The notes below the pieces were generated by a model. The model searched no databases. It was given only the letters and a program-made list of their open reading frames with translations, and was not told the origin of the DNA. Shown here in pieces: positions 1 to 64,000 of a stretch of 64,000 nucleotides of DNA (the stretch's first letter is position 1; every line of letters starts with the position of its first letter). The stretch is from Parvularcula maris (lineage in GTDB: Bacteria > Pseudomonadota > Alphaproteobacteria > Caulobacterales > Parvularculaceae): the NCBI RefSeq assembly GCF_024505085.1, contig NZ_JANIBC010000009.1, positions 1 through 64,000 of the forward strand, written 5' to 3'. Position numbers and translations under genes: made by a program.

Positions 1-2
1 GC

Positions 3-269
3 GCCTTCAAGTGGCGGGAGGAGTACTACCCCTACGGCGAGAAGCGGCGCGTAGTTTTTGTCGGGAAGTACGCCTTGCTCGCCTCGGAGGTAGGGTTCAG
101 GTGCCACCTTCGGCTCCTCCGGTCAGCCTCCTTGACCTACCGGTCGCGACAGAACGTCTTTCGGCCGAAGCACGGAGGTCGCCATGACACTCTATATCAG
201 CTACGAACCTCAAGAAAGTTGCAAGCTATCGTGGACACCGAAGGCTGGGAGTCAGCTGGCATTGATTAA
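3..269 (+). CDS. Possible 3' end of a gene cut by the window edge
   Basis: The frame is open from the left edge to a TAA at 267-269, giving about 88 codons with no start that I can place. The first residues (FKWREEYYPYGEKRR and on to GKYALL) faintly resemble the Arm DNA-binding region at the start of phage-type integrases, but the rest of the frame looks like no family I know. Its arginine-rich composition is also what a chance frame in GC-rich DNA produces. It is separated by 38 bases from the next gene on the same strand. It could equally be non-coding. Confidence 0.2.
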   Translation, partial: AFKWREEYYPYGEKRRVVFVGKYALLASEVGFRCHLRLLRSASLTYRSRQNVFRPKHGGRHDTLYQLRTSRKLQAIVDTEGWESAGID

Positions 270-307
270 GCCGAGTCGAACAAGCGTTCCGATTAAGAAA
301 TGAGACC

Positions 308-811
308 ATGATGAAATTCCTGACGTCAGTCGTGATCTCTGTGGCACTCGCTTGGCTCTGTTCGGACGACGCAAAAGCACAGCCCTTTCCACCTGGGTTC
401 GATGTTCGGAATAATGCTGTACGAGGCGCTGACTTCGGCGAGGCGTCCGAGGTAAGGATCGTTCCTTACAATGCCGGTGAGACCCTCTTCGAGAACGAAC
501 GGTTTGCAGTCCGCGAAAGGATCAATTTTCTTTCGACCGACCTGCAAACGCATGGCGACGCTATCTGCACGATCACCAAACCCGGTGAGAGATACGAGTA
601 TCAGGCCTCTCGACTGGTAGTCATAGTCAAGGCCGAACGGGATGAACCGATCACGCGCGAGTTCCTCTGGAACGAGGTCCGCCCCGTTCTGCGCCGGCTG
701 GTTCATGAGGAGGGCCATTGCCCGATGGCCCACGGCATCACCGCTCATATCTATCTGGAAGGTTGGGATGTCTCCGCCAATGGCGTGCCTTACATACCCG
801 AGGCCTTCTAA
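308..811 (+). CDS. Unrecognised secreted protein
   Basis: This is a 167-residue protein that I cannot assign to a family. It begins with a clear Sec signal peptide (hydrophobic stretch about residues 5-17, likely cleavage after the AKA near residue 25), so the mature form should be periplasmic or secreted. It has two cysteines after the signal (CTITK and CPMAHG regions), which could form a disulfide. Two adjacent ATG codons (308 and 311) are possible starts; neither has a strong ribosome binding site. It abuts the next gene exactly (TAA then ATG), so the two are probably co-translated and may act together. The open minus-strand frame over the same bases has no signal peptide or family likeness and is judged a shadow. 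Confidence 0.6.
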   Translation: MMKFLTSVVISVALAWLCSDDAKAQPFPPGFDVRNNAVRGADFGEASEVRIVPYNAGETLFENERFAVRERINFLSTDLQTHGDAICTITKPGERYEYQASRLVVIVKAERDEPITREFLWNEVRPVLRRLVHEEGHCPMAHGITAHIYLEGWDVSANGVPYIPEAF

Positions 812-1426
812 ATGCCGATCCTGACCATCCCGGCTCTTCAATCATCCGACATCGACGATGGCTACAACTTCCGAAACCGGCGGGCCTATGATTCAATCCA
901 TGCCCTCGTGTCAGAGGGTATGATGGTAGCAAGCTTCGCCTTCGCTATCGGGCAGAACCACGCCTGCGGGGAAAATGGCAATGCAGGTGTGAACTGTTCC
1001 TTCGAGCTTTTCTCACCAGTCTACCACGGCGCACCCGCTCAGATGCAGATGTACTACGCAGCCAATAAAGCCGCACGGAGCTGGACAAAGGAAGAACGCC
1101 AGGCCGTGCGCGTGCACCTCGATGAGGTTCGCCGCGAGTACGTACAGTATGAAAGCTTCGACGGGCACCTTCAGGGAATCGCCTATCGTATCCAGCGAGA
1201 GGAATACATTCGCAAACGGAATGCACAGCGGCAAGCCACACTCGCTCAGTGGAATGCAATTCTCGAAGAGGGGATGAGGATCGCGGAGGAAGTCGGCTGG
1301 AGCAAGGCTCTGATTTATGGCCTTTTCTCCGGTAGCAATGGCACCTCTGGCGTTTGCGGGACCCGGAGCAATTCGATGATCGACCGCTGTACCGAAGACG
1401 CGCTGTTTAACGCGCTCACTCTTTAG
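812..1426 (+). CDS. Unrecognised protein coupled to the upstream secreted protein
   Basis: This 204-residue protein starts directly after the stop codon of its upstream neighbour, with a GAGG about 8 bases before the ATG, so translation is probably coupled. I do not recognise a family. It has no clear signal peptide, several cysteines (CGENGNAGVNC, CGTRSNSMIDRC) and a charged, probably helical middle section around residues 90-155. The paired cysteines suggest a disulfide-bonded or metal-binding fold. Because its partner has a signal peptide, the pair could be a small secreted module, but nothing in the sequence fixes the role. A convergent gene follows after 77 bases. Confidence 0.6.
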   Translation: MPILTIPALQSSDIDDGYNFRNRRAYDSIHALVSEGMMVASFAFAIGQNHACGENGNAGVNCSFELFSPVYHGAPAQMQMYYAANKAARSWTKEERQAVRVHLDEVRREYVQYESFDGHLQGIAYRIQREEYIRKRNAQRQATLAQWNAILEEGMRIAEEVGWSKALIYGLFSGSNGTSGVCGTRSNSMIDRCTEDALFNALTL

Positions 1427-1503
1427 GTCGTCAATTCAAATCACTTAGCGTTCCCGCAGCTGCAACTTGCCGGCCACTATTAAGGTGGCGTCCCAGGCGT
1501 TCC

Positions 1504-2997
1504 CTAGTCGAGTTCTTCGAGTGCCGTTTCGAGCCTGGCGCTGAGCTCATGAAATGGAGGATTGTCCTCGAGCATCTTCATGTGAACGATGTCATTGGTT
1601 ACTGCGAGCGGAGGTCGTCCGTCTCCCGCGAAGTGTTCCGTCAAGAAACGGAACCCTGGATCCATGGCATCCCACCACCATAGAACGTCTTCGCTGAAGT
1701 CATTTGGGCTCGATGCCCGCCAACCAGTCGATTTCTGAATGGCGTTTCGCATCGGTTTGTAGTGAGTTTGAATGGTTTCAGCATCAATAGTCGTGATGCG
1801 GAACGTATAATGTTTCGGGGCGGCTCGCGGGTCAGCTAAGGCGTCGAAACCCGCTAGATAGTTATTGCCGTCATCATCGACGAATTGAATGAAGTCGGGA
1901 TGTCTCCACTGCGCTCGACTTCTTCTATGAAACTCTTGCCAATCATCGAATAGCGCGGCGACGTCACTGGCTGAGTAGGTTCGTCCCCCTGAGCGAAAAG
2001 TCACCGCTTCCATACCCGTCGCCCAAGTCGCGTTAGGTGCAGGCGTATTCTCGACATACAGTGGAACTCCAGCCTCTCGGCAGGTTCCGATGTAATCCTG
2101 TGGAGCGCTTTGCAATCTCCGATAGACCGTCGCTTGATTTTCCTCCGTCAGATTCCGAATCAAGGAGAGTATGCCGTAGCATTCATTGTTTATGCTGAGT
2201 TGGCGACCATTGTACCGCTGCCATATCGCCGCGAGGCCCAGACCGTTTCCTTTCCCCAAATAGCGGTCGGACTGCGCCTCATACCGACTGATCCGGTGGC
2301 CCCTCAGCGTCCGCTGGTTGCTGAGAAGCGGATCAACGAACCCCTCGATATCGCTCCAGTAGAGGTTAAGGATTAAGGTGGCTCCCATGAGTCCGATGAT
2401 CTCTCCTCCTTCAGCGACGAGCACCATCGTATCGAAGAGCCAGAGGGGATCGACCGGGCCGAGCGACCCAGCCCGACCGGTGCGGTCCAGTGTTCTGATG
2501 AACAGGGCCATCGCGTCCTGCTGAGCTCCGCACGCGGCAATCGCCTGGCGGTCCGCCGTCGTCATCGACAGTTGGTTGGCACCGGTCAGGTAGTCGCCCA
2601 AACTCTCCATATCGAGCGCGACGAGATACGGCGCAGTGGCGGCGATGCACTTTGGGTCACGCCCATCGTCCGTCGAAGAAACATTACTGTCCGTGGCGGT
2701 CCGAGAAAAAACCGATGTGACAACCGAAATGAGAGCGTTCCGTTCTGCTTCCGCCTTCTCGAGTTCTTCACGCAGCTCGCGTCGGCGCTGCTCAAGCGCC
2801 TCAATCTCGGCCTGCACCGTGTCGCGAAGCTGTTTGAGCGCAACGCTGTCAGGCGTCGGCTCTTTGTCGTCGGCTTCGTGCTGATCAGCCAGCAGTCTGT
2901 CGATCTCTTCACCGCTCGGAGGTTCCTGACTCGCCCATCCTAGCACCGGCCACAGCACGATGCATAAGATCGATAGAGGCACCATTGCTCTTGACAT
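1504..2997 (-). CDS. Unrecognised secreted protein with N-terminal coiled coil
   Basis: This 497-residue protein opens with a Sec signal peptide (hydrophobic residues about 6-20, cleavage likely near WAS-Q). A heptad-like coiled coil of about 45 residues follows (about 50-95, rich in Glu, Leu and Arg). The rest is a globular region of about 390 residues with no motif I can name; conserved-looking features include several Trp residues near VLWWWDAMDP and Cys residues at CIAATAP, CGAQQD and CRE. The ATG at 2997 is supported by GGAGGA 8 bases upstream. It converges on the preceding gene pair and has no operon partner of its own. Codon use looks like that of a genuine gene. It could be a periplasmic scaffold or enzyme; I make no functional claim. 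Confidence 0.65.
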   Translation of the reverse strand: MSRAMVPLSILCIVLWPVLGWASQEPPSGEEIDRLLADQHEADDKEPTPDSVALKQLRDTVQAEIEALEQRRRELREELEKAEAERNALISVVTSVFSRTATDSNVSSTDDGRDPKCIAATAPYLVALDMESLGDYLTGANQLSMTTADRQAIAACGAQQDAMALFIRTLDRTGRAGSLGPVDPLWLFDTMVLVAEGGEIIGLMGATLILNLYWSDIEGFVDPLLSNQRTLRGHRISRYEAQSDRYLGKGNGLGLAAIWQRYNGRQLSINNECYGILSLIRNLTEENQATVYRRLQSAPQDYIGTCREAGVPLYVENTPAPNATWATGMEAVTFRSGGRTYSASDVAALFDDWQEFHRRSRAQWRHPDFIQFVDDDGNNYLAGFDALADPRAAPKHYTFRITTIDAETIQTHYKPMRNAIQKSTGWRASSPNDFSEDVLWWWDAMDPGFRFLTEHFAGDGRPPLAVTNDIVHMKMLEDNPPFHELSARLETALEELD

Positions 2998-3229
2998 GAA
3001 CGTGTCCTCCGCTCGTTCAAACGCTAGATCACGACTGTTCGGAAATCAAAACTTCCCGTCGAAGAGTGGCCTTTGGGGACGATGATGGACGGGGAGGACC
3101 CTCGAAGCCATGCCAGATTCTGGCATTTCGCCATGCGTAGCCTGTAGATCAATCGTCGCCCATCCGAAGATTCCGTGCATAGGCTGGCAGTTAGGTAGCC
3201 GAGACGATCGCCGCGCTTCGGCGGAGTGA

Positions 3230-3725
3230 GACAGCGAAGGTGGTGAACGCCCGCCAAGGGAGGTGTGCGGACGCAAATTGTTGTAATCGTGGCGCCAACG
3301 GGGGAGCATGGTTGAGGCTATCGAAGGCCTCCTCATTCAATAGCTCATCCTGCAGTCAGCCGTTGAACGACTCGATGAACGCGTTCTTGGGTCGGCTTGC
3401 CCGGCTGGATGTAGTGCCAGGCGATGTTCTGATCACTCTGCCAGCGGAGGATCGCGCGACCGGTTAGCTCCGTGCCGTTATCGCTGACAATCGTCTCAGG
3501 CTTCCCATAGAGCCGTATCACCGCATCGAGTTAGCGCGCCACCCGCTGCCTTAAGATCGACGTATCGGCCATAAGAGCCAGACACTCGCGGGTGTAGTCG
3601 TCGATAACAGCGAAGATCCGAAAGCGGCGGACGTCCCCGAAGGGGTCGGCCAGGAAGTCGAGGAACCAACGCTAATCGGCGCCTGCTGGAACTGGCATGG
3701 GCTCTCGCGGTCCGTTGCACTAGGG
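3230..3725 (-). pseudogene. Relic of an IS3-family transposase (orfB C-terminal part)
   Basis: Read on the minus strand in pieces, this stretch encodes the DDE integrase core of an IS3-family (IS407-like) OrfB. The pieces in order are PMPVPAGAD then a stop, RWFLDFLADPFGDVRRFRI, DDYTRECLALMADTSI, a further stop after QRVAR, PETIVSDNGTELTGRAILRW, WHYIQPGKPTQ, a frameshift, AFIESFNG then a stop, LQDELLNEEAFDSLN, another frameshift, and WRHDYNNLRPHTSLGG. The catalytic D (VSDNG) and E (FIESFNG) regions are visible, but at least three stops and two frameshifts make it non-functional. No orfA and no terminal inverted repeats were found. Base limits are approximate. Confidence 0.8.
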
Positions 3726-3732
3726 CATCTCT

Positions 3733-4110
3733 TTATAGGTTCGACCAAATAGAAACCTTCGGGTTCAGACCCGCTTCAGAGAGTACACGCTTGATCTCAT
3801 CGAACGGTTCAGCTTCCATCTTCCCAAATGCGATAGCAGAGGCGCGCAAGATATCTTCATCGGACACCTCGTCAGCAGAACCAATATCCGTGTAAGGGTA
3901 TTTCATCGGCTCGTCTTTGGGGTCGTTCCTGCCTAGTTTCTCTCGGGCCACCCGCGCAATCGCATTAGCGAAGGCACAGCGTTGGTGAGCGCCTATACGA
4001 ATGAGATCATCCGTCCCAGGCTCGCTCCGCACTATCGCGAAACTGTCCCTCTCAGCCGTGATTGACACAGTTAGTACCTCGTCGCGGTACAGATACAATG
4101 TTTGATGCAC
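3733..4110 (-). CDS. Unrecognised protein next to the IS relic, possibly truncated
   Basis: This 125-residue frame has a balanced composition with acidic and helical stretches, so it looks like real coding sequence rather than a shadow. There is no signal peptide, membrane segment or family motif that I recognise. Its stop codon at 3733 lies within about 10 bases of the recognisable edge of the IS3 relic, so the original C terminus may have been lost and replaced by element sequence. The start at 4110 lacks a convincing ribosome binding site. It may be a decayed remainder of an older gene. Confidence 0.4.
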   Translation of the reverse strand: MHQTLYLYRDEVLTVSITAERDSFAIVRSEPGTDDLIRIGAHQRCAFANAIARVAREKLGRNDPKDEPMKYPYTDIGSADEVSDEDILRASAIAFGKMEAEPFDEIKRVLSEAGLNPKVSIWSNL

Positions 4111-4841
4111 GCATCTCGCCTTTCAGCTTTCAGTGGACCGCAACCGAGGGTGTGTAGCCATCTCGGCTTTTGAATCAACATACAGGGATGGGCGGCCTTG
4201 CCGACGCATGGCCTGATGCCGATCGAACACTCATTTTCGCAATCAGAATAGGAACCTTGCGCAGTCCTCAAGCGAAAAGCAGGCGGTGCGGAAGGCGCAA
4301 AAGCGGCCATCGACGATCCCGTTCGCTTCAGGTCTTTACGGCTCGTCGATGCGCACTTCGAGCTAACGCCACGGCGTTTCCAGTCGGGCGAGACGGACAA
4401 CCCCGGCAAGATATCGAAGGCCGAGGACCTAGACGTGAGATCGACGCCCTACACGGCGGCGAACTCGCTCCTGCTTCGATGCAAGAGACCCTCTGCATCA
4501 TCTGTCACACACATCCGTGCAGCGGCTTCGACCCTGATGAAGCTACCTCAGACTGCGAAGAGAAGCGTGACCGAGACACCGACGTGAACCAAGCACAACC
4601 AACGGAGCTTGACTGCCATGTCCGATGAGAGAAACGGACGTGAAGTGCGAGCAGAAAAGTAGTTGAGATGGTCGACGTATCTACCAGCTCCGTGGCTACT
4701 GGATGACAGGATTTCCTATAAGGTACTCACCTGAGTAAAAGTCTTGTCTCATCCACCGAAGTCGCAGTCCTAGTTGCCAGTCTTAAGATCCAAGAGCCGA
4801 TCGGAATGCGTAGACTATACTTCGTTCGCGCCGATTTGGTT
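4111..4841. other. Gene-free stretch, 731 bases
   Basis: I see no convincing gene, RNA or repeat here. Two overlapping frames on opposite strands (about 110 and 150 codons) have skewed Arg/Cys composition, no motif and no ribosome binding site. The stretch separates the IS relic from the 3' end of the catabolic operon and looks like decayed DNA. Confidence 0.5.
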
Positions 4842-6257
4842 TCAAGCCTCGCCCAGTTGTCCGTCCACCCCGATCGGCTCGACGTTCCCGTCGCGCTCGC
4901 CGTCCAAGAGAATGGTCGGTCCCGCGATGGTCTCGACCAGACGGTGGTGCGCTTCGTGGCCCAGATCGAACCGCGTGAGAATGAGTACCACGAACAGCGA
5001 ACCGGCGGCGGGCACGAGCGTCATGATCGCCTCCAACCCTCCTAGGGTGCTGGCCGTCTGGCTTGTGTTGGCAACGAAACCTGCTGCCGAAAGAAGGAGA
5101 CCAAGCAGTCCCACACCGAGACCGTTACCGAGCTTAAGAGAAAAGGTGAAACAGCCGAAGACCCCCGCTTCGATCCGGCGGCCAGTTCTTGCCTGACCGT
5201 ACTCGATGACGTCCGGTACCAAAGCCATGGTCAGCATGTTCGCTCCGCCCACCCCCATACCGACTACAACCGATAAGCCTAGCAGAGCGCCGAACCCGTT
5301 CATCGGAAGGGCATAGAACGTCACTAGAGCCAAAGCGACAAGACCGTGTGCGAACTGGAGGGCTCTCGCCTTGTCGATCCTCCGTGCCAGGAGGCCCCAT
5401 CCGGGGATAGCCAGGAACGTGGCTAGGGTGAACGCGAAGAGAGCTATACCGCCCGCTTCCTCCCGGCCGAGATTGTACTTCGCATAGTAGAGCACCATCT
5501 TCGCAAAATTAGGGAGAAGAAGCATTGCTAGAATAGCACAAACGGCGATCATCTGAAGATAGCGGTTTGCCTTCAGCGTACCGACTGCCTCGCCGAGCCC
5601 GATAGGGTCCGAACCTGCCTTACCTGGTGCGTCGATCTTTCGGAAAGCTGCTGCGTTCTGCCAGACCAGGACAACGCAGAGAACCGCACCCACCCCCGCG
5701 AAAAGCTGAAAGAGGCGCGCCTCTTCCCCCGCGCCGTCTCCGGCCAGGATCGGCCGTGTAGCGAGAGCTATGACGATCAGTGCGGCGCTGCTGAACATCA
5801 TCTTGACCGCTGCCAAGGTCGCTCGCTCACGGCTGTCCTTGACCGCCTTGGCCATCAGGCTGTTGTGCGGCACGTCGATGATGGTCAGGCTGGTGCGGAA
5901 GAGGATCGCAAAAAAGAGCGTCGTCCAGAACGCCGGTAGCCCTAAGATGGCGGGGTCGGTAAAGAAAAGAACGAAGAGACCCGCTGCCACTGGTGCCCCG
6001 GCGATCATATAGGGTCTATACTGACCGTACCTTGTCCTCGTGCGGTCGGCGATGTATCCGAACAGAGGGTCGGTTACTGCGTCCCAGAGCAGCGGGATCA
6101 ATGCGACGAGACCCGCTGCCGCCGGGGCAAGCCCGACGACATCCGTCAGGAAGAATAACCAGACCAGGTTCGGCGCATGAAAGAGCAGCGCCTTGCCGAA
6201 CTCGCCGAAACCGTAGGAGAGCTTGAGGCGGCGAGAAAGTTCGGGCCTGGTGGTCAT
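4842..6257 (-). CDS. GPH-family (MelB-like) sugar/organic anion:cation symporter
   Basis: This is a 471-residue inner-membrane carrier of the glycoside-pentoside-hexuronide family, with about 12 hydrophobic segments. The family signature is clear: D59-x3-D63-P64 followed by DRTRTRYGQYRP at about 71-82, which forms the cation site and the cytoplasmic loop after helix 2. The length is normal. It is the last gene of the nine-gene minus-strand operon and overlaps the sulfatase stop by four bases (ATGA), so it is translationally coupled. By context it would import the substrate after the TonB receptor carries it across the outer membrane, or move a desulfated product. GPH members usually carry sugars or glycosides, which hints that the substrate has a sugar or uronate part, but this does not prove it. 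Confidence 0.88.
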   Translation of the reverse strand: MTTRPELSRRLKLSYGFGEFGKALLFHAPNLVWLFFLTDVVGLAPAAAGLVALIPLLWDAVTDPLFGYIADRTRTRYGQYRPYMIAGAPVAAGLFVLFFTDPAILGLPAFWTTLFFAILFRTSLTIIDVPHNSLMAKAVKDSRERATLAAVKMMFSSAALIVIALATRPILAGDGAGEEARLFQLFAGVGAVLCVVLVWQNAAAFRKIDAPGKAGSDPIGLGEAVGTLKANRYLQMIAVCAILAMLLLPNFAKMVLYYAKYNLGREEAGGIALFAFTLATFLAIPGWGLLARRIDKARALQFAHGLVALALVTFYALPMNGFGALLGLSVVVGMGVGGANMLTMALVPDVIEYGQARTGRRIEAGVFGCFTFSLKLGNGLGVGLLGLLLSAAGFVANTSQTASTLGGLEAIMTLVPAAGSLFVVLILTRFDLGHEAHHRLVETIAGPTILLDGERDGNVEPIGVDGQLGEA

Positions 6258-7819
6258 CCTTGAGCCACCGGCTTTCTTAAAGCGCGAGAAGTTTCCATCT
6301 GCGCAGCTACTAAGCGTTCGAACATGGAGGTGCGCAAAGACGCAGAGGCGGGATCGCCATAGATATTATGCATCTCGTCGCGATCCTCGCCGTGGTCGTA
6401 GAGATCGCCGATCAGCTCCTCGCCTCGGCGAAGGGTAAGGCGGCCCTCATCGGTGACGAGGGTCAGCATATCGATGGGTGCGCCGGTGGCAGGGTCGGGG
6501 AAGATCTGCTGCTCTTCAACCAGAACATGGTCGCGTACGGACGCCTCCCGTTCTTGCAGCACGGGTGCGAGGTCGTGACCAGCGATGCCGTAATAGGGCT
6601 CGAGCCCCATGGCGCCGATCAGGGTCGGGCAAAGGTCGATGGAGCTGGCAAAGGAATCCGTCCGCCCACTGCTCACACCAGGACCCGCGATGACGAGCGG
6701 AACGCGGATACAGGCATCGTAGTGGAGGCTGACCTTCAGCATCAGGCCATGATCGCCGAACATGTCGCCGTGGTCTGCCGTGAAGACGATCAACGTATCG
6801 TCCGCCTGTCCGCTTTCTTCCAGAGCCGTAAGCACCCGCCCGACTGCGTCGTCGATCATCGTGATCATGCCGTACTCAGCGGCGGCCATCCGCTTGAACT
6901 GGTCCTCCGTCGGGCTGAAGGGCATCATCAGATGCACACCGTCGCCCCGGTTCCTGGTCATCTTTCTGAGGCTGGGCACGGAGCTGTCGTGAGGGTCGTA
7001 GAACGTCTTCGGCAGGGGAATATCTGCCGCATCGTACATATCGAAATAGCGCCCAGGAGGTGTGAACGGATGGTGTGGGTCGGGGAAGCTTACCTTCAAT
7101 AAAAAGGGGTCGTCCGAACCTTCTTGATCCCTGAGGAAGGACACTGCCTCTTCCGCCACATAGGTAGTGGGGTAGAGCTCCTCGGGCATGGAAGTACGCC
7201 AGACCTGCTGCGTGCCGAAGTCGCCGTCGAGCGCAACGGCCCTACCCTGAATATTCTTCGGATCGACTCCCTTCTCAAGAAGCCAGCGATAGTAGTGACC
7301 CGAGCAAAGGTCGGAGTGGAAGACGGTGAGACGCACATGATCGAAGCCGTAGAAGTCTTCTGGAACCTCCACATCGCCCTGACGCCAGAGGTCCATGCGT
7401 TCATGGTCAGCCCACCCGTCAGGCCAACCGAGCCGACGGCCATCCTCGGGAGGTTCGGATCCGAGGATGGCCCTGACGGCTTCCGCCGCATCATTCATCA
7501 CCTGAAGGTGCGACTTACCGACGAGACCCGTCTTGTAGCCTGCTTTCCTCGCCACGCGCGCGAACGTATTGATGCCCCAATCGAGGTCGATGCCGTTCAT
7601 CCGCGTACCGTGTCCGGACGGCATCATGCCAGTCATGATCGAAGCTCTATTCGGCATGCAGATGGGGTTGGCAACATAGGCCCGGTCAAAGACCCTGCCC
7701 CTGTCTGCCAATGCGTCAAGGTTCGGCGTTCGGACGATCTGGTTACCGCCAAAGCCCACATGATCCGCCCGGTGCTGGTCCGTCATGAACAGGAGAATAT
7801 TGGGACGGCGCGCGGTCAC
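6254..7819 (-). CDS. Cys-type sulfatase, cytoplasmic
   Basis: This 521-residue enzyme belongs to the alkaline-phosphatase-superfamily sulfatases (type I, formylglycine-dependent). It shows the N-terminal metal motif RRPNILLFMTDQ, the modification site C54-M-P-N-R (canonical C-x-P-x-R, where Cys becomes formylglycine), a GKSHL motif, and TADHGDMFGDHG for Ca and sulfate binding. There is no signal peptide, so it should act in the cytoplasm. The frame stays open further upstream, but the GTG at 7819 overlaps the GST stop as GTGA and directly precedes the conserved TARRPN, so I chose it. The gene is coupled at both ends. It probably removes a sulfate ester from an intermediate late in the pathway. 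Confidence 0.9.
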   Translation of the reverse strand: MTARRPNILLFMTDQHRADHVGFGGNQIVRTPNLDALADRGRVFDRAYVANPICMPNRASIMTGMMPSGHGTRMNGIDLDWGINTFARVARKAGYKTGLVGKSHLQVMNDAAEAVRAILGSEPPEDGRRLGWPDGWADHERMDLWRQGDVEVPEDFYGFDHVRLTVFHSDLCSGHYYRWLLEKGVDPKNIQGRAVALDGDFGTQQVWRTSMPEELYPTTYVAEEAVSFLRDQEGSDDPFLLKVSFPDPHHPFTPPGRYFDMYDAADIPLPKTFYDPHDSSVPSLRKMTRNRGDGVHLMMPFSPTEDQFKRMAAAEYGMITMIDDAVGRVLTALEESGQADDTLIVFTADHGDMFGDHGLMLKVSLHYDACIRVPLVIAGPGVSSGRTDSFASSIDLCPTLIGAMGLEPYYGIAGHDLAPVLQEREASVRDHVLVEEQQIFPDPATGAPIDMLTLVTDEGRLTLRRGEELIGDLYDHGEDRDEMHNIYGDPASASLRTSMFERLVAAQMETSRALRKPVAQG

Positions 7820-8622
7820 AGCGCCTCTTCTTTGCCCAAGGTCTCGCGCCATGCGGCAATGCGCTCCGTGCCCGCACGGCCTGCCTCGTTCATGGCAGCG
7901 ACCTTCTCGGAACGCTCCACATCGGCGAGGGCTGTGCGGTAGGACGCCCGGCTCTGAAGGGAAGCCCACCAGTCCGCCAGATGAGGGCGCTCCGCCCACA
8001 GCCAGTCGAGGCCTAGATGGGCGAAACGGTTAAGGTAGGGTGTCCACGCCGCATCAGCGAGGGAGTAGCTGCCTGCAAGGTAAGATGCTTCCGTCAGCCG
8101 TGCCTCTGCTTCGGCGATAGCACCGTCGACCACGGCGAATGCCTTGCCGACACCAGGAAAATCAAGCCCCTGGTCAAGAAGGGCCGCTCGGATCATGCGC
8201 TCCTGGGGGTCCTTGGTTGCCTCGAGCATGGCCTTGCCGCCATCGGGACGCTCGAGATGATCCTGACGGAAAGCGATCGCGTAGGAGAGCACCCCCGTCA
8301 TGCGGTGAAGGTCGTCGTCGATCCGCTTCATCCACCAACGCATGGCCGCCCTCTTCCCCGCATCCGCCGGACGTAGAGCCGGGTCGGGAAAGGCGTCGTC
8401 TAAATACTCGATGATCACCGTGCTCTCGGTGACCACGGTGTCGCCATGCACCAGAGTCGGCACGACACCGCGAGGATTGAGCGCTTTATAAGAGGGATCA
8501 CGCTGGTCCCCCGCCCTCAGATCAAGCTCCCTCCCCTCCCATGCGATAGCCTTTTCGGCGAGCACCAGGCGCACTTTCTGGGCGCAGGTGGAAAGGTCGT
8601 TGTGGTAGAGGGTCAGGCTCAA
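7816..8622 (-). CDS. Glutathione S-transferase family protein
   Basis: This 268-residue protein has an N-terminal thioredoxin-fold domain (about 1-80) with a catalytic-type STC motif at residues 11-13, the cis-proline motif VPTL (P55) and the glutathione-binding ES pair (E66, S67). A helical C-terminal domain follows (about 95-240). It is longer than typical GSTs of about 210 residues. Known bacterial GSTs in catabolic operons act as beta-etherases, reductive dehalogenases or maleylacetoacetate/maleylpyruvate isomerases. The FAH, dioxygenase and hydrolase neighbours fit any of these, and I cannot choose from sequence alone. The gene lies 11 bases after the FAH gene and overlaps the next sulfatase by four bases. 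Confidence 0.88.
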   Translation of the reverse strand: MSLTLYHNDLSTCAQKVRLVLAEKAIAWEGRELDLRAGDQRDPSYKALNPRGVVPTLVHGDTVVTESTVIIEYLDDAFPDPALRPADAGKRAAMRWWMKRIDDDLHRMTGVLSYAIAFRQDHLERPDGGKAMLEATKDPQERMIRAALLDQGLDFPGVGKAFAVVDGAIAEAEARLTEASYLAGSYSLADAAWTPYLNRFAHLGLDWLWAERPHLADWWASLQSRASYRTALADVERSEKVAAMNEAGRAGTERIAAWRETLGKEEAL

Positions 8623-8633
8623 GCTTTTCCTCC

Positions 8634-9503
8634 TTAGGCGATCAGTGTCTCGGCCTTCTCGGCCACGATGCGGTTCTCGATGGTTCCTATGCGGTCGAAC
8701 GCCACCTTCATGACGTCACCCACTTGGCGGAAGACCGGCGGCTTCATAGCCACGCCGACACCGCCGGAAGTACCGGTGAAGATCAGATCCCCAGGCTCCA
8801 GGGTAAAGGCCCTGCTGAGATGGGCAATCTGATCCCAGCAGTCGAAAACCATGTGTTTCGTGTTCGAACGTTGTTTCTCCTCGCCATTGACGTGGCAGGT
8901 GAAGTCGAGGTCATGCGGGTCTCCGATCTCGTCCGCCGTAACGATCCATGGACCGGTGGGCCCATGGGTGTCGAAACTCTTACCCATGGTCATGGTAGGC
9001 GTGGCGAGCTGCCAGTCGCGTACCGAAACATCGTTGCCGCACATGTAGCCGAACACGACCTCATGCGCCCGCTCCCGCGGGACATGCTTGGCGCGCTTGC
9101 CGATCACCATGACAAGTTCCGCCTCGTAATCGAGGTAGTGGGAGACCGAAGGCATGTTCACATCCGCATAGGGACCGTTGACGCTGCCGCGCTGCTTGTT
9201 GAACCAGATCTGCTCCTTCGGTTTGTCGAGGCCCGTCTCTTCGATGTGGTCGGCATAGTTCAGCCCGATGGCGAGAATCTTTCCAGGCGATGGCACAGGC
9301 GCCTCGAGGGCTACCGCCGACAGGGGAAACGACGTCGCCTTACCGGCAACCTGCCTCAGCCCGTCCATCGCCTGCTCGCCTCCCTCGATCAGGGAGATCA
9401 TTTCCGTCGGAACAGTGCCGCTAGCGGAGATATCAAGCACTTGTTCGCCCTCGACCACTCCGATACGCGTGCGGCCACCTTGCGTGAAGGTTGCGAGCTT
9501 CAT
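8634..9503 (-). CDS. Fumarylacetoacetate hydrolase-family protein
   Basis: This 289-residue FAH-fold enzyme probably cleaves or hydrates a 2-oxo or diketo acid ring-cleavage product. The metal-site motif DYEAELVMVIG supplies E127 and E129, and D158 comes from GNDVSVRD. The substrate-side GKSFDTHGPTGPW follows at about 174-186. The motif LAIGLNYADHIEETG (about 78-91) is typical of the 2-hydroxyhepta-2,4-diene-1,7-dioate isomerase and ureidoglycolate lyase group. The ATG at 9503 overlaps the upstream stop as ATGA and precedes the conserved MKLATF start, so the longer frame is rejected. It is one of two FAH proteins in the locus; the other is divergently transcribed at 16580. Confidence 0.92.
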   Translation of the reverse strand: MKLATFTQGGRTRIGVVEGEQVLDISASGTVPTEMISLIEGGEQAMDGLRQVAGKATSFPLSAVALEAPVPSPGKILAIGLNYADHIEETGLDKPKEQIWFNKQRGSVNGPYADVNMPSVSHYLDYEAELVMVIGKRAKHVPRERAHEVVFGYMCGNDVSVRDWQLATPTMTMGKSFDTHGPTGPWIVTADEIGDPHDLDFTCHVNGEEKQRSNTKHMVFDCWDQIAHLSRAFTLEPGDLIFTGTSGGVGVAMKPPVFRQVGDVMKVAFDRIGTIENRIVAEKAETLIA

Positions 9504-10438
9504 GACCGTGCTCCTCTGAGAAGGGGGTGCACCGGTCCCCATTGAGTGTCCAGCAGGGACATCAGCGTGTGCTGCTGCTTCTGATCGGTGGCGTCTATCC
9601 GGTCGCCATCGGTCCAGTGCTCCAGAATGAAGCCGAAGGGATCGCGCCAGTAGTCGAACATATGTGCACCGACGACATGGCGCCCGACACCCCAGTCATG
9701 CTTGTAGCCTTCCCGTTCGAGATGGGCGTGGCCACGCATCAGATCGTCGATCCCCTCCACCTCGAAGGCGGCATGTTCGAAGGCCGGCTCCCCGCCTTCC
9801 ATGATGAAGAGGGTGTGATGGTCCGTCGTAGCCTTTCCCCGGTCGCAGCGCAGGAAGGCACCGACGACGGTTTTGTCGTCCATGCCTAGGGCTTCATCCG
9901 AGACGAGAACACCGAAACGGTCCTGATACCAAGCAAGGCTCTCCCGATAGCTTCCTACCTTGAGGACCACATGGCCGAGACGCCTGACCGACGAGGAGCC
10001 GGGCGGCAGAACCAGACGGCCGCCCGGTCTACCCTCGCGGCCATGCTCATTACGTAGATAGCCAGGCTCCTTCGAGGGGGGCTCATTGGAGGGAGCCACC
10101 GCAGTGACACTCCAGCCATCAGGATCGGTGAGGCACACGGATGGACCTGCATCGCTGTCCTCGACAGTCCGACCATCTATCTCTGCAAGCGCCTCGAGAC
10201 CCTCGCGGCTGACGGCGAAGCTGAAGCCGCGAAAGCGTGCCGTATCGCCCTTATCCGCCCGGTAGATGACTGGGCCCCCATGGCTTCCCGCCATACCCAG
10301 CACCTGGCTGTTGCTGACTACCTCGGTAAGCCCGAAATCCGTGAGGAAGCAGCGAGCAGTCTCGAGATCCGGCACGTCGAAGTGCACGGCAAGAATATCG
10401 TCCGCCTTCGCCGCAGAGGGAACGCTGCGCAAGGTCAT
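9500..10438 (-). CDS. Extradiol dioxygenase-like VOC-family protein
   Basis: This 312-residue protein has two vicinal-oxygen-chelate modules. The C-terminal one (about 150-280) keeps the type I extradiol dioxygenase metal triad H156 (GHVVLKV), H222 (FEHAAFEV) and E273 (ILEHW). Candidate catalytic residues are H254 and Y263 in the VGRHVVGAHMFDYW region. The N-terminal module (about 14-115) lacks an obvious metal set, as in two-domain extradiol enzymes. It would open a catechol-type ring in meta fashion and feed the FAH protein. The ATGA overlaps on both sides mean it is translated together with the hydrolase and the FAH protein. A glyoxalase-like role is the alternative. Confidence 0.85.
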   Translation of the reverse strand: MTLRSVPSAAKADDILAVHFDVPDLETARCFLTDFGLTEVVSNSQVLGMAGSHGGPVIYRADKGDTARFRGFSFAVSREGLEALAEIDGRTVEDSDAGPSVCLTDPDGWSVTAVAPSNEPPSKEPGYLRNEHGREGRPGGRLVLPPGSSSVRRLGHVVLKVGSYRESLAWYQDRFGVLVSDEALGMDDKTVVGAFLRCDRGKATTDHHTLFIMEGGEPAFEHAAFEVEGIDDLMRGHAHLEREGYKHDWGVGRHVVGAHMFDYWRDPFGFILEHWTDGDRIDATDQKQQHTLMSLLDTQWGPVHPLLRGARS

Positions 10439-11370
10439 GACACGGCCTTTAGCCTACCTGGAAGCGGGTTGGCGTGGATGAAATCCACGATGCCTCGTAC
10501 CAGCTCCTCGGGGGCGTCTTCCTGGATGAAGTGGTGGCCTCCTTCGATGGTGCGGTGGGCCTGACCGGCGGCACCTGGCATGTTGTTCTGAAGCTGCTTG
10601 TCCCAGCCCGCCGTCACCGGGTCGCTATCGCCAAAGAGCGTGAGCACCGGACCGCCAAAGCGCGAGAGAGTCGTCCAGGCCGCCCGGTTGTCGGCCGCGC
10701 CCGGATCGTTGGCCTTCACCGGGACGAGGCTTGGAAAGATCCTGGCCGCCGCCTTGTACGAGCCTTTCGGGAAAGGCGCCTCGTAAGCCGCGACCTCCTC
10801 ATCGCTTAACGTCCTCGTGCTCGCCCGTTGCAGCACTCGGCCGATGGGCATGATCGGCGACCATTTGGCGATGCGCTGCCAACGCATGAAAGCGTCCGAC
10901 ATGCCCTCGCCGCGCGGAAGGCCCGAATTGCTGACCACCACACGGGCAAAGCGCTCAGGTTGCTCCGCCACTAGACGAAGACCAATGAGACCGCCCCAGT
11001 CTTGGCAGAAGAGTGTCACACCGCGAAGGTCCATGGCCGTAAGAAAGCTCAGCATCCACTGCACATTGCGGCGATAGCTGTAGACTGACTTGTCCGATGG
11101 CTTGTCCGACCGCCCGAAACCGATGAGATCAGGCGCAACCACGCGGAATCCAGCCTCGGCCAGGGGTGGGATCATGTGCCGGTAGAGATAGGACCAGCTC
11201 GGCTCACCATGCATGAGAAGCACGACCTCGCCATCCTTCGGCCCCTCATCCACATAGTGCTGACGAAGCGTGCCCAGGCCCTCATCGACGATATCGACAT
11301 AGTTCGGCGCGAACGGATAATCCGGTAGATTCTCGAAACGCGCATCAGGCGTGCGCAGGACCTGTCCCAT
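10435..11370 (-). CDS. Alpha/beta hydrolase of the haloalkane dehalogenase group
   Basis: This 311-residue hydrolase matches haloalkane dehalogenase subfamily I in layout. The oxyanion motif HGEPSWSYLYR is at about 54-64. The nucleophile D124 sits in CQDWGG (an Asp, not the Ser of esterases), followed by W125, which in this group helps bind halide. The catalytic acid is D248 or D250 in FGDSDP, and the base is H280 in GGHHF. The Asp nucleophile argues for a dehalogenase or epoxide-hydrolase-like reaction rather than an ordinary C-C hydrolase. There is no signal peptide. It starts three bases after the sulfatase stop with GAGGAG upstream, and its end overlaps the VOC gene. Substrate identity is unknown; a halogenated natural aromatic would fit. 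Confidence 0.88.
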   Translation of the reverse strand: MGQVLRTPDARFENLPDYPFAPNYVDIVDEGLGTLRQHYVDEGPKDGEVVLLMHGEPSWSYLYRHMIPPLAEAGFRVVAPDLIGFGRSDKPSDKSVYSYRRNVQWMLSFLTAMDLRGVTLFCQDWGGLIGLRLVAEQPERFARVVVSNSGLPRGEGMSDAFMRWQRIAKWSPIMPIGRVLQRASTRTLSDEEVAAYEAPFPKGSYKAAARIFPSLVPVKANDPGAADNRAAWTTLSRFGGPVLTLFGDSDPVTAGWDKQLQNNMPGAAGQAHRTIEGGHHFIQEDAPEELVRGIVDFIHANPLPGRLKAVS

Positions 11371-11373
11371 GGT

Positions 11374-13089
11374 TCAACTCCTCGCAAAGCTCGGCAGGAA
11401 GCTGCCGTCATCGGTGCCGATCTCCTCGGCGATAAGCGTCTCGAGTCGACGGCTCATCTCCAGAACTTTCTTCTGGTAGAGAGGGTCGTAGGCTAAGTTG
11501 ACGACCTGGTTCGGATCGGCCCGGTCGTCGTAGAGCTCGATGTCGTTGAGCCCAGTGAGCTCGTCCCACCCTTGCGGGCTGTGATGTTTCTTGGGGCTGA
11601 AATAGCGTGCGAAGGTATAGCCGCTGCCGGTGATGCCGCGCATCTGACCTCGCTTCTCGGCAGCGTCCGCCAGCTCTTCTCGCTGCATCTTCCAGTAGGC
11701 GTAGGCACGTCCGAGCCCCTCGCGTTCTCGCACCTCCTCCCAGGCATTGGCCGCCTGATGGTCGATGAAAGCGAGGCTGGTCCAGTGGACGAGGACACCG
11801 TCGGCACGCGGACCGAGGCCGCTGCCTCCAGCCGCCTGGGCGGACAAGTCCTGGCCCACCACGGTTGGGACATTGCTTTTGATCTCCGCAGTATCGACAC
11901 CGGCCAGACCCAGGAGGGTCGGCACCAAGTCCACATGGCTGATCGGCGCTTCTGTAGTCCCTGACCCTCCGCCGAGCATGCTGACCAGCATCGGTACACG
12001 GCTCGCCTCGGCATAAGGGGTCACGCCCTTTCCGCGCAGGCCGTGGGCGCCGAGAAACTCGCCGTGATCGGAAGTGAAGACCACGATGGTATCATCCATG
12101 GCCCCCATCGCCTCAAGACCGCTCAGCAGCGTCTCAAGCCGCCGATCGCAGTCCCGCATGGCGTTCCAATAGTAGTTCTGAAAGCTCCTGGCGATCTCTT
12201 CGTCATCATAGGGAAGAACGCCGAAGATCTGCTCATAGGCCCTGGCATACTCCGCCACCGCCGCGGGCTTGCCCTTACGGGTTGCCGGTCCCCATGAACC
12301 GAAGACATCATAGCCGAGGTCTTCGGCATAGAGCGGGTCGTCCGGGGGCGGTAGGATGCGCTGAAGCTTGACTTTCTGTGAGCGGACCATAGCATCGTTG
12401 GCCGCGAAATACATGATATCGTGGGGATTGACGAGGTTCACCGCCATGAAGAGCGGCTTGCCTTCTTCACCCCTCCTCGCCGCCATGGACAGCGCCTGAC
12501 CCACCGTGCGCTCGTCGTGGCGGTAGCCGGCCCAAGGGCCGTCTACCTCCATGGTGGTGAGCGGATGGTCGAAGCCAGCCGCCCTCACCGCTTCCTTCAC
12601 GCGGTCTTCCGGGTAGGGACTTCCCCCTTTACCTAGACGGCTGAGATGCCACTTGCCGCAATAGGCCGTCTCGTAGCCTGCATCCTGGAAGAGGCTACCC
12701 ATGGTGGCGATGTCCTGCCGGATGTCGGTGGCGTAGGGGATTGGCACGTTCTCCCAGACGGCCGAGGCCTGGGGGTGAGCGCCGGTGTAGATCGTGCCCC
12801 TGGCCATGGAGCAGAGCTGGCTTGGCGTGAAGGCGTTCTTGAACGAGATGCTTCGCTCGGCGAGCCGCGCCCTTGCCGGACAGTGGGTCTCGATGAAACC
12901 CGAAGGCATAAGGTCCCAAGAGCGCTCCTGATCCGAGGTGATCAGAATTACGTTCGGTCGGCGTGACGTGCTCCGTGCGATCGCCGCATGGGGACGTTCA
13001 GCTTTCTTCTCTCTCGTGATCCCATACGCGGCAGCGGCAGCGCCCGTCATCAGTCCAGCGCCGATCAGTATATCGCGGCGGCGGGGCAC
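11374..13089 (-). CDS. Tat-exported sulfatase with atypical C-S-M-A-R active site
   Basis: This is a 571-residue type I sulfatase. A twin-arginine-like start (RRRDILIGAG then a hydrophobic stretch to about residue 22) suggests export to the periplasm by Tat, possibly as an uncleaved anchor. Catalytic features are the RRPNVILITSDQ metal motif, the GKWHL motif and TSDHGEFLGAHG. The modification site reads C93-S-M-A-R, so the Pro or Ala expected at the third position (C-x-P/A-x-R) is Met. I chose the GTG at 13089, one base after the TetR stop, because GGGGAGG sits 9 bases upstream; ATGs at 13107 or 13134 would overlap the TetR gene. It would desulfate substrate entering through the TonB receptor, before the cytoplasmic enzymes act. 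Confidence 0.85.
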   Translation of the reverse strand: MPRRRDILIGAGLMTGAAAAAYGITREKKAERPHAAIARSTSRRPNVILITSDQERSWDLMPSGFIETHCPARARLAERSISFKNAFTPSQLCSMARGTIYTGAHPQASAVWENVPIPYATDIRQDIATMGSLFQDAGYETAYCGKWHLSRLGKGGSPYPEDRVKEAVRAAGFDHPLTTMEVDGPWAGYRHDERTVGQALSMAARRGEEGKPLFMAVNLVNPHDIMYFAANDAMVRSQKVKLQRILPPPDDPLYAEDLGYDVFGSWGPATRKGKPAAVAEYARAYEQIFGVLPYDDEEIARSFQNYYWNAMRDCDRRLETLLSGLEAMGAMDDTIVVFTSDHGEFLGAHGLRGKGVTPYAEASRVPMLVSMLGGGSGTTEAPISHVDLVPTLLGLAGVDTAEIKSNVPTVVGQDLSAQAAGGSGLGPRADGVLVHWTSLAFIDHQAANAWEEVREREGLGRAYAYWKMQREELADAAEKRGQMRGITGSGYTFARYFSPKKHHSPQGWDELTGLNDIELYDDRADPNQVVNLAYDPLYQKKVLEMSRRLETLIAEEIGTDDGSFLPSFARS

Positions 13090-13090
13090 C

Positions 13091-13675
13091 CTACGAAACC
13101 TCCCCATTGGTGATCCGCAGACGGATAGCGACAAGGGAGTCGATGAGGAGTTCCCGATCTATCTTGCTCTGGTCCGACAGCCACCAGCTCAGAATCTCGT
13201 TCATCAAACCGGTCTCGGTTCTAGCCGCCATCTCAGGGTCAATCCCCGCGCGGTAGAAGCCTGTTGCCATACCTCGCTTCAAGCCTGCAGCCCGTTGATG
13301 GATGAACATCTCGGTGACGTTCTGCTCAGTCAGGCGCTTGGCGCCCTCGTCACGCAGGGCGATGCGGATGAGATCGGAGTTTTCGGCAGTGAAATCGACG
13401 ATGATCGTCACATCGCGCCTGTGCTGCTCTTCCGCGTTGGATGCTTCGCCGTCCGCATCACGAAGCTTGGCAGCCAACCCTTCATAGGCCTCAGTCAGGA
13501 ACTCCGCGACCAGCTCGGACTTGTTGCGGTAGAAATTATAGAACGTACCGTTGGCTACCTCGGCATCGCGGCAGATCTGAGCGACTGAAACAGCCTCTAC
13601 GCCCTTCTCTGCAAACAGCTTGAGACCGGCATCGCGTATCACCAGCTTGTAGTCGTAGAACGGATCGTCGCTCAT
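13091..13675 (-). CDS. TetR-family transcriptional regulator
   Basis: This 194-residue regulator has an N-terminal TetR helix-turn-helix (about 12-58; core VSVAQICRDAEVANGTFYNF) and a ligand-binding helical C-terminal domain. TetR proteins usually repress and release DNA when bound to a small molecule. It sits second in the operon, 8 bases after the TonB receptor gene, so it is probably autoregulated with the pathway. The likely operators are the paired 22-bp repeats in the promoter region at 16370 and 16485; this link is inference from position and symmetry. The inducer is presumably the substrate or a pathway intermediate. Confidence 0.92.
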   Translation of the reverse strand: MSDDPFYDYKLVIRDAGLKLFAEKGVEAVSVAQICRDAEVANGTFYNFYRNKSELVAEFLTEAYEGLAAKLRDADGEASNAEEQHRRDVTIIVDFTAENSDLIRIALRDEGAKRLTEQNVTEMFIHQRAAGLKRGMATGFYRAGIDPEMAARTETGLMNEILSWWLSDQSKIDRELLIDSLVAIRLRITNGEVS

Positions 13676-13683
13676 GGCCTTCC

Positions 13684-16320
13684 TCAGAACCCCTGTGTGA
13701 TGCCGACATAGACCAGACGGCCACGGGGGTCGGCAAGAAGCGGGTCGTAGCCGCCACGGTCTAACACGAAGGGCGGGTCCTCATCGGTAACGTTGATCGC
13801 ACCGATACGGATCAGTGTGTCCTTGTCACCGAACGTATCGTTCATGGTCAGCGCGTACTGAAGATCGAGAGTGGTGAAGCTGTCGATCTCGGCGCCGCCG
13901 TTGAGGTCGTCCTCGTAGCTGTCCGTGTAGCGCGTGATGGCCGTGAAGCGGTGTGGCCCCAGTTCCCAGCCAAGCTGCAGGTTGCCGCGCAGCTCGGGGG
14001 CCGGCCTGGTGAAGCTGGTCACGTTGCGGCTGCCCAACCTGTCGACACTGGGGCCGTCTGGCGTTTCAGCGACATCGAAGCTTGCCACCCACGTCCCCAT
14101 GAGGTCAGCGCTGAAGCTGCCCCAACTGTCCGTATCGCGTGTGTAGCCTAGGGACACATCAAGGCCGTCGGTCTCGATCTCGCCAGCATTGACAAAGTTC
14201 ACTTCGATCTGACTGATCTGTCCAGTGGCCGGGTTGACGCTAAGGCCGTCCGCGACCGGAACGACAACGCCTGGCGCGACAGTCTGGCAGGTTGCACCGG
14301 CTGCCACCGCCTCGACGCTCTCACGGGTGATCACATCCTCATAGTCGTAGCGCCAGTAGTCAGCCGAGAAACGGAAGCCCGCTCGGCGGTTGTCATAGGC
14401 GAAGCCCGCCGAGTAGGTGACGGCTTCCTCCGGATTAAGATCACTGTTGCCATTCGTCACCAGCGATGCGGCCACGCGTTGCCCTGTGCAGGGGTTGACG
14501 ATGGGTCCAACCTGGTTGGTCGTGCCGCCGGTCTGAAGCGGGGTCGGCGCCCGGAAGGAGGTGCCCACCGAACCTCTGAGCAGAAGACCGTCCGCCACCT
14601 CAGCGGTCACCGCCACCTTCGGATCGAGTGTATCACCAATACCGTCGGAGTAGCTTTCATACCGGAGCGCCGCTTGCAGATCGACACGATCCGTCAGCGG
14701 TATCTGCGCCTCGCCATATACAGAGGCGGCACTGATCGTCTCTTCTTCGAAGTCGTCGGTGGGGAACAGAAAGACGAGCTGTCCAGGTGTGTTGAACAGG
14801 TCGTCCGCATCGAAACCAGAACGGTTGGCGCGCCATTGGACACCGAGAGCGTAGCCGATGGGACCGCTATCGAGCAGACCTCCTGCTGCACCGGAGATGC
14901 TGGCATCGACCACATCCATCGAGCTCTCGAAGTCGATCGGCACGGACACCGTTGCCGCCTCGACGATGGCAGGGTCGTTAGCAAGAGCGGGATCGGTCTG
15001 GGCCGTGCCGAAGACGTTGATATCGTTTCTGATAACGTTCGTGCCAGGAAGGAAGAACACAGATGCCAGAAGATCGTTGAACGCGATGGTGAAGTCGTTC
15101 TCGGCGTGGACGTAGGAAATCTCAGCACGCCTGCCGCTGTCCGTCTCATGGGAGATGCCGGTAGCGACCCGCCAGGTCTCACTTTCAGAGGTCTCATCGA
15201 CCCCGCCCTCGGTCAGGTCGAACGGCCTGCCGACAAACACTGCGGGAGCGCCGAACGGGTTGAACTGGTTGGCTGGCGAGACGACGAGCGCGCCTGACGC
15301 CCCTGCACCAGGAAGCGAGGGCGGACGGCCCGTCACCGTGGCCTCCGAGTCGGCATAGGAGACTTCGACAAAGGCCCCGAAGCCGTTCGGCGCCTCGTGG
15401 CGGATATCGCCCCAGAGGGCCAGACGCTCCTCGTTGGGCACCAGCGAGAACTGTTCCCTTGTGGAGACTTGACAGAACTGACCACCAGGGGTCGTCAGCG
15501 GATTGCCTCCGGCCGCCGCACAGGATGGATCGACGATCGGCCGACCTACCGGCGTGCCCGCGAAATCCGGATCGGCAGGCGGAGCCAGCAGCACGAAGCT
15601 GCCTGGGCGAGCCGTGGCGATCTCGAACTCCGTCCCCTGATCGGTGAAGTCACGATCGGTGAAGCGTAGCTCGCTGCGATCGAAATAGGTGGCCGCTAGG
15701 GTCACATGGGTGCTGTCACTACCAAAGCCCGCGAGGAAGTTGAGGGTGAGGTCCTCCTGGCTGTCCTCGGTCGTCGTTTGATACTGCGCATCGAGCTCGA
15801 TTCCCTCGAAGCCCTGGCGGGTCACGAAGTTGACCACACCAGCGACCGCATCCGAGCCGTAGACTGCCGAAGCACCGGTTTTCACCACTTCGGCCCGTTC
15901 GATAAGGGACAGAGGGATCTGGTTGATGTCGACGAACTGACTGCCATCGTTGGCAAAGGTCGAAGACAATGTGTTGCGGCGACCGTTGGTCAAGACCAGT
16001 GTCGCCCCAAGCCCCAGACCGCGCAGGTTCACCTGCGCCGTACCCAGCGTATTGTTCTGCGTGAAAGCCGAGCGGTTGGCTTCGGAGCCGTAGTTTGCAG
16101 GGATGTCGGTGACCAAGTCGGACGCCGTGGAGAAGCCTGCGGACAGAACATCCTCCCGGCCATAGACATCGACGGGCGTCACGGCCTGGAACTGATCACC
16201 TTTGATATTCGTCCCCGTAACGACAATCTCGTCGATCTCCTGCTCGTCAAGCTCCTGACCGCTAGCAGTACCTATCAATGCCGCTACGCAGCAGCTACCC
16301 AACAGCAACCGATAAGACAT
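13684..16320 (-). CDS. TonB-dependent outer-membrane receptor
   Basis: This 878-residue receptor has a signal peptide (about 1-21), a TonB-box-like acidic segment followed by DEIVVTGTNI, a plug domain (about 45-170; LRGLGLGATLVLTNGRR and AEVVKTGASAVYGSDAVAG are typical), and a 22-strand-type barrel ending in the aromatic C terminus VYVGITQGF. The N-terminal wording resembles the large group of alphaproteobacterial receptors used for plant and algal glycans or aromatic compounds, not siderophore receptors. As first gene of the operon it defines the substrate as too large or too scarce for porins. Expression energy would come from TonB-ExbBD encoded elsewhere. The start at 16320 leaves a 259-bp divergent promoter region. 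Confidence 0.93.
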   Translation of the reverse strand: MSYRLLLGSCCVAALIGTASGQELDEQEIDEIVVTGTNIKGDQFQAVTPVDVYGREDVLSAGFSTASDLVTDIPANYGSEANRSAFTQNNTLGTAQVNLRGLGLGATLVLTNGRRNTLSSTFANDGSQFVDINQIPLSLIERAEVVKTGASAVYGSDAVAGVVNFVTRQGFEGIELDAQYQTTTEDSQEDLTLNFLAGFGSDSTHVTLAATYFDRSELRFTDRDFTDQGTEFEIATARPGSFVLLAPPADPDFAGTPVGRPIVDPSCAAAGGNPLTTPGGQFCQVSTREQFSLVPNEERLALWGDIRHEAPNGFGAFVEVSYADSEATVTGRPPSLPGAGASGALVVSPANQFNPFGAPAVFVGRPFDLTEGGVDETSESETWRVATGISHETDSGRRAEISYVHAENDFTIAFNDLLASVFFLPGTNVIRNDINVFGTAQTDPALANDPAIVEAATVSVPIDFESSMDVVDASISGAAGGLLDSGPIGYALGVQWRANRSGFDADDLFNTPGQLVFLFPTDDFEEETISAASVYGEAQIPLTDRVDLQAALRYESYSDGIGDTLDPKVAVTAEVADGLLLRGSVGTSFRAPTPLQTGGTTNQVGPIVNPCTGQRVAASLVTNGNSDLNPEEAVTYSAGFAYDNRRAGFRFSADYWRYDYEDVITRESVEAVAAGATCQTVAPGVVVPVADGLSVNPATGQISQIEVNFVNAGEIETDGLDVSLGYTRDTDSWGSFSADLMGTWVASFDVAETPDGPSVDRLGSRNVTSFTRPAPELRGNLQLGWELGPHRFTAITRYTDSYEDDLNGGAEIDSFTTLDLQYALTMNDTFGDKDTLIRIGAINVTDEDPPFVLDRGGYDPLLADPRGRLVYVGITQGF

Positions 16321-16369
16321 TCTGCGCCCCTTTCCACACGGATGATCACGCTCTTCCCTGACATGCCGC

Positions 16370-16391
16370 TTCTTGATGAGCGACCTCTCAT
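16370..16391. promoter_or_regulatory. Candidate operator, copy 1 (TonB operon side)
   Basis: This 22-bp sequence recurs with 20 of 22 bases identical at 16485-16506. Inside it, ATGAG-N6-CTCAT forms a 5+5 inverted repeat, a size suited to a dimeric regulator. It overlaps the expected start of transcription from the minus-strand promoter at 16396-16424, where a repressor would block the operon. The operon's own TetR protein is the natural candidate ligand. Confidence 0.6.
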
Positions 16392-16395
16392 GGCA

Positions 16396-16424
16396 GTTGA
16401 ATGCAAACCTCTACTTCTGTCAAC
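16396..16424 (-). promoter_or_regulatory. Candidate promoter of the catabolic operon
   Basis: On the minus strand a perfect TTGACA (16424-16419) is followed after 17 bases by TTCAAC (16401-16396), a weak -10 with three matches to consensus. Transcription would start near 16389, inside operator copy 1 and about 70 bases before the receptor ATG. A poor -10 is common in alphaproteobacterial promoters. Confidence 0.4.
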
Positions 16425-16484
16425 TCTAATTATATGCTGCACTGCGGTACGATACTTCACGAACGTGGCGCCGTATCAGCTATG

Positions 16485-16506
16485 TTCTTGATGACAGACC
16501 TCTCAT
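16485..16506. promoter_or_regulatory. Candidate operator, copy 2 (FAH side)
   Basis: This is the second copy of the 22-bp element, in the same orientation and 115 bp from copy 1. Its inverted repeat is slightly degraded (ATGAC-N6-CTCAT). It lies 74-95 bases before the divergent FAH start, so one regulator could control both transcription directions. The spacing of 115 bp is near 11 helical turns, which would allow looping. Confidence 0.55.
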
Positions 16507-16579
16507 TTCGTGAAAGGGTTGCCTTCGATGTTGAGGTGAGGGGTGCTGGTTCGCCACATACCGCCCCAGGGATAGAGCG

Positions 16580-17554
16580 ATGAAGCTGGTCACTTTCCGA
16601 CGTTCGGACCACCGCATACCAGAACTCGGTGTCCTGACAGAAGGGCGCGTCGCGAGTCTGACCGCGCTGGAGAAAGGGCCTGCCTTCTCTTCCATGCAAG
16701 CCTTGATCGATGCAGGACCGGAAGCGTGGGAGGCTGCCAGACAAGCCGAAAGCACCCTACCCGCCAGCGCCTTTCTGAGAGAAGGCAGCTTCACCTTACT
16801 GGCTCCCCTACCCATTCCTGTGCAGATCAGGGACTTCATGGCTTTCGAGCTGCACCTTCGGCAGTCTCTGGAAAGCGTAGCCCGGCTCCGCGCTATGGCC
16901 GCCGGGACGGACCAGGAAGAGGCGGTCGAAGCCGCCCGCCGCGCTGGTCAGTTGGAGCCGCCGCCGGTTTGGTTCGACCAGCCGGTCTACTACAAGGCCA
17001 ACCGCTTTGCCGTCTCCGGTCCGGACGACACTATCTTATGGCCGTCCTACTCATCACTAATGGACTACGAGTGCGAACTTGCCTGCGTGATCGGCAGGCA
17101 AGGACGTGATATCGGCAAGAAAAACGCGGCCGCGCATATCTTCGGCTATACGGTGTTCAACGATTTTTCCGCGCGTGATGCTCAGTTTGCTGAGATGGCT
17201 GGGATGCTGGGTCCGGCAAAAGGAAAGGATTTCGATGGCGCCAACGCTATGGGGCCATGTATCGTTACCCCGGACGAGATTGGCGACCCCTATGATCTGG
17301 ACATGACCGTTACCGTGAACGGCGAACACCGCTCGACGGGCAGCTCTTCTTCGATGCATCATCGCTTCGAAGACATGATCGCCTGGGTCAGCCGCTCGGA
17401 AACGCTGCAGCCTGGCGAGATTTTCGGGTCAGGTACGGTCGGCGGAGGATGCGGCCTCGAGATGATGCGGTTGTTGGAGGACGGCGATTGCGTCGAGATC
17501 ACCATCGAGAAGATTGGCACGCTTACCAATACCATCCGAACAAAGGCGCCCTAG
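16580..17554 (+). CDS. Second fumarylacetoacetate hydrolase-family protein
   Basis: This 324-residue FAH-fold enzyme is transcribed away from the operon. Metal ligands are E164 and E166 in DYECELACVIG and D195 in FNDFSARD; KGKDFDGANAMGP at about 214-226 is the substrate-side motif. It differs from its paralogue at 8634 by a longer N-terminal half with an extra helical section (about 95-130) before WFDQPVYYKANRF, resembling the longer fumarylacetoacetase-like branch. It probably handles a different acyl-pyruvate or diketo intermediate of the same pathway, or the same reaction on a bulkier substrate. Control is probably shared with the operon through the paired 22-bp repeats. It stands alone on the plus strand. 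Confidence 0.9.
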   Translation: MKLVTFRRSDHRIPELGVLTEGRVASLTALEKGPAFSSMQALIDAGPEAWEAARQAESTLPASAFLREGSFTLLAPLPIPVQIRDFMAFELHLRQSLESVARLRAMAAGTDQEEAVEAARRAGQLEPPPVWFDQPVYYKANRFAVSGPDDTILWPSYSSLMDYECELACVIGRQGRDIGKKNAAAHIFGYTVFNDFSARDAQFAEMAGMLGPAKGKDFDGANAMGPCIVTPDEIGDPYDLDMTVTVNGEHRSTGSSSSMHHRFEDMIAWVSRSETLQPGEIFGSGTVGGGCGLEMMRLLEDGDCVEITIEKIGTLTNTIRTKAP

Positions 17555-17622
17555 CCTATTGTCCGGCCACTGCCGTAGATATGTTCGATACAAACCAGCC
17601 TCACTTCGGCAAACTCTCTATC

Positions 17623-18999
17623 CTAAATGAAGAGATCCAATGATACGGGATCGAAATTGGCTCTGTTAGGGAGCGCGGCAGCGATCTCGTCACTCGTGAG
17701 GCCCCACCACCGGCCTAAGGGATCGGCAAACTGTTCCACGGCGAGGGTGGGGATGAGGCGCCCTCCGCCTGCATCCTGATCATGGCCGAACAAAGGCTCA
17801 GGAATGTCTCCCAGGATCTTCCGCCCCCTGACGGCACCGCCCATGACAAGATGGTGACCACCCCATCCATGGTCGGTGCCATCCCCGTTCACGGCCAGCG
17901 TTCTGCCGAAATCGGAGGCGGTAAAGGTGGTCACCTGGTCCGAAAGACCAAGCTCCTTCAACGCGCCATCGAAAGCAGAGAATGCGCCGTCGATTTGAGA
18001 GAGGAGGCCAGGCACCGTATCCGCTTGTCCTGAATGGCTGTCAAAACCGCCAGTGCCGACGAAGAAGATCTGGCGATGTGCAGAGAGGGCTCCCCTGATC
18101 GACATGGTTTCGGCGACGGCCTTAAGCTGACTACCCAACGAGCTTTCCGGAAAGGCGGTCGAGAAGCCGGCGGCACCGACACGCGCGGCATCGAAGGCGG
18201 TATTGGCGTCAATTCCTGAACGGAACTTTTGCGCCATATCACGGGCAAGGATGTTCGATCCCGTGAAACCATCCGCTCGGAAACGGTTCTTGGCTGCTTC
18301 GAGGAAGCTGCTGAACCCTAGCGCTTCGAAGCTTTCGATCGCAGTGATACCCGCGGAGCCGCTGAGCGAGACTTGATAGGGGGAAGCAATCCGGCCCGTG
18401 AGAAACGGCCCGACACCTGCTGTGGCCAAGGTCGTGAAGGCGGCGCCGCCCGAGTTGGCGCCGGAGGCGAGGACTGCGTCGGCGAAGAGGCCGCCCCATC
18501 CGAGCTGCGCACCTTCCGGAGCACTGGCCTGCCAGACGGACTGCTGATCGTTGTGAGAAAAAAGACGGGGCGGAAGCTTGACGCCTCCCTCTACCGTGGC
18601 CGCGGTAACAGGCTCGATCAGTGGACCGACATTGCCGATGACAGCGACACGCCCCTCGTCGAAGAGTGCCTTGATGAAAGGCATTTCCGGCGGCAAAGCA
18701 AACTGTCGGCTGCCGAAGGAAGAGGCGTTGTCGGGGTTCAGCGGCAGGAGGTTCTCACGTGACCTTCCCCCGCCATAGCCGTTCAGAAGGGTCTGTCTGA
18801 TGCCCGCGAAACTATCGTAAGAGGGCTGGTCGTAGGGAAGGATCAGATCGTGACCGTCGAGACCCCCGAACAGGAAGACGCAGACCAAAGCCTTGTAGCC
18901 GCCCGTATCTGCCGCGTGAGCTGTCAGAGTACCCGGAAGGCCGGCCATGGCAGATCCGGCGAGGGCGGAGGCAAGGAACTTCCTTCTGTCGAGCCGCAT
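17623..18999 (-). CDS. DUF1501 family protein, Tat-exported
   Basis: This 458-residue protein has a twin-arginine signal (DRRKFLASALAGSAMAG, cleavage after AHA near residue 29) and the DUF1501 start VCVFLFGGLDGHDLILPYD (about 39-57). The family is sulfatase/phosphatase-like in fold but its reaction is not established. The later motif FVGTGGFDSHSGQ and the TASDFGRTLAVNGDGTDHGWGG stretch (broken here for length, about residues 355-376) are typical of it. It follows the DUF1800 gene by 11 bases. These two families nearly always travel together in marine and soil bacteria. The encoded protein should be periplasmic and may act on the same target as its partner. Confidence 0.92.
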   Translation of the reverse strand: MRLDRRKFLASALAGSAMAGLPGTLTAHAADTGGYKALVCVFLFGGLDGHDLILPYDQPSYDSFAGIRQTLLNGYGGGRSRENLLPLNPDNASSFGSRQFALPPEMPFIKALFDEGRVAVIGNVGPLIEPVTAATVEGGVKLPPRLFSHNDQQSVWQASAPEGAQLGWGGLFADAVLASGANSGGAAFTTLATAGVGPFLTGRIASPYQVSLSGSAGITAIESFEALGFSSFLEAAKNRFRADGFTGSNILARDMAQKFRSGIDANTAFDAARVGAAGFSTAFPESSLGSQLKAVAETMSIRGALSAHRQIFFVGTGGFDSHSGQADTVPGLLSQIDGAFSAFDGALKELGLSDQVTTFTASDFGRTLAVNGDGTDHGWGGHHLVMGGAVRGRKILGDIPEPLFGHDQDAGGGRLIPTLAVEQFADPLGRWWGLTSDEIAAALPNRANFDPVSLDLFI

Positions 19000-19010
19000 T
19001 TTCTTCTCCC

Positions 19011-20855
19011 TTAGCGTTGCACGAGGTAGTCGGGCGAGGACATGACCATGGTCACAGCAAAGGCCACAGCATCCTCCCGCCCGTCTTCGCTGGCGAAAAC
19101 ATTGTGCGGTAACTCTTCCATCGTTTCGATCAGTAGGCGGCGGGTGTCGGCGGTCATGCTGCCGTAAAGCAGAAGGTTATCGAGGTGGTCGATCAGCGCG
19201 GCTGGATCATCGACTAGAGCCAGCTCCTCGGTATAGTCAGGCACGAAGGTCGTTCGTGCTCGCTCTTGGTCGAAGGGTACGGAGAAGTTCGTGAAGACCG
19301 GTCGCATGCTGGCGAACTCCTCACGCTGGGTACCAAAGGCGCCGTAGGAGAGAAGGTTGATGTAGCCCGGCGTAGACGAGGCGTTGACGATCTGCAGCTC
19401 AGGCGCGTGCAAACCTAGCTCTCCCGATAGCGTACCAGGCGCCACGTAACCTGGCCTGTAGAAATTGAACACCGAAGGCGAGCGGAAGGGATGCTGGCCT
19501 AGGACGTTGATCGGCGCCGTGTCGTAGAGCGCCCTTACATATTCAGGACTCGACATATCGGTATCGAACGCACGCATGAAGTGAACGAGACGTATGACCG
19601 GCTCTCGGACTTTGCCGAACTGGTCGTCAGGAAGTGCGGCAGCGGGCTGGGCAGCGTCGTCAAACAGAATGGCGGCGATGGTAGCGGCGAGGTCGCCCTT
19701 ACGCCCCTCACCAACTAAAGCGCCATCAGGAAGGGTATAGAGCCCCTGATCGAACGCGGCAGCCACACGCTCCACATAGGCTGGAGACGGATTGCTTGTC
19801 ACAAAGCGCTGAATAATTTGTCTACCGACAAACGGCCCTACATTCGGGTGATCCATGATATGGTCAAGGGCGAGACTGATGCTCTGGCGACCCGGTGTAT
19901 TCTCAGGAATAGTGGTCCCGAGAAAACTCTTCTCCTTCGGAGAGTGCCTGCTCTCGATCATAGGCAGCGGCTGGGTCACCGCAGTTGTAATGGTCGGGAT
20001 GCGCCCAGCGATGCCGTCGAGGTCGAGGCTGAGATCGGCGCTTGCAAGCCCGGTGAAAACCCTGGCGAGGCCGGTGATGTCTTCATTCGTGTAGAGCTCG
20101 ATCGGTTTGCCGTCCGGCCCGAGGCGGGGCGTGCCATCCGGGTTCAGCTCTACGAGGCCAATGGTGAAGAGCTGCAGAATCTCGCGAGCGTAGTTCTCGT
20201 CCGGCACACGGCCTGCAGCAGAATCGCCCTTCTGGTTGCCAAGATAGGTGAGGTACTCTGCCATCGCGACAGAGTAGGTGACGTCTTCTAAGAGATCGCG
20301 GTAGTTGCCGAAGGCATGCTCGGAGAGAATCTCCTGGTAGCGGCCTAGGGTCTGGGGAAAGATGCCCAGAAGCCCGCCGCTGCCGTTCGATACGACAAGA
20401 ACCTGTGACAGGGCGAAGATCATTCGCTGGCGGAGTTGATCCTCACCTTGTGCGGCATTGCGCCAGAAGACCCAGGAGGTCGAACCCTGGTCGAAGCCGT
20501 CAGCCAGCATCATCGGGCGGCGTGTACCCATGCCATAATAGACTTCCACCTCCGAAAGATAAGGGGAGCGAGTGAGAGCGAACTGCTCCTTGATCCAAGC
20601 TGATGCATCGGTGCCGGTAAGGCGCGCTACCTCATCAGGCACAGGCCCGAATGTGGCCATGGTTAGGAACCTCGACGTACTCTGTTCCGTGGCGAAGTGG
20701 GTGGACGCTGACGGCGGCGGCGGTGCGGGAACTGGGTTCTCATTCTGAGGCGGGACGGGCGGAACACCGTCGCCGCCGCCCCCACCGCATGCTGCCGCGA
20801 CGAGCAACATCGCAGTCATCATCAGCAGTCTTGATCGTCCCTGCACGTTGCGCAT
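19011..20855 (-). CDS. DUF1800 family lipoprotein
   Basis: This 614-residue protein begins with a lipoprotein-type signal (hydrophobic residues about 10-21, AAAC at about 20-23, then a Gly run), so it is probably anchored in a membrane facing the periplasm. The body is a DUF1800 domain; recognisable parts are RFLTMATFGPVPDEV near residue 62 and the motifs YAREILQLFTIG and HPFRSPSVFNFYRPGY. It is the first gene of a two-gene operon with DUF1501. Roles proposed for the pair include cell-surface or carbohydrate-related functions, none proven. A proline-rich linker after the Gly run (about 30-50) spaces the domain from the membrane. Confidence 0.92.
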   Translation of the reverse strand: MRNVQGRSRLLMMTAMLLVAAACGGGGGDGVPPVPPQNENPVPAPPPPSASTHFATEQSTSRFLTMATFGPVPDEVARLTGTDASAWIKEQFALTRSPYLSEVEVYYGMGTRRPMMLADGFDQGSTSWVFWRNAAQGEDQLRQRMIFALSQVLVVSNGSGGLLGIFPQTLGRYQEILSEHAFGNYRDLLEDVTYSVAMAEYLTYLGNQKGDSAAGRVPDENYAREILQLFTIGLVELNPDGTPRLGPDGKPIELYTNEDITGLARVFTGLASADLSLDLDGIAGRIPTITTAVTQPLPMIESRHSPKEKSFLGTTIPENTPGRQSISLALDHIMDHPNVGPFVGRQIIQRFVTSNPSPAYVERVAAAFDQGLYTLPDGALVGEGRKGDLAATIAAILFDDAAQPAAALPDDQFGKVREPVIRLVHFMRAFDTDMSSPEYVRALYDTAPINVLGQHPFRSPSVFNFYRPGYVAPGTLSGELGLHAPELQIVNASSTPGYINLLSYGAFGTQREEFASMRPVFTNFSVPFDQERARTTFVPDYTEELALVDDPAALIDHLDNLLLYGSMTADTRRLLIETMEELPHNVFASEDGREDAVAFAVTMVMSSPDYLVQR

Positions 20856-21915
20856 CCCTTCCTTCGTTCGCAGAGGTAGGATACCAACGAAGTGCCCTCC
20901 GGGGTTTACCGAAGGCCGCCAAACTGTATCGAAGTGTATCCAGTTGCGGCGCTTCTACCCTTAGCTACTGGCCTAAAACCCGCCGCGGAATTTATTGAAC
21001 GAAGAGCATCAATGTCGGGGTTAGCCACAACGCTGATGAGCTACTCCCCTTCTTCGGCGGCGTGGCAGCCGCAACATCACACGGTACTGACAGCCCGTGT
21101 ACCTGCCGCTACGCCCCCCCCCGCCTGCTTCATCGCTCAGCGGACGACTTCGTCCTTGGTAAGATCGGCGCATCCTTACAAGAGATGTGGCAATGAGACC
21201 GCCGCTAGACGGTTGGCGATCTTCGAAGGTCCTCCTTCTATTTAGTCCTTCCACAGATGGCTCTACCTAAGCATACTGGATAGGGACTGTTTGGAAGCCG
21301 TCCTCAAGTACCAGTACGCGCGCACCCACATGCTTTCTTCAGTGACCCTGACCGAGTTCAGTGCCGCCGCTCCACGCTTGCCAACCAGCGTGCCCGCAAA
21401 CGCTCGGTGAGATCGTCCAATAACGAACAGTCGGCACCAAAAGGGGGTGCCCGCTAGAGAGACTTTGTCTCCCTGCACAAGATGTCGGTCTGCTGACAGC
21501 GGAGATCGATCCCACTGATGCTTGCCGTTGTGCTAAGTGTTTGAGAGATAGGAGGATGAGCCCTTGGCTCGTGATCTCCAACGAGGATATCTCAATGGAG
21601 CGGGCGACGGTGTACAGATCTCCATCCAGGGTCGTATTGATAGTGCGAAATACTTGCCGAGGATCGTTGCCGCCAATCCTACAGTCTACCGACAAGGAGC
21701 GAAGTCTGCCTCCCCATTGCTCAAGATCCAAGTAGAAAGCTGTGCTTGATCTACCTGGTACTAAGAAGCCTGCTACCAAGGCGTAAGTCCCCCGATCTAC
21801 GGCATGTTCGGCGCCAACAACTCATGCAGCACAGCTAGCTCATAGGCCAAAGTCATCTGCCTCATTGCAGGTAGTGAGGTAGAGATCTGAAACCGTCTGC
21901 GGAGCTTCTACACCC
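20856..21915. other. Gene-poor stretch, about 1.06 kb
   Basis: I see no convincing gene. A 146-codon minus-strand frame at 21339-21779 has a protein-like first half but no motif, start signal or neighbour to support it, and may be the remains of a gene. No tRNA, terminator or repeat was recognised. The stretch merges into the broken peptidase gene downstream and reads as decayed DNA. Confidence 0.5.
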
Positions 21916-22320
21916 ATGAGACGGCCCTCTTTCCAGCGTAGCTTAGGTTTGGAAAACTACCAAAAGGAACCTTTCCTCAGTGGAGTTCTTCATGAGGGTA
22001 TAGCGGACTACATTGGCGCCCTGGTCACTGGCTATGTGCCGGACCCTGTTCGGGATGAGTGCGCAAGTATGAATGAAGTTTATCTGTGGTCTGACTTCGA
22101 GAAGAACCGCGCTGTTCTTAATGCCGCCATCGCTCGGGACGAAAACTTCCAAAGCGACTACCCAAAATCGGCCACGGCGTTCGACAGCTGGCCCGGCAAC
22201 GCCGGAAACCCTCCAAGGGTTGGCACAGTGAGGCTGGCTGCTGAGTGGGACGCCAAGTCATCACACCCTACGTCATTCAGGCATTCGATAAATACGCCGC
22301 TATCGAAAAACTGCTGACCT
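21916..22320 (+). pseudogene. Broken metallopeptidase-like gene
   Basis: The frame contains FLSGVLHEGIADYIGALVTG near residues 35-54, which resembles the HEG-type zinc site of predicted Zn-dependent peptidases (DUF2268-like). It continues through LWSDFEKNRAVLNAAIARD to NPPRVG. Just after this, the expected continuation (GRQVITPYVIQAFDKYAAIE) is found in another frame from 22245, so there is a frameshift at about 22225-22245. Upstream of the ATG the same frame is closed by stops, so the N-terminal half is missing as well. I therefore read it as a dead fragment. The family assignment rests on one motif and is tentative. Confidence 0.5.
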
Positions 22321-22960
22321 TGAAACGATCCGACGAAATCTCTCGAGCTATGGCTACGCGCCCTACGTTAACTCGGACACGAACAACCTCGAGCGCGGCT
22401 CCCGCTCTCGACGGGAGCAAAGGCGTATTTGCGGACATAATGCGAAGAACGAATTTCGGCCTTCTTCGTTGCCTTCTCGCCTATTTTGCGAACGCACCGG
22501 TAGAAGTCCTGTGGTGCGCTTCTGCCGTAGGAGGAACTGGAGAGTTCAATTATGATCAGCACAGGACAGAAGCTATACGAGCGAACTCCATGGCAGGTTC
22601 GGATCGACTCCGGCAGATATGGTAGCGACTAAAAGGGACCGATTAGAGCGCCGGAGACTCAATCTCCCTTACACGTTTCGTAGCTGCGATCGTGGTAGTG
22701 AAGGACTACGCTTAGTGGTTCTGAATGCTAGAACCGCCATCGTTTCCTTTAACGGAGGATGGTGGGACGCATCTCAAGCTGCAGCGAGGATCGAAAAGGC
22801 TAGGCTTCGCTTTCCGCTCATAAAACGGGGAAGAACCGGAAGCCGACTGTACGGTCTGCAGAGGGTGCACCGATTAGAGGGAACGCGCGCTGTCTCCGCG
22901 TGTTTACCATATGGTTAGGCAGCAGACTTGGTCATTACCCAAAGGCCGTGAGGATAAGCA
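22321..22960. other. Gene-poor stretch, 640 bases
   Basis: This stretch follows the broken peptidase. Plus-strand frames at 22245-22625 (first part is peptidase remnant) and 22619-22918 have no recognisable motif or ribosome binding site. It probably contains the promoter of the receiver gene at 22961, but I cannot place it with confidence. Confidence 0.45.
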
Positions 22961-23347
22961 ATGCAGGCGCAACTCGAACCGCGCTACGTTCTGATCGTGG
23001 AAGATGATACGTTTCAAGGTCTTGACCTTGTCGCCACTGTCGAGAAGGCAGGGTATGATGCGTTGGGGCCGTTCGCGGACTGCCAGTCCGTGTTGGAACT
23101 GCTCGAGGATTTCATTCCGGACGCTGCGCTTCTGGATATCCGCCTCGAAGGCAAGGAAACCACGAAGCAGGTTGCCGACATCCTGACCGATTTCGGCGTG
23201 CCCTTCGCCTTCGTCACTGCTTTTCCAGGTGATGTCGCCAGGCGGATGCCCGAGCATCGCAACGCACCGGTCTTCTCGAAACCATGTAGACCCGTGGATG
23301 TCGCCGCACTTGCCGACCGCCTGGTGAAAGCCTCTCCGGTTCCCTGA
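22961..23347 (+). CDS. Single-domain response regulator (receiver only)
   Basis: This 128-residue CheY-like receiver has acidic pocket residues E14-D15-D16 (LIVEDD), phospho-acceptor D59 (LLDIRL), the Thr/Ala switch FVTAF and the conserved Lys in FSKPCRP. No output domain is attached, so it must pass phosphate on or bind a partner. Receivers of this wording (SKPCRP) are common next to alphaproteobacterial HWE kinases, where LovR-type proteins act as phosphate sinks. It converges on a second receiver at 23387 with only 39 bases between them; the two are related to each other and may compete for the same kinase. Confidence 0.92.
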   Translation: MQAQLEPRYVLIVEDDTFQGLDLVATVEKAGYDALGPFADCQSVLELLEDFIPDAALLDIRLEGKETTKQVADILTDFGVPFAFVTAFPGDVARRMPEHRNAPVFSKPCRPVDVAALADRLVKASPVP

Positions 23348-23386
23348 GCGAACCCAGTACCTGTTCAGTCGGCGCCCGTAGCAGAG

Positions 23387-23758
23387 CTACGAATGCCGAA
23401 CGCTGAGCGCTCGCACCATGGCGACGACCTCTTCAGGCCGACATGGTTTGCTGAGCTTCGGTACGTCGTTGAACTGCTGGTCGATATGGCCTTTCGAAGC
23501 CGCGTAACCCGTCAGGAAACCGAAGGGGATGTTGCTGGCAGCCAGCCGAGCGGCAAGCTCGAAGCTGTTGCTGCCGTCACCTAGATTGACATCGAGGAGA
23601 GCGCAGACCGGTGCCGACTGCTCGAGCCACTTATTCGCCTCAGCCGAAGTCTCGAACGGCCCGGCTACATCGTAGTCTGCTTTTTGTAGCGAACGGGCCA
23701 GGTCCAGTCCGATGAGCGCTTCGTCCTCCACAATCATGACCGTGTGATTGTGGTCCAT
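23387..23758 (-). CDS. Single-domain response regulator coupled to the hybrid kinase
   Basis: This 123-residue receiver has acidic residues in IVEDE, phospho-acceptor D56 (LLDVNLGDG), switch residue in FLTGY and Lys in LSKPCRP. It begins two bases after the stop of the large CheB-CheR-PAS-HWE kinase gene, so it is almost certainly its cognate partner. It has no output domain. Its sequence is close to the receiver at 22961, suggesting that both arose by duplication and that this one is the main phosphorylation target of the fusion kinase. Confidence 0.93.
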   Translation of the reverse strand: MDHNHTVMIVEDEALIGLDLARSLQKADYDVAGPFETSAEANKWLEQSAPVCALLDVNLGDGSNSFELAARLAASNIPFGFLTGYAASKGHIDQQFNDVPKLSKPCRPEEVVAMVRALSVRHS

Positions 23759-23760
23759 TT

Positions 23761-26700
23761 CTAGGCACCCCCGTCAGGCAGTCCGATACAGCATCGCACG
23801 CCGTCTTCTTCGTAGTGTAGTTGGACCTCACCTTTCAAGTCACGAGCTAGTACCTGCTCGATGAGAAATGATCCAAAACCGGAACGGTTATGCGGGGGCG
23901 ATACTTCCGGACCCCCCTTTTCCTTCCAGACAATACTGCGTGGGTAATCCGTCCATTCGGCACCGCCTTCGCTGACGGTGACGGTGACCTCTCCCTCGGG
24001 TGTCGAGAGCGCGCCGTACTTGGCTGCGTTGGTGACCAGCTCGTGGAAGGCCATACCGAGGCTCAGTACCTCCTTCGGATCGAGCCTTATGTCGTCGCCC
24101 TTCACGCGGACCCTGCTGATTTCCGCTGACTGGTACGGAGAGGCTTCCAAGGACAGCACCTCATGAAGGCTCGCGCCTCCCCACCCTTCCGCAGTGAGAA
24201 GATCATGGGTCCGGGAGATGGCTTCCAGGCGCGCGGTCAGTCGGTCTTCGTAAGCCGATACGGAGGTCGCGTTGTCGGCTAGGAACCTGGAGATGGCAGC
24301 GACAGTGGCAAGGGTGTTTTTCACCCGGTGCTGCAGCTCGCCGAGCAGCATGGTCAAGCGAACCTCCGCCGCGCGGCGTTCGGTGATGTCGTAGCCCGAT
24401 GCGATCAGCTCGATCACCTCGCCCTCGCCGTCCATCACCGGCGCCACTTGGAAATCGATGGTGATCAGAGCGCCGCCTGCAACGCGGACCTCGACATCAT
24501 AGCGGACCTGCTCGCCTGACGCTGCGCGCTCGATGGCGCCGCGCACCTGAGCGGCAACCTCCTCGCTATGGCTCCACCAGTAGGTGTCCCAGAACTTCTT
24601 GCCGATCACCTCCTCGGCTTTCAGCTCGGCCCGCTCCATGGCGGGCTGGTTTGCCTCCCCCAAGGTTCCGTCGGGCTCGAGAACGGCGGCAAAGGCCACC
24701 ATGTTGTCGAGAATGCGCCGCAGGCGGCTCTCACTTGCGGCGAGTTTGCGGACCAGAGCGCGCTCCTCGGTGATCTCGCGCACACAGGAGCCAATAGCGA
24801 AGACCTCCCCTTCCCCGCTCCTCACGGGGTAGTAGTCCACGATCCAAACGCGCTCACGGTCAGGCTCGGCGGGGGTGTAGCCAGTGACCTCCGTACCGAT
24901 AACGGCCTTTCCCGTATCGAACACCTGCCGCTGTAGGCCTGCGATCTTCGGGTCGATGTCAGGCACCATCTCCGCCTGCAGACGACCGATATGGGCCTCT
25001 GCCGGATGCCCGTTGATCTCCGCAAGCCGATCGTTGATGCGCAGATAGCGCAGGTTTCGATCGAGCAGGTTCAAGCCCACCGGCGTCGTATCGTAGAGCG
25101 TTTCCAGCTCGACATACTGCCGCTCCATCTCCTTCGCGTTGCGGGCGAGGAGTTCTTCGGTCCGCTTGCGCTCGCTGATATCGAAGAAGGTGAGCACGAA
25201 GCCGTCGAGGCGGTCATCCGTGGTCCGGTAGGGACGCATGCGGAGAAGATAGGTCTCGCCGGTCTTCTCGGTGACGAGTTCCCGCTCGATGGTCTGAAGA
25301 TCGGCTTTGACCGAACGCGCATCCTCCTCCAGCTCGGGATAGGAGACGCGGGACGCAAAATCGCTGATGGGCCGGCCTGCATCGTTCTCACGGACACCGA
25401 AGAGGCGCGTCGTCGCCGGCGTGAAGCTGCGGATATGAAGGCCGGGATCGAGGAAGAGGACGGCGATATCCGTGCTCTCGAAGAGGTTCTTCAGGTCGGA
25501 GTTAGCGCGCGCCAGCCGCTGGTTGTTCTCGGTCAGCTCCGCGTTGACGGTCTCGAGCTCCTCGTTGATCGACTGCAGCTCTTCGCGGCTCGTCTCCAGC
25601 TCCTCGTTGGAGGACTGAAGCTCCTCGTTCATCGACAGGAGCTCTTCGTTGGAGCTGCGCAGTTCCTGCCCTGACGATTCGTACTCCGCCGTCGCCGCCG
25701 AGAGCTGGCGCCGAAGAGCTGCGTTCTCTCTCGTCAGAAGGTCCCGCTCTTCGAGGTCTCGGTCGGCGATATGCTCGCCTAGGGTGGAGCCGCGGCTCAG
25801 CCTCGCTTCGCTCAGCACCAGGAGGAACTGGTTATCCTCGAAGGCGGGGGCCGCGGTCACGTCGAACAGGCGCCGCTCCCCCGGCGTGCCGACCAGCACG
25901 TCGAATACCGTGTGCGTCTCACCTTTCCCCTTGGCTTCCGAGAGCGCCGCACGGACGGGCATTCTAAGATCGGGAACCAGGAAGCTGTCGATGGAGGTGG
26001 CCGGGGCGCCCCTGCTCGGTCTCACAAAAGCCGTCATCGCCTCGGACAGGTAGACGACCTCTCCCGCCGCACCGATCAGGGCGAAGGGCTGCGCGAAGCG
26101 CTGCAGGTAGAGCTGCTCGACCTTGGTCTCGCGAGTGGCTTCATGGACCGGCAGGCTGGCCCAGTTGACCGGCGCGCCCCCATCGCCCGTTCGAGGCCGG
26201 GGCGCATGGTCCGCGAGGGCCGAGTACCGGGTCTCGGCATCTGCCCGCCTACGGAACAATCTGGATTTCTTGTCGACGGTTTCGAAGAGGTCGTCATCGC
26301 CTGCAAGCCCTTCCGACGGGCCGAGAAGAAGGTGGCCTTTCCCGCGAATGGCAAAGTGAAGCCTGGGGATGACCCTCTGCTGCAATGGCAGCGACAGGTA
26401 GATCAGAAGGTTGCGGCACGAAACGAAATCGATCCGGGAGAAAGGCGGGTCCTGCGCCAGATTATGCGGTGAGAAGACGCAGATTTCACGCAGGCGGGGG
26501 TTTATCCTGTAGCCGCTATGATCGGCGGCGAGAAACTGCTCAAGAAGCCGTTTAGGCACATTCTGCACCGCCGCGTCCGTGTACCGCCCTGATCGTGCAT
26601 GCGCCAAGCTGCCCAGATCGATATCCGTACCGAAAATCTGGAGCGGCGCCGGGTTGTCATGCCGTTCCACCGCCTCGACCAGCAGCATGGCGAGAGAGTA

Positions 26701-27672
26701 GACCTCTTCCCCGGTCGAACAGCCGGGCACCCATATGCGCACCGGCTCTCCCTTGCGGGCGGCAAGGGGCTCGATGACCCGCTCCCGCACGAGGTCGAAC
26801 ACCTCCTCGTCCCGGAAAAACTTCGTCACCCCGATCAGGAAGTCCTGGAGGAGACGTCCGGCTTCGTGATCGTCGTCCTTCAGCCTGTCGAGATAGGCGT
26901 CCACCGTCCGTGTGTGCTGAAGGCCCATGCGCCGAGCGATGCGGCGGATGAGCGTGGCGGGCTTGTAGGCGGAGAAATCGTGACCGGTACGGCTGACGAT
27001 CTCCGTGATCTCGGATAGCCGGTCCTCGATCTGCTCATGCAGGTCATTGCGTGAGGCCTGGCTGGACATGGCGCGAAAATGGGAGGCGAGATCGGCTAGC
27101 CTCAGCGGAACATCGCGGGCGGGCTGAACGAAGTCGACCAGGCCCGTGGCGACGGCGGCATTGGGCATACCTGGGAAGCGCGCGTTCTCGCTGGACTGCG
27201 CGATGCCGATCCCGCCCGCTTCCTTCACCGCCCTCAGACCCGCCGTGCCGTCCGTCCCCGTGCCGGACAACACCACGCAGATACCCGTGCGCCCCCGGAC
27301 CCGCGCCAAGCTCGAGAAGAAGCGGTCGATCGGCGCGTGGGGCCTCTCCTTCGGGTCACGAGGGACGAGGCGGAAAGACTCGCTGTTCAACTCGACGTCA
27401 GAAGTCGACGGCGCGATGTGGATGGCGTCCGGAACGATCTTCGCTCCGTCTTCGATCATCCGCACGGGAAGGCGTGTCTTCTCGGCTAGAAGCTGATGCA
27501 GGATCGAGGGTTTGTCCGGCGAGAGATGCTGCACCACCACATAGGCGAGGCCAGCGTCAGGCGGCAGACCGGCTACGATCTCCTGAAGCGGCTCGAGCCC
27601 CCCGGCGGAGGCACCGATACCGACGAGCCCGACCAGTGAGGAGCTTCCTTTGCCTTCGCCCTCTAGCACCAT
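23761..27672 (-). CDS. CheB-CheR-PAS-HWE histidine kinase fusion
   Basis: This is a 1303-residue cytoplasmic multidomain sensor. In order: a CheB methylesterase domain (about 13-195; GIGASAGGLEPL, QHLSPD, GTGTDGTAGL hold the Ser-His-Asp site); a CheR methyltransferase domain (about 215-470; SAM site VPGCSTGEEVYSLAM, and SCRNLLIYL); a long coiled coil with repeated SSNEELxSxNEEL heptads (about 640-720); three PAS domains (about 725-1095); and an HWE kinase with H1115 in ELQHRVKN, N-box FHELVTN with N1215, and W1249 in the G1 region. Such fusions are thought to link methylation-type chemistry to kinase output. No membrane segment is visible, so the signal is cytoplasmic. It forms an operon with the receiver downstream. 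Confidence 0.93.
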   Translation of the reverse strand: MVLEGEGKGSSSLVGLVGIGASAGGLEPLQEIVAGLPPDAGLAYVVVQHLSPDKPSILHQLLAEKTRLPVRMIEDGAKIVPDAIHIAPSTSDVELNSESFRLVPRDPKERPHAPIDRFFSSLARVRGRTGICVVLSGTGTDGTAGLRAVKEAGGIGIAQSSENARFPGMPNAAVATGLVDFVQPARDVPLRLADLASHFRAMSSQASRNDLHEQIEDRLSEITEIVSRTGHDFSAYKPATLIRRIARRMGLQHTRTVDAYLDRLKDDDHEAGRLLQDFLIGVTKFFRDEEVFDLVRERVIEPLAARKGEPVRIWVPGCSTGEEVYSLAMLLVEAVERHDNPAPLQIFGTDIDLGSLAHARSGRYTDAAVQNVPKRLLEQFLAADHSGYRINPRLREICVFSPHNLAQDPPFSRIDFVSCRNLLIYLSLPLQQRVIPRLHFAIRGKGHLLLGPSEGLAGDDDLFETVDKKSRLFRRRADAETRYSALADHAPRPRTGDGGAPVNWASLPVHEATRETKVEQLYLQRFAQPFALIGAAGEVVYLSEAMTAFVRPSRGAPATSIDSFLVPDLRMPVRAALSEAKGKGETHTVFDVLVGTPGERRLFDVTAAPAFEDNQFLLVLSEARLSRGSTLGEHIADRDLEERDLLTRENAALRRQLSAATAEYESSGQELRSSNEELLSMNEELQSSNEELETSREELQSINEELETVNAELTENNQRLARANSDLKNLFESTDIAVLFLDPGLHIRSFTPATTRLFGVRENDAGRPISDFASRVSYPELEEDARSVKADLQTIERELVTEKTGETYLLRMRPYRTTDDRLDGFVLTFFDISERKRTEELLARNAKEMERQYVELETLYDTTPVGLNLLDRNLRYLRINDRLAEINGHPAEAHIGRLQAEMVPDIDPKIAGLQRQVFDTGKAVIGTEVTGYTPAEPDRERVWIVDYYPVRSGEGEVFAIGSCVREITEERALVRKLAASESRLRRILDNMVAFAAVLEPDGTLGEANQPAMERAELKAEEVIGKKFWDTYWWSHSEEVAAQVRGAIERAASGEQVRYDVEVRVAGGALITIDFQVAPVMDGEGEVIELIASGYDITERRAAEVRLTMLLGELQHRVKNTLATVAAISRFLADNATSVSAYEDRLTARLEAISRTHDLLTAEGWGGASLHEVLSLEASPYQSAEISRVRVKGDDIRLDPKEVLSLGMAFHELVTNAAKYGALSTPEGEVTVTVSEGGAEWTDYPRSIVWKEKGGPEVSPPHNRSGFGSFLIEQVLARDLKGEVQLHYEEDGVRCCIGLPDGGA

Positions 27673-27837
27673 GCTCAGAATGACCTACCCGTTGTTTTGG
27701 AACGGCAGAATGCGGAACCTCGATCTCATGTGCCTCTAGCCATACAGAGGGCAAACGGACAGTCTTGGTTCCCGTATTCGGTGTTTCGTGCAAGGCAGGG
27801 CCTCGCGAGCAGTATGTGATAGAGGGTAGCAACAACC

Positions 27838-28818
27838 ATGAGCGATCGGGATCGGCAGTCTTCCATCCCCCGCAGCCTGCTGCGCCGGGGGCTGAACGAG
27901 GTTCCCCTGTCCTTGGTGATCACCGATCCGCGGCAGGACGACAACCCGATCGTCTATGTGAACCGCGCCTTCACCGAGCTGACCGGCTATGAGGCGTCTG
28001 CGATCATCGGTCGCAACTGCCGCTTCCTCCAGGGCGAGGATACCGAGCCGAGCATGGTGCAGGAGCTTCGCGAGAGTATCGACGCGGAGCGCCAAGTCAC
28101 CGTCGACCTCACCAACTACCGCGCTGATGGCGAAGCGTTCTGCAACCGGTTGATGATCACGCCGCTCAAGGACGAGAACGGCACCGTGACCCATTTCCTA
28201 GGGGTTCAGACGCTGTGGGAGAAGCAAAGCGCCGAGCGCGCCACCCTGCAGCGGATCGACGACGCCCTCAGGCAGATGCAGCACGATGTGGGAAACCACC
28301 TGTCGACCATCGTCGCGATCACGCGTCTCGAAGCCTATCAGGGTGCCGAGAGTGATCAAAAAGCCGACCTCATCGCCGACCGTATGGAAGCCATCAGCCT
28401 GGTCTATGAGATGAGGTCGGCCGCGATTGGGCAGCTCGAAGAGATTCCGCTGAGCGCCTACCTGACCCAGTTGATCGCCTCCCGCGTTCGCGAGGAACCC
28501 AGCGAGGATGTCGAGCTCCGTATCGACACGGGAGATGTGTGCTACGACCCCACCACGGTCGGCCGTATAGGCTTGGCCGTGGGCGAGATGCTCCGTGTGG
28601 CCAGCGAAGGTAAGCGGACGATCGGCGCCTGGGTGGACGGAAGCACCGTCCGTATCGAGATCAGCGACAGCGGAGAGATCAGCGATTGGCCGGAGGACAA
28701 GTCCTTGTCGGGACGGATCGCTGCGGATCTCGCGCGCCGGATCGGCGGAGAAGTCTCTCAGAACGCATCTCAAGAAGGCAGGGTCCTGTCGCTCAACCTG
28801 CCCGTCACTCTGGCGTAA
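27838..28818 (+). CDS. LOV-domain photoreceptor histidine kinase (LovK-like)
   Basis: This 326-residue protein has a blue-light LOV domain at about 18-128: GRNCRFLQG holds photoactive C61, and LTNYRADGEAFCNRLMITPL plus FLGVQT complete the flavin pocket. A HisKA_2/HWE-like dimerisation region follows with the likely phospho-acceptor H149 in QHDVGNHLSTI. The C-terminal ATPase-like part looks degenerate: the N-box region reads LAVGEMLRVASEG without the usual Asn, and the G-box region is short. It may therefore bind ATP poorly or act as a phosphotransfer or scaffold protein. It diverges from the fusion kinase with 165 bases between. In Caulobacter the LovK-LovR pair tunes the general stress response to light; a similar role is inferred. 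Confidence 0.9.
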   Translation: MSDRDRQSSIPRSLLRRGLNEVPLSLVITDPRQDDNPIVYVNRAFTELTGYEASAIIGRNCRFLQGEDTEPSMVQELRESIDAERQVTVDLTNYRADGEAFCNRLMITPLKDENGTVTHFLGVQTLWEKQSAERATLQRIDDALRQMQHDVGNHLSTIVAITRLEAYQGAESDQKADLIADRMEAISLVYEMRSAAIGQLEEIPLSAYLTQLIASRVREEPSEDVELRIDTGDVCYDPTTVGRIGLAVGEMLRVASEGKRTIGAWVDGSTVRIEISDSGEISDWPEDKSLSGRIAADLARRIGGEVSQNASQEGRVLSLNLPVTLA

Positions 28819-28970
28819 CTGCGGCTTGGCTCTCTTGCTACGCATAGGCTGAAGTCGAAACGCTCACGGTTCCTCCCTAGCGATGTTCCAGATGCCGGCG
28901 GAGCAGATCACAGAGCAGCGCCTCGGTCGCCCGTCCACGAACCGGGAGGCCCGCGAACTGTTCACCAGTG

Positions 28971-29963
28971 ATGAAGACATCCCATGACCGCATCGACACC
29001 GTCGTGATCGGCGGGTCCGCGGGCGGGTTCAGCACGCTCAAGACGCTGCTCGCCGAGCTGCCGCCCTCGCTTCCAGCCGTGGTCCTCGTGACGCTGCACC
29101 GCGGGCCGACGGAGGTTGCGACCCTCGCGACCCTCCTCGCCCGCTATTCCAGCCTTCCCACGATCGACCCGGAAGAAGGCGAGACGCTGCGCGAGGGAAC
29201 GGTGATTTTCGCTCCGCTGGACCGGCATATGCTGATCGGCGATGGGCACGTCCATCTCAGGCGCGGACCGGCAGAGAACGGCTTCAGGCCGGCTATCGAT
29301 CCCCTGTTTCGCTCTGCCGCCGTCTATCGGCCCACCCGCACCGTCGGGGTGGTTCTGTCCGGGCGCCTCGATGACGGCGCGTCGGGTCTGAGGGCGATCT
29401 GGCGAGTGGGCGGACGCGCTTTGGTGCAGGACCCCACGGACGCTCTCGCCGGAGAGATGCCGAGCGCCGCGCGAAGGGCTGTCCCGGACGCCCAGGTCGG
29501 AACGGCCTCCGAGCTGGCAGCGATGATCGCCGCCATGGTCGGCGAGAAGGCAGACCGCCCGGCGGCTGCACCGCAAGACATCCGCACAGAACTCACCATT
29601 TCGGCACTGGAGGCATCGACCATGGAAATGACCGAAAGTCTCGGAGAGCTGTCACCTTACAACTGTCCCGACTGCAACGGGGTCCTCTGGGAGATCAAGG
29701 ACGGCGAGCTGGTGCGCTACCGCTGCCATACGGGTCACGCCTACTCAGAAGACACCCTCGTCGAAAGCCAACTGGAAGCGCTGGAGCGGAGCTTGGAAGA
29801 CAGCCTTAGGGCCCAACGAGGCCACGCCTCGTTACTGCGTAGAATGGCAGAGCGATCCCCATCAACCAAGAACCGGGAACGTCTCTTAGCGAGAGCGGAA
29901 GGCTACGAAGAGGACAGCCGCCTGGTGGAACAAGCCCTCCGCAGAAGGGCGGCACGGCAGTAG
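28971..29963 (+). CDS. Stand-alone CheB-type protein-glutamate methylesterase with C-terminal zinc-ribbon-like motif
   Basis: This 330-residue protein has a CheB catalytic domain (about 7-190) with the expected triad: S16 in GGSAGG, His in TLHRGP near residue 47, and Asp in LSGRLDDGASG. It lacks the receiver that regulates CheB in chemotaxis. After a linker comes YNCPDCNGVLW plus YRCHTGHAYS, a C-x2-C and C-x2-H-type metal site, then a helical tail. This layout is known in chemotaxis-unrelated CheB proteins. No chemotaxis receptors are present in the window. The ATG at 28971 is chosen over the GTG directly before it; the ribosome binding site is weak for both. The gene follows the LOV kinase by 152 bases on the same strand. 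Confidence 0.88.
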   Translation: MKTSHDRIDTVVIGGSAGGFSTLKTLLAELPPSLPAVVLVTLHRGPTEVATLATLLARYSSLPTIDPEEGETLREGTVIFAPLDRHMLIGDGHVHLRRGPAENGFRPAIDPLFRSAAVYRPTRTVGVVLSGRLDDGASGLRAIWRVGGRALVQDPTDALAGEMPSAARRAVPDAQVGTASELAAMIAAMVGEKADRPAAAPQDIRTELTISALEASTMEMTESLGELSPYNCPDCNGVLWEIKDGELVRYRCHTGHAYSEDTLVESQLEALERSLEDSLRAQRGHASLLRRMAERSPSTKNRERLLARAEGYEEDSRLVEQALRRRAARQ

Positions 29964-30214
29964 CAGGTCGATCGTAGGGGTTTCATTTAACCTATCTGAT
30001 GAGCGTAAGCTTGGCGCGGAGGCCTGTTTACGGACATACTGAAACGCCAAACTACTCCGTTCGTCCGCCCACGGCGCAACCACACTGACCTTAATTTTTG
30101 TTGGCGACGCACGCTCCGTAAGACGCGCCGCTGAATATGACTGCTGCCGAACCTGCGTTTGTCCCCTTAGGCACCGATGCGAATACGTTTGCGTGCTTGA
30201 ACGTGGGCGAGCTG

Positions 30215-33200
30215 CTAATCAACGGGCCAAGGGGTCGTGCCGTCCACCGGCAGGGCATCAGCTTCGAGCCCCATCCGGTGCGAGGCGTTGTCGTGGGCGT
30301 AGAAGACGAGGGACTGCTGCAGGTAGCCCTTCGAAGCCACGTGAGCTTTGGCGGTGTCGCCGAAGGTCAGGCCCCACATCTCGAGCCAAGCCGTCACGTC
30401 ACGGCCCAGAACCTCCGACCACGTCACCAGCAGCCGGTCGTTCATGTTGAGCTCAGCGGCGTCTTCCCGCGCCCAGCCCGAATAGCCGAGACCCGCGCGG
30501 CGCTCGTACCAAAGGTCATCGCCCTCCTTCGCTTCCTCGAACGCCGTCTGCATCACCTGCATCATGCCGAGCGCCATCCAGCCTCCATCGATGGTCGTCT
30601 CATTGGCCGCGATCGAGAGGAGCTGCATCATCACGACCTGGCTTTCCTGCCAGCTCTTACCGATGCGGTAGTCCTGCATGAAGCTTTCCGGGTCCGCCTC
30701 ATTCCTCGCCTGCTGCAGAAGCTCGTACATCTCTTTGTACTTGAGGCTGCGTCCCGTATGCGGAGCGTGCTCGTCGCCCCAGACCTCGACCTGTCGGCGC
30801 TGGTGGTAGTGCATGTAGAGGTCGGTCTGGCTGTGGAACTCCCAGCCCTCGAAGAGACTGGTATAATGCTCGACGCCGTGGCCATGCTCGTGAATGGCGA
30901 TGGTGCCCGTTGGCTCGAAGCGCCCATCGATGTCGGCAGGATTGCCGCCGCAGCCCGAGCTGCACGACGCCTGATCCGCATAGATATGCTCGATCTCATC
31001 GAGCTTACGCATGGGAAGGCCCCGGGCCTCGGCGAAGGCCTTGATCTGGGGATCGCCGGGGACGAGCCCGCCTTCGAAGCCTCCGACCTCGTAGATCCAA
31101 CGGTGGAACAGCTTGGTATAATCCGTATAGGTCGCGACCCAATCGCCCATGTAGTCGTCGTAGCGCTCCATGAGACCCGGCATGTAATAGTAGCCGTTCA
31201 TCTTGCCGTGGATTTCGAAGTCCTGGGTGGCGACCTCGACCCAATCATACTCCTCGGCCGCAATGGCCGCTGCGAAGGCGGCGTTGTCTTCCGGGCTGCG
31301 CCAATAGGGATGCTGGCCGACGCCCTCGAAGCGGAACGACATCTTCTCGCCTTCCGTCTCGAAATAGACGTGGACCGGGCCGCCGATGGCCGTGGTCAGG
31401 GTCACGCTCTCCCCTGCCCTCAACCGGACCTTGGCGGTCGCCACGTGCTTGGGCCGCCGGTAGTAGCTGTAGCCGTCCCAGCGGAAGGTGTAGCTGTCGT
31501 TGCCGAACTGGCGGACCGAGCCCGAGCGGTTGGAGTTCACCCTGATCCAGGCGTCACCTTCGGCGCTGTCGAGGCGCGTCACGGTGAAGGACCGTCCGGG
31601 CAGGGCGTAAGTGCCGGTCGAACGGAAACCCTTGTAGCTCGTGCGGTCCACCGTCACCGACACGGGATCGACCCCGCTGAGGTCCTTCTCCGCGAAAGTG
31701 CCGAGGTCGGGTTGCTTCGGATTGAGGGACCGCACGGTGGGATGGATATGGTCCGCGAACATGCCGCGGTGGAACTCGGCGATCTGATAGCTCGGTGCTG
31801 AGATCGGAAACTCAACCTTGGAGCGCAGATGATCGGCCAGGAGAACGAGGAGTTTCTCATAGGTCCGGCCTTCTTCGGTGAACAGATCGATACCGTGCTC
31901 GTCGAGCCGGTCGAAAAGCTCTTTGAGGTCCGTGACCGCCGGATTGAACGTCGTGGTCCAGGGGTGCTCGTTCGGGCATCGCGTCTCATCGCAGGCTCCG
32001 AAATCATAGTCGTAGCTGCCTGCTTTAAGGTCGATGAGGATGTCGCGGGTCGCCGCGACCTCGTCCGGCAGGGTACTGAAGAGAGAGGACGGATCCCAGC
32101 CGCCGATTTGCACGCTGGTCTCGCTGAGGTCCTGGGCATGGGTCAAGCCGAGGACCCTGAGAACTGCCTCGCTGCCGCGCGACAGGCCGCCCTCATGGTG
32201 GAAATAGAGAACCGGCACGCCGCGTTCGAACGCTGCGCGCACGCCTGCAGCGAGTTCCTCGGCTGACTGGCTCGTCGGCACATGACCGGAAATCACGAGA
32301 AGGTCCGAACCGGCGTCAATACACTTCACGAGGCTCGCACCGTCGCAGCTTTGTTCCGTGTTTAGCTTGGCCCCTAGCTGCGCATCGAGCCAGTTCCTGA
32401 CCGAGGAGCGAGCTGGATCATCAAAACTCTCAGCAAGATGGGCTGTGACGACCGAAGGGCTGGAGCCGCTATCCGTACCGGTGAGCCATGAAAGGACATT
32501 GTCGAGAAAGTCCGAAAACTGAGTGTTGACGCTCGAAGGGTCGAGGGCGGCATCTCTCACCGGGTTGCCGCCGAGGGCCAGCCACTTCGTACCGCCGACG
32601 GTCCCGGCAGCGCCAAGGGCAAGATGTCCATCCCGCCACCCAGCGGTCGGCAGCAGAACCGGCGCCTGAGCACCGAAGCCCGCGGAAAGCGCGGCCACCG
32701 GGCCGACAGGCTCCCAGACCAGCCAGTTCAGACTGCCTGCGGTGGAGCCGCCGTTCTCCTCATAACCGAACAACGGCCATAGGAGAGGATCGAAGCGGGT
32801 CTTCCCCGCCTCGATCTCTGCGGCGAGCGCCGCATAGTAGTCCGCCGGGTCAGTAACGTGACGGTGGTCTCCGGTGGCCAGGGCTGCCTCCATGCCGCCC
32901 TCGAGAACGGTGAGGTGGAAGACGAGTTCCGCTTTCTCCTGACCGTCGCTGACCTCGATGGTGATGTCGCTGTAGTAGCCCGTGTCCTCGTCTCCGGGCG
33001 TGCCTGCGATCGTGGATGCCGCCTCGTCCAGGACGAGAAAGGATGGCATGTTCAGGGCGGTAAGGTTCAGCGAGTCCCCGTCCGGATCGGTCGCGGTGAA
33101 ACTGAGACTGAAAGCTGATCCGATGACGGTACTACGATCCGCTCCCCCGTCCGACGATATCGTCGGTGCGCTGTTGCTGGCAGGCGGAGGGGCGGGCGGC

Positions 33201-33346
33201 GTAGATGGTGAGGACGGACTAGGAGCTTGAGGTTCTCTGTCGGTAGAACCACCGCCACCACCGCAGGCCGAAAGAGCGAGCGCGGCCACGGTGGCACCCG
33301 GCAGAGCTATGAGGCTCCTTCTACGAAACCATCTCGAGCCGTCCAT
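30215..33346 (-). CDS. M60-family (enhancin-like) metallopeptidase lipoprotein
   Basis: This 1043-residue protein has a basic N terminus (FRRRS), a hydrophobic stretch and lipobox LSAC with C28, so it should be a lipoprotein, possibly Tat-routed. A Gly/Ser/Pro linker and a cadherin/Ig-like domain (about 58-150; FSLSFTATDPDGDSL) follow. The catalytic region carries HEHGH at 819-823 with a third ligand candidate E833, matching the H-E-x-x-H-x(8-24)-E pattern of M60 peptidases. M60 enzymes cut mucin-type and other O-glycosylated proteins; the substrate here is unknown. The ATG at 33346 is preferred over the one 33 bases upstream because it begins the signal sequence. A 554-codon frame on the opposite strand is a shadow. 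Confidence 0.88.
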   Translation of the reverse strand: MDGSRWFRRRSLIALPGATVAALALSACGGGGGSTDREPQAPSPSSPSTPPAPPPASNSAPTISSDGGADRSTVIGSAFSLSFTATDPDGDSLNLTALNMPSFLVLDEAASTIAGTPGDEDTGYYSDITIEVSDGQEKAELVFHLTVLEGGMEAALATGDHRHVTDPADYYAALAAEIEAGKTRFDPLLWPLFGYEENGGSTAGSLNWLVWEPVGPVAALSAGFGAQAPVLLPTAGWRDGHLALGAAGTVGGTKWLALGGNPVRDAALDPSSVNTQFSDFLDNVLSWLTGTDSGSSPSVVTAHLAESFDDPARSSVRNWLDAQLGAKLNTEQSCDGASLVKCIDAGSDLLVISGHVPTSQSAEELAAGVRAAFERGVPVLYFHHEGGLSRGSEAVLRVLGLTHAQDLSETSVQIGGWDPSSLFSTLPDEVAATRDILIDLKAGSYDYDFGACDETRCPNEHPWTTTFNPAVTDLKELFDRLDEHGIDLFTEEGRTYEKLLVLLADHLRSKVEFPISAPSYQIAEFHRGMFADHIHPTVRSLNPKQPDLGTFAEKDLSGVDPVSVTVDRTSYKGFRSTGTYALPGRSFTVTRLDSAEGDAWIRVNSNRSGSVRQFGNDSYTFRWDGYSYYRRPKHVATAKVRLRAGESVTLTTAIGGPVHVYFETEGEKMSFRFEGVGQHPYWRSPEDNAAFAAAIAAEEYDWVEVATQDFEIHGKMNGYYYMPGLMERYDDYMGDWVATYTDYTKLFHRWIYEVGGFEGGLVPGDPQIKAFAEARGLPMRKLDEIEHIYADQASCSSGCGGNPADIDGRFEPTGTIAIHEHGHGVEHYTSLFEGWEFHSQTDLYMHYHQRRQVEVWGDEHAPHTGRSLKYKEMYELLQQARNEADPESFMQDYRIGKSWQESQVVMMQLLSIAANETTIDGGWMALGMMQVMQTAFEEAKEGDDLWYERRAGLGYSGWAREDAAELNMNDRLLVTWSEVLGRDVTAWLEMWGLTFGDTAKAHVASKGYLQQSLVFYAHDNASHRMGLEADALPVDGTTPWPVD

Positions 33347-33458
33347 TGTGTCTGCCCTTCCCAACAACCAACCGACCATAGGTCTGCAGGGTGAAAAGAT
33401 CGTTGGCTCAGCGATCTAGGGTTGCGGCCGGACCAATTCAGAAACAAAGCCGCAGGTA

Positions 33459-33511
33459 CGGGTGGGTCTTGACGATGCGAGGTTTCGACGATGGGTTCAA
33501 ATCCCCACCCG
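33459..33511 (+). other. Hairpin with tRNA T-arm-like sequence
   Basis: CGGGTGGG at 33459-33466 pairs perfectly with CCCACCCG at 33504-33511, and between them lies GGGTTCAAATCCCC (33493-33506), the wording of a tRNA T-arm. No 5' acceptor half, anticodon arm or CCA is present, so it is not an intact tRNA. It could be the 3' end of a tRNA or tmRNA left by an integration event, or a chance structure. Confidence 0.3.
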
Positions 33512-33626
33512 GCTCCTCCGCACTCGCTCGGATGAACCTCGAAAAAATCAGATATCGAATTGATTCTGTTTGCTTAACTAAGACTGACATCGCGCAGGAG
33601 CGTGAGGTACGTCCCGAGGCTGCTTG

Positions 33627-34239
33627 ATGAGAACAGCCTTACTTTCAACCATTTGTGCAGCACTACTTTGCGGCATCTCCCAGGCTGCTATTCAAATCGA
33701 CATCACCGGAAAGCATGGTGAAGGTTTCTCGACGATCAGCTTCTCGGGATCGACGACGAGCCGTAGCTCATTGTTCGTACGGTCCACTGGCACCAGCGGT
33801 TGGCAAGCCGGTGACTAAATGCAGATCGGCGAAGCTGACGTTGCGCATTTTCTGAAAGGCACAAGCGTCCAGGACCTTCTTCTGAACCTTACTGGCAGTG
33901 CCTTCATAGCGATTATAGGCATTGGAAAAAACCCATCAATCAGATCTTTCTGGACAGCGATTTCGGCGACTTCACCGCTGACGATCTGAGCTTCAGATTC
34001 CTTACGACATTCGGCTATAGCAGCGGTCAATCGGTCATCGCTGGCGGGAGCGGTATGATCGCCATCGATATCAGCGCGTTCAACACAGGCATCTATACTA
34101 CCGAACGTGGGAATCCGAGCGTGATGTCTAGGGACGTCGTCACTCTCTATTACGAAAACCGCCGTGCCGCTTCCCGGCGCCCTCCCCCCTGATGGCGGTT
34201 GCTGCTTTGGCTCGGGGCCGTCGTAAGAATGCCGACTGA
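33627..34239 (+). pseudogene. Broken VPLPA/PEP-CTERM-type surface protein gene
   Basis: The gene begins with a good signal peptide (RTALLSTICAALLCGISQAA). It is then hit by a TAA at 33816-33818, continues in the same frame to about 33930, and shifts to a frame reading QIFLDSDFGDFTADDLSFRF and onward to YYENRR. Two further frames are then needed to read the C-terminal sorting signal: AVPLPGALP, then LMAVAALARGRRKNAD ending at the TGA 34237-34239. The parts together have the order expected of an exosortase-type substrate: signal, secreted body, VPLPxALP, short membrane helix, basic tail. With at least one stop and two or three frameshifts it cannot be functional. Confidence 0.7.
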
Positions 34240-34522
34240 ACTCGACGTGCTCGTGAGAGCTAGAGGAAGCTGATGAGATGCCCCGGAGCCTGCAGGCAGC
34301 AGCTTACGGTTGCTGTTCACCTGTGCGGGCTGGCGAACTGGGGTGAAGGCATCGGCAGCTTGTCATGGAAAGACGACCAGCCGACCTCCACCCTCTAAAC
34401 GCTACGTTTTGACGCCGCAGAGCATCTAATCACAGCTAAACACTACGTGGCAACTCTGCCCACGGAGGAGTTAGCTCACAGTTGTAGATGCAGGCTCCTG
34501 CCCTGGGGGTATGGAACGGTCT

Positions 34523-35089
34523 CTAAACTGACCGCCTCTTGCGAAGGAAGGTCAGACCGGCAAGGCCAGCGCCGAAGAGCGGGAGCGCAGCCGGGACTGG
34601 GACTTCATTGCTGACCAGGACCGTCAGCGTGTCGCCATTGGTGAGGGTGTAGACATAGCTGTCATCCGTGAAGCCGAACGCTTCGAGGGCAACGCCGAGA
34701 AAGGTCATGGTGCCCGAAAGCTCACCGCCGGTGAAGTCCGCCGGTAGCCAGAGCGAGTCGGTTGCACCCAAGAGAAAGATGATGTCACCACTGACCGAGT
34801 CGGCATCGATATTGCCGCCCGTCCCGAAGACCGAAGGACCGACCGCGCTATAAAGGCGCTGGTTCTCACCGGCGCCGCCAAAACCCACGCGTGCGTTGTT
34901 CATATCGACGAAGCCAGTGTTGGCGCTTGCGAAGAGCCCCTGATCTGTCACACCGGTGAGATCGAGCGTGCCCGACAACTCGGCGATCGTGTTCCCGCCT
35001 TCTTCAGTGAAGGTGACGAAGGCAGCGGCATTGGCTGAAGCGCCCAAAAGAGCGAGGATGCCCATCGAGGCGGAGATCAGATTCTTCAT
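34523..35089 (-). CDS. VPLPA/PEP-CTERM-type sorted secreted protein
   Basis: This 188-residue protein has a signal peptide (about 1-22, ANAAA) and ends with VPVPAALPLFGAGLAG, a short hydrophobic helix and the basic tail LRKRRSV. That is the C-terminal sorting signal handled by exosortase/archaeosortase-like systems. The body (about 25-160) is Gly/Thr-rich and beta-like with no cysteine and no named domain. It is probably secreted, with its tail removed or anchored during biofilm or surface-layer assembly. A related but broken gene lies just upstream in coordinates at 33627. The start is supported by GGGGGA nine bases before the ATG and is preceded by a 9-bp inverted repeat. No exosortase gene is in the window. 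Confidence 0.88.
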   Translation of the reverse strand: MKNLISASMGILALLGASANAAAFVTFTEEGGNTIAELSGTLDLTGVTDQGLFASANTGFVDMNNARVGFGGAGENQRLYSAVGPSVFGTGGNIDADSVSGDIIFLLGATDSLWLPADFTGGELSGTMTFLGVALEAFGFTDDSYVYTLTNGDTLTVLVSNEVPVPAALPLFGAGLAGLTFLRKRRSV

Positions 35090-35506
35090 GGCGTTCCCCC
35101 AGAAATCATTGATGATTTCTTACGTTGTGAGAATTGTACTTGCAACAAAAAACCGTGTGTTCGGTTCTTGCCGCCGGAGGGCACTGAAGCACCCTGAAGC
35201 AGTCAGTATGCTGCCATTCACATCTACGACCATCGACTGGTCGGGTGCGTTGGCACATGGAGAATGCAGATCTGCAACCCTGTATTGGGCTATGGTCAGG
35301 AATAGATTGCGACATTGAAGGGGCTATTTGAGCTGCTGTTCCAGAAACGTGCCAGACCGTCGCCGTTTCAATTGACGTGGGAGCAAAGATCAAACCGTCA
35401 GCACAGCCGCAGTGAGGAAGCACTAGATAGCCGAGACCACGAGGTCGCTGCTATAACCTTCGGGTCCGCTCCGCCTAGACCGTAGGGTCGAAAGGCCACC
35501 AAACCC
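35090..35506. other. Gene-free stretch, 417 bases
   Basis: No gene is evident. It holds the inverted repeat at 35101-35120 and, on the minus strand, a weak terminator-like hairpin (AACCG 35151-35155 with CGGTT 35162-35166, followed by a T-rich run read leftwards). It lies about 340 bases after the end of the autotransporter gene and could stop its transcription. Confidence 0.4.
35101..35120. promoter_or_regulatory. 9-bp inverted repeat in front of the sorted-protein gene
   Basis: AGAAATCAT and ATGATTTCT form a perfect 9+9 inverted repeat around a 2-base centre, ending 11 bases before the ATG at 35089 and right next to its ribosome binding site. It could be an operator or an mRNA hairpin that limits translation. 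Confidence 0.45.
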
Positions 35507-37459
35507 TTAGAAGTTGTATCGAAGCTTCCCGCTCGCTGACTGATATTCCGAAGTCTCGCCGAAGCGGGCGCCATAGCCGAAGCGAAGGTCGAGGGTCTTG
35601 CCGAGCGGGATTTCGAAGCCTGCCTCGAGGACCCCTACGGTCTGGTCGAACTCTGTCGTCACCCCATAGGCCTCGGCCGTTTGCGCCGCACCTTGGAACC
35701 GGGTGGCGGAAAATTCGGTGTTGCCGTTGAGCTGGACACCGACCCTCAGATAACCGCTCGCGCGACGGCTTGTGCCTTGGTGCCAGTAGCCGACCTCCAA
35801 AGCAGGGGTCGCTGCGTAGAGGAACTCGCTCATCGCGTCGCTTTCGATGTTGAAGGCCCCAAGACCGGTCTCCTCGAACGAGCTGCGGTGGAAATGCTCG
35901 AGATCGAGATCGACCATCGGCCGGAGATAGGCGGCCCCGCGCTCGAAGGTCATCTGGTGACGGCTCTTGATTGCCGCCGTCGTGGTGGAGCTTTCCGTAA
36001 GGCCCGTCAGGCTTCCGCCGCCGGTCGGGGAGGCCATCGTCCGTGTCATCTCCTGATCGGCGTGCCCGAGAGAGAAGGCGGTCTTCATCATGTAGCGGTT
36101 GCCGGGCACGTATTTCGTGGACAACCCCAAGAGGAAGCGCTGGGTCTCGGTTGCGGCGCGGCGGCCCACGGTAGCCTCCGCCGTCTCGTAGCCCCCGGAA
36201 AGACCGACACGCCAGCTGTCCGGCACTTTCCGCTGGGTCCCCGCGTAGAAGCCGACGCCGTCCTCTTCGGACCCTGTATTCTCGAGCGTGGGGTCGAGGG
36301 TGAGGTTGCAGCCGACCACCTTGCTCCAGTTGCAGGTCTCTTCGATGAGAGCCGAAGCCGCCCTGTCATTGGCGCCGCCGCAGCTGAACTGGCTGCCGAG
36401 GTGAGGCGCGGCCCCGCTCGACCCATCACCGAGGGGCGATCCGAACACGTCGGGGTTGATGGTGTCGAGGAAGTCCGAGATCGGGCCAGGGTCCTCTGAG
36501 TTGGCGAGGGTGATGAGGATGTCCTCAAGCTCGCCTGCCTGGCCATTCGCCCCCAAGGTGCCGAGGAGATAATCCACCACCTTGGTGTTCTGCTGCTTGA
36601 GGCCGAGGGCCTGATAGGTCTGGGCGCTCGTGACGGGGACGATGTTGATTCCCACCGACCCCGCCGTGCTGACCAGCTCGAAATCCAGAAGCGGCTTGGT
36701 GTCGATGATCGTCGGTGCCGCCGAAACCGTCACGCCGTTCGTCGCAGCAAAGATCATTTCCGAGTTCTCGATGTTCTCAAGGCTCAGGAGGTTGGGCAGG
36801 ATCTCCCCGCCATCGAGGGTCAGCGCACCTTCGATGGCGATCAGGTCCGAAGCTCCGTCCGAAAAGTCGAGATCGACTTCCAGCGTGCCGAGGCTCGCCA
36901 GCCTCAGATCGCCCGCGAGATAAGTCGTCTGCACCGTACCCAGACCACCGGGCGACAGGATGCCGTTATTGGTTAGCAGTCCGCCGCCGAGATCGACGAT
37001 CGGGCCGAGGTCGAAGCGCGCGCCTTCGTTGTTAAGGAGGGCATTGGTGCCGCCGCCGAGCTCGACATTGCCGATGACCGTGCCGTTGTTGGTGACGGTC
37101 TCGTCGCCTCGTGTCGCGAGGATGGCGTTGCCGCTCAGTGCCCAGACGGTGGTGTCCGAAGCGATATTGATGGCGTTCGTGCCGCCCTCGTCGAGGAAGA
37201 TCCCGACGCCGGCCACACCGCCGCCGCCCTGTATCTCTCCGCCGCTGTTCGCGCAGGGATCACCTTCGAAACCGAGCTGACTATGGTCGATGCCTATCCT
37301 GTCCGCTGCCTCGAGAATGTACTCGGTTGTGGAGGTGGAACAACCAACGCTCTGGGCGAAGATGCCGTAACCGTCGATAGTGTTCACATAGATCGAACCA
37401 TCATGGCTGACCGTCACCGCGCCGCCGGAGCCAATACCGCCCTTGGTCCCGGCATGCAC
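35507..37459 (-). CDS. Autotransporter, 5'-truncated (passenger end plus beta-barrel)
   Basis: The 650 codons encode the end of a passenger domain and a complete C-terminal autotransporter barrel. Passenger features are GGAVTVSHDGSIYVNTIDGYG, shortened here, followed by IFAQSVG, typical of Gly-rich beta-helix repeats, and TNNGILSPGGLGTVQTTYL. The barrel (about 385-650) ends in KLRYNF, as outer-membrane proteins do. There is no signal peptide. The same frame stays open upstream, with passenger-like residues to about 37560, but contains no start codon, so the first part of the gene is missing. The break lies directly against the traB end of the conjugation remnant. The protein is probably not exported and the gene is best viewed as a truncated remnant. 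Confidence 0.75.
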   Translation of the reverse strand: MHAGTKGGIGSGGAVTVSHDGSIYVNTIDGYGIFAQSVGCSTSTTEYILEAADRIGIDHSQLGFEGDPCANSGGEIQGGGGVAGVGIFLDEGGTNAINIASDTTVWALSGNAILATRGDETVTNNGTVIGNVELGGGTNALLNNEGARFDLGPIVDLGGGLLTNNGILSPGGLGTVQTTYLAGDLRLASLGTLEVDLDFSDGASDLIAIEGALTLDGGEILPNLLSLENIENSEMIFAATNGVTVSAAPTIIDTKPLLDFELVSTAGSVGINIVPVTSAQTYQALGLKQQNTKVVDYLLGTLGANGQAGELEDILITLANSEDPGPISDFLDTINPDVFGSPLGDGSSGAAPHLGSQFSCGGANDRAASALIEETCNWSKVVGCNLTLDPTLENTGSEEDGVGFYAGTQRKVPDSWRVGLSGGYETAEATVGRRAATETQRFLLGLSTKYVPGNRYMMKTAFSLGHADQEMTRTMASPTGGGSLTGLTESSTTTAAIKSRHQMTFERGAAYLRPMVDLDLEHFHRSSFEETGLGAFNIESDAMSEFLYAATPALEVGYWHQGTSRRASGYLRVGVQLNGNTEFSATRFQGAAQTAEAYGVTTEFDQTVGVLEAGFEIPLGKTLDLRFGYGARFGETSEYQSASGKLRYNF

Positions 37460-37804
37460 GAGAGCGGCGCTGCCTTCGTCGCGGGTGAGATCGACAAGCC
37501 CGCCGCCACCAGCGCATCCTTGGGCTGTTTGGCTATCCAGGTCTTCAAGCGCTCCATGCGAGCCTCCAATGTTGGTCGTGGCGGGAGAGAACCGCGAGAG
37601 AGGCCCCTCGGCGGAAAGATCGGTGGACCGTCCCCGGCATTTCGTCCGTCTTCTGACCGAAGGTGCAAACGAGGAAACCGAGAGACTGGAGGGCCGGGAA
37701 TCGCAGGGCGCGGCGGAGGCGGCGTTTAGGGGGGCAGCCTGCCGCCTCTTTCGGGGAGGAAGGGCACGCCGCGCCCTGCGAAACTGATGCGCTGAGGAGA
37801 GCCA
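37460..37804. other. Junction between the tra remnant and the truncated autotransporter
   Basis: This 345-base stretch holds no complete gene. Near the autotransporter the passenger frame continues without a start codon (GGLVDLTRDEGSAALV precedes the first possible GTG). Another minus-strand frame starts MERLKTWIAKQPKDALVAAG near 37566 and soon ends, which could be the first residues of the next tra-operon gene. The ATG at 37805 region starts a third short frame. I read this as the scar of a deletion or recombination. Confidence 0.45.
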
Positions 37805-39088
37805 TCACTGCTCACCCCGTGCGAAGAAGCCGGAAAGGAAGACGATTTCGACGTCGACGCCCGTGGGCATCTCGATCACCGGCTGGTACTGCTCGGCCCG
37901 ATCGATGAGGTAGTCGGAGACTGTGTCGGCCGCGGTGGAAAGCCCTTCGCCAAGGCCCCCCGCGGCGATCTCCCCCGAGGAGAGTCCGCGGTTCGTCAGC
38001 ACCGTGGTGCCGCCGGAACCGATCGCACCGCCAGCGCCGAGGGCGAGGTCGGTGTTGCGCGAGATACCGCGGCCGAAACCGCCGATGACACCAGCGATCA
38101 GCGCCTTTTCGACGATGTCGCCCTCACGGGAGACGACGCGACCACGGATGCCGACCTTGCCGAGCTGCGCCACATAGCCTTCGACCTGGCTCTCGGCGAT
38201 CTCGCCGCCGCCCCGATCGCAGGTGATCTTCTGAAGCTGCACATAGACCCGCTCGGAGGCGAGTTCGGCGTGGGCCGCGCCGTTGACGAGGCAGCCGGTG
38301 AGGTCGGTGTCGAGGCGCTGACCATCTTGGAGAACCGAGAAAGCCGGGCCAGTGATGCGCAGCAGGACGGGTTTGGGATCGGCAGAGAGCCGGACGCCCG
38401 TCGACATATCGACACCGACAATGACGTTGGCCCTCGCATAGGCATTAGGCGGGACGTAGTCGCCGTCATCGGCATCATAGATCGCCGGTCGTAGCACCTT
38501 CGTATCGAGAGCATCGTCAGCAGAGGTGAAGGTCATGATCTCGACAGTGCGCGGTACGACTGGCGCGATGGGGAGCGGCGCCGCCCCTTGGACCTGAGGT
38601 CCGATCGGGACGACGCCCCGGTGCACGAAGGGATCGCCGCCGGCAGGGCGTGGGCTTTGCGGCGAGGTCGGTGCAGCATTCGGTGGGGCGGAAGGAGACG
38701 GTTCGCCCGCGACCCTCGCGGCTAGGTCTTCGAACATGGCGAGAGCGTCGTTTCGGGTCTTGTTGAGTTCGGCGCGCGTACCTGCCAGCTCGCGGTCCTT
38801 CTCGGTTAGGATGGCGGAGAGACGGCGGACCTGCTCTTCCAGGCTGCCGACCGACTCCTCAACCGAGGCGAGGCGGGTGCCGGTCTCGGAGAGAAAGTCA
38901 GCGCCGAGACCGGGTGGGTTGATGACATCGGTCATGGCGCGTCTGCGCCTGAGATCCTCCGCACGCGACTGGTTGTCCGAGCCCTCGCCGGAGAAGACCC
39001 AGAAGCCTGCGGCCGTGAGGGCGAGGGTGGACGCTCCGCCGAGGACGAGCCGCTGGGTGCGGCGGCGTTTGAGGTTTTCCTCGCTCAT
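37805..39088 (-). CDS. traB: F-type conjugation protein TraB (VirB10-like)
   Basis: This 427-residue protein of the F-type type IV secretion system spans the inner membrane once (about 13-30), has a coiled coil (about 70-115), a Pro-rich linker (about 130-160) and a C-terminal VirB10-like beta-barrel domain (about 190-427). VirB10-like features are GPAFSVLQDGQRLDTDLTGC, VQLQKITCD and the RGRVVSREGDIVEKALIAG region. TraB bridges the two membranes and with TraK and TraV forms the secretion core. Its ATG overlaps the traK stop as ATGA. It is the last recognisable gene of the remnant; traV, traC and the later genes are absent. The length is close to the family norm, so it may be intact. Confidence 0.85.
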   Translation of the reverse strand: MSEENLKRRRTQRLVLGGASTLALTAAGFWVFSGEGSDNQSRAEDLRRRRAMTDVINPPGLGADFLSETGTRLASVEESVGSLEEQVRRLSAILTEKDRELAGTRAELNKTRNDALAMFEDLAARVAGEPSPSAPPNAAPTSPQSPRPAGGDPFVHRGVVPIGPQVQGAAPLPIAPVVPRTVEIMTFTSADDALDTKVLRPAIYDADDGDYVPPNAYARANVIVGVDMSTGVRLSADPKPVLLRITGPAFSVLQDGQRLDTDLTGCLVNGAAHAELASERVYVQLQKITCDRGGGEIAESQVEGYVAQLGKVGIRGRVVSREGDIVEKALIAGVIGGFGRGISRNTDLALGAGGAIGSGGTTVLTNRGLSSGEIAAGGLGEGLSTAADTVSDYLIDRAEQYQPVIEMPTGVDVEIVFLSGFFARGEQ

Positions 39089-39807
39089 GACGCCTCCCGC
39101 GAGATGACCAGCACGCGGGCACGGGATTTGGCGGGTAGCTCGGAGGCCCCCCGGACCGTGACGGCAATAACGCCCGGCGCCATGAAGGCAGTCTCGTCGA
39201 TGGTGACCGTGCCAGGCGACGGGTTGCGGACGGAGAAGACGCGACCCGTGAGACGTTCACTGCGATAGGTGCTGATGGGGCGGATCCTGAGGGACCCCGC
39301 TACTCGTTCTCTCGAATTGGGGCGACTGATCTCGTAGCCTTCAGCGAGAGCATTAGCCCACATCGCTCTGATCAGCGCGACGACGGCCTCGTCTTCCTGA
39401 GACGCTAGAACAGGCCGGTCGGCGCGCTCACGCTCCAGCGCAGGGTTGCGCACCATAATCTGGGTCGAAGGCGTCGCCTTTGCGGCTAGCGCGACCTAAT
39501 AGGTCGCACCGCTCCGTGTGGTGACGAAGAAGCTGGCCGCTCCGGGACGGGACGAACGGCGCGTCCCGTCGAGTGAGATGTAGAGATCGCCGGTGGTCGG
39601 CTCGTGGGCGATGGAGAAGCCAGCGCCCTCCCCGCCTGCGGCCATCTGTACCGAAGCCGCCGCGTCGCCGAGAAAGGAAAGCCGCGTGACGCCGGTCTCG
39701 CTGGCGTAGCCGCTGACCGTGCCGCCATCGGCAGCTTCTACGATCTGTTCGGCATGAGCCGAAGATATCAGCGCGGTCGCGCAAAGGATGAGCGTAGCAC
39801 GGATCAT
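39085..39807 (-). pseudogene. traK: traK interrupted by one in-frame amber codon
   Basis: TraK is the secretin-like outer-membrane-side core protein of F-type conjugation systems. Residues 1-103 (39807-39499) start with a signal peptide ending SSAHA and carry the N-terminal TraK domain. A TAG at 39498-39496 follows SGATY, and the same frame then continues with VALAAKATPSTQIMVRNPAL through a complete C-terminal half to 39085. Without the TAG the product would be about 240 residues, the usual TraK length. No other damage is visible and both junctions with traE and traB remain ATGA overlaps. It is either a recent nonsense mutation, suppressed amber, or a sequencing error. An internal ATG at 39456 could give only the C-terminal half. 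Confidence 0.8.
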
Positions 39808-40409
39808 CGCTCGGTCTCCGATGCAGGTTTGAGGAGGGGCGAGGTCTGTGCCTGCGAGGCATCGACATCGATCGGATAGAAATCCTCGAGCCAGAGCCGC
39901 ATCGATTGGTAGCGCCAGTCCGCGGCGTAGATCGTCCGCTCGGTCTTCACCCGGTCGGGGCCGAGATAAGTGTGAAGCTCGCCTCGGATCTCGGAGGTCA
40001 GCCGAACAGGATCGACGAAGATCTTTGTTGGGTAGAAGACGGTGGAGGATTTGGTGGCGAGAAGCCGCCGCTCGGTCGCCATCAGCGCTGCCTCGATCTC
40101 CCCGTGGGAGGTCGGGTGGGCGAGGCGCAAGATGTTGTCCCGGAAATAGCTGAGATTGTGCGGGTGGCGGTTGAGGAACAGCCCGGCGACATCGCGGGTG
40201 GTCTGCTCGAGATATTCAGGGCTCGGCGCCTCGGCGGTGATCGCCGCATCGGCCTTGAGGGTCGGCGTCAGGATGACGGTCTCGCCTTTCGTGGCGATGA
40301 CATAGGCCTGAAGGGCTGAGCCGAGGCAGAGCACCATCCCGGCGACGGCCAGCATGTTCCGCTGGCGGAGGGCCGTCTGAAGGCGCGTATAGGCGACGGT
40401 TGTATCCAT
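39804..40409 (-). CDS. traE: F-type conjugation protein TraE (VirB5/VirB8-like position)
   Basis: This 201-residue protein has one N-terminal membrane helix (about 18-42, LAVAGMVLCLGSALQAYV) and a periplasmic domain with the TraE pattern RDNILRLAHPTSHGEIEA and FYPTKIFVDPVRL. TraE is an inner-membrane component of the F-pilus assembly complex. It starts five bases after traL and overlaps traK by four bases, as in standard tra operons. The length matches the family. Nothing in it looks damaged. Confidence 0.88.
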   Translation of the reverse strand: MDTTVAYTRLQTALRQRNMLAVAGMVLCLGSALQAYVIATKGETVILTPTLKADAAITAEAPSPEYLEQTTRDVAGLFLNRHPHNLSYFRDNILRLAHPTSHGEIEAALMATERRLLATKSSTVFYPTKIFVDPVRLTSEIRGELHTYLGPDRVKTERTIYAADWRYQSMRLWLEDFYPIDVDASQAQTSPLLKPASETER

Positions 40410-40414
40410 GGCCC

Positions 40415-40708
40415 CTACCCCGCCAGTTCGCGTTTGTAGGAAGGCAGCGTGCGCCCCAAGGCGAAGAGACCTGATGGCAGCGCCCAGTAGGCCGCAAAAC
40501 GAACGACTGAGAGGCTCTCGCCCTTTTTGAACCGTTTAATGAGGTTGACCCCCAAGAAGCCAGCGATGATGCCTTCGACGAAGCGGGAGAGAAGGATCCC
40601 GATCATGAAGCCGCCGATCAGGATAATGAACTCATCGATGGTCCAGAAGGCGAGCTTCTCGGGATCGTCGAGAGTAGAAGGAATGCGGTATCGGTCAGCC
40701 TGCGCCAT
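40415..40708 (-). CDS. traL: F-type conjugation protein TraL
   Basis: This 97-residue inner-membrane protein has an N-terminal RIPSTLDDPEKLAFWTIDE motif that is characteristic of TraL, followed by two hydrophobic stretches (about 27-52 and 68-86). TraL is the VirB3-like small membrane subunit. It lies between traA and traE in the conserved order. The gap of 146 bases to traA contains a hairpin that may set different expression of pilin and downstream genes. Confidence 0.88.
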   Translation of the reverse strand: MAQADRYRIPSTLDDPEKLAFWTIDEFIILIGGFMIGILLSRFVEGIIAGFLGVNLIKRFKKGESLSVVRFAAYWALPSGLFALGRTLPSYKRELAG

Positions 40709-40819
40709 AACCTCTTTGATCGCGCCCCGCGGTTCTTCCGAAAACGTGGCTCCCCCTGCCGGGGCCGGAGCCTCGCCTTTGCTTTCGGCCGCGTGCTCGA
40801 TCGCGCTCCTTTGTGCTGA

Positions 40820-40836
40820 GGGGGCTTGGAGCCCCG
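40820..40836 (-). terminator. Hairpin after the pilin gene
   Basis: GGGGCT (40821-40826) and AGCCCC (40830-40835) form a 6-bp stem with a 3-base loop, about 20 bases after the traA stop when read on the minus strand. No T-run follows, so it is more likely a partial terminator or mRNA stabiliser of the highly expressed pilin than a full stop. Confidence 0.35.
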
Positions 40837-40854
40837 GTTGACGAAGGGGTTGGG

Positions 40855-41181
40855 TTAGATGATCGCCGTCACGGAGGACTGGACGATGGGACCGCCGATA
40901 CCGGCAGCGACACCGACCGCGATCGGCACACCGACATGGCCGAGGGACCAGCCGCTCGTTGCCATACGGACGACGCCGTACATAAGCGAGACGAGGGCCG
41001 CGAGCTTACCGGCCGAGCCGTTGATATAGCCCGCGACGGTGGTCACCGCGGTGTCGAAGGTGGTGTCGGCACCGGCCATGGCGGCGCTCGACAGAACCGC
41101 GAGGCCGACGGCTAGAAGGCTTGCGCCGACAATGGCCTGGGCGGACCGTTCGATCCTTTGTTTGGTGAGAGTGAGTTGCAT
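40855..41181 (-). CDS. traA: F-type pilin-like protein TraA
   Basis: This 108-residue protein has a long leader (about 1-37) that ends AAMA, with signal cleavage likely before GADTTFD. The mature part (about 70 residues) has two hydrophobic helices (about 58-72 and 82-100) as in conjugative pilins. The position upstream of traL-traE-traK-traB is standard for traA. The sequence itself is short and variable, so the call leans on context and architecture. A 7-bp inverted repeat lies about 120 bases upstream in the leader region. Confidence 0.78.
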   Translation of the reverse strand: MQLTLTKQRIERSAQAIVGASLLAVGLAVLSSAAMAGADTTFDTAVTTVAGYINGSAGKLAALVSLMYGVVRMATSGWSLGHVGVPIAVGVAAGIGGPIVQSSVTAII

Positions 41182-41520
41182 AGATGCTCCGTTTGCTGAC
41201 GCCGCCGAACGCCGGCGACGAGGTCATGAAGCAGCAAATCAGCAGCTAGAACAATATAGGAACATCGGCAGAAACAGGACCAGCTCGGCAACAACCGGAC
41301 CGCCGTTGCAAGGCGGTCGACTTATGCTGACAGCCTTGCCGGATCAGCGGCTGGATTCGATCGTGAATGGGCAGGCTTTCGTCGCCACGACGGCAGACTT
41401 GGTGCCGCTGCGGCAGCCCTTCTGACTCACTGGCATGACTACAATCCGGTAAGGTTGGGTTTGGACCCCTCGCCCGACTTCTGTTAGCAGTCCTGGCAAG
41501 ACTATAAGGACAGCTAGCGC
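41182..41520. other. Intergenic stretch between divergent traA and the 128-residue gene
   Basis: No gene is seen in these 339 bases. They hold the inverted repeat at 41298-41318 and presumably the promoters for both directions, which I cannot place. Confidence 0.45.
41298..41318. promoter_or_regulatory. Inverted repeat upstream of traA
   Basis: GACCGCC (41298-41304) and GGCGGTC (41312-41318) form a 7+7 inverted repeat with a 7-base centre, about 117 bases before the traA start. It could be an operator for a regulator of transfer genes. No T-run follows, so a terminator is less likely. Confidence 0.3.
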
Positions 41521-41907
41521 ATGGCTGTGATTCACCAGATCAGGCTCAGCGGCAACCCAGCATTCCAAGACACGCTGAAGGAAGTGCGGATTCGAGCCTG
41601 TGTGCTGGGCGTTTCGGTCGGGCAAGCAACAGAGATCGGTAGTTTGGCTGTGCGTTCAGCGACGGCAGCTGAGATCATCGAATGGCTGGAACAGAACCCA
41701 TGGGGTGATCTAGGGGCTAGAGACGAGGCCCCCAACCCCACCTCCTTCGAGCTACGCGAGGAGGATGCTGCTAGGTTGAGGCTTCTGCGCGGCGAACTGA
41801 TCGGGCTTGGTCGTCACGACCTTACCCTTCGCGACATCGCTCATATTGCGATCGGCATTCTAGCCGGACGGTCCGACGAAGAGGTCAGGCGACCGTCCTC
41901 CACTTAG
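41521..41907 (+). CDS. Unrecognised protein in the mobile region
   Basis: This 128-residue, probably cytoplasmic protein is divergent from the tra genes. It has a mixed helical composition, with EIIEWLEQNPW near the middle and a helical C-terminal third (about 80-122). I see no helix-turn-helix that I would trust and no named domain. Its place between the pilin gene and an XRE regulator suggests an accessory or regulatory role in the element, which is inference only. Codon use and length suggest a true gene. Confidence 0.6.
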   Translation: MAVIHQIRLSGNPAFQDTLKEVRIRACVLGVSVGQATEIGSLAVRSATAAEIIEWLEQNPWGDLGARDEAPNPTSFELREEDAARLRLLRGELIGLGRHDLTLRDIAHIAIGILAGRSDEEVRRPSST

Positions 41908-42030
41908 GATAGCGAGTCTCCCGTCCGGAACACCACCCCTAGTCGTGAGACCTGTCAGTTCGGATTCCGGGTTGCGAGTCCGAACCCATTCGTTCATGCT
42001 CTGTTCTCCGCAGGGTGCGCGGAGGAACGG

Positions 42031-42372
42031 ATGATGGAGACAGATAAGAAGACGGTTGATGAGAACGAGATTGCCCGCCGGATCGGGCGCGACATCCGTG
42101 CAGCGCGGAAGCGTAAGGGATGGAGCCAGTCGCTTTTGGCCGAACAGGTCGGTTTGAAGTGCGGCTCGACCATCCAGCGCTTCGAAGCTGGTAAGCGGTA
42201 CCCAGAGCTTTTGCTTGTGCTGAAGTTGGCGCGTGTACTCGAGCTACCCGTTCTGGAAGCGATAGCCGACTTTCTCGGCCGCGAACTGCCGAGTAGTAGC
42301 CAGGACCAGAAATACAGAACCCTGGCGAGAGCGTTGGTAACGAGCGACGCGCTGACCTCGTCGACCCTATGA
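42031..42372 (+). CDS. XRE-family helix-turn-helix regulator
   Basis: This 113-residue protein has a Cro/C1-type helix-turn-helix at about 17-72 (IRAARKRKGWSQSLLAEQVG, then STIQRFEAGKRYP for the recognition helix). A short C-terminal tail follows. The start is supported by GGAGG about 6 bases before ATGATG. It is a typical regulator of integrated elements, probably controlling the tra genes or the integrase. A 34-codon frame overlaps its stop codon as ATGA. Confidence 0.85.
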   Translation: MMETDKKTVDENEIARRIGRDIRAARKRKGWSQSLLAEQVGLKCGSTIQRFEAGKRYPELLLVLKLARVLELPVLEAIADFLGRELPSSSQDQKYRTLARALVTSDALTSSTL

Positions 42373-42473
42373 TCCGCAAATTTGTAACCGAACACATCGA
42401 ACATCTCGATAAGGACGATATCGCCTTGGCGCTTCTTCGCTTGGTCGCCGCGCAGGAGAACGACGCAGCGTAG
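42369..42473 (+). CDS. Possible 34-residue protein coupled to the XRE gene
   Basis: The frame starts at an ATG overlapping the XRE stop (ATGA) and ends at TAG 42471-42473. It encodes an acidic, leucine-rich helix-forming peptide (core DKDDIALALLRLVAAQ). The overlap is the coupling pattern used throughout this genome, and the peptide looks amphipathic, so it could be a partner or antagonist of the regulator. No family is known to me and chance cannot be excluded at this length. Confidence 0.4.
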   Translation: MIRKFVTEHIEHLDKDDIALALLRLVAAQENDAA

Positions 42474-42541
42474 CCCTTCCGAGGCTTCAACAGTACTAGT
42501 ACGGAAAGATTTGCTTTCGGTATGCGCTCGCGCTGCCGCCT

Positions 42542-42784
42542 ATGTCTGCCTCATCTCGTTTACAAGCCGACCGTCTCCGCGTTGCTCTTTGCCAGCTTTC
42601 TACGCTGATAGAAGCGAGCGAGAAGACGGGCGCAGCGTCTCCCTACTGGCCGCTCTTCGACCGTTTGGAGAACGAGCTGGAGAAGGTCGAGGCTCGTTCG
42701 CAAAGGCTTGCTGACTATCTGGACGACCATCAAATCGCTGACCTTAGATTGACGGAACGATCTCAGGCGCGAAATAAAGCGTAA
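42542..42784 (+). CDS. Small unrecognised helical protein
   Basis: This 80-residue protein appears mostly helical (RLRVALCQLSTLIEASE, then ENELEKVEARSQRLADYLDD). It has no signal peptide or membrane segment. Its last 41 bases overlap the 3' end of the convergent integrase gene. It may be an accessory element gene. No ribosome binding site stands out. Confidence 0.45.
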   Translation: MSASSRLQADRLRVALCQLSTLIEASEKTGAASPYWPLFDRLENELEKVEARSQRLADYLDDHQIADLRLTERSQARNKA

Positions 42785-44111
42785 TCGCTTCGAGTTGTTT
42801 CCTACGCCATTCGAGCGAGCCGCCATCGCCGTACTTCGGACGGCTGTTCGCGTGACCCATGAGGCGGCAGCGAAGGTCGTAATCGAGCCCTGCTTCCTGC
42901 ATTCGTTTTTCGAAGGAATGCCTCACCGAGTAGACACCGTGCTTCGGAGTCGGGAGAAGATCGTTTGTCCGAAGCGCTTTCATAAGAACAGCCGATAGTG
43001 AGGTCTCTTTGTCTCGGTACCGAGTAAAGCCCTCGGGAGCTTGCCGCATCGCTTCGAGGGACACGCCGAGGAGCGGAATCTCGCGAACGCTCGCTTCGGT
43101 CTTGATCTGCCGGTCCTTCCGAAAGCCGATTGCCAGGTGTGGTACGTCGTGATCCAAACGGATGTTCTCCGGGACGAGGTTGCAAATCTCAGAGGGACGA
43201 CAGCCGGTTTCGATGAGAGCCAGGAAGATAAGCTGCGCTTCGGCGTTCAACCGGCCGAACGCGCCAGGGCGGAGGATCTTGTTCTCGATCCACTCCCGCT
43301 CGAAAGGCGGTACGACTCGCTTCTCGGTCTTCCTCGCGGAGAAGGACAAACCATCGAACGGGTTCTTAACGTCGAGCGCCAACCAGTCCGCATAGGTTCG
43401 GAAGAGCTTCCGCATGTTGCCGAAGTTGCGGTTTGCGAAGTTGGCCGAGACGGGCTTGTCGCCCTTCCGCCCTTCGATCCGGTCGAGCCAGTACCGGTAG
43501 TACTTCTGCGCATCGGTTCGGTTGATTTCGAGAAGCGGTTTGTTGCCGATCACCGCAACGAAGTCCTCCACCGCTTGGCGCTTCACCTTGAGGCGTTGGC
43601 CGACCTGATGGGGGCTCATGCCGCGCGCTTCGTCCGCTGCCATGGTTTCAAGGTAGAACTCCATAGCCTGCCGCACGCGAAGGCTTGGCTCCTGGACACC
43701 GCCCAAGACGGCGTCGGCATCCCTACTGTTCCCCTCGGTCGCCTTCGCGATACGCTCCACGATCTCATCGACGGGGAGCGAGGTGGCCAGCTTGTCGGCG
43801 GTGAAGTATTCGAAGCCGAGGGCCTGAGCCCGCGTCTTCGCTGCCTCGTAACGCTCCATGGCCGTTTCAGCGACAAGCCCGTCAGCGACACCTGACCAGT
43901 AAAGCTCATCGGCTTGTTCGAGGGCATCGCGCTTCAGCCGAGCAACCTCGACCGAATGGGTCTTTAGCGACACCTGGATCAGCTTCCGGTCGTCCCAGCT
44001 CTGCGCATGCGTCGGTACACGGCGGACATAGTGCCAGCGGGTTCCCCGACGCTTTAGATAGCGGTCGGGATCGCGTGCGATCTGCGGTGACGGTTTGGTG
44101 CGGATGGCCAT
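42744..44111 (-). CDS. Tyrosine recombinase (site-specific integrase)
   Basis: This 455-residue integrase has an N-terminal region with YLKRRGTRWHYVRRVPTH (about 19-35), a core-binding domain (about 140-245) and the catalytic domain. Active-site residues are R305 in TGCRPSEIC, K337, R397-H398 in YSVRHSF (the first box-II residue is Tyr in place of His, as in several relatives), H420 in LMGH and nucleophile Y427. The ATG at 44111 is chosen because upstream residues are Cys-rich and not family-like. It lies 115 bases downstream of the 3' end of tRNA-Leu on the same strand, the usual arrangement for an element integrated in a tRNA gene. It appears intact. Confidence 0.9.
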   Translation of the reverse strand: MAIRTKPSPQIARDPDRYLKRRGTRWHYVRRVPTHAQSWDDRKLIQVSLKTHSVEVARLKRDALEQADELYWSGVADGLVAETAMERYEAAKTRAQALGFEYFTADKLATSLPVDEIVERIAKATEGNSRDADAVLGGVQEPSLRVRQAMEFYLETMAADEARGMSPHQVGQRLKVKRQAVEDFVAVIGNKPLLEINRTDAQKYYRYWLDRIEGRKGDKPVSANFANRNFGNMRKLFRTYADWLALDVKNPFDGLSFSARKTEKRVVPPFEREWIENKILRPGAFGRLNAEAQLIFLALIETGCRPSEICNLVPENIRLDHDVPHLAIGFRKDRQIKTEASVREIPLLGVSLEAMRQAPEGFTRYRDKETSLSAVLMKALRTNDLLPTPKHGVYSVRHSFEKRMQEAGLDYDLRCRLMGHANSRPKYGDGGSLEWRRKQLEAITLYFAPEIVPSI

Positions 44112-44225
44112 GTACTTCTCACTCTCTGTAGTGCAATTTGTAGTGCAAAACAACGAGCAAGGGCAATGAAGTACGCAGAGCATCGGAAAAATGCTCAGTT
44201 TCACAGTAACTTATCTGGAATCCTA

Positions 44226-44312
44226 TGGTGCGGTCGAGAAGACTCGAACTTCCACGGGTTTTACCCCACAGCGACCTCAACGCTGCGCGTCTACCAATTC
44301 CGCCACGACCGC
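44226..44312 (-). tRNA. tRNA-Leu (anticodon GAG)
   Basis: Read on the minus strand, the 87-base gene has a 7-bp acceptor stem (GCGGTCG with CGACCGC), a D-arm, an anticodon stem CAGCG/CGCTG around loop TTGAGGT (anticodon GAG), a long variable arm as in class II tRNAs, T-loop TTCGAGT and an encoded CCA. It is the probable attachment site of the neighbouring integrase. Confidence 0.95.
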
Positions 44313-44478
44313 ATAAAGCTTGGAAAGGCGCTGCCTTTCTAGCGAGACGCGGCGGTAGCAAAGGGTTTTGGGGGATGCAAGTGGCTCCTGAATGATTTTC
44401 CGGCCCCCGAGGCGATGCCCCTCGTTTTGGTCGCGACCGGACCTTCTCAAGCCTTCGACGCCGGGCCACATAGCCGCT

Positions 44479-45165
44479 ATGGACAGACCGGCGAAGAGCA
44501 ACTGGCGGCCCCATCCGGTGCTCTGGCACCGAAGCGACGGCCTCGTTTCCTACCCCGACGCTGAAGCCGTCATGGAGGAGATGGTCGCCGACATTCGCGA
44601 CGGGGGCGAGGAGCGCGTCTGGCTGCTGGAGCATCCTCCCCTCTACACCGCCGGGACCAGTGCGAAGCCTACCGACCTCGTCGATCCTGGCCGCTTTCCT
44701 GTGTTTCCCAGCCCCCGCGGTGGTCAGTACACCTATCATGGCCCCGGCCAGCGGGTGGCCTATCTCATGCTCGATCTCAGCCGCCGGGAAAAGGATGTCC
44801 GCCGCTTCGTGCAGGATGTGGAGGCGTGGATCATCGGTGCCCTGGCGCATCTAGGTGTCGCCTCGTCCATTAAACCGGGCCGAGTGGGCGTCTGGGTCGA
44901 TGGACCAGGAGGCTGCGAGGACAAGATCGCCGCCATCGGCATTAGGGTCCGGCGCTGGGTGACCTTTCACGGGGCCGCGCTCAATGTCCGCCCCGATCTC
45001 TCTCATTTCGGCGGTATCGTGCCCTGCGGGATCAGCGACGAGCGCTTCGGCGTTACGAGCCTGGCGGCTCTGGGCATGGCAGCACCGTCGGTGGAAGCTG
45101 CGGACGACGCGCTCCGCTCCTCCTTCGAAGAAGTGTTCGGACCGGTACAGGAGGTGTCGCTCTAA
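44479..45165 (+). CDS. lipB: Octanoyl-[ACP]:protein N-octanoyltransferase LipB
   Basis: This 228-residue enzyme moves the octanoyl group from acyl carrier protein to lipoyl domains, the first step of lipoate synthesis, in the cytoplasm. Motifs are [13 protein letters not shown] (about 51-63), [12 protein letters not shown] (about 80-91), catalytic K149 before [16 protein letters not shown] and acyl-thioester C183 in VPCGIS. The ATG at 44479 matches the conserved N terminus; an upstream in-frame ATG would add 29 unlike residues. It is a single gene running away from tRNA-Leu and converges with the receiver gene at 45262. Confidence 0.95.
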
Positions 45166-45261
45166 CGCATCGAACCGCGAATTAGACGCCGGTTTGCTGC
45201 GAAAAATGCTTCAAGGCAAAACCAAGAGCAGCGGGCTGATTCCCTGAAGCGGTTCGCTTCT

Positions 45262-45633
45262 CTAGGCGGCGTCGGCCTCTTTCACCGTCGCCAGGAGCCG
45301 GAGCAGCTCACGCTCGTTCACCGGCTTGCTCAGCACGCCGATGGCGCCGCTCTTCTGACCCATCTCGGCAGCATCGCGGCCCGTCTGGTAGATGAGCGGA
45401 ATGCCGGCATCGGCCAGCCGGGCAGCGCCCATCTCCACATCACCATCGGAGAGAGACTTGTCGAGGATTGCCACCTGGGCGGAGCTGAGATCCATGGTGA
45501 GAAGCTCGCCGACCGAGGTGACCATGGTCGTCTCGGCGCCCTGCTCGACGAGGACGTCTTCGAGATGCTGGGCGATGAGGAAATCATCCTCCGCCACCAC
45601 CACATGAAGCCCCTGTAGCGAACCGGTCAGCAC
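45262..45633 (-). CDS. Single-domain response regulator
   Basis: This 123-residue receiver has acidic residues in VAEDD (about 14-17), phospho-acceptor D58 in AILDKSLSDG and Lys in LSKPVNE. No output domain is present. I chose the GTG at 45633 because AAGGAG lies 6 bases upstream, rather than the GTG at 45657 that would include this ribosome binding site in the coding part. It has no kinase neighbour here and is less like the two receivers near 23 kb, so its partner is elsewhere. Confidence 0.9.
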   Translation of the reverse strand: MLTGSLQGLHVVVAEDDFLIAQHLEDVLVEQGAETTMVTSVGELLTMDLSSAQVAILDKSLSDGDVEMGAARLADAGIPLIYQTGRDAAEMGQKSGAIGVLSKPVNERELLRLLATVKEADAA

Positions 45634-45743
45634 GGCGTTCTCCTTTTCCCTACCCACCTGAAAACCCCTGATAATCCGCTATCACCGGGGCAGAGGGTTC
45701 GGTTCCGTCTACACAAAATAGTGTTTGCCTTCGGATGGCCAAC

Positions 45744-45768
45744 AAAAAACCGCCCCGAGGGGCGGTTT
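45744..45768 (-). terminator. Rho-independent terminator of rplM-rpsI
   Basis: AAACCGCCCC (45747-45756) and GGGGCGGTTT (45759-45768) form a 10-bp stem. Read on the minus strand it is followed by a TTTTTT run and lies about 45 bases after the rpsI stop. A T-rich run on the plus-strand side is weaker, so it mainly serves the ribosomal operon. Confidence 0.85.
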
Positions 45769-45811
45769 CCTGCGTTTTTGCTCCCATCGGGAGAGGGCCT
45801 GAACGGCGCTT

Positions 45812-46318
45812 CTAGCGTTTGGAGAACTGGAAGCTCCGGCGGGCTTTCGCCTTGCCGTATTTCTTCCGCTCCACCGCGCGGCTGTCGCGGGTCAGGAAGC
45901 CGCCCTTCTTGAGGACCGAGCGCAGGCCCGGCTCGTAATAGGTCAGCGCACGGGAGATGCCGTGGCGGATGGCGCCTGCCTGACCGGACGGACCAGAGCC
46001 CTTGACGGTGCAGTAGACATCGAACTGGTCGAGGCGCTCGGCGGCCTCGAGAGGCTGGCGGAGCACCATCTGAAGGACCGGACGGCCGAAATACTCGGTG
46101 TACTCTTTCTTGTTGACGGTGATCTTGCCGGAGCCGGGCTTGATCCAGACGCGGGCGACGGCGGTCTTCCGCTTGCCGGTGGCGTAGGAGCGTCCGAGAT
46201 CGTCGATCTTGGGCTCGGCGAGGGTCTGGGTTTCCTCGACCGTGTCCGCGCCTTCGGCGATCACGCCGCTTTCGGTGGCCAGTTCCTTGAGGCTGTCGAG
46301 GCCTTGGGTCTCACTCAT
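45812..46318 (-). CDS. rpsI: 30S ribosomal protein S9
   Basis: This 168-residue S9 carries the family core from [20 protein letters not shown] through [14 protein letters not shown] to the C-terminal [17 protein letters not shown] (broken here), whose basic tail reaches the ribosomal P-site tRNA. An acidic N-terminal extension of about 44 residues is present, as in several alphaproteobacteria. It follows rplM by 12 bases in the universal order and is followed by a strong terminator. Confidence 0.97.
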
Positions 46319-46330
46319 TCTCTAGTTTCC

Positions 46331-46813
46331 TTAGCCGCGGGGCGTGTTCTTGGAGTTCATGGCAGCGATGTCGAGCTTCTCGGGCTTCTGGGCCTCATGG
46401 GGATGCTCGGGGCCGGCATAGACGTGCAGGTTCTTGAACTGACGGCGGGCCAGCGGGCTCTCTTTCGGCAGCATGCGCTGCACGGCCTTCTCGAGCACGC
46501 GCTCGGGGAAGCGGCCGTCAAGCACCTTGTCGGCGGTGCGGGACTTGATGCCGCCCGGATAGCCGGTGTGCCAGTAGTAGGTCTGCTGGGTGCGCTTGCG
46601 GCCTGTGAAGGCCACCTTCTCCGCGTTGATGACGATGACGTTGTCGCCGTCATCCACATGGGGGGTGAAGGTGGGCAGGTGCTTGCCGCGAAGACGCAGG
46701 GCGATGATCGAGGCGAGACGGCCGACGACGAGGTTCTCAGCGTCGATCACGACCCATTTCTTCTCAACATCGGCAGGCTTGGTGTTGTAGGTACGCGAGG
46801 CGTCGGTTTGCAT
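46331..46813 (-). CDS. rplM: 50S ribosomal protein L13
   Basis: This 160-residue L13 shows [18 protein letters not shown] (about 18-35), [19 protein letters not shown] and the conserved [12 protein letters not shown] and [13 protein letters not shown] segments. The ATG at 46813 has AAGGA about 8 bases upstream and matches the normal L13 length; a longer frame is rejected. It is first in the rplM-rpsI operon. A TTGACA at 46882-46877 on the minus strand may be its -35 element. Confidence 0.97.
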
Positions 46814-46876
46814 CGCCGGTTCCTTAGCTTGCTCTTGGAAAAACGAAGCCGCGCCTCTCAGGCAAATGACCAAAAC

Positions 46877-46882
46877 TGTCAA
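46877..46882 (-). promoter_or_regulatory. Candidate -35 box for rplM
   Basis: A perfect TTGACA stands on the minus strand 64 bases before the rplM ATG. No good -10 is visible at the right distance, so this is a tentative call. The neighbouring 180 bases are AT-richer than their surroundings and must also serve the divergent lipoprotein gene. Confidence 0.3.
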
Positions 46883-47061
46883 CAGGGCTGCGAGAAATAA
46901 TGTAAAAGCAGGGCGTTATGAATGTGGTACGATGTTACCACAAATAGTAGGGTTGCTTGCAAGTTGTTGGCGCAGCGCACTTTTCCGGCTCACCGCCGAT
47001 CCCGGAGCTTGCGATTTTCCTGACATGACGCCACCACCGGATCAGCGGATAAGGAGTTCCC

Positions 47062-48132
47062 ATGCGGCACACGAAGCTCATGCTACTGGCTGGCGCGGCG
47101 TTACTGGCCTCTTGCGGAGAGCCAGCGCCTGAAACCGGGGAGAACCCCCGCGAAGACGCGGCAGCCGAGGCACCAACGTCTTCGCCGCGGATGGCCCAGG
47201 CGAGGGCCGATCTCGAGTTCGGCCAGTTCGAGAGTGCTGTGGGCGACCTCACCTCCTATGAGAGCGTGCCCTTCGGCTTCCAGAGCCTCGTCCTCGCCGC
47301 CAACGGGGCAGCCGGGATCAGCGCTATCCGCGCGGATGGGGGTGAGGCGAGCACCATCGAGCCTCGCGGCGAGCCGCCCTACCGTCTCGCCGTCACCTAT
47401 GATGGCGAGGGCGCAGGCCAGCTCTTCGTGCTGGATAGCGCCGGGGGGCTAGCCGCCTTCTCGCTGCCGAGCGGCGAAGAGATGGCCAGCAACGACATCG
47501 CCTATGTCGGCATCCAAGACATCTGCTCGAACGGGACGGTCGTGCTCGGCGTCGGAAGCGGCGGCGGCAGGGTCCTCATGGGCGACGATGACGGCCTCGC
47601 CGCTCAGGTTCCCGAGGGCGCGTCGGCCTGCGAAGGGGTGAACGGCGAGTTCTATGTCCGCGACGGCGAAGGCTGGTCGAGACTGACGGGCCAGGGCCTG
47701 GATCCGACCCCCCTGCCGTCCAACGCTGTCGCCCTAGTCGGCACTGGCGAGGAGGTCTTCGCCATCGGTGTGAACGGCGCCGGAGGCGAGCTCCTGATCA
47801 ACGAGCGGGCGGTGAAGACGATCAGGGCCGACGGCTCCCCCTTGCGCCCTCTGCAGGTGGCACCCGCCTACGGCAATCTCGGCGGGGTCACGCGCGACGG
47901 CGGCCTGATCGTGCTCGATGAGGAGCGGCGCCTCTACCTTCTACCCTGGGCGGAAGTCGCGACGGCGCTGGAGCTGCCTACCAACCTACCCTCACAGCGG
48001 CCCGCACGAGCCGCAGAGACGCTGCCCGGCCCTACCCTGCCCACGGTCCAGGACAGCCCGGCGATCAGCTTTGAAGAGCGGGAGCAGCCCGAGGCGGAGC
48101 TTCCGGCGCCTCCCTCCGGCGGGGGTCGCTGA
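47062..48132 (+). CDS. Unrecognised lipoprotein, beta-propeller-like
   Basis: This 356-residue protein has a lipobox LLASC with C18 after a short hydrophobic signal. Repeated short blocks such as FQSLVLAANGAAGISAI, GQLFVLDSAGGLAAFSLPS and GGLIVLDEERRLYLL suggest a beta-propeller of the kind seen in phytase-like or quinoprotein-like lipoproteins. I cannot name an enzyme activity. The last 68 bases overlap the convergent ctaA gene, an unusually long coding overlap. The C-terminal 50 residues are Pro/Glu-rich and probably disordered. The start is supported by AAGGAG 7 bases upstream of the ATG. Confidence 0.8.
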   Translation: MRHTKLMLLAGAALLASCGEPAPETGENPREDAAAEAPTSSPRMAQARADLEFGQFESAVGDLTSYESVPFGFQSLVLAANGAAGISAIRADGGEASTIEPRGEPPYRLAVTYDGEGAGQLFVLDSAGGLAAFSLPSGEEMASNDIAYVGIQDICSNGTVVLGVGSGGGRVLMGDDDGLAAQVPEGASACEGVNGEFYVRDGEGWSRLTGQGLDPTPLPSNAVALVGTGEEVFAIGVNGAGGELLINERAVKTIRADGSPLRPLQVAPAYGNLGGVTRDGGLIVLDEERRLYLLPWAEVATALELPTNLPSQRPARAAETLPGPTLPTVQDSPAISFEEREQPEAELPAPPSGGGR

Positions 48133-49129
48133 GCGCGTAGAGGCTGAACACCCCTCCTGCGAGGACTAGCAGCGCCCCTGCCTGGTGGGCGAGGCCGAGC
48201 CAGAGCGGCACCGCTGTCACCAGCGCCACGATGCCGAGGGCGAACTGCAGAAGCGTGCTGCCGCCGATGAGGCCCGCCTCCAGCAGCCGCTTCTGCTGAA
48301 CGGCGCGAACCACGAAGAGGGCAGCCGCAGCCACCACGACGAAGGCCATGAGCCGGTGGTTGAACTGGACCGCCTGGGTCCGCTCGAAGAGGTCGGCAAG
48401 CTGCGGCGACGCACCGAAATAGCCCTCCGGCACCACCCGCCCGTCCATGAGCGGCCAAGTGTTGTAGCTCGACCCGGCGCGGAGGCCTGCCACGAAAGCC
48501 CCTAGCACGATCTGCACACTGGCCGCGCCGAGGAAGAGGCCGGCGAGACGGCCAAGCTTCGGATCGCTCATCCTGAACCCGCGCGGCCTCAACAGGGCCA
48601 GAGCCTGCCAGATCACCAGACTGAACAGAAGAAGCGCCGTCGAAAGGTGCAGCGCTAGGCGGTACTGGCTGACATCGACCCGCTCGGAGAGGCCGGAGCT
48701 GACCATGTACCAGCCGATCGCGCCCTGGAGGCAGATGAGGAGGAAAAGGCCGACAAGCCGCCAGCGCAGCCGCCCCCTCATCCTTCCCGTGGCCCAGAAG
48801 ACCGCCAAAGGGATCAGGAAGGCGAGGCCGATGAAGCGGCCGAGATTGCGGTGTCCCCACTCCCACCAGAAGATGAACTTGAACTCCTCGAGGCTCATGC
48901 CCCGGTTCACCCGTTCATACTCCGGGATCTCTTTGTAGAGCGCGAACGCCTCCTGCCAGTCCGCCTCCGACAAGGGCGGCAGCGTGCCCATGACGAGGTC
49001 CCACTGGGTGATCGACAGGCCCGAATCGGTCAGGCGGGTGGCGCCGCCGACGATCACCATCAAGGCGATCAGCCCGGCCATCGTGAGCAGCCAGAAGGCC
49101 ACGGGGCGGTTGGGGTTCTGAAGCTCCAT
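48065..49129 (-). CDS. ctaA: Heme A synthase (COX15/CtaA)
   Basis: This 354-residue inner-membrane enzyme oxidises heme O to heme A for cytochrome aa3 oxidases. It has about eight hydrophobic segments and the four heme-ligand histidine regions: GHRNLGR, LALHLSTALL, FNHRLMA and LAHQAGALL. The opening VAFWLLTMAGLIALMVIVGG, TRLTDSGLSITQW and WWEWGHRN are typical of the COX15 (type 2) branch used by alphaproteobacteria. The ATG at 49129 fits the family N terminus. Convergent overlap of 68 bases with the lipoprotein gene occurs at its end. It diverges from a DUF2842 gene, a common alphaproteobacterial arrangement. Confidence 0.95.
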   Translation of the reverse strand: MELQNPNRPVAFWLLTMAGLIALMVIVGGATRLTDSGLSITQWDLVMGTLPPLSEADWQEAFALYKEIPEYERVNRGMSLEEFKFIFWWEWGHRNLGRFIGLAFLIPLAVFWATGRMRGRLRWRLVGLFLLICLQGAIGWYMVSSGLSERVDVSQYRLALHLSTALLLFSLVIWQALALLRPRGFRMSDPKLGRLAGLFLGAASVQIVLGAFVAGLRAGSSYNTWPLMDGRVVPEGYFGASPQLADLFERTQAVQFNHRLMAFVVVAAAALFVVRAVQQKRLLEAGLIGGSTLLQFALGIVALVTAVPLWLGLAHQAGALLVLAGGVFSLYALSDPRRREAPEAPPRAAPALQS

Positions 49130-49201
49130 CGCGCCGCTATATAGGTAGGGACGACGTGCGCGAAAGAGCGCATAAGGGCGCGGATGACGGAAGGGAGCTC
49201 C

Positions 49202-49402
49202 ATGGAGCCGAGACACAAGAAGCTCATCTTCGCCCTGGGCTTCGTGCCCTTCATCATCCTCTATATGGGGCTGGCCCTCTGGATATGGGACCAGCTTCCC
49301 GATCACCGGGCGGTGGACTTCATCTTCTTCGTCGCTGCCGGGGTCGCCTGGGCCTTCCCGCTGAAGCCGTTCATGAAGTGGATGAACAGCCCGGCTGGCT
49401 GA
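49202..49402 (+). CDS. DUF2842 family small membrane protein
   Basis: This 66-residue protein has two hydrophobic helices (about 8-27 and 40-56) joined by DQLPDHRAVD and ends FPLKPFMKWMNSPAG, the signature of DUF2842. The family is nearly confined to alphaproteobacteria and its role is not known; the place next to ctaA hints at respiratory-chain assembly. The ATG at 49202 has GGAAGGGAG upstream and is preferred over the one at 49184. Confidence 0.88.
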   Translation: MEPRHKKLIFALGFVPFIILYMGLALWIWDQLPDHRAVDFIFFVAAGVAWAFPLKPFMKWMNSPAG

Positions 49403-49427
49403 GGGTTGGATACTTCAACCAGAAGCC

Positions 49428-49590
49428 GTCCCACGGCTGCGAAGCGGTCCGTGGGACCCAACACCATAAGCAGGATTAAGAACGCATCGATTAAAGATGG
49501 GTCCCATGGACAGCGCTGCGCGCTGCCATGGGAAGGCGTAGGGGGAAAGCAAAATCCGTAGGGCGGGCGACAAAGCCGACTGCGCCCTAC
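49428..49590. repeat. Three consecutive intergenic hairpins
   Basis: Stem 1 pairs GTCCCACGG (49428-49436) with CCGTGGGAC (49449-49457). Stem 2 pairs TCCCATGG (49502-49509) with CCATGGGA (49526-49533), with further pairing inside. Stem 3 pairs GTAGGGCG (49558-49565) with CGCCCTAC (49583-49590) and includes the stop codon of the LysM gene. None has a T-run. They fill the space between two convergent genes and may act as a bidirectional transcription block. Confidence 0.6.
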
Positions 49591-50522
49591 TGCCCTTCTT
49601 CCTCGGGCACGCGGAAGATCTGGCCTGGATAGATGAGGTCCGGGTCTCTGATCTGGCCGCGGTTGGCCTCGTAGATGACGGTGTACTGCTCGCCCGTGCC
49701 GTAGGCCCTGCGTGCGATCACCCAGAGGTTGTTGCCGGGCTGCACGATGACGTTGCCTTCGGAGAAGACGATGTCCTCGCGGCTGGCTTGCTCGAAGGGC
49801 ACCTCGATGGCGTATTTCGGCTGGCCCTCCTCGTCGAGCTGGACGATCTGGAGGGTATAGAGCCCCGGTGCCAGCGTTCCGCTGACGGACCACGTGCCGC
49901 CCGCATCGGTCTGGGTTTCGGCCAGCGGCGTGCCGTTGGCGAAGATCTGCACGACAGAGCCGGGCTCGGCTCGGCCGGAGAGGATGACGTTGCCCTCGCG
50001 GTCGTAGTCGATGGTCTCGATGACCAGCGGGCCGAGGCTTTCGTCGATGGGGCCTCGCTGCAGCACCTCGGTCGCCCCGCCCGGCGTGGTGCGCAGGACG
50101 ACGAGGTCCTCGCCATCCGCGTCGGGCACGTAGATGATGACGGTGTCCTCGGAGGTGAGCTGCATGCCGTCGGGCGTCGTCTGGCGGATGGTCAGCTCCA
50201 CCGGCCCGGCGGACAGGGGCGTGTCCACTAGCATGGCGAAGGCGCCGTCGGAGGCCACGGTCTCCTCGGCGATCACCTCGCCATTGGCAAGCAGCTCGAC
50301 CCTCGCGCCTGGCTCGCCCCGGCCCGCCATGGTGACGAAGCCGGTGCGGTCGACCCGGACGATGTCGAAGCTCGGCGCCGCCACTGCGGCCTCCACGGGC
50401 TCGTCGCCATCCGTCTCCTCGGTCTGGTCGAGGTCGATCGGCAGGCTCTCGCGGTTCTGATAGGCCCACCAGCCCGCAAAACCGAGCGCGATCAACAAAA
50501 GAAGAAGGAGAAAGCCGCGCAT
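49587..50522 (-). CDS. LysM-domain membrane-anchored protein
   Basis: This 311-residue protein has an N-terminal membrane anchor (about 3-20), an acidic linker (about 27-50), two or three Ig-like beta modules (for example GRGEPGARVELLANGEVIAEE near 67-87, broken here, and GRAEPGSVVQIFANGTPLAE) and a C-terminal LysM domain (about 255-305; VQPGNNLWVIARRAYG to YPGQIFRVP). It probably sits in the inner membrane and binds peptidoglycan. No catalytic domain is visible, so it is structural or a cofactor for cell-wall enzymes. It is a single gene bounded by hairpins. Confidence 0.88.
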   Translation of the reverse strand: MRGFLLLLLLIALGFAGWWAYQNRESLPIDLDQTEETDGDEPVEAAVAAPSFDIVRVDRTGFVTMAGRGEPGARVELLANGEVIAEETVASDGAFAMLVDTPLSAGPVELTIRQTTPDGMQLTSEDTVIIYVPDADGEDLVVLRTTPGGATEVLQRGPIDESLGPLVIETIDYDREGNVILSGRAEPGSVVQIFANGTPLAETQTDAGGTWSVSGTLAPGLYTLQIVQLDEEGQPKYAIEVPFEQASREDIVFSEGNVIVQPGNNLWVIARRAYGTGEQYTVIYEANRGQIRDPDLIYPGQIFRVPEEEGQ

Positions 50523-50692
50523 CTTGAACCCCTGAAAACCACCTAAGCCCTACACCCGTAGCGGGGCGTATCGCGAACCGCAGAACCGGTAACCACTTCT
50601 GCTGCCAAACGCCCTAACCTATCTCTTGCTACGCCTTCCCCGGCGCTGCAAGGCCATCTGCCGGCCGCCTGTCCGCACGAAAAGGAAACACC

Positions 50693-51268
50693 ATGTCTGA
50701 GCACCCCCTCAACTCGATCTGCGTCTATTGCGGCAGCCGTTTCGGCGAGCGCGACATCTACAGCCAGGTCGCCAAGGAAACCGGCGAGGCCATCGCCGGT
50801 GCGGGGATGCGGCTCGTCTTCGGCGGCGGGGCGCAGGGTCTGATGGGCGTCGCGGCCGCCGCGGCGCGCGACGCCGGCGGCAAGGTGCTCGGCATCATCC
50901 CTAGCTTCCTCCAGGCCCAGGAAGGCCTTCTCGACAACATCGAGAGCCGCGAGGTCGAGACCATGCACGAGCGCAAGATCGGCCTCTTCGACGAGAGCGA
51001 CGCCTTCGCGGTGCTGCCCGGCGGCATCGGCACGCTGGAGGAGATGGTCGAGGTGATGAGCTGGTCGAGCCTCGCCATCCACCGAAAGCCGATCATCGTC
51101 ATCAACACGGACGGCTACTGGAACCCCTTCATCGAGCTGATCGACCATGTCTGCAAGGAAGGCTTCGCCTATCCAGGCCTGCCCCGATCGCTCACCGTCG
51201 TGGACCATCCCGGCCAGCTGATCGAGGCGGCGCGCCGCGCTCAGAAAGAGCCCATCGAGAAGATGTAA
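50693..51268 (+). CDS. LOG family protein (TIGR00730; cytokinin riboside 5'-monophosphate phosphoribohydrolase-like)
   Basis: This 191-residue Rossmann-fold protein carries both LOG signatures: GGGAQGLMG (about 42-50) and PGGIGTLEE (about 106-114), which bind the nucleoside monophosphate and hold the catalytic Arg and Glu. The opening ICVYCGSRFG is typical too. Bacterial LOG proteins release a base from nucleoside monophosphates; the physiological substrate here is unknown. The ATG at 50693 has GAAAGGAAA upstream. It stands alone. Confidence 0.93.
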   Translation: MSEHPLNSICVYCGSRFGERDIYSQVAKETGEAIAGAGMRLVFGGGAQGLMGVAAAAARDAGGKVLGIIPSFLQAQEGLLDNIESREVETMHERKIGLFDESDAFAVLPGGIGTLEEMVEVMSWSSLAIHRKPIIVINTDGYWNPFIELIDHVCKEGFAYPGLPRSLTVVDHPGQLIEAARRAQKEPIEKM

Positions 51269-51605
51269 GGCGGCCCCAGGCGGTTGGTGGTTACGGATCA
51301 GTTTGAAGTCGTGTAGGTGTCGTTTGCAAACAGACGAGACGTAAGTGCTGGTGGCCCCTCCCCCTCAGCCTGCCGGCAGCTCCCCCTCTAGAGGGGGAGC
51401 GAGATAGAGAGCGGCGCTGGTTCTGCTTCCCTCCCCCACTGGTGGGGGAGGTGCCCGAAGGGCGGAAGGGGGCGGCTTGCGTTTGCGATGGATGCAAACG
51501 CTTTTGAGAAGACACGTCCTCGGCGATACTCGTCCCCATCGCTGAAAACCGCCGTGCCCCGCGCAGTTTACCTCCGGCTAACGCTAACGGGTCCAGGGTC
51601 CGGCT
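51269..51605. other. Intergenic stretch with palindromic repeats
   Basis: No gene is seen in these 337 bases. The main content is the pair of GC-rich palindromes listed separately at 51379-51451. Confidence 0.5.
51379..51451. repeat. Pair of C/G-run palindromes (REP-like)
   Basis: A perfect 22-bp palindrome centred on CTAG (51379-51400) is followed by a second hairpin, CCTCCCCCAC with GTGGGGGAGG (51430-51451) and a 2-base loop. Such paired C-run palindromes are dispersed between genes in many alphaproteobacteria. They can stall transcription or stabilise mRNA ends. Confidence 0.7.
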
Positions 51606-51965
51606 ATGGACCAGCTACTCTACGTGCTGAGCTTGGGCTTTTCGGGCAGCGACGCCGTGCGCGCGCTGATCCTGCTGCTCGTGGGCGCTTTGTTCGTGGG
51701 CAAGCGCATCCTGCCGCTCAAGATGACGGTCATCCTGCTCGTCATCGACCTCGTCTGGCCCTACGCCGCCGCTGCGTTCGAGCCGGGAGGCGCGGCGAGC
51801 GCCCCCTCCATGATCCAGGGGCAGGCGATGCATTGGCAGGACGGCCTGGCGGCCTTTCTGGTCCGCGCCGCGGGCTTCTATATCTTTATCCGCGGCAGCT
51901 ACTCGCTGCGCCGCAAGCTTCATCAGGACGCCGCGGACGGCAGCGGCAAGCTGCTACCCTTCTGA
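51606..51965 (+). CDS. Unrecognised small membrane protein
   Basis: This 119-residue protein has three hydrophobic segments: about 17-32 (ALILLLVGALFVGKRIL), 39-57 (MTVILLVIDLVWPYAAAAF) and 82-98 (AAFLVRAAGFYIFI). A basic cytoplasmic tail follows. I cannot assign a family or function. Its stop codon overlaps the 3' end of the convergent serine-hydrolase gene by 12 bases. Confidence 0.65.
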   Translation: MDQLLYVLSLGFSGSDAVRALILLLVGALFVGKRILPLKMTVILLVIDLVWPYAAAAFEPGGAASAPSMIQGQAMHWQDGLAAFLVRAAGFYIFIRGSYSLRRKLHQDAADGSGKLLPF

Positions 51966-53057
51966 AGCCGCGCTGCTGCAGAACACCGTGCTGGCGAGCT
52001 CGTAGGCGAACCCCTCCCGCGCCCAGATCCAACCCCAATCGGTCTCGTCTCGGTTGCTGAAGGCGACGAGCGAGCGCTGAAGATCGGGGGCCTGCAGGGT
52101 CAGGATCTTCGTCCCTTTCAGATGGCCGCGCCGCTCGATCAGGGAGAGGGTCTCGCTGCAGCCTTCGAGCTGAGCTTCCTGCCCCCAGACCGTCAGGGCG
52201 ACATAGCCTAGCTCAGGCACGCCCCGGCCGAACTCCTCCCTGAGGCCGGGATCGGTGACGATGCCTCCCGTGACGAAGAGCTGTGTGAGCTTCAGAAGAT
52301 CCATCGGCTGACCGACGATGGCCGAATCGGCGGACAGCGCCGCAAGCTCGAGCGGATCGTCGTGGGGCAGGCCGCCGACCGTGCCCTGAACCTCGGCCTC
52401 GTCCCCCTTCTGCGTCACCACCCTGATCGAAGGCAGGCCGTAGCGCTCGGCGATCCGCTCACGGACCAGCACGTCGAAGGTCTGGCCGGTGACCGCTTCG
52501 AGCACCTCCGCCAGCACGAGAAAGTCGCAGGCATTGTAGTTGAACCCCGCCCCCGGCTCGGCCAGCGGCGCGCCTCGGCAGTAGGCGAAGTCGGGCGTGC
52601 CGCGTGAGACGAAGGGGACGGCACCGGTCTCGGGATCGGGGACCTGCTCGTCGGGGTCCGCGAGACCCGATGTGTGGCTGAGGAGCTGACGCAGCGTGAC
52701 GCCTTCGAAGTGAGGCGGCGCGTCGCTCAGCACATCGGTGATCGGACCGTCGAGGGCCAGCTTGCCCTTCTCGATCTCCTGAAGGGTCAGGAACCCGGCG
52801 ACCATCTTCGTCACCGAAGCCCACCGCCACTCGCTGCCTAGTCGGTGCGGAACGCCGCTCCCCGCCGCCGTCTCGCCATAGGCTGCGGCGTGGATCGCCT
52901 CTCCATCGGTACCTGCGAGGACGACGCCCGCGAACGTGTCGTCCTGGGTGTAGCGCGCCGCGATCTCGTCGATGGCTGCCATGGTCGGCGGCGGAGGGGA
53001 CGGCTGGCTCGAGCAGGCCGCCAGCAGACCGGCGGCGAGAAGAAGACGTGGAAACAT
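51954..53057 (-). CDS. Serine hydrolase, beta-lactamase/DD-peptidase family lipoprotein
   Basis: This 367-residue protein has a lipobox LLAAC (C15) and a class C beta-lactamase-like domain. Catalytic S81 and K84 lie in ASVTKM, Y171 in FNYNACDF fills the Y-x-N place, and LLSHTSGL is a family hallmark. A normal HxG/KTG box is not obvious near the C terminus. Members are esterases, peptidases or D-amino-acid amidases more often than true beta-lactamases. The ATG at 53057 directly begins the signal peptide; an upstream ATG would add 14 non-signal residues. It should be a periplasmic lipoprotein. Confidence 0.88.
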   Translation of the reverse strand: MFPRLLLAAGLLAACSSQPSPPPPTMAAIDEIAARYTQDDTFAGVVLAGTDGEAIHAAAYGETAAGSGVPHRLGSEWRWASVTKMVAGFLTLQEIEKGKLALDGPITDVLSDAPPHFEGVTLRQLLSHTSGLADPDEQVPDPETGAVPFVSRGTPDFAYCRGAPLAEPGAGFNYNACDFLVLAEVLEAVTGQTFDVLVRERIAERYGLPSIRVVTQKGDEAEVQGTVGGLPHDDPLELAALSADSAIVGQPMDLLKLTQLFVTGGIVTDPGLREEFGRGVPELGYVALTVWGQEAQLEGCSETLSLIERRGHLKGTKILTLQAPDLQRSLVAFSNRDETDWGWIWAREGFAYELASTVFCSSAASEG

Positions 53058-53173
53058 ATCGGACACCGAATCTTTTACCGTAGGATGATCCGCGGTCACG
53101 CCGAGCTGTCAAGCAAACCGCTCATGCAGACGTAGGTTGATGAACCACGGAAGAGAACCGTTACACGCCCCCG

Positions 53174-53192
53174 CCTCTCCCTCCGGGAGAGG
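53174..53192. repeat. Short intergenic palindrome
   Basis: CCTCTCCC and GGGAGAGG form an 8-bp stem with a 3-base loop between the serine hydrolase promoter side and the RusA-like gene end. It resembles another widespread intergenic repeat type and may serve as a transcription stop. Confidence 0.45.
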
Positions 53193-53271
53193 TCGAAGAC
53201 TGCGTGAGCAGGCTTCGGGTGAGGGCCTTCTAAGTCCTTAGCTCAGTCACCCCCCGCTACCCGACAGAACA

Positions 53272-53688
53272 CTACCAAGGCTCAGGACTTCCGGTCGCCT
53301 CCAGCAATGACCCGTCCAGCTCGACCGCATCCAGCGGCTGCTTAAGCGGCGTCACCCTGACCGCGATGCGGTTGGCGTCGCCCTCGAAGCGTTCGGAGAT
53401 CAGCCGCACCACCTGCCGGTCGTCCCGCCAGAACACCCCGGACAGCGCGTCGAGGATCGCCTTGGCAATGTTGTCGACATCGTGGGCGCCCGCCTTCTCG
53501 CGCATCACGCTCGTCCAGATGCGGACCTCATAGGGGCCAACCCAGGAGCGCACCCCCGCCCCCTCCCGCCTCGCATGGGCGGAGACGAACTTCTTGAGGG
53601 CGCGCGTCTGGGTCGTGGCCGCGTCGATGATGACCAGGGCCACCTCGCCCTCGCTCAGTATCCTCACCTTGCCCGCGCCCGATCCCAT
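53272..53688 (-). CDS. RusA-like Holliday junction resolvase
   Basis: This 138-residue protein has the RusA core: [14 protein letters not shown] with D70, D72, K76 and D80, then [10 protein letters not shown] with D89 and D90. These acidic residues bind the metal used to cut Holliday junctions. RusA is usually of phage origin, but no other phage gene is near, so this is either a resident copy or a relic. The N-terminal part is longer and more hydrophobic than in phage RusA. It is convergent with nothing and diverges from fumC. Confidence 0.8.
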
Positions 53689-53793
53689 CGGTGCTATGTG
53701 GCTCGGGACGCTTCTTGGACCAGCCCGTTACCGCGTTGCGCAGGCGGGCGGTCTCGCCTAACCCGCCGCCTGATGCATAGAACGGAGCGCCCC

Positions 53794-55185
53794 ATGGCCG
53801 AGACCCGCACCGAAACCGACAGCTTTGGTCCCCTCGACGTCCCCTCGGACAAGTATTACGGCGCCCAGTCCGCCCGCTCGCTGATCAATTTCGACATCGG
53901 CACGGAGACCATGCCCGCCGCCGTCGTGCGCGCGCTGGGCATCGTCAAGCGCTCCGCCGCCAGGGCCAACATGAAGCTCGGCAATCTCGACGAGAAGGTG
54001 GGCGACGCCATCGTCAACGCCGCCACCGAGGTTGCCGAAGGGAAGCTCGACGGCCACTTTCCTCTGTCCGTCTGGCAGACGGGCTCGGGCACCCAGTCCA
54101 ACATGAACGTCAACGAGGTGGTGGCGAACCGCGCCATCGAGATCTTGGGCGGTGAGATCGGCTCGAAGGACCCCGTCCACCCCAACGATCACGTCAACCG
54201 CTCTCAGTCCTCGAACGATACCTTCCCCACGGCCATGCACATCGCCGCGGCGGAAGAGATCGTCCACCGCCTCGTCCCGGCACTGACGACCCTGCGCAAT
54301 GCTCTGAACGACAAGTCCGAAGCCTTCAAGGACATCATCAAGATCGGCCGGACCCACACCCAGGACGCCACGCCCCTGACCCTGGGTCAGGAGTTCTCCG
54401 GCTACGTCGCGATGCTGGACTACGGGATCGCAGGCCTCGAAGAGAAGCTGCCCAACCTCTATGAGCTGGCCCAGGGCGGCACCGCCGTAGGCACCGGTCT
54501 GAACGCCAAGCCGGGCTTTGCGGAAGGGTTCGCCGAAGAGGTAGCAAGCTTCACCAAACTACCTTTCGTCACGGCACCGAACAAGTTCCAGGCGCTGGCC
54601 ACCAAGGACGCGATGGTCGCGGCCCACGGTGCGCTCAACAACCTCGCCGTTTCGCTCTTCAAGATCGCCAACGATATCCGCTTCCTCGGCTCCGGCCCCC
54701 GTTCAGGGCTCGGCGAGCTGCAGCTTCCCGAGAACGAGCCCGGCTCCTCGATCATGCCGGGCAAGGTGAACCCCACCCAGTGCGAGGCGATGACCATGGT
54801 CTGCGCGCAGGTCATGGGCAACAACACGGCCGTCAGCTTCGCAGGGTCGCAGGGCCATTTCGAGCTCAACGTCTACAAACCGGTCATCGTCTACAACGTC
54901 ATCCAGTCGGTCCGCCTTCTGGCTGACGCCTCCGTGTCGTTCACGGAGAAATGCGTCACCGGCATCGAAGCCAACGAGGACCGCATCCAGGACCTGATGG
55001 AGCGCTCGCTGATGCTGGTGACGGCCCTGGCGCCGACCATCGGCTACGACAACGCGACGACCATCGCCAAGACCGCCCACAAGAACGGCACCACCTTGCG
55101 CGAAGAGGCGATCGGACTCGGCTTCGTCAGCGAGGAGGACTATGACGAGATCGTCCGTCCCGAGAAGATGATCGGACCTCGGTAA
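53794..55185 (+). CDS. fumC: Class II fumarate hydratase
   Basis: This 463-residue cytoplasmic enzyme interconverts fumarate and L-malate in the TCA cycle. The signature [17 protein letters not shown] with the catalytic Ser loop is near residues 317-333. Other motifs are [13 protein letters not shown], the [16 protein letters not shown] stretch and [20 protein letters not shown], given here as the family blocks. No iron-sulfur ligand Cys pattern is present, as expected for class II. The ATG at 53794 fits the family start; the longer open frame upstream is not coding. By context it could also take up fumarate made by an FAH-type pathway, but that link is general. Confidence 0.97.
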
Positions 55186-55193
55186 CCTCAACT

Positions 55194-55299
55194 CCGTCAT
55201 CCCGGCTGCAGAGCCGGGATCCATGGATGTTCTGTTTTAAGTGGAACGAACTGCGGTCCATGGGTCCCGGATAAGCCTTGCAGCTTTCCGGGATGACGG
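55194..55299. repeat. Dispersed inverted-repeat element, copy 1
   Basis: This 106-bp unit begins CCGTCATCCCGG and ends with its perfect inverse CCGGGATGACGG. Inside, TCCCGGCT (55200-55207) pairs with AGCCGGGA (55212-55219). It lies between the convergent fumC and tolC genes. A second copy sits at 60950-61066 and shares the block TCCATGGGTCCCGGATAAGC. It probably folds into a long hairpin and may act as a terminator or as a non-autonomous mobile repeat. Confidence 0.75.
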
Positions 55300-55305
55300 T
55301 CGGCC

Positions 55306-56679
55306 CTACTCCAGCACCCTGATATCGACGTCCATGTTCCGCGTGGCCGCCGGGTCCACGTTCAACAATACTCCGGTCAGGGAAGCCAGACGCACCAGCG
55401 CCTGGTCCCTCGCCCATAGGGTCGCGACCTCGTCGAGGGCGGTTCGGTAGTAGTCCTCATTGGCGAGAACGAAGTCCGTGATCGTCTTGGTACCGCGTTC
55501 CAGCTCGAGAACGGTCGTGTCCAGACGATCCCTGGCCGCATCGGTGGCGGCCGCGCGGCGGCTCTGGACCGCGCCCTGCCGCTGCACCCCTAGGACGGCG
55601 GTGCGAACAGCGAGTTCGAGCTGCTGCCGCTGTGCTTCGAACTCGGCCGAAGCCCCGCGCAGGCGAGCGCGACTCTCCAGCCTGTCCGCACGCAGACGGC
55701 CGCCGGTGTAGAAGTCCTGGCGGAAGGAGAAGCCCACCCGGTCGTCGCGGCTCCAGCGGTCGCCCATGACGAAGTCGCCATCGTCGAACACGCCGATCAC
55801 GAAGGCATTGAGCGAGATGGTCGGCAGCCCGGCCCGCCGCGCGCCTCTGTAGCGCGCCTCGGCGGCTCTAACCTGCGACTTGGCCTGCGCCAGGAAGAAC
55901 GCGTTGTCCTCCGCCAACACATAGGCTTCGGCAGGCTCCAACGTGCCGAGAACCGTGGCCAGCGCCTCGCCGAGCCGGATGGCCGAGGGCTCTTCGACGC
56001 AACGGATCTCACGGCCCGTGAGGACGGACAGCTCCATGGCCACCTCGTCCGCGCGCAAGGAGGCGAGCTCGAGGGAGGCTTCGGAGGAGGCGAAGCGCGC
56101 CTCGATCTGGCGGGCGTCGGACCGGGTCACAAGGCCCCGTTCGAGCTGACGCTCGACCGTGTCGGCCTCCTGGGCGTAGCCGTCGACCTGGGCCTGGGTC
56201 AGGGCCGCCATCTTGGAGGTACGCAGAAGTTCGTAGTAGAGAAGAATGGTCTGTTCGGCGATCTCCGTCTGGGCCTGAAGCTCACCCGCCTGTGCCGCGC
56301 GCAGGGTCTGGCGCGCCTCGTCGATGGCCGCCTGCTGCTGGCCGAAGGTGAAGAGGTCCCAGTTCGCCCTGAAACCCACCTGGTCGTCGCGCACCGTGTC
56401 GATGGGCAGCGTATCCCCGAGGCCGAGCGTACCGAAGGTGCTGACCTGGGGCAGGCTGCGGGAGCGAGTGGCGAGAACACGGGCTCGCGCCACATCGCGC
56501 TCCGCCTCGGCCTGTCCGAGCTGCGGCGCCAGGTCGAGCGCCGCGTCGATGGTCTCGGGCAGGGTCATGCAGCGCCCGACCGGTGCGGCCTGTTCCACTG
56601 GCCGGTCTTCTGATCCGTCGACGGTAAGGGCGCCGGGTTCCTGCAAACTCAACGCCAGAAAGAGTGCCCCTGCAATCAT
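55306..56679 (-). CDS. TolC-family outer-membrane channel of the type I secretion operon
   Basis: This 457-residue protein has a signal peptide (about 1-13) and two outer-membrane efflux protein repeats with long helices (about 45-235 and 250-440), the structure that makes the trimeric channel through outer membrane and periplasm. Typical features are ALDLAPQLGQAEAERDVARA and the helical repeat LELERGTKTITDFVLANED near the end. Its ATG overlaps the HlyD stop by one base (TGATG). It is the last gene of the ABC-HlyD-TolC operon, so a complete type I secretion machine is encoded here. Confidence 0.9.
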   Translation of the reverse strand: MIAGALFLALSLQEPGALTVDGSEDRPVEQAAPVGRCMTLPETIDAALDLAPQLGQAEAERDVARARVLATRSRSLPQVSTFGTLGLGDTLPIDTVRDDQVGFRANWDLFTFGQQQAAIDEARQTLRAAQAGELQAQTEIAEQTILLYYELLRTSKMAALTQAQVDGYAQEADTVERQLERGLVTRSDARQIEARFASSEASLELASLRADEVAMELSVLTGREIRCVEEPSAIRLGEALATVLGTLEPAEAYVLAEDNAFFLAQAKSQVRAAEARYRGARRAGLPTISLNAFVIGVFDDGDFVMGDRWSRDDRVGFSFRQDFYTGGRLRADRLESRARLRGASAEFEAQRQQLELAVRTAVLGVQRQGAVQSRRAAATDAARDRLDTTVLELERGTKTITDFVLANEDYYRTALDEVATLWARDQALVRLASLTGVLLNVDPAATRNMDVDIRVLE

Positions 56680-57977
56680 CAGTTCAGACTAAGCCCCCTT
56701 CTCACCGTCGCCGCGATCGGTTCTAGAAGATAGTCGAGAAAGGTCCTTTGGCGACCCGAGGCGATGAACGCCTCGATGGGCAGGCCCGGCACCAGCTCCA
56801 CCGATGGCAGCCCGGTCAGGGTATCAGGGTCGAGCTCGACCCGCGCTTCGTAGAACTGCGCACCGTTGGCGGGGTCCTCCTTGAGGTCGGCGCTGACCGA
56901 CAGCACCTCGCCATTGATCCGCGGCACCCGGTACTGTTTGTAGGCGGAGAGCTGCGCGTAGACCTCCTGACCCGGCGCCACCGCCTCTCTGTCCGTGGGC
57001 GGAAGCTTGACGAGGGCGATGATGCGGCCTTCCGAGGGAACGATCTCCATCACCGGCTCGCCCGCGATGACCACACCGCCCACCGTGTTGGCGGTCAGGC
57101 CCAGGATTGTCCCCGCCTGAGGCGCCTTGAGGAGGGTACGGCTGAGGCGGTCGTCATTGGCTTCGAGCCTTTCGGACAGGGCGAGGACCTCGCGCGAGGC
57201 CTCGTCCGCCTGCTCCTCCACTTGTCGGCGGAAGCGGCTTTCGAGCTCGGCGATCTGGTCGGCGGTCTCCTCGGCCTGGCGGCTCGCGAGGTTCCGGTCG
57301 CTGGTGAGCCGCGCCAGCTCCGCCTCGAGGCCGAGGACCTCACGCTCCGAGCGCTGAACATTGTTCATCGTATCGAGCTGCTCGGCGAGCGCCTCCTTTC
57401 GGCGGGAGAGCTCGTCGCGGCCCACGGCGAGGCTTTCGCGCGTGGCGGCGATCTGCGCGGTGAGGTCCTGGGCGCGGGCAGCGGCGTTGTCGCGCCTCGT
57501 TGCGAGCACCTGCCGCTCCGCCTCGAACGCGCCGCGCTCCTCCTGGAACAGTCTCGTCTGCTGGCTGATGATGTTGGAGGCGATGTCCTCCTGAAGACCG
57601 TAGGTCTCTTCGGTGAAGGCGGGGGTATCAGCCTGGCCGCGCAGGGCGTCGAGCCGCGCTTCGCGAGCCTGGGCGGCGAGAAGCTGCTGGGCGATCTCGT
57701 CGCGCGCGGTTTCGGACTGGATCGGCTCCAGGGTGAGAAGCGCGTCCCCCTCGTCCACCTGGTCCCCCTCGGCGACGTGGATCTGACGCACGATGCCGCC
57801 TTCGAAATGAGCGATCTCCTTGCGGTCGCCGCGCACCACGAGCTGGCCGGATGCGGTGACCCCCTCATCCAGCGGCGCGAAGCTCGACCAGAGGAGGAAG
57901 CCGCCGAGGCCCAAGGCGACGATCAGGGCGCAGAGGCGGATGCTCTGATCCGCCATGAGGCGTTGCGGCTCAGCCAT
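56679..57977 (-). CDS. HlyD-family membrane fusion protein
   Basis: This 432-residue adaptor has one membrane helix (about 14-32), a biotinyl-lipoyl-like half (about 40-80; GGIVRQIHVAEGDQVDEGD), long coiled-coil helices (about 90-270) and a C-terminal beta-barrel domain (LKAPQAGTILGL and GEPVMEIVPSEGRI). It links the ABC exporter to TolC and often contacts the substrate. It overlaps the ABC gene by eight bases and tolC by one. PrtE/AprE-type exporters for RTX proteases and lipases are its nearest relatives by layout. Confidence 0.93.
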   Translation of the reverse strand: MAEPQRLMADQSIRLCALIVALGLGGFLLWSSFAPLDEGVTASGQLVVRGDRKEIAHFEGGIVRQIHVAEGDQVDEGDALLTLEPIQSETARDEIAQQLLAAQAREARLDALRGQADTPAFTEETYGLQEDIASNIISQQTRLFQEERGAFEAERQVLATRRDNAAARAQDLTAQIAATRESLAVGRDELSRRKEALAEQLDTMNNVQRSEREVLGLEAELARLTSDRNLASRQAEETADQIAELESRFRRQVEEQADEASREVLALSERLEANDDRLSRTLLKAPQAGTILGLTANTVGGVVIAGEPVMEIVPSEGRIIALVKLPPTDREAVAPGQEVYAQLSAYKQYRVPRINGEVLSVSADLKEDPANGAQFYEARVELDPDTLTGLPSVELVPGLPIEAFIASGRQRTFLDYLLEPIAATVRRGLSLN

Positions 57978-59760
57978 TGTCGTCGCTCCTTCTGGAGAGG
58001 TCCACGGTCAGCGGCGTGCCGGTCTGGGCCGTCGCAGGCTTGGCTTTCACGGTCTGCTGCTGCTGGCTGCGGCGAAGCTGGGAGATCTTGTTCAGATAGG
58101 CCTCGCGCTGGGTGATGATGACGCCGCGATCCTTGATGATCATCACGTCGTCCGCCGCGTTCAGGAGGCGGAGGTCGTGGGTGGCCACGATCGCGGTGAA
58201 GGGCCGCTCCTCCGCAGGCAGACGGGAGGCGTTGGCGAAGAAGGTCATGATGTTCTGGGTCAGGTCGGAATCGAGATGCGCCGTGGGCTCGTCGAGGATA
58301 AGGAGCGGCGGGTTGCCGAAGAGCGCCCTGGCGAGGCCGATGGACTGCCGCTGACCTGCCGAGAGGTAGTGCCCCCCCTCCCCGATCATCGTGTCGTAGG
58401 CGTTCGGCAGCGAGAGGATGAGATCGTGGCAGCCGACCTTCTTGGCCGCCTCGAACACCTTTTCGGCCGGGGCTTGGGTGAAGCGGGCGATGTTCTCCCG
58501 CACCGTGCCGCGCAGAAGCTCCACATGCTGAGGCAGGTAGCCCACATGCTGGCCCCGGTCCGCCGGGTCCCACTGCCAGAGGTCGCGCTGTCCTAGACGC
58601 GCTGTTCCGGCGAGCGGCGGCCAGGCACCGGCCACGGTCTGCAGGAACGAGGTCTTGCCAGAGCCGGACTGGCCGAGAAGCGCCACGATCTGCCCCTTGG
58701 GGAAGACCTTCTCGATGGTGGCGAGAAGCGGCTTGTCCGCCCCCGGCACCGTGACCTGAAGCTCGTCGAGGGTGAGCTGCGCCTCGGGCCGCGGCATGGG
58801 CGTGAGGATCTGGCGGTCCTCGTCGTGGTGCGCGGTGAGCCAGGCATCGACCTCCTGGTAGGCGGAGTAGGCCCCTGCGAGCTGGCGCCAGGCGTTGACC
58901 ATCTGGTCGATGGGCGCGAGCGCCCGGCCCATGATTATCGAGGAGGCGATGATCGCACCTGCCGACACGTGCCCCTGCACGGCCAGGAAAGCGCCGCCGC
59001 CCAGGATCGCGATCTGCAGGATCATCCGCAGCGCACGGGTCGCAGCGCCCAGGAAGGTGGCGGGCGTGCCTGCATGGAGCGTCTCGTTCACCCCCGTCCT
59101 GCGCAGCTCGGACCAGCGCGCGATGGCCCGCTCGCCCATGCCCATCCCAGCGATGGCGCCGCGCTGACGGACGAGCTGGGTCAGCTCGTTCTGCGCCCCG
59201 CGCTCGGCCTTCTGTGCCTCAGCCAAGGGCTCCTTGGTCAGCTTCTCGGTGAGGACGGCGACCAGGATCAGGCCGATCGCGCCTAGCAGGCCCACCATAC
59301 CGAGGGCCGGGTGCACGACGAAGAGGATAAGCAGGAAGAACGGCACGAAGGGCAGGTCGAAGACCACGCCCGGCAAGGCCTGCGAAAAGGCCTGCTGCAG
59401 GGTCTGCAGGCTGCCCATCACGGCTACGGTCTCGTTGGGGGTGGCGCGGCTGTCGCCGAAGCCCTGCTTGAGGGCGGGCTCGGCCAGCTCGTCGCTCATG
59501 AGCTGTGCGGCACGGCCCAGCACCCGCCGCCTGCCCGCCTCCGCGAAGAGGTAGACCACCAGAAGGAAGACCGCGATCCCGGAAAGAAGCAGCAAGGTCG
59601 GCACCGACCCGGTCGTCAGCACCCGGTCGTAAACCTGGAGCATGTAGATGGGCGACACCAGGAACAGGATGTTCAGCGCCGCCGAGAAGGCAGCCGCCGC
59701 GATGATGTGCGGCTTGATCAGCCTAAGGATGCGCCGCTCGCGCAGGTTGTGATCCGTCAT
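57970..59760 (-). CDS. Type I secretion ABC permease/ATPase (PrtD-like)
   Basis: This 596-residue half-transporter has six membrane helices (about 20-300) and an ATPase domain: Walker A GQSGSGKTS, signature LSAGQRQ, Walker B LLILDEP and switch ATHD. There is no C39 peptidase domain at the N terminus, placing it with PrtD/AprD exporters that read an uncleaved C-terminal signal. It heads the T1SS operon. No RTX-type protein (GGxGxDxxx repeats) is encoded in this window, so its substrate is encoded elsewhere. Confidence 0.93.
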   Translation of the reverse strand: MTDHNLRERRILRLIKPHIIAAAAFSAALNILFLVSPIYMLQVYDRVLTTGSVPTLLLLSGIAVFLLVVYLFAEAGRRRVLGRAAQLMSDELAEPALKQGFGDSRATPNETVAVMGSLQTLQQAFSQALPGVVFDLPFVPFFLLILFVVHPALGMVGLLGAIGLILVAVLTEKLTKEPLAEAQKAERGAQNELTQLVRQRGAIAGMGMGERAIARWSELRRTGVNETLHAGTPATFLGAATRALRMILQIAILGGGAFLAVQGHVSAGAIIASSIIMGRALAPIDQMVNAWRQLAGAYSAYQEVDAWLTAHHDEDRQILTPMPRPEAQLTLDELQVTVPGADKPLLATIEKVFPKGQIVALLGQSGSGKTSFLQTVAGAWPPLAGTARLGQRDLWQWDPADRGQHVGYLPQHVELLRGTVRENIARFTQAPAEKVFEAAKKVGCHDLILSLPNAYDTMIGEGGHYLSAGQRQSIGLARALFGNPPLLILDEPTAHLDSDLTQNIMTFFANASRLPAEERPFTAIVATHDLRLLNAADDVMIIKDRGVIITQREAYLNKISQLRRSQQQQTVKAKPATAQTGTPLTVDLSRRSDDNG

Positions 59761-59830
59761 CCCAACTCCCCAATCACCGCGCCGCAGCGTCCGGCGATCG
59801 TTAACTGTTGCTTCAAGAACCGCACCAACT

Positions 59831-60265
59831 TCAAGCCCCCGGCGGTGCTTTCAGGCCCAAACCCTGAAGCACGGCAACCTGGAGGAGAAAGACGCCCAGC
59901 CAATGCCCGCCGTCGATGAAAGTCAGCCGCCAGGGCAGCATCTGGTAGCGGTGGTTCACGATCATCGTCGGCATGACGAAGCTCGACCAGAGGATCAGCG
60001 CCGTACCGAAAGCCATGGTCCAGGCACCCGCCTCGGGCGGCGCCAGGATCAGCGCGCCCGCCATCACCGCGGCGATCCAGAACTCGGCCAGAAACGCGAT
60101 CAGGAAGGGCAGCCAGGGGCGCTTGGCCCCCTTGATCCGGTCCTCGGTCAGACCCGCTGCGCCCATCCACGGCTTGGACAGCAGCATGTACCAGCCTGCG
60201 CCGAAGGCGAAGGACGCCGCCGTCGCTGCCGCAATCGGCAACAGGTTGAGAATGATGTACTCCAA
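59831..60265 (-). CDS. DUF1761 family membrane protein
   Basis: This 144-residue protein has four hydrophobic segments (about 8-28, 52-74, 80-98, 120-137). FGAGWYMLLSKPWMGAAGL is the start pattern of DUF1761, a family of unknown role. It lies 70 bases upstream of the T1SS operon on the same strand and may be transcribed with it, though the families have no known link. The start has GGAGAGCGG about 6 bases upstream. Confidence 0.85.
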   Translation of the reverse strand: MEYIILNLLPIAAATAASFAFGAGWYMLLSKPWMGAAGLTEDRIKGAKRPWLPFLIAFLAEFWIAAVMAGALILAPPEAGAWTMAFGTALILWSSFVMPTMIVNHRYQMLPWRLTFIDGGHWLGVFLLQVAVLQGLGLKAPPGA

Positions 60266-60355
60266 ACCGCTCTCCTGACCGGGGCTTGGCCTCTTCGTCC
60301 CGTATGAACAGAAAACCTAGTGACAGGCGCGCCACGGTCATCCATTCCGTCACCC

Positions 60356-60901
60356 ATGGCCGACCGAGCCCCCTCCCTTCGCTTCCTCCTGAAGCAGCAG
60401 ACCGCTGAAACCCATCAGAAAACCGACGACGCGCTCTCCCTCTTGGAGTTGGGAACACCCCAGGGGCTGGCCGGTTTCCTAAGGACGCATGCCAGAGCTC
60501 TCGGGGTGATCGAGCCGTTTCTGCAGGCCGATGGCCGCTACCCCGCCCCGCCCCGGCTGGGGCTCCTGCGCGAGGATCTGGCAGCGCTGGGAGCATCCAT
60601 GCCAGGCGCGAGCCTCGCCGCCCTACCCCCCGATACCCACCCTTTGGGGGTCGCCTATGTCATCGCAGGCTCGGCCCTCGGGACGGAGGTGCTGCGCCGC
60701 CGCTGGCTCGATGAGGGCACGGAGGAGACACGGGTCGCGTACCGGTTTCTCAGCGACGACCGCATGAAGGGCTACTGGGGACGGGTGCTTACTGCGCTCG
60801 GCGAAGCCCAGCCCTCCGAAGACGAGGTCGAGAAGATCGTGGAGGGGGCGGAGGCGGCGTTCGGCATCTATCAGCAGGCGATCGAAGAGGCGGTCGGGTG
60901 A
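60356..60901 (+). CDS. Biliverdin-producing heme oxygenase (BphO-like)
   Basis: This 181-residue protein belongs to the bacterial heme oxygenase fold; the probable heme-ligand His is H20 in AETHQKTDD, and GVAYVIAGSALGTEVLRRR matches the distal-helix glycine-rich segment (VxxGSxLG). It would open heme to biliverdin, CO and iron. Bacterial members usually serve bacteriophytochromes or iron release. No phytochrome gene is in this window. The ATG at 60356 begins the conserved part; the upstream ATG at 60320 would add 12 residues. It stands alone on the plus strand. Confidence 0.85.
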   Translation: MADRAPSLRFLLKQQTAETHQKTDDALSLLELGTPQGLAGFLRTHARALGVIEPFLQADGRYPAPPRLGLLREDLAALGASMPGASLAALPPDTHPLGVAYVIAGSALGTEVLRRRWLDEGTEETRVAYRFLSDDRMKGYWGRVLTALGEAQPSEDEVEKIVEGAEAAFGIYQQAIEEAVG

Positions 60902-60949
60902 CGTCCTGTCACCTTTCCAACATCTCCGACGTGTGAAGGTGGATGCCGT

Positions 60950-61066
60950 CGTCATCCCGGCCGAAGCGAAGAGTAGAGCCGGGACCCATGGACCTTCTGG
61001 TTCAAACAGGTGCAGGCGTTTGGTCCATGGGTCCCGGATAAGCCTGACGGCTTTCCGGGATGACGG
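60950..61066. repeat. Dispersed inverted-repeat element, copy 2
   Basis: This 117-bp unit starts CGTCATCCCGG and ends CCGGGATGACGG, like copy 1 at 55194. The two share a common block of TCCATGGGTCCCGGATAAGC and the closing GGCTTTCCGGGATGACGG-type arm but differ in the middle. It lies between two plus-strand genes, so it is not restricted to convergent spaces. Confidence 0.75.
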
Positions 61067-61200
61067 TGTTCGAGCATCAGGGAGTCGCCCCCTCACCCCC
61101 ACGTGAGCGTCTGGACAGCTTTTCCCTCTGGTCAAGGTCCCGTCCTTCCCATATTCGGTCCGGCTGCCCTTCCGCCAAACGGGCAGCTTGGAAGGTCACC

Positions 61201-63063
<1,863 letters not shown>

Positions 63064-63098
63064 GGGCAGCACGAACGAGAGGGTCGGCGGAGGACAGG

Positions 63099-63887
63099 AT
63101 GAGGCGCACCTTGGGCATCGTCCTTATCCTTGCCTTCGGCATTCTTCTCTCCGCAAGTTCCTGTGAGAGCATTCAGCGCGCAGCCCTTCCCTTCGGGCGA
63201 GCCGCGAGCCCGGAGGTCGTCTTCACCCTGCCCACCGATGGGGAGGAGATCGTCTACCTCACCATCGACGATGGCCCCTCGGAGCTGACCGGCGAGATGC
63301 TGGCCCTCCTCGCCGAGCACCAGGCGACAGCAACCTTCTTTCTTCACACGGATCATATCACCGATCCTGCGGTGCTGAGCCGGATGGCCTCGGAAGGACA
63401 TAATCTCGGTAACCACATGCCCTCCGACCGGGACTGGTCCGTTGTCGACGAGGCTGCCTTCCGCGAGGCTTTCGTCCGTAGTCACTGTCTTCTGGCGAAG
63501 GAGGGTGACGCTTACGCGGGCTGGTTCCGGCCGCCGCTTGGCCGGTACAAGGAGGAGGTGATGGGTCCGGTGCTCGGCGATGCCGGGCTCTCCGAGCAGC
63601 GCGCCCATTTCATGCTGGCCTCCTACCTGCCCTGGGACGCGGGCGGCGCCACGGAGACCCCGACGCCGCTCTTCAACCGCCATGTCGCCGCCCGCTACGG
63701 AGACGGGCTCGGCAGGACCGTCCAGGCGGGAGACATCGTCGTCTTCCACGACGGACCGCGCCTCACCCGGACCAGGAACAGCCTGATCAGCCTCGAGCGT
63801 TTTCTCGATCATCTCGACCGTCGCGGCCTCGTGGCCCAGGCATTGCCCCCGGCGGACTTCGACAGAGGTTTCTGCCACGAGCCTTGA
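63099..63887 (+). CDS. Polysaccharide deacetylase (NodB homology) family protein
   Basis: This 262-residue protein has an N-terminal signal (about 1-20, with Cys at 22 possibly lipidated) and a NodB domain: TIDDGP supplies D57 and D58, and the metal histidines are H101 and H106 in GHNLGNH. FFLHTDHITD and FRPPLGRYKEEV are further NodB motifs. Members remove N- or O-acetyl groups from glycans such as peptidoglycan or chitin. AGGACAGG precedes the ATG at 63099. It follows the ABC exporter by 35 bases and is probably co-transcribed. Confidence 0.9.
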   Translation: MRRTLGIVLILAFGILLSASSCESIQRAALPFGRAASPEVVFTLPTDGEEIVYLTIDDGPSELTGEMLALLAEHQATATFFLHTDHITDPAVLSRMASEGHNLGNHMPSDRDWSVVDEAAFREAFVRSHCLLAKEGDAYAGWFRPPLGRYKEEVMGPVLGDAGLSEQRAHFMLASYLPWDAGGATETPTPLFNRHVAARYGDGLGRTVQAGDIVVFHDGPRLTRTRNSLISLERFLDHLDRRGLVAQALPPADFDRGFCHEP

Positions 63888-63966
63888 GGCAAAAATCTGC
63901 CGAAAAGCGCTTGCATCGGCAAAAGCCCCTCGGTATTCAGCCGCTTCCGATCCCAAACGGGACAAC

Positions 63967-64000
63967 GGGGCTATAGCTCAATTGGTAGAGCGCTTGCATG
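63967..64000 (+). tRNA. tRNA-Ala, 5' part only (window edge)
   Basis: The first 34 bases show the 5' acceptor strand GGGGCTA, the D-arm GCTCAATTGGTAGAGC and the anticodon stem start TTGCATG. The wording fits tRNA-Ala, probably anticodon GGC, but the anticodon itself lies past the edge. Confidence 0.85.

Follow-up and report, generated by a model that had tools for sequence, protein, structure and literature searches.

The lindane (Lin) pathway includes the haloalkane dehalogenase LinB, the GST LinD and the ring-cleavage dioxygenase LinE. Known haloalkane dehalogenases attack sp3 carbon–halogen bonds, and LinB belongs to a different subfamily from the homologue described here. In the 2,4-dinitrotoluene (dnt) pathway, DntD is a VOC-type and DntG an FAH-type (fumarylacetoacetate-hydrolase family) enzyme. 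The excerpted description of that pathway names the monooxygenase DntB, the trihydroxytoluene oxygenase DntD and the isomerase/hydrolase DntG (PMC10602510). In the open-licence literature, no report was found of a sulfatase combined with extradiol or ring-cleavage and TonB genes, the looser matches listed being other aromatic pathways or genomes, and nothing pertinent was found there on the natural role of haloalkane dehalogenases.

The window (the whole 64-kb stretch of DNA analysed) carries such a combination at positions 4842–17554, where nine minus-strand genes lie beside one divergent FAH gene (Table 1). Coordinates and families were verified, and the ten-gene content given by the first-pass annotation is borne out by profile matches. 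On balance, we favour reading the locus as a TetR-controlled, horizontally moved catabolic unit whose substrate is a sulfated catechol-type aromatic, most likely with two sulfate esters. A search of the window at 13 nt revealed no att-site repeat matching the tRNA-Leu region. Two gene starts were reset to overlaps: that of SulfA from 7999 to the GTGA at 7819, giving 521 aa (the Erythrobacter rubeus homologue has 520 aa), and that of FAH1 from 9542 to the ATGA at 9503, giving 289 aa. SulfB probably starts at ATG 13107 rather than TTG 13134. Strict 4-nt ATGA/GTGA overlaps join four of the eight minus-strand junctions (SulfA/GPH, GST/SulfA, VOC/FAH1 and HLD/VOC). The earlier statement that most genes are coupled in this way is slightly overstated, because, at the other four, TetR and SulfB overlap by 17 nt and three pairs are separated by 3, 8 and 11 nt. 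The nine genes are likely a single transcription unit.

Table 1. Genes and operator-like sites of the cluster, in window coordinates.
Feature	Position	Strand	Basis
GPH-family (MFS_2) inner-membrane symporter	4842..6257	-	TIGR00792 262.2 bits vs cut-off 231.35; PF13347
SulfA, cytoplasmic sulfatase, motif CMPNR	6254..7819	-	PF00884; GTGA start; no signal sequence seen
GST-family protein	7816..8622	-	Score too low for maleylacetoacetate isomerase; LigF the best match among solved structures
FAH1, fumarylacetoacetate-hydrolase family	8634..9503	-	PF01557 230 bits; likely 289 aa from ATGA overlap
VOC, two-domain extradiol-type dioxygenase, His-His-Glu ligand set	9500..10438	-	PF00903
HLD, haloalkane dehalogenase family hydrolase	10435..11370	-	PRK00870 448.7 bits vs cut-off 265
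SulfB, Tat-type exported sulfatase, motif CSMAR instead of CxPxR	11374..13107	-	PF00884; alignment; clade
TetR-family regulator	13091..13675	-	PF00440
TonB-dependent outer-membrane receptor (TBDR)	13684..16320	-	PF00593, PF07715; 70% identity to E. rubeus homologue
Operator-like site TGAGAGGTCGCTCA	16377..16390	-	Same motif in E. rubeus divergent region
Operator-like site TGAGAGGTCTGTCA	16492..16505	-	Motif scan of window
FAH2, divergent FAH-family enzyme	16580..17554	+	PF01557 207 bits; 53–61% identity to E. rubeus homologue

A search for the same gene order, which the first-pass annotation had proposed, returned E. rubeus KMU-140, where all ten genes recur in identical order and orientation at 53–71% identity. 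Because the entire order recurs, the grouping of these genes is beyond chance. The FAH2 reading frame is broken by a frameshift in the E. rubeus record, either by mutation or by sequencing error, and FAH2 may thus be dispensable. The divergent promoter regions of both full clusters share an operator-like repeat: TGAGAGGTNNNTCA occurs twice in the window, both times between TBDR and FAH2 (0.05 sites expected), and once in the E. rubeus divergent region (L025). The TetR protein would probably bind these TGAG-N6-(C/G)TCA repeats, and binding of a substrate or product to TetR would release transcription in both directions.

The SulfB clade comprises seven genomes: the window, E. rubeus, G766, G561, G914, G1017 and G281. 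In all seven stretches, the SulfB relative has both an extradiol VOC gene and a gene of the FAH family nearby. In G561 both are about 5–6 kb away from SulfB; the VOC gene of G766 runs off its contig and was matched by blastp (6e-9) but not by tblastn at 1e-8. Control stretches were taken around four of nine canonical-motif loci (G037, G097, G167 and G011); none held a VOC homologue at 1e-8, and two held an FAH gene. In the 20 kb adjoining the G037 stretch (L030) there is a VOC–FAH–hydroxylase trio. The exported sulfatase clade is linked to ring-cleavage genes. Since the SulfB relatives in the five further genomes are all near VOC and FAH genes, the sulfated-aromatic pathway proposed earlier is well supported, and the VOC metal ligands are conserved. 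HLD and GST, present in just three and four of the seven clusters, respectively, are both non-core.

The number of sulfate esters is suggested by a third gene. An MhpA-type hydroxylase occurs in four of the five one-sulfatase clusters (G766, G561, G914 and G1017) and in neither two-sulfatase cluster (window and E. rubeus), which suggests a disulfated catechol; this exchange of hydroxylase for sulfatase is based on seven clusters. The exception is G281, with one sulfatase and no hydroxylase in its 20-kb stretch. The top PF01494 matches in the two full-cluster genomes score 115 and 118 bits, vs 242 for the G766 hydroxylase. Same-order relatives acting on a non-sulfated, non-aromatic compound had been named as evidence that would speak against the pathway; the phenol hydroxylases of the related clusters point instead, by family, to phenols or catechols.

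Both sulfatases match PF00884, SulfA with 158 and SulfB with 144 bits. In the part of the source available, the type I signature is given as (C/S)-X-(P/A)-X-R (PMC6189696). SulfA conforms to it, with CMPNR in both the window and E. rubeus, and its nearest solved relatives are the sulfatase-family proteins 4upl/4upi, choline sulfatases and phosphonate monoester hydrolases. SulfB (CSMAR) departs from the signature: the +2 residue is Met in four and Thr in three of the seven clade members. In a control set of the order's 30 top-scoring sulfatase loci, direct reading gave 25 Pro and 2 Ala, with the motif not found in 3; a looser count of the same loci gave 27 Pro and 3 Ala, with L075, L076 and L078 read by a loose six-frame pattern. 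More distant SulfB relatives in Leptolyngbya and Skermanella have Ser at +2, so that unusual +2 residues extend beyond the SulfB clade. An annotated FGE-family gene lies near the Skermanella relative.

The search for maturases covered the window genome, E. rubeus and G281. In both full-cluster genomes the sole FGE-family match is EgtB, and neither has a match to the anSME model TIGR03942; G281, where SulfB also reads CSMAR, does carry FGE-family genes. Besides the two sulfatases of the operon, none was found in the window genome by a PF00884 search, nor in E. rubeus with the PRK13759 arylsulfatase model. As the (P/A) of the signature is absent from SulfB and neither full-cluster genome shows a known maturase, SulfB may have low activity or may not be a sulfatase at all. 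The same partial source describes the E. coli sulfatase maturation machinery as unidentified in 2015 (PMC6189696). The window genome and E. rubeus offer canonical and non-canonical formylglycine-type sulfatases in the absence of a recognised maturase.

In VOC, one Glu and two His, which we take to be the metal ligands, are invariant across eight aligned sequences. VOC resembles HpaD, C23O and BphC, yet misses the NCBIfam equivalog cut-offs for HpaD, C23O, BphC and HsaC (31–42 bits vs 320–450). A structure prediction from three sequences was discarded (mean pLDDT 35). GST falls below the cut-off for maleylacetoacetate isomerase (zeta GST; TIGR01262, 73.9 bits vs 171.05). Ether cleavage by GST, suggested by the first-pass annotation, is unsupported, as the LigF match (73 bits) is nearly equalled by close GST classes. 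A glycosyl or uronyl part of the substrate likewise finds no support: its basis was the carrier family name, and none of the ten genes encodes a glycosidase.

From gene families, key catalytic residues, conserved gene order, co-occurrence and operator-like repeats, we infer the reactions, their order and the substrate as follows. The TonB receptor would carry the sulfated compound across the outer membrane, and SulfB would strip one sulfate in the periplasm. The residual sulfate ester would then enter the cytoplasm by way of the GPH symporter. There SulfA would cleave off the other sulfate and so unmask a catechol, making a phenol hydroxylase unnecessary. As read from the sequence, the SulfB N-terminus is twin-arginine and that of SulfA is not; these N-terminal sequences bear out the earlier description of one Tat-like and one signal-less sulfatase and are consistent with its proposal of desulfation in the periplasm and then in the cytoplasm. 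VOC would perform extradiol ring cleavage, and FAH1, perhaps with help from FAH2, would hydrolyse the diketo acid. GST may act as a glutathione-dependent isomerase or dehalogenase, and HLD may dehalogenate either the substrate or an intermediate at an sp3 carbon.

HLD aligns over its full length with the solved dehalogenases 4mj3 and 6f9o; a nucleophile Asp followed by Trp, a cap Trp, an acid Asp and a base His, roles that we assume for these residues, are kept relative to both structures and also in the homologues from E. rubeus and G766. By score and residues, the hydrolase belongs to the haloalkane dehalogenase family, and G766 adds one further SulfB cluster with HLD (350.3 bits); the halogen removal proposed earlier, like a brominated substrate, is plausible. 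Apart perhaps from GST, the operon encodes no enzyme that would remove an aryl halide. Alternatively, the same sulfated-phenol pathway may involve no halogen; HLD, recruited to another role, would then use its Asp nucleophile to hydrolyse an ester, lactone or epoxide in an intermediate of ring cleavage. The patchy occurrence of HLD among SulfB clusters fits this view, as does a remaining module that needs no halogen; we nevertheless consider it rather unlikely, since the 448.7 bits of HLD exceed the 265-bit threshold of the (HLD-I-like) haloalkane dehalogenase model and its alignment with solved dehalogenases runs end to end, post-nucleophile and cap tryptophans included.

Two further readings change the purpose or the substrate of the cluster. 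The genes might serve sulfur scavenging from aryl sulfates or detoxification of halogenated algal phenols rather than growth, and none of the ten is a lower-pathway gene (aldolase or dehydrogenase); a ring-cleavage dioxygenase and FAH are carbon-pathway enzymes, however, and their company with SulfB in every clade member makes this very improbable. The oestrogen-degradation (edc) cluster includes a TonB receptor gene, edcT, and catabolism of a sulfate-conjugated, oestrogen-like steroid would make VOC an analogue of 4-hydroxyestrone 4,5-dioxygenase and let the sulfatases act on steroid sulfates. That reading is likewise very improbable, with no P450 or edcC-like oxidoreductase among the ten genes and MhpA-type hydroxylases in the related one-sulfatase clusters.

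Chlorosulfolipids, bartolosides and seagrass flavonoid sulfates are further candidate substrates, and the data do not discriminate between them and bromophenols. Among natural compounds, bromophenol disulfates of red algae would fit; lanosol-4,7-disulfate, with two bromines, one aryl sulfate and one benzylic sulfate, is the first such candidate to test, and the excerpted source counts it among the main metabolites of one red alga (PMC9322897). It is decidedly doubtful that everything holds jointly, namely a dedicated pathway for a brominated catechol disulfate of the lanosol-4,7-disulfate type as the natural task of HLD, with both sulfatases working without FGE or anSME, SulfB through C-[SA]-[MT]-A-R, and hence with an unknown maturase or free of formylglycine. 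E. rubeus KMU-140, as a named strain, makes both the link of SulfB to ring cleavage and the HLD homologue testable.

Compared with known systems, the plasmid VOC–FAH–MhpA modules of Microvirga ossetica and Prescottella equi are alike in VOC (35–39% identity), an FAH gene and a nearby TetR gene, but differ in having a flavin hydroxylase and no sulfatase, haloalkane dehalogenase or TonB receptor annotated in their 19-kb stretches. The Lin pathway has the same trio of functions (haloalkane dehalogenase, GST-family enzyme and VOC-type dioxygenase) and is not known to include sulfatases, whereas here all functions share one conserved operon. The dnt pathway, likened by description, acts on a nitroaromatic substrate, and no sulfatase is among the dnt genes that the excerpt names. 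HLD is homologous over its full length to the haloalkane dehalogenases 4mj3, 6f9o, 5esr and 2xt0, with catalytic residues kept where aligned (4mj3 and 6f9o); unlike them, it is encoded in one operon together with sulfatases and ring-cleavage enzymes, and this defined, regulated operon would place a haloalkane dehalogenase in a natural context.

The ten-gene sulfatase cluster is real and conserved. All ten genes listed by the first-pass annotation are present as described, on the basis of profile searches and sequence reading. Nine are transcribed from the minus strand in the order TonB receptor, TetR regulator, exported sulfatase (SulfB), haloalkane dehalogenase family hydrolase (HLD), extradiol-type dioxygenase (VOC), fumarylacetoacetate-hydrolase family enzyme (FAH1), GST-family protein, cytoplasmic sulfatase (SulfA) and inner-membrane symporter (GPH); a second FAH enzyme, FAH2, is divergent from these nine. 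At the eight junctions within this series, adjacent genes overlap by 4 or 17 nt or lie at most 11 nt apart; the ATGA/GTGA coupling claimed for most of them is exact in four of the eight and absent from the other four. A VOC pattern scan over 84,980 species genomes, which detects close relatives only, gave three matches, with Erythrobacter rubeus KMU-140 at the top. The search for the same gene order, proposed earlier as a check, found all ten genes in this strain in identical order and orientation (53–71% identity), with an extra GST-family gene downstream. The E. rubeus record splits FAH2 across two reading frames, through either mutation or sequencing error; because the core reading does not require FAH2, the frameshift leaves its odds unaltered. 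The ten genes thus form a unit.

Positions of features in the window and in fetched stretches from E. rubeus KMU-140 (L025), G037 (L029), G097 (L032) and a Klebsiella plasmid (L054)
Sequence	Positions	Feature
Window	1-4800	Contig start; ORFs without Pfam match (four scanned)
Window	17623-20855	DUF1501-DUF1800 pair
Window	30215-33379	Protein with IMPa-type metalloprotease domains; lipoprotein-like start by eye
Window	37805-39088	TrbI-type conjugation gene
Window	42744-44312	Tyrosine integrase gene directly adjoining tRNA-Leu(gag)
L025	2987-3939	FAH2
L029	6077-15842	Canonical-motif SulfB relative with TetR and FAH genes close by; TonB-receptor-like gene; alpha/beta hydrolase and small VOC gene by eye
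L032		Canonical-motif SulfB relative with TetR and FAH genes close by
L054	5821-7689	Distant SulfB relative immediately downstream of annotated anaerobic sulfatase maturase

The cluster likely moved horizontally. The 398 genomes from the order of the window (G000-G397) and the 397 from the E. rubeus family (G398-G794) have no genome in common; therefore, E. rubeus and the host of the window are probably members of different orders. Among nine same-genus genomes, VOC has no good relative, with a single weak match (2.5e-6, G007). The integrase gene, the nearby TrbI gene and Tra-like small ORFs, the latter seen by eye, are remnants of a conjugative island, whose left end is outside view because the window starts at base 1 of the contig. 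In E. rubeus, an integrase-like gene scoring under the cut-offs of its models lies ~0.8 kb past FAH2. An orthologous DUF1501-DUF1800 pair (about 68–69% identical) occurs in G009, where other genes, rather than the sulfatase cluster, lie beyond the DUF1501 end.

At 1e-110 or better, SulfB relatives were found in 2/398 order genomes (own and G281; 11/398 at 1e-60); the counts were 3/397 for E. rubeus family genomes at 1e-100 (E. rubeus itself, G398; G561; G766) and 3/385 for class genomes at 1e-110 (own, G914 and G1017). These seven proteins form one branch (96/99 support, 21-row tree). In the stretches around all seven genes, VOC and FAH each occur in 7/7, which makes the proposed sulfated-aromatic pathway readable as such; a hydroxylase and a GST each occur in 4/7, HLD in 3/7 and a second sulfatase in 2/7. 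G766 carries SulfB, an MhpA-type hydroxylase, FAH, an HLD homologue (44%) and a divergent VOC truncated at the contig end; G914 and G1017 carry a hydroxylase, FAH1 (57%), VOC (39–40%), SulfB and GST, with a TetR gene also in G1017; G281 carries FAH1 (about 50%), an AMP-ligase, VOC (36%), FAH (35%) and SulfB; and G561 carries SulfB, an amidohydrolase and an SDR-like gene, and has FAH, VOC and a hydroxylase up to about 7 kb away. The G766 and G1017 hydroxylases score 443 and 479 bits, above the 390-bit cut-off of the 3-hydroxyphenylpropionate/cinnamate hydroxylase subfamily. Among the seven, the second sulfatase occurs only in the two ten-gene clusters, both without a hydroxylase. In the simplest reading, one-sulfatase clusters would act on a monosulfated phenol, with desulfation and hydroxylation ahead of ring cleavage; two-sulfatase clusters would act on a disulfated catechol, with two desulfations making hydroxylation unnecessary.

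VOC conserves His, His and Glu together with DHH and FDYW stretches (eight aligned sequences), and its scores fall far under the cut-offs of named extradiol enzymes. HLD scores well above the haloalkane dehalogenase cut-off, and its alignments with solved dehalogenases extend along its length. FAH1 is closest to diketo-acid hydrolases and HpcE-like enzymes, and GST exceeds the cut-off of no named family among the models tested. The nearest relatives of SulfA, whose motif is CMPNR, are the sulfatase-family proteins 4upl and 4upi, choline sulfatases and phosphonate monoester hydrolases. SulfB carries CSMAR as its motif and begins with a twin-arginine leader.

The published sulfatase signature is (C/S)-X-(P/A)-X-R (PMC6189696). 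All seven clade members read C-[SA]-[MT]-A-R. Among the 30 sulfatase loci with the highest scores in the order, the +2 residue read directly was Pro in 25, Ala in two and not found in three (27 Pro and 3 Ala in a looser count). Neither a further PF00884 sulfatase in the own genome nor, with the PRK13759 model, one beyond the cluster's two in E. rubeus was found. Neither genome has an anSME match, and the single FGE-family gene of each is EgtB (527 and 540 bits vs. 360). SulfA and SulfB may thus depend on an unrecognised maturase or may be active unmodified at a low rate, as described in the same source for recombinant E. meliloti choline sulfatase in vitro (PMC6189696). A maturase could also sit on contigs missing from the own genome (99.45% complete). 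FGE-family genes, one of them scoring 205 bits, are present in G281, where SulfB has the CSMAR motif too, and two more distant SulfB relatives have Ser at +2; both observations caution against overreading these results.

The divergent promoter region contains TGAGAGGTCGCTCA and TGAGAGGTCTGTCA in the window, and TGAGATATCTCTCA and TGAGAGGTATCTCA, spaced by six bases, in E. rubeus. The pattern TGAGAGGTNNNTCA has two matches in the 64-kb window, both in this region (0.05 expected), and one in L025 (0.01 expected), expectations that flatter a pattern picked after the sites were seen. Similar patterns with two mismatches allowed were not commoner than chance. The two regions share no 9- or 10-base word, and TGAGAGGT is their sole common 8-base word. 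The shared repeats have the form expected of a TetR operator pair and are putative sites.

Lanosol-4,7-disulfate is reported among the major metabolites of Vertebrata lanosa extract (PMC9322897). Its structure comprises one aryl sulfate, one benzylic sulfate and two bromines. As a substrate, it would account for the pairing of two dissimilar sulfatases, for a catechol dioxygenase in a cluster that lacks a hydroxylase, and for dehalogenating enzymes; it is a candidate by fit rather than by demonstration. Removal of aryl bromine is not a known activity of HLDs. A description of this cluster was not found in the literature searched. The cluster varies known kinds of module.
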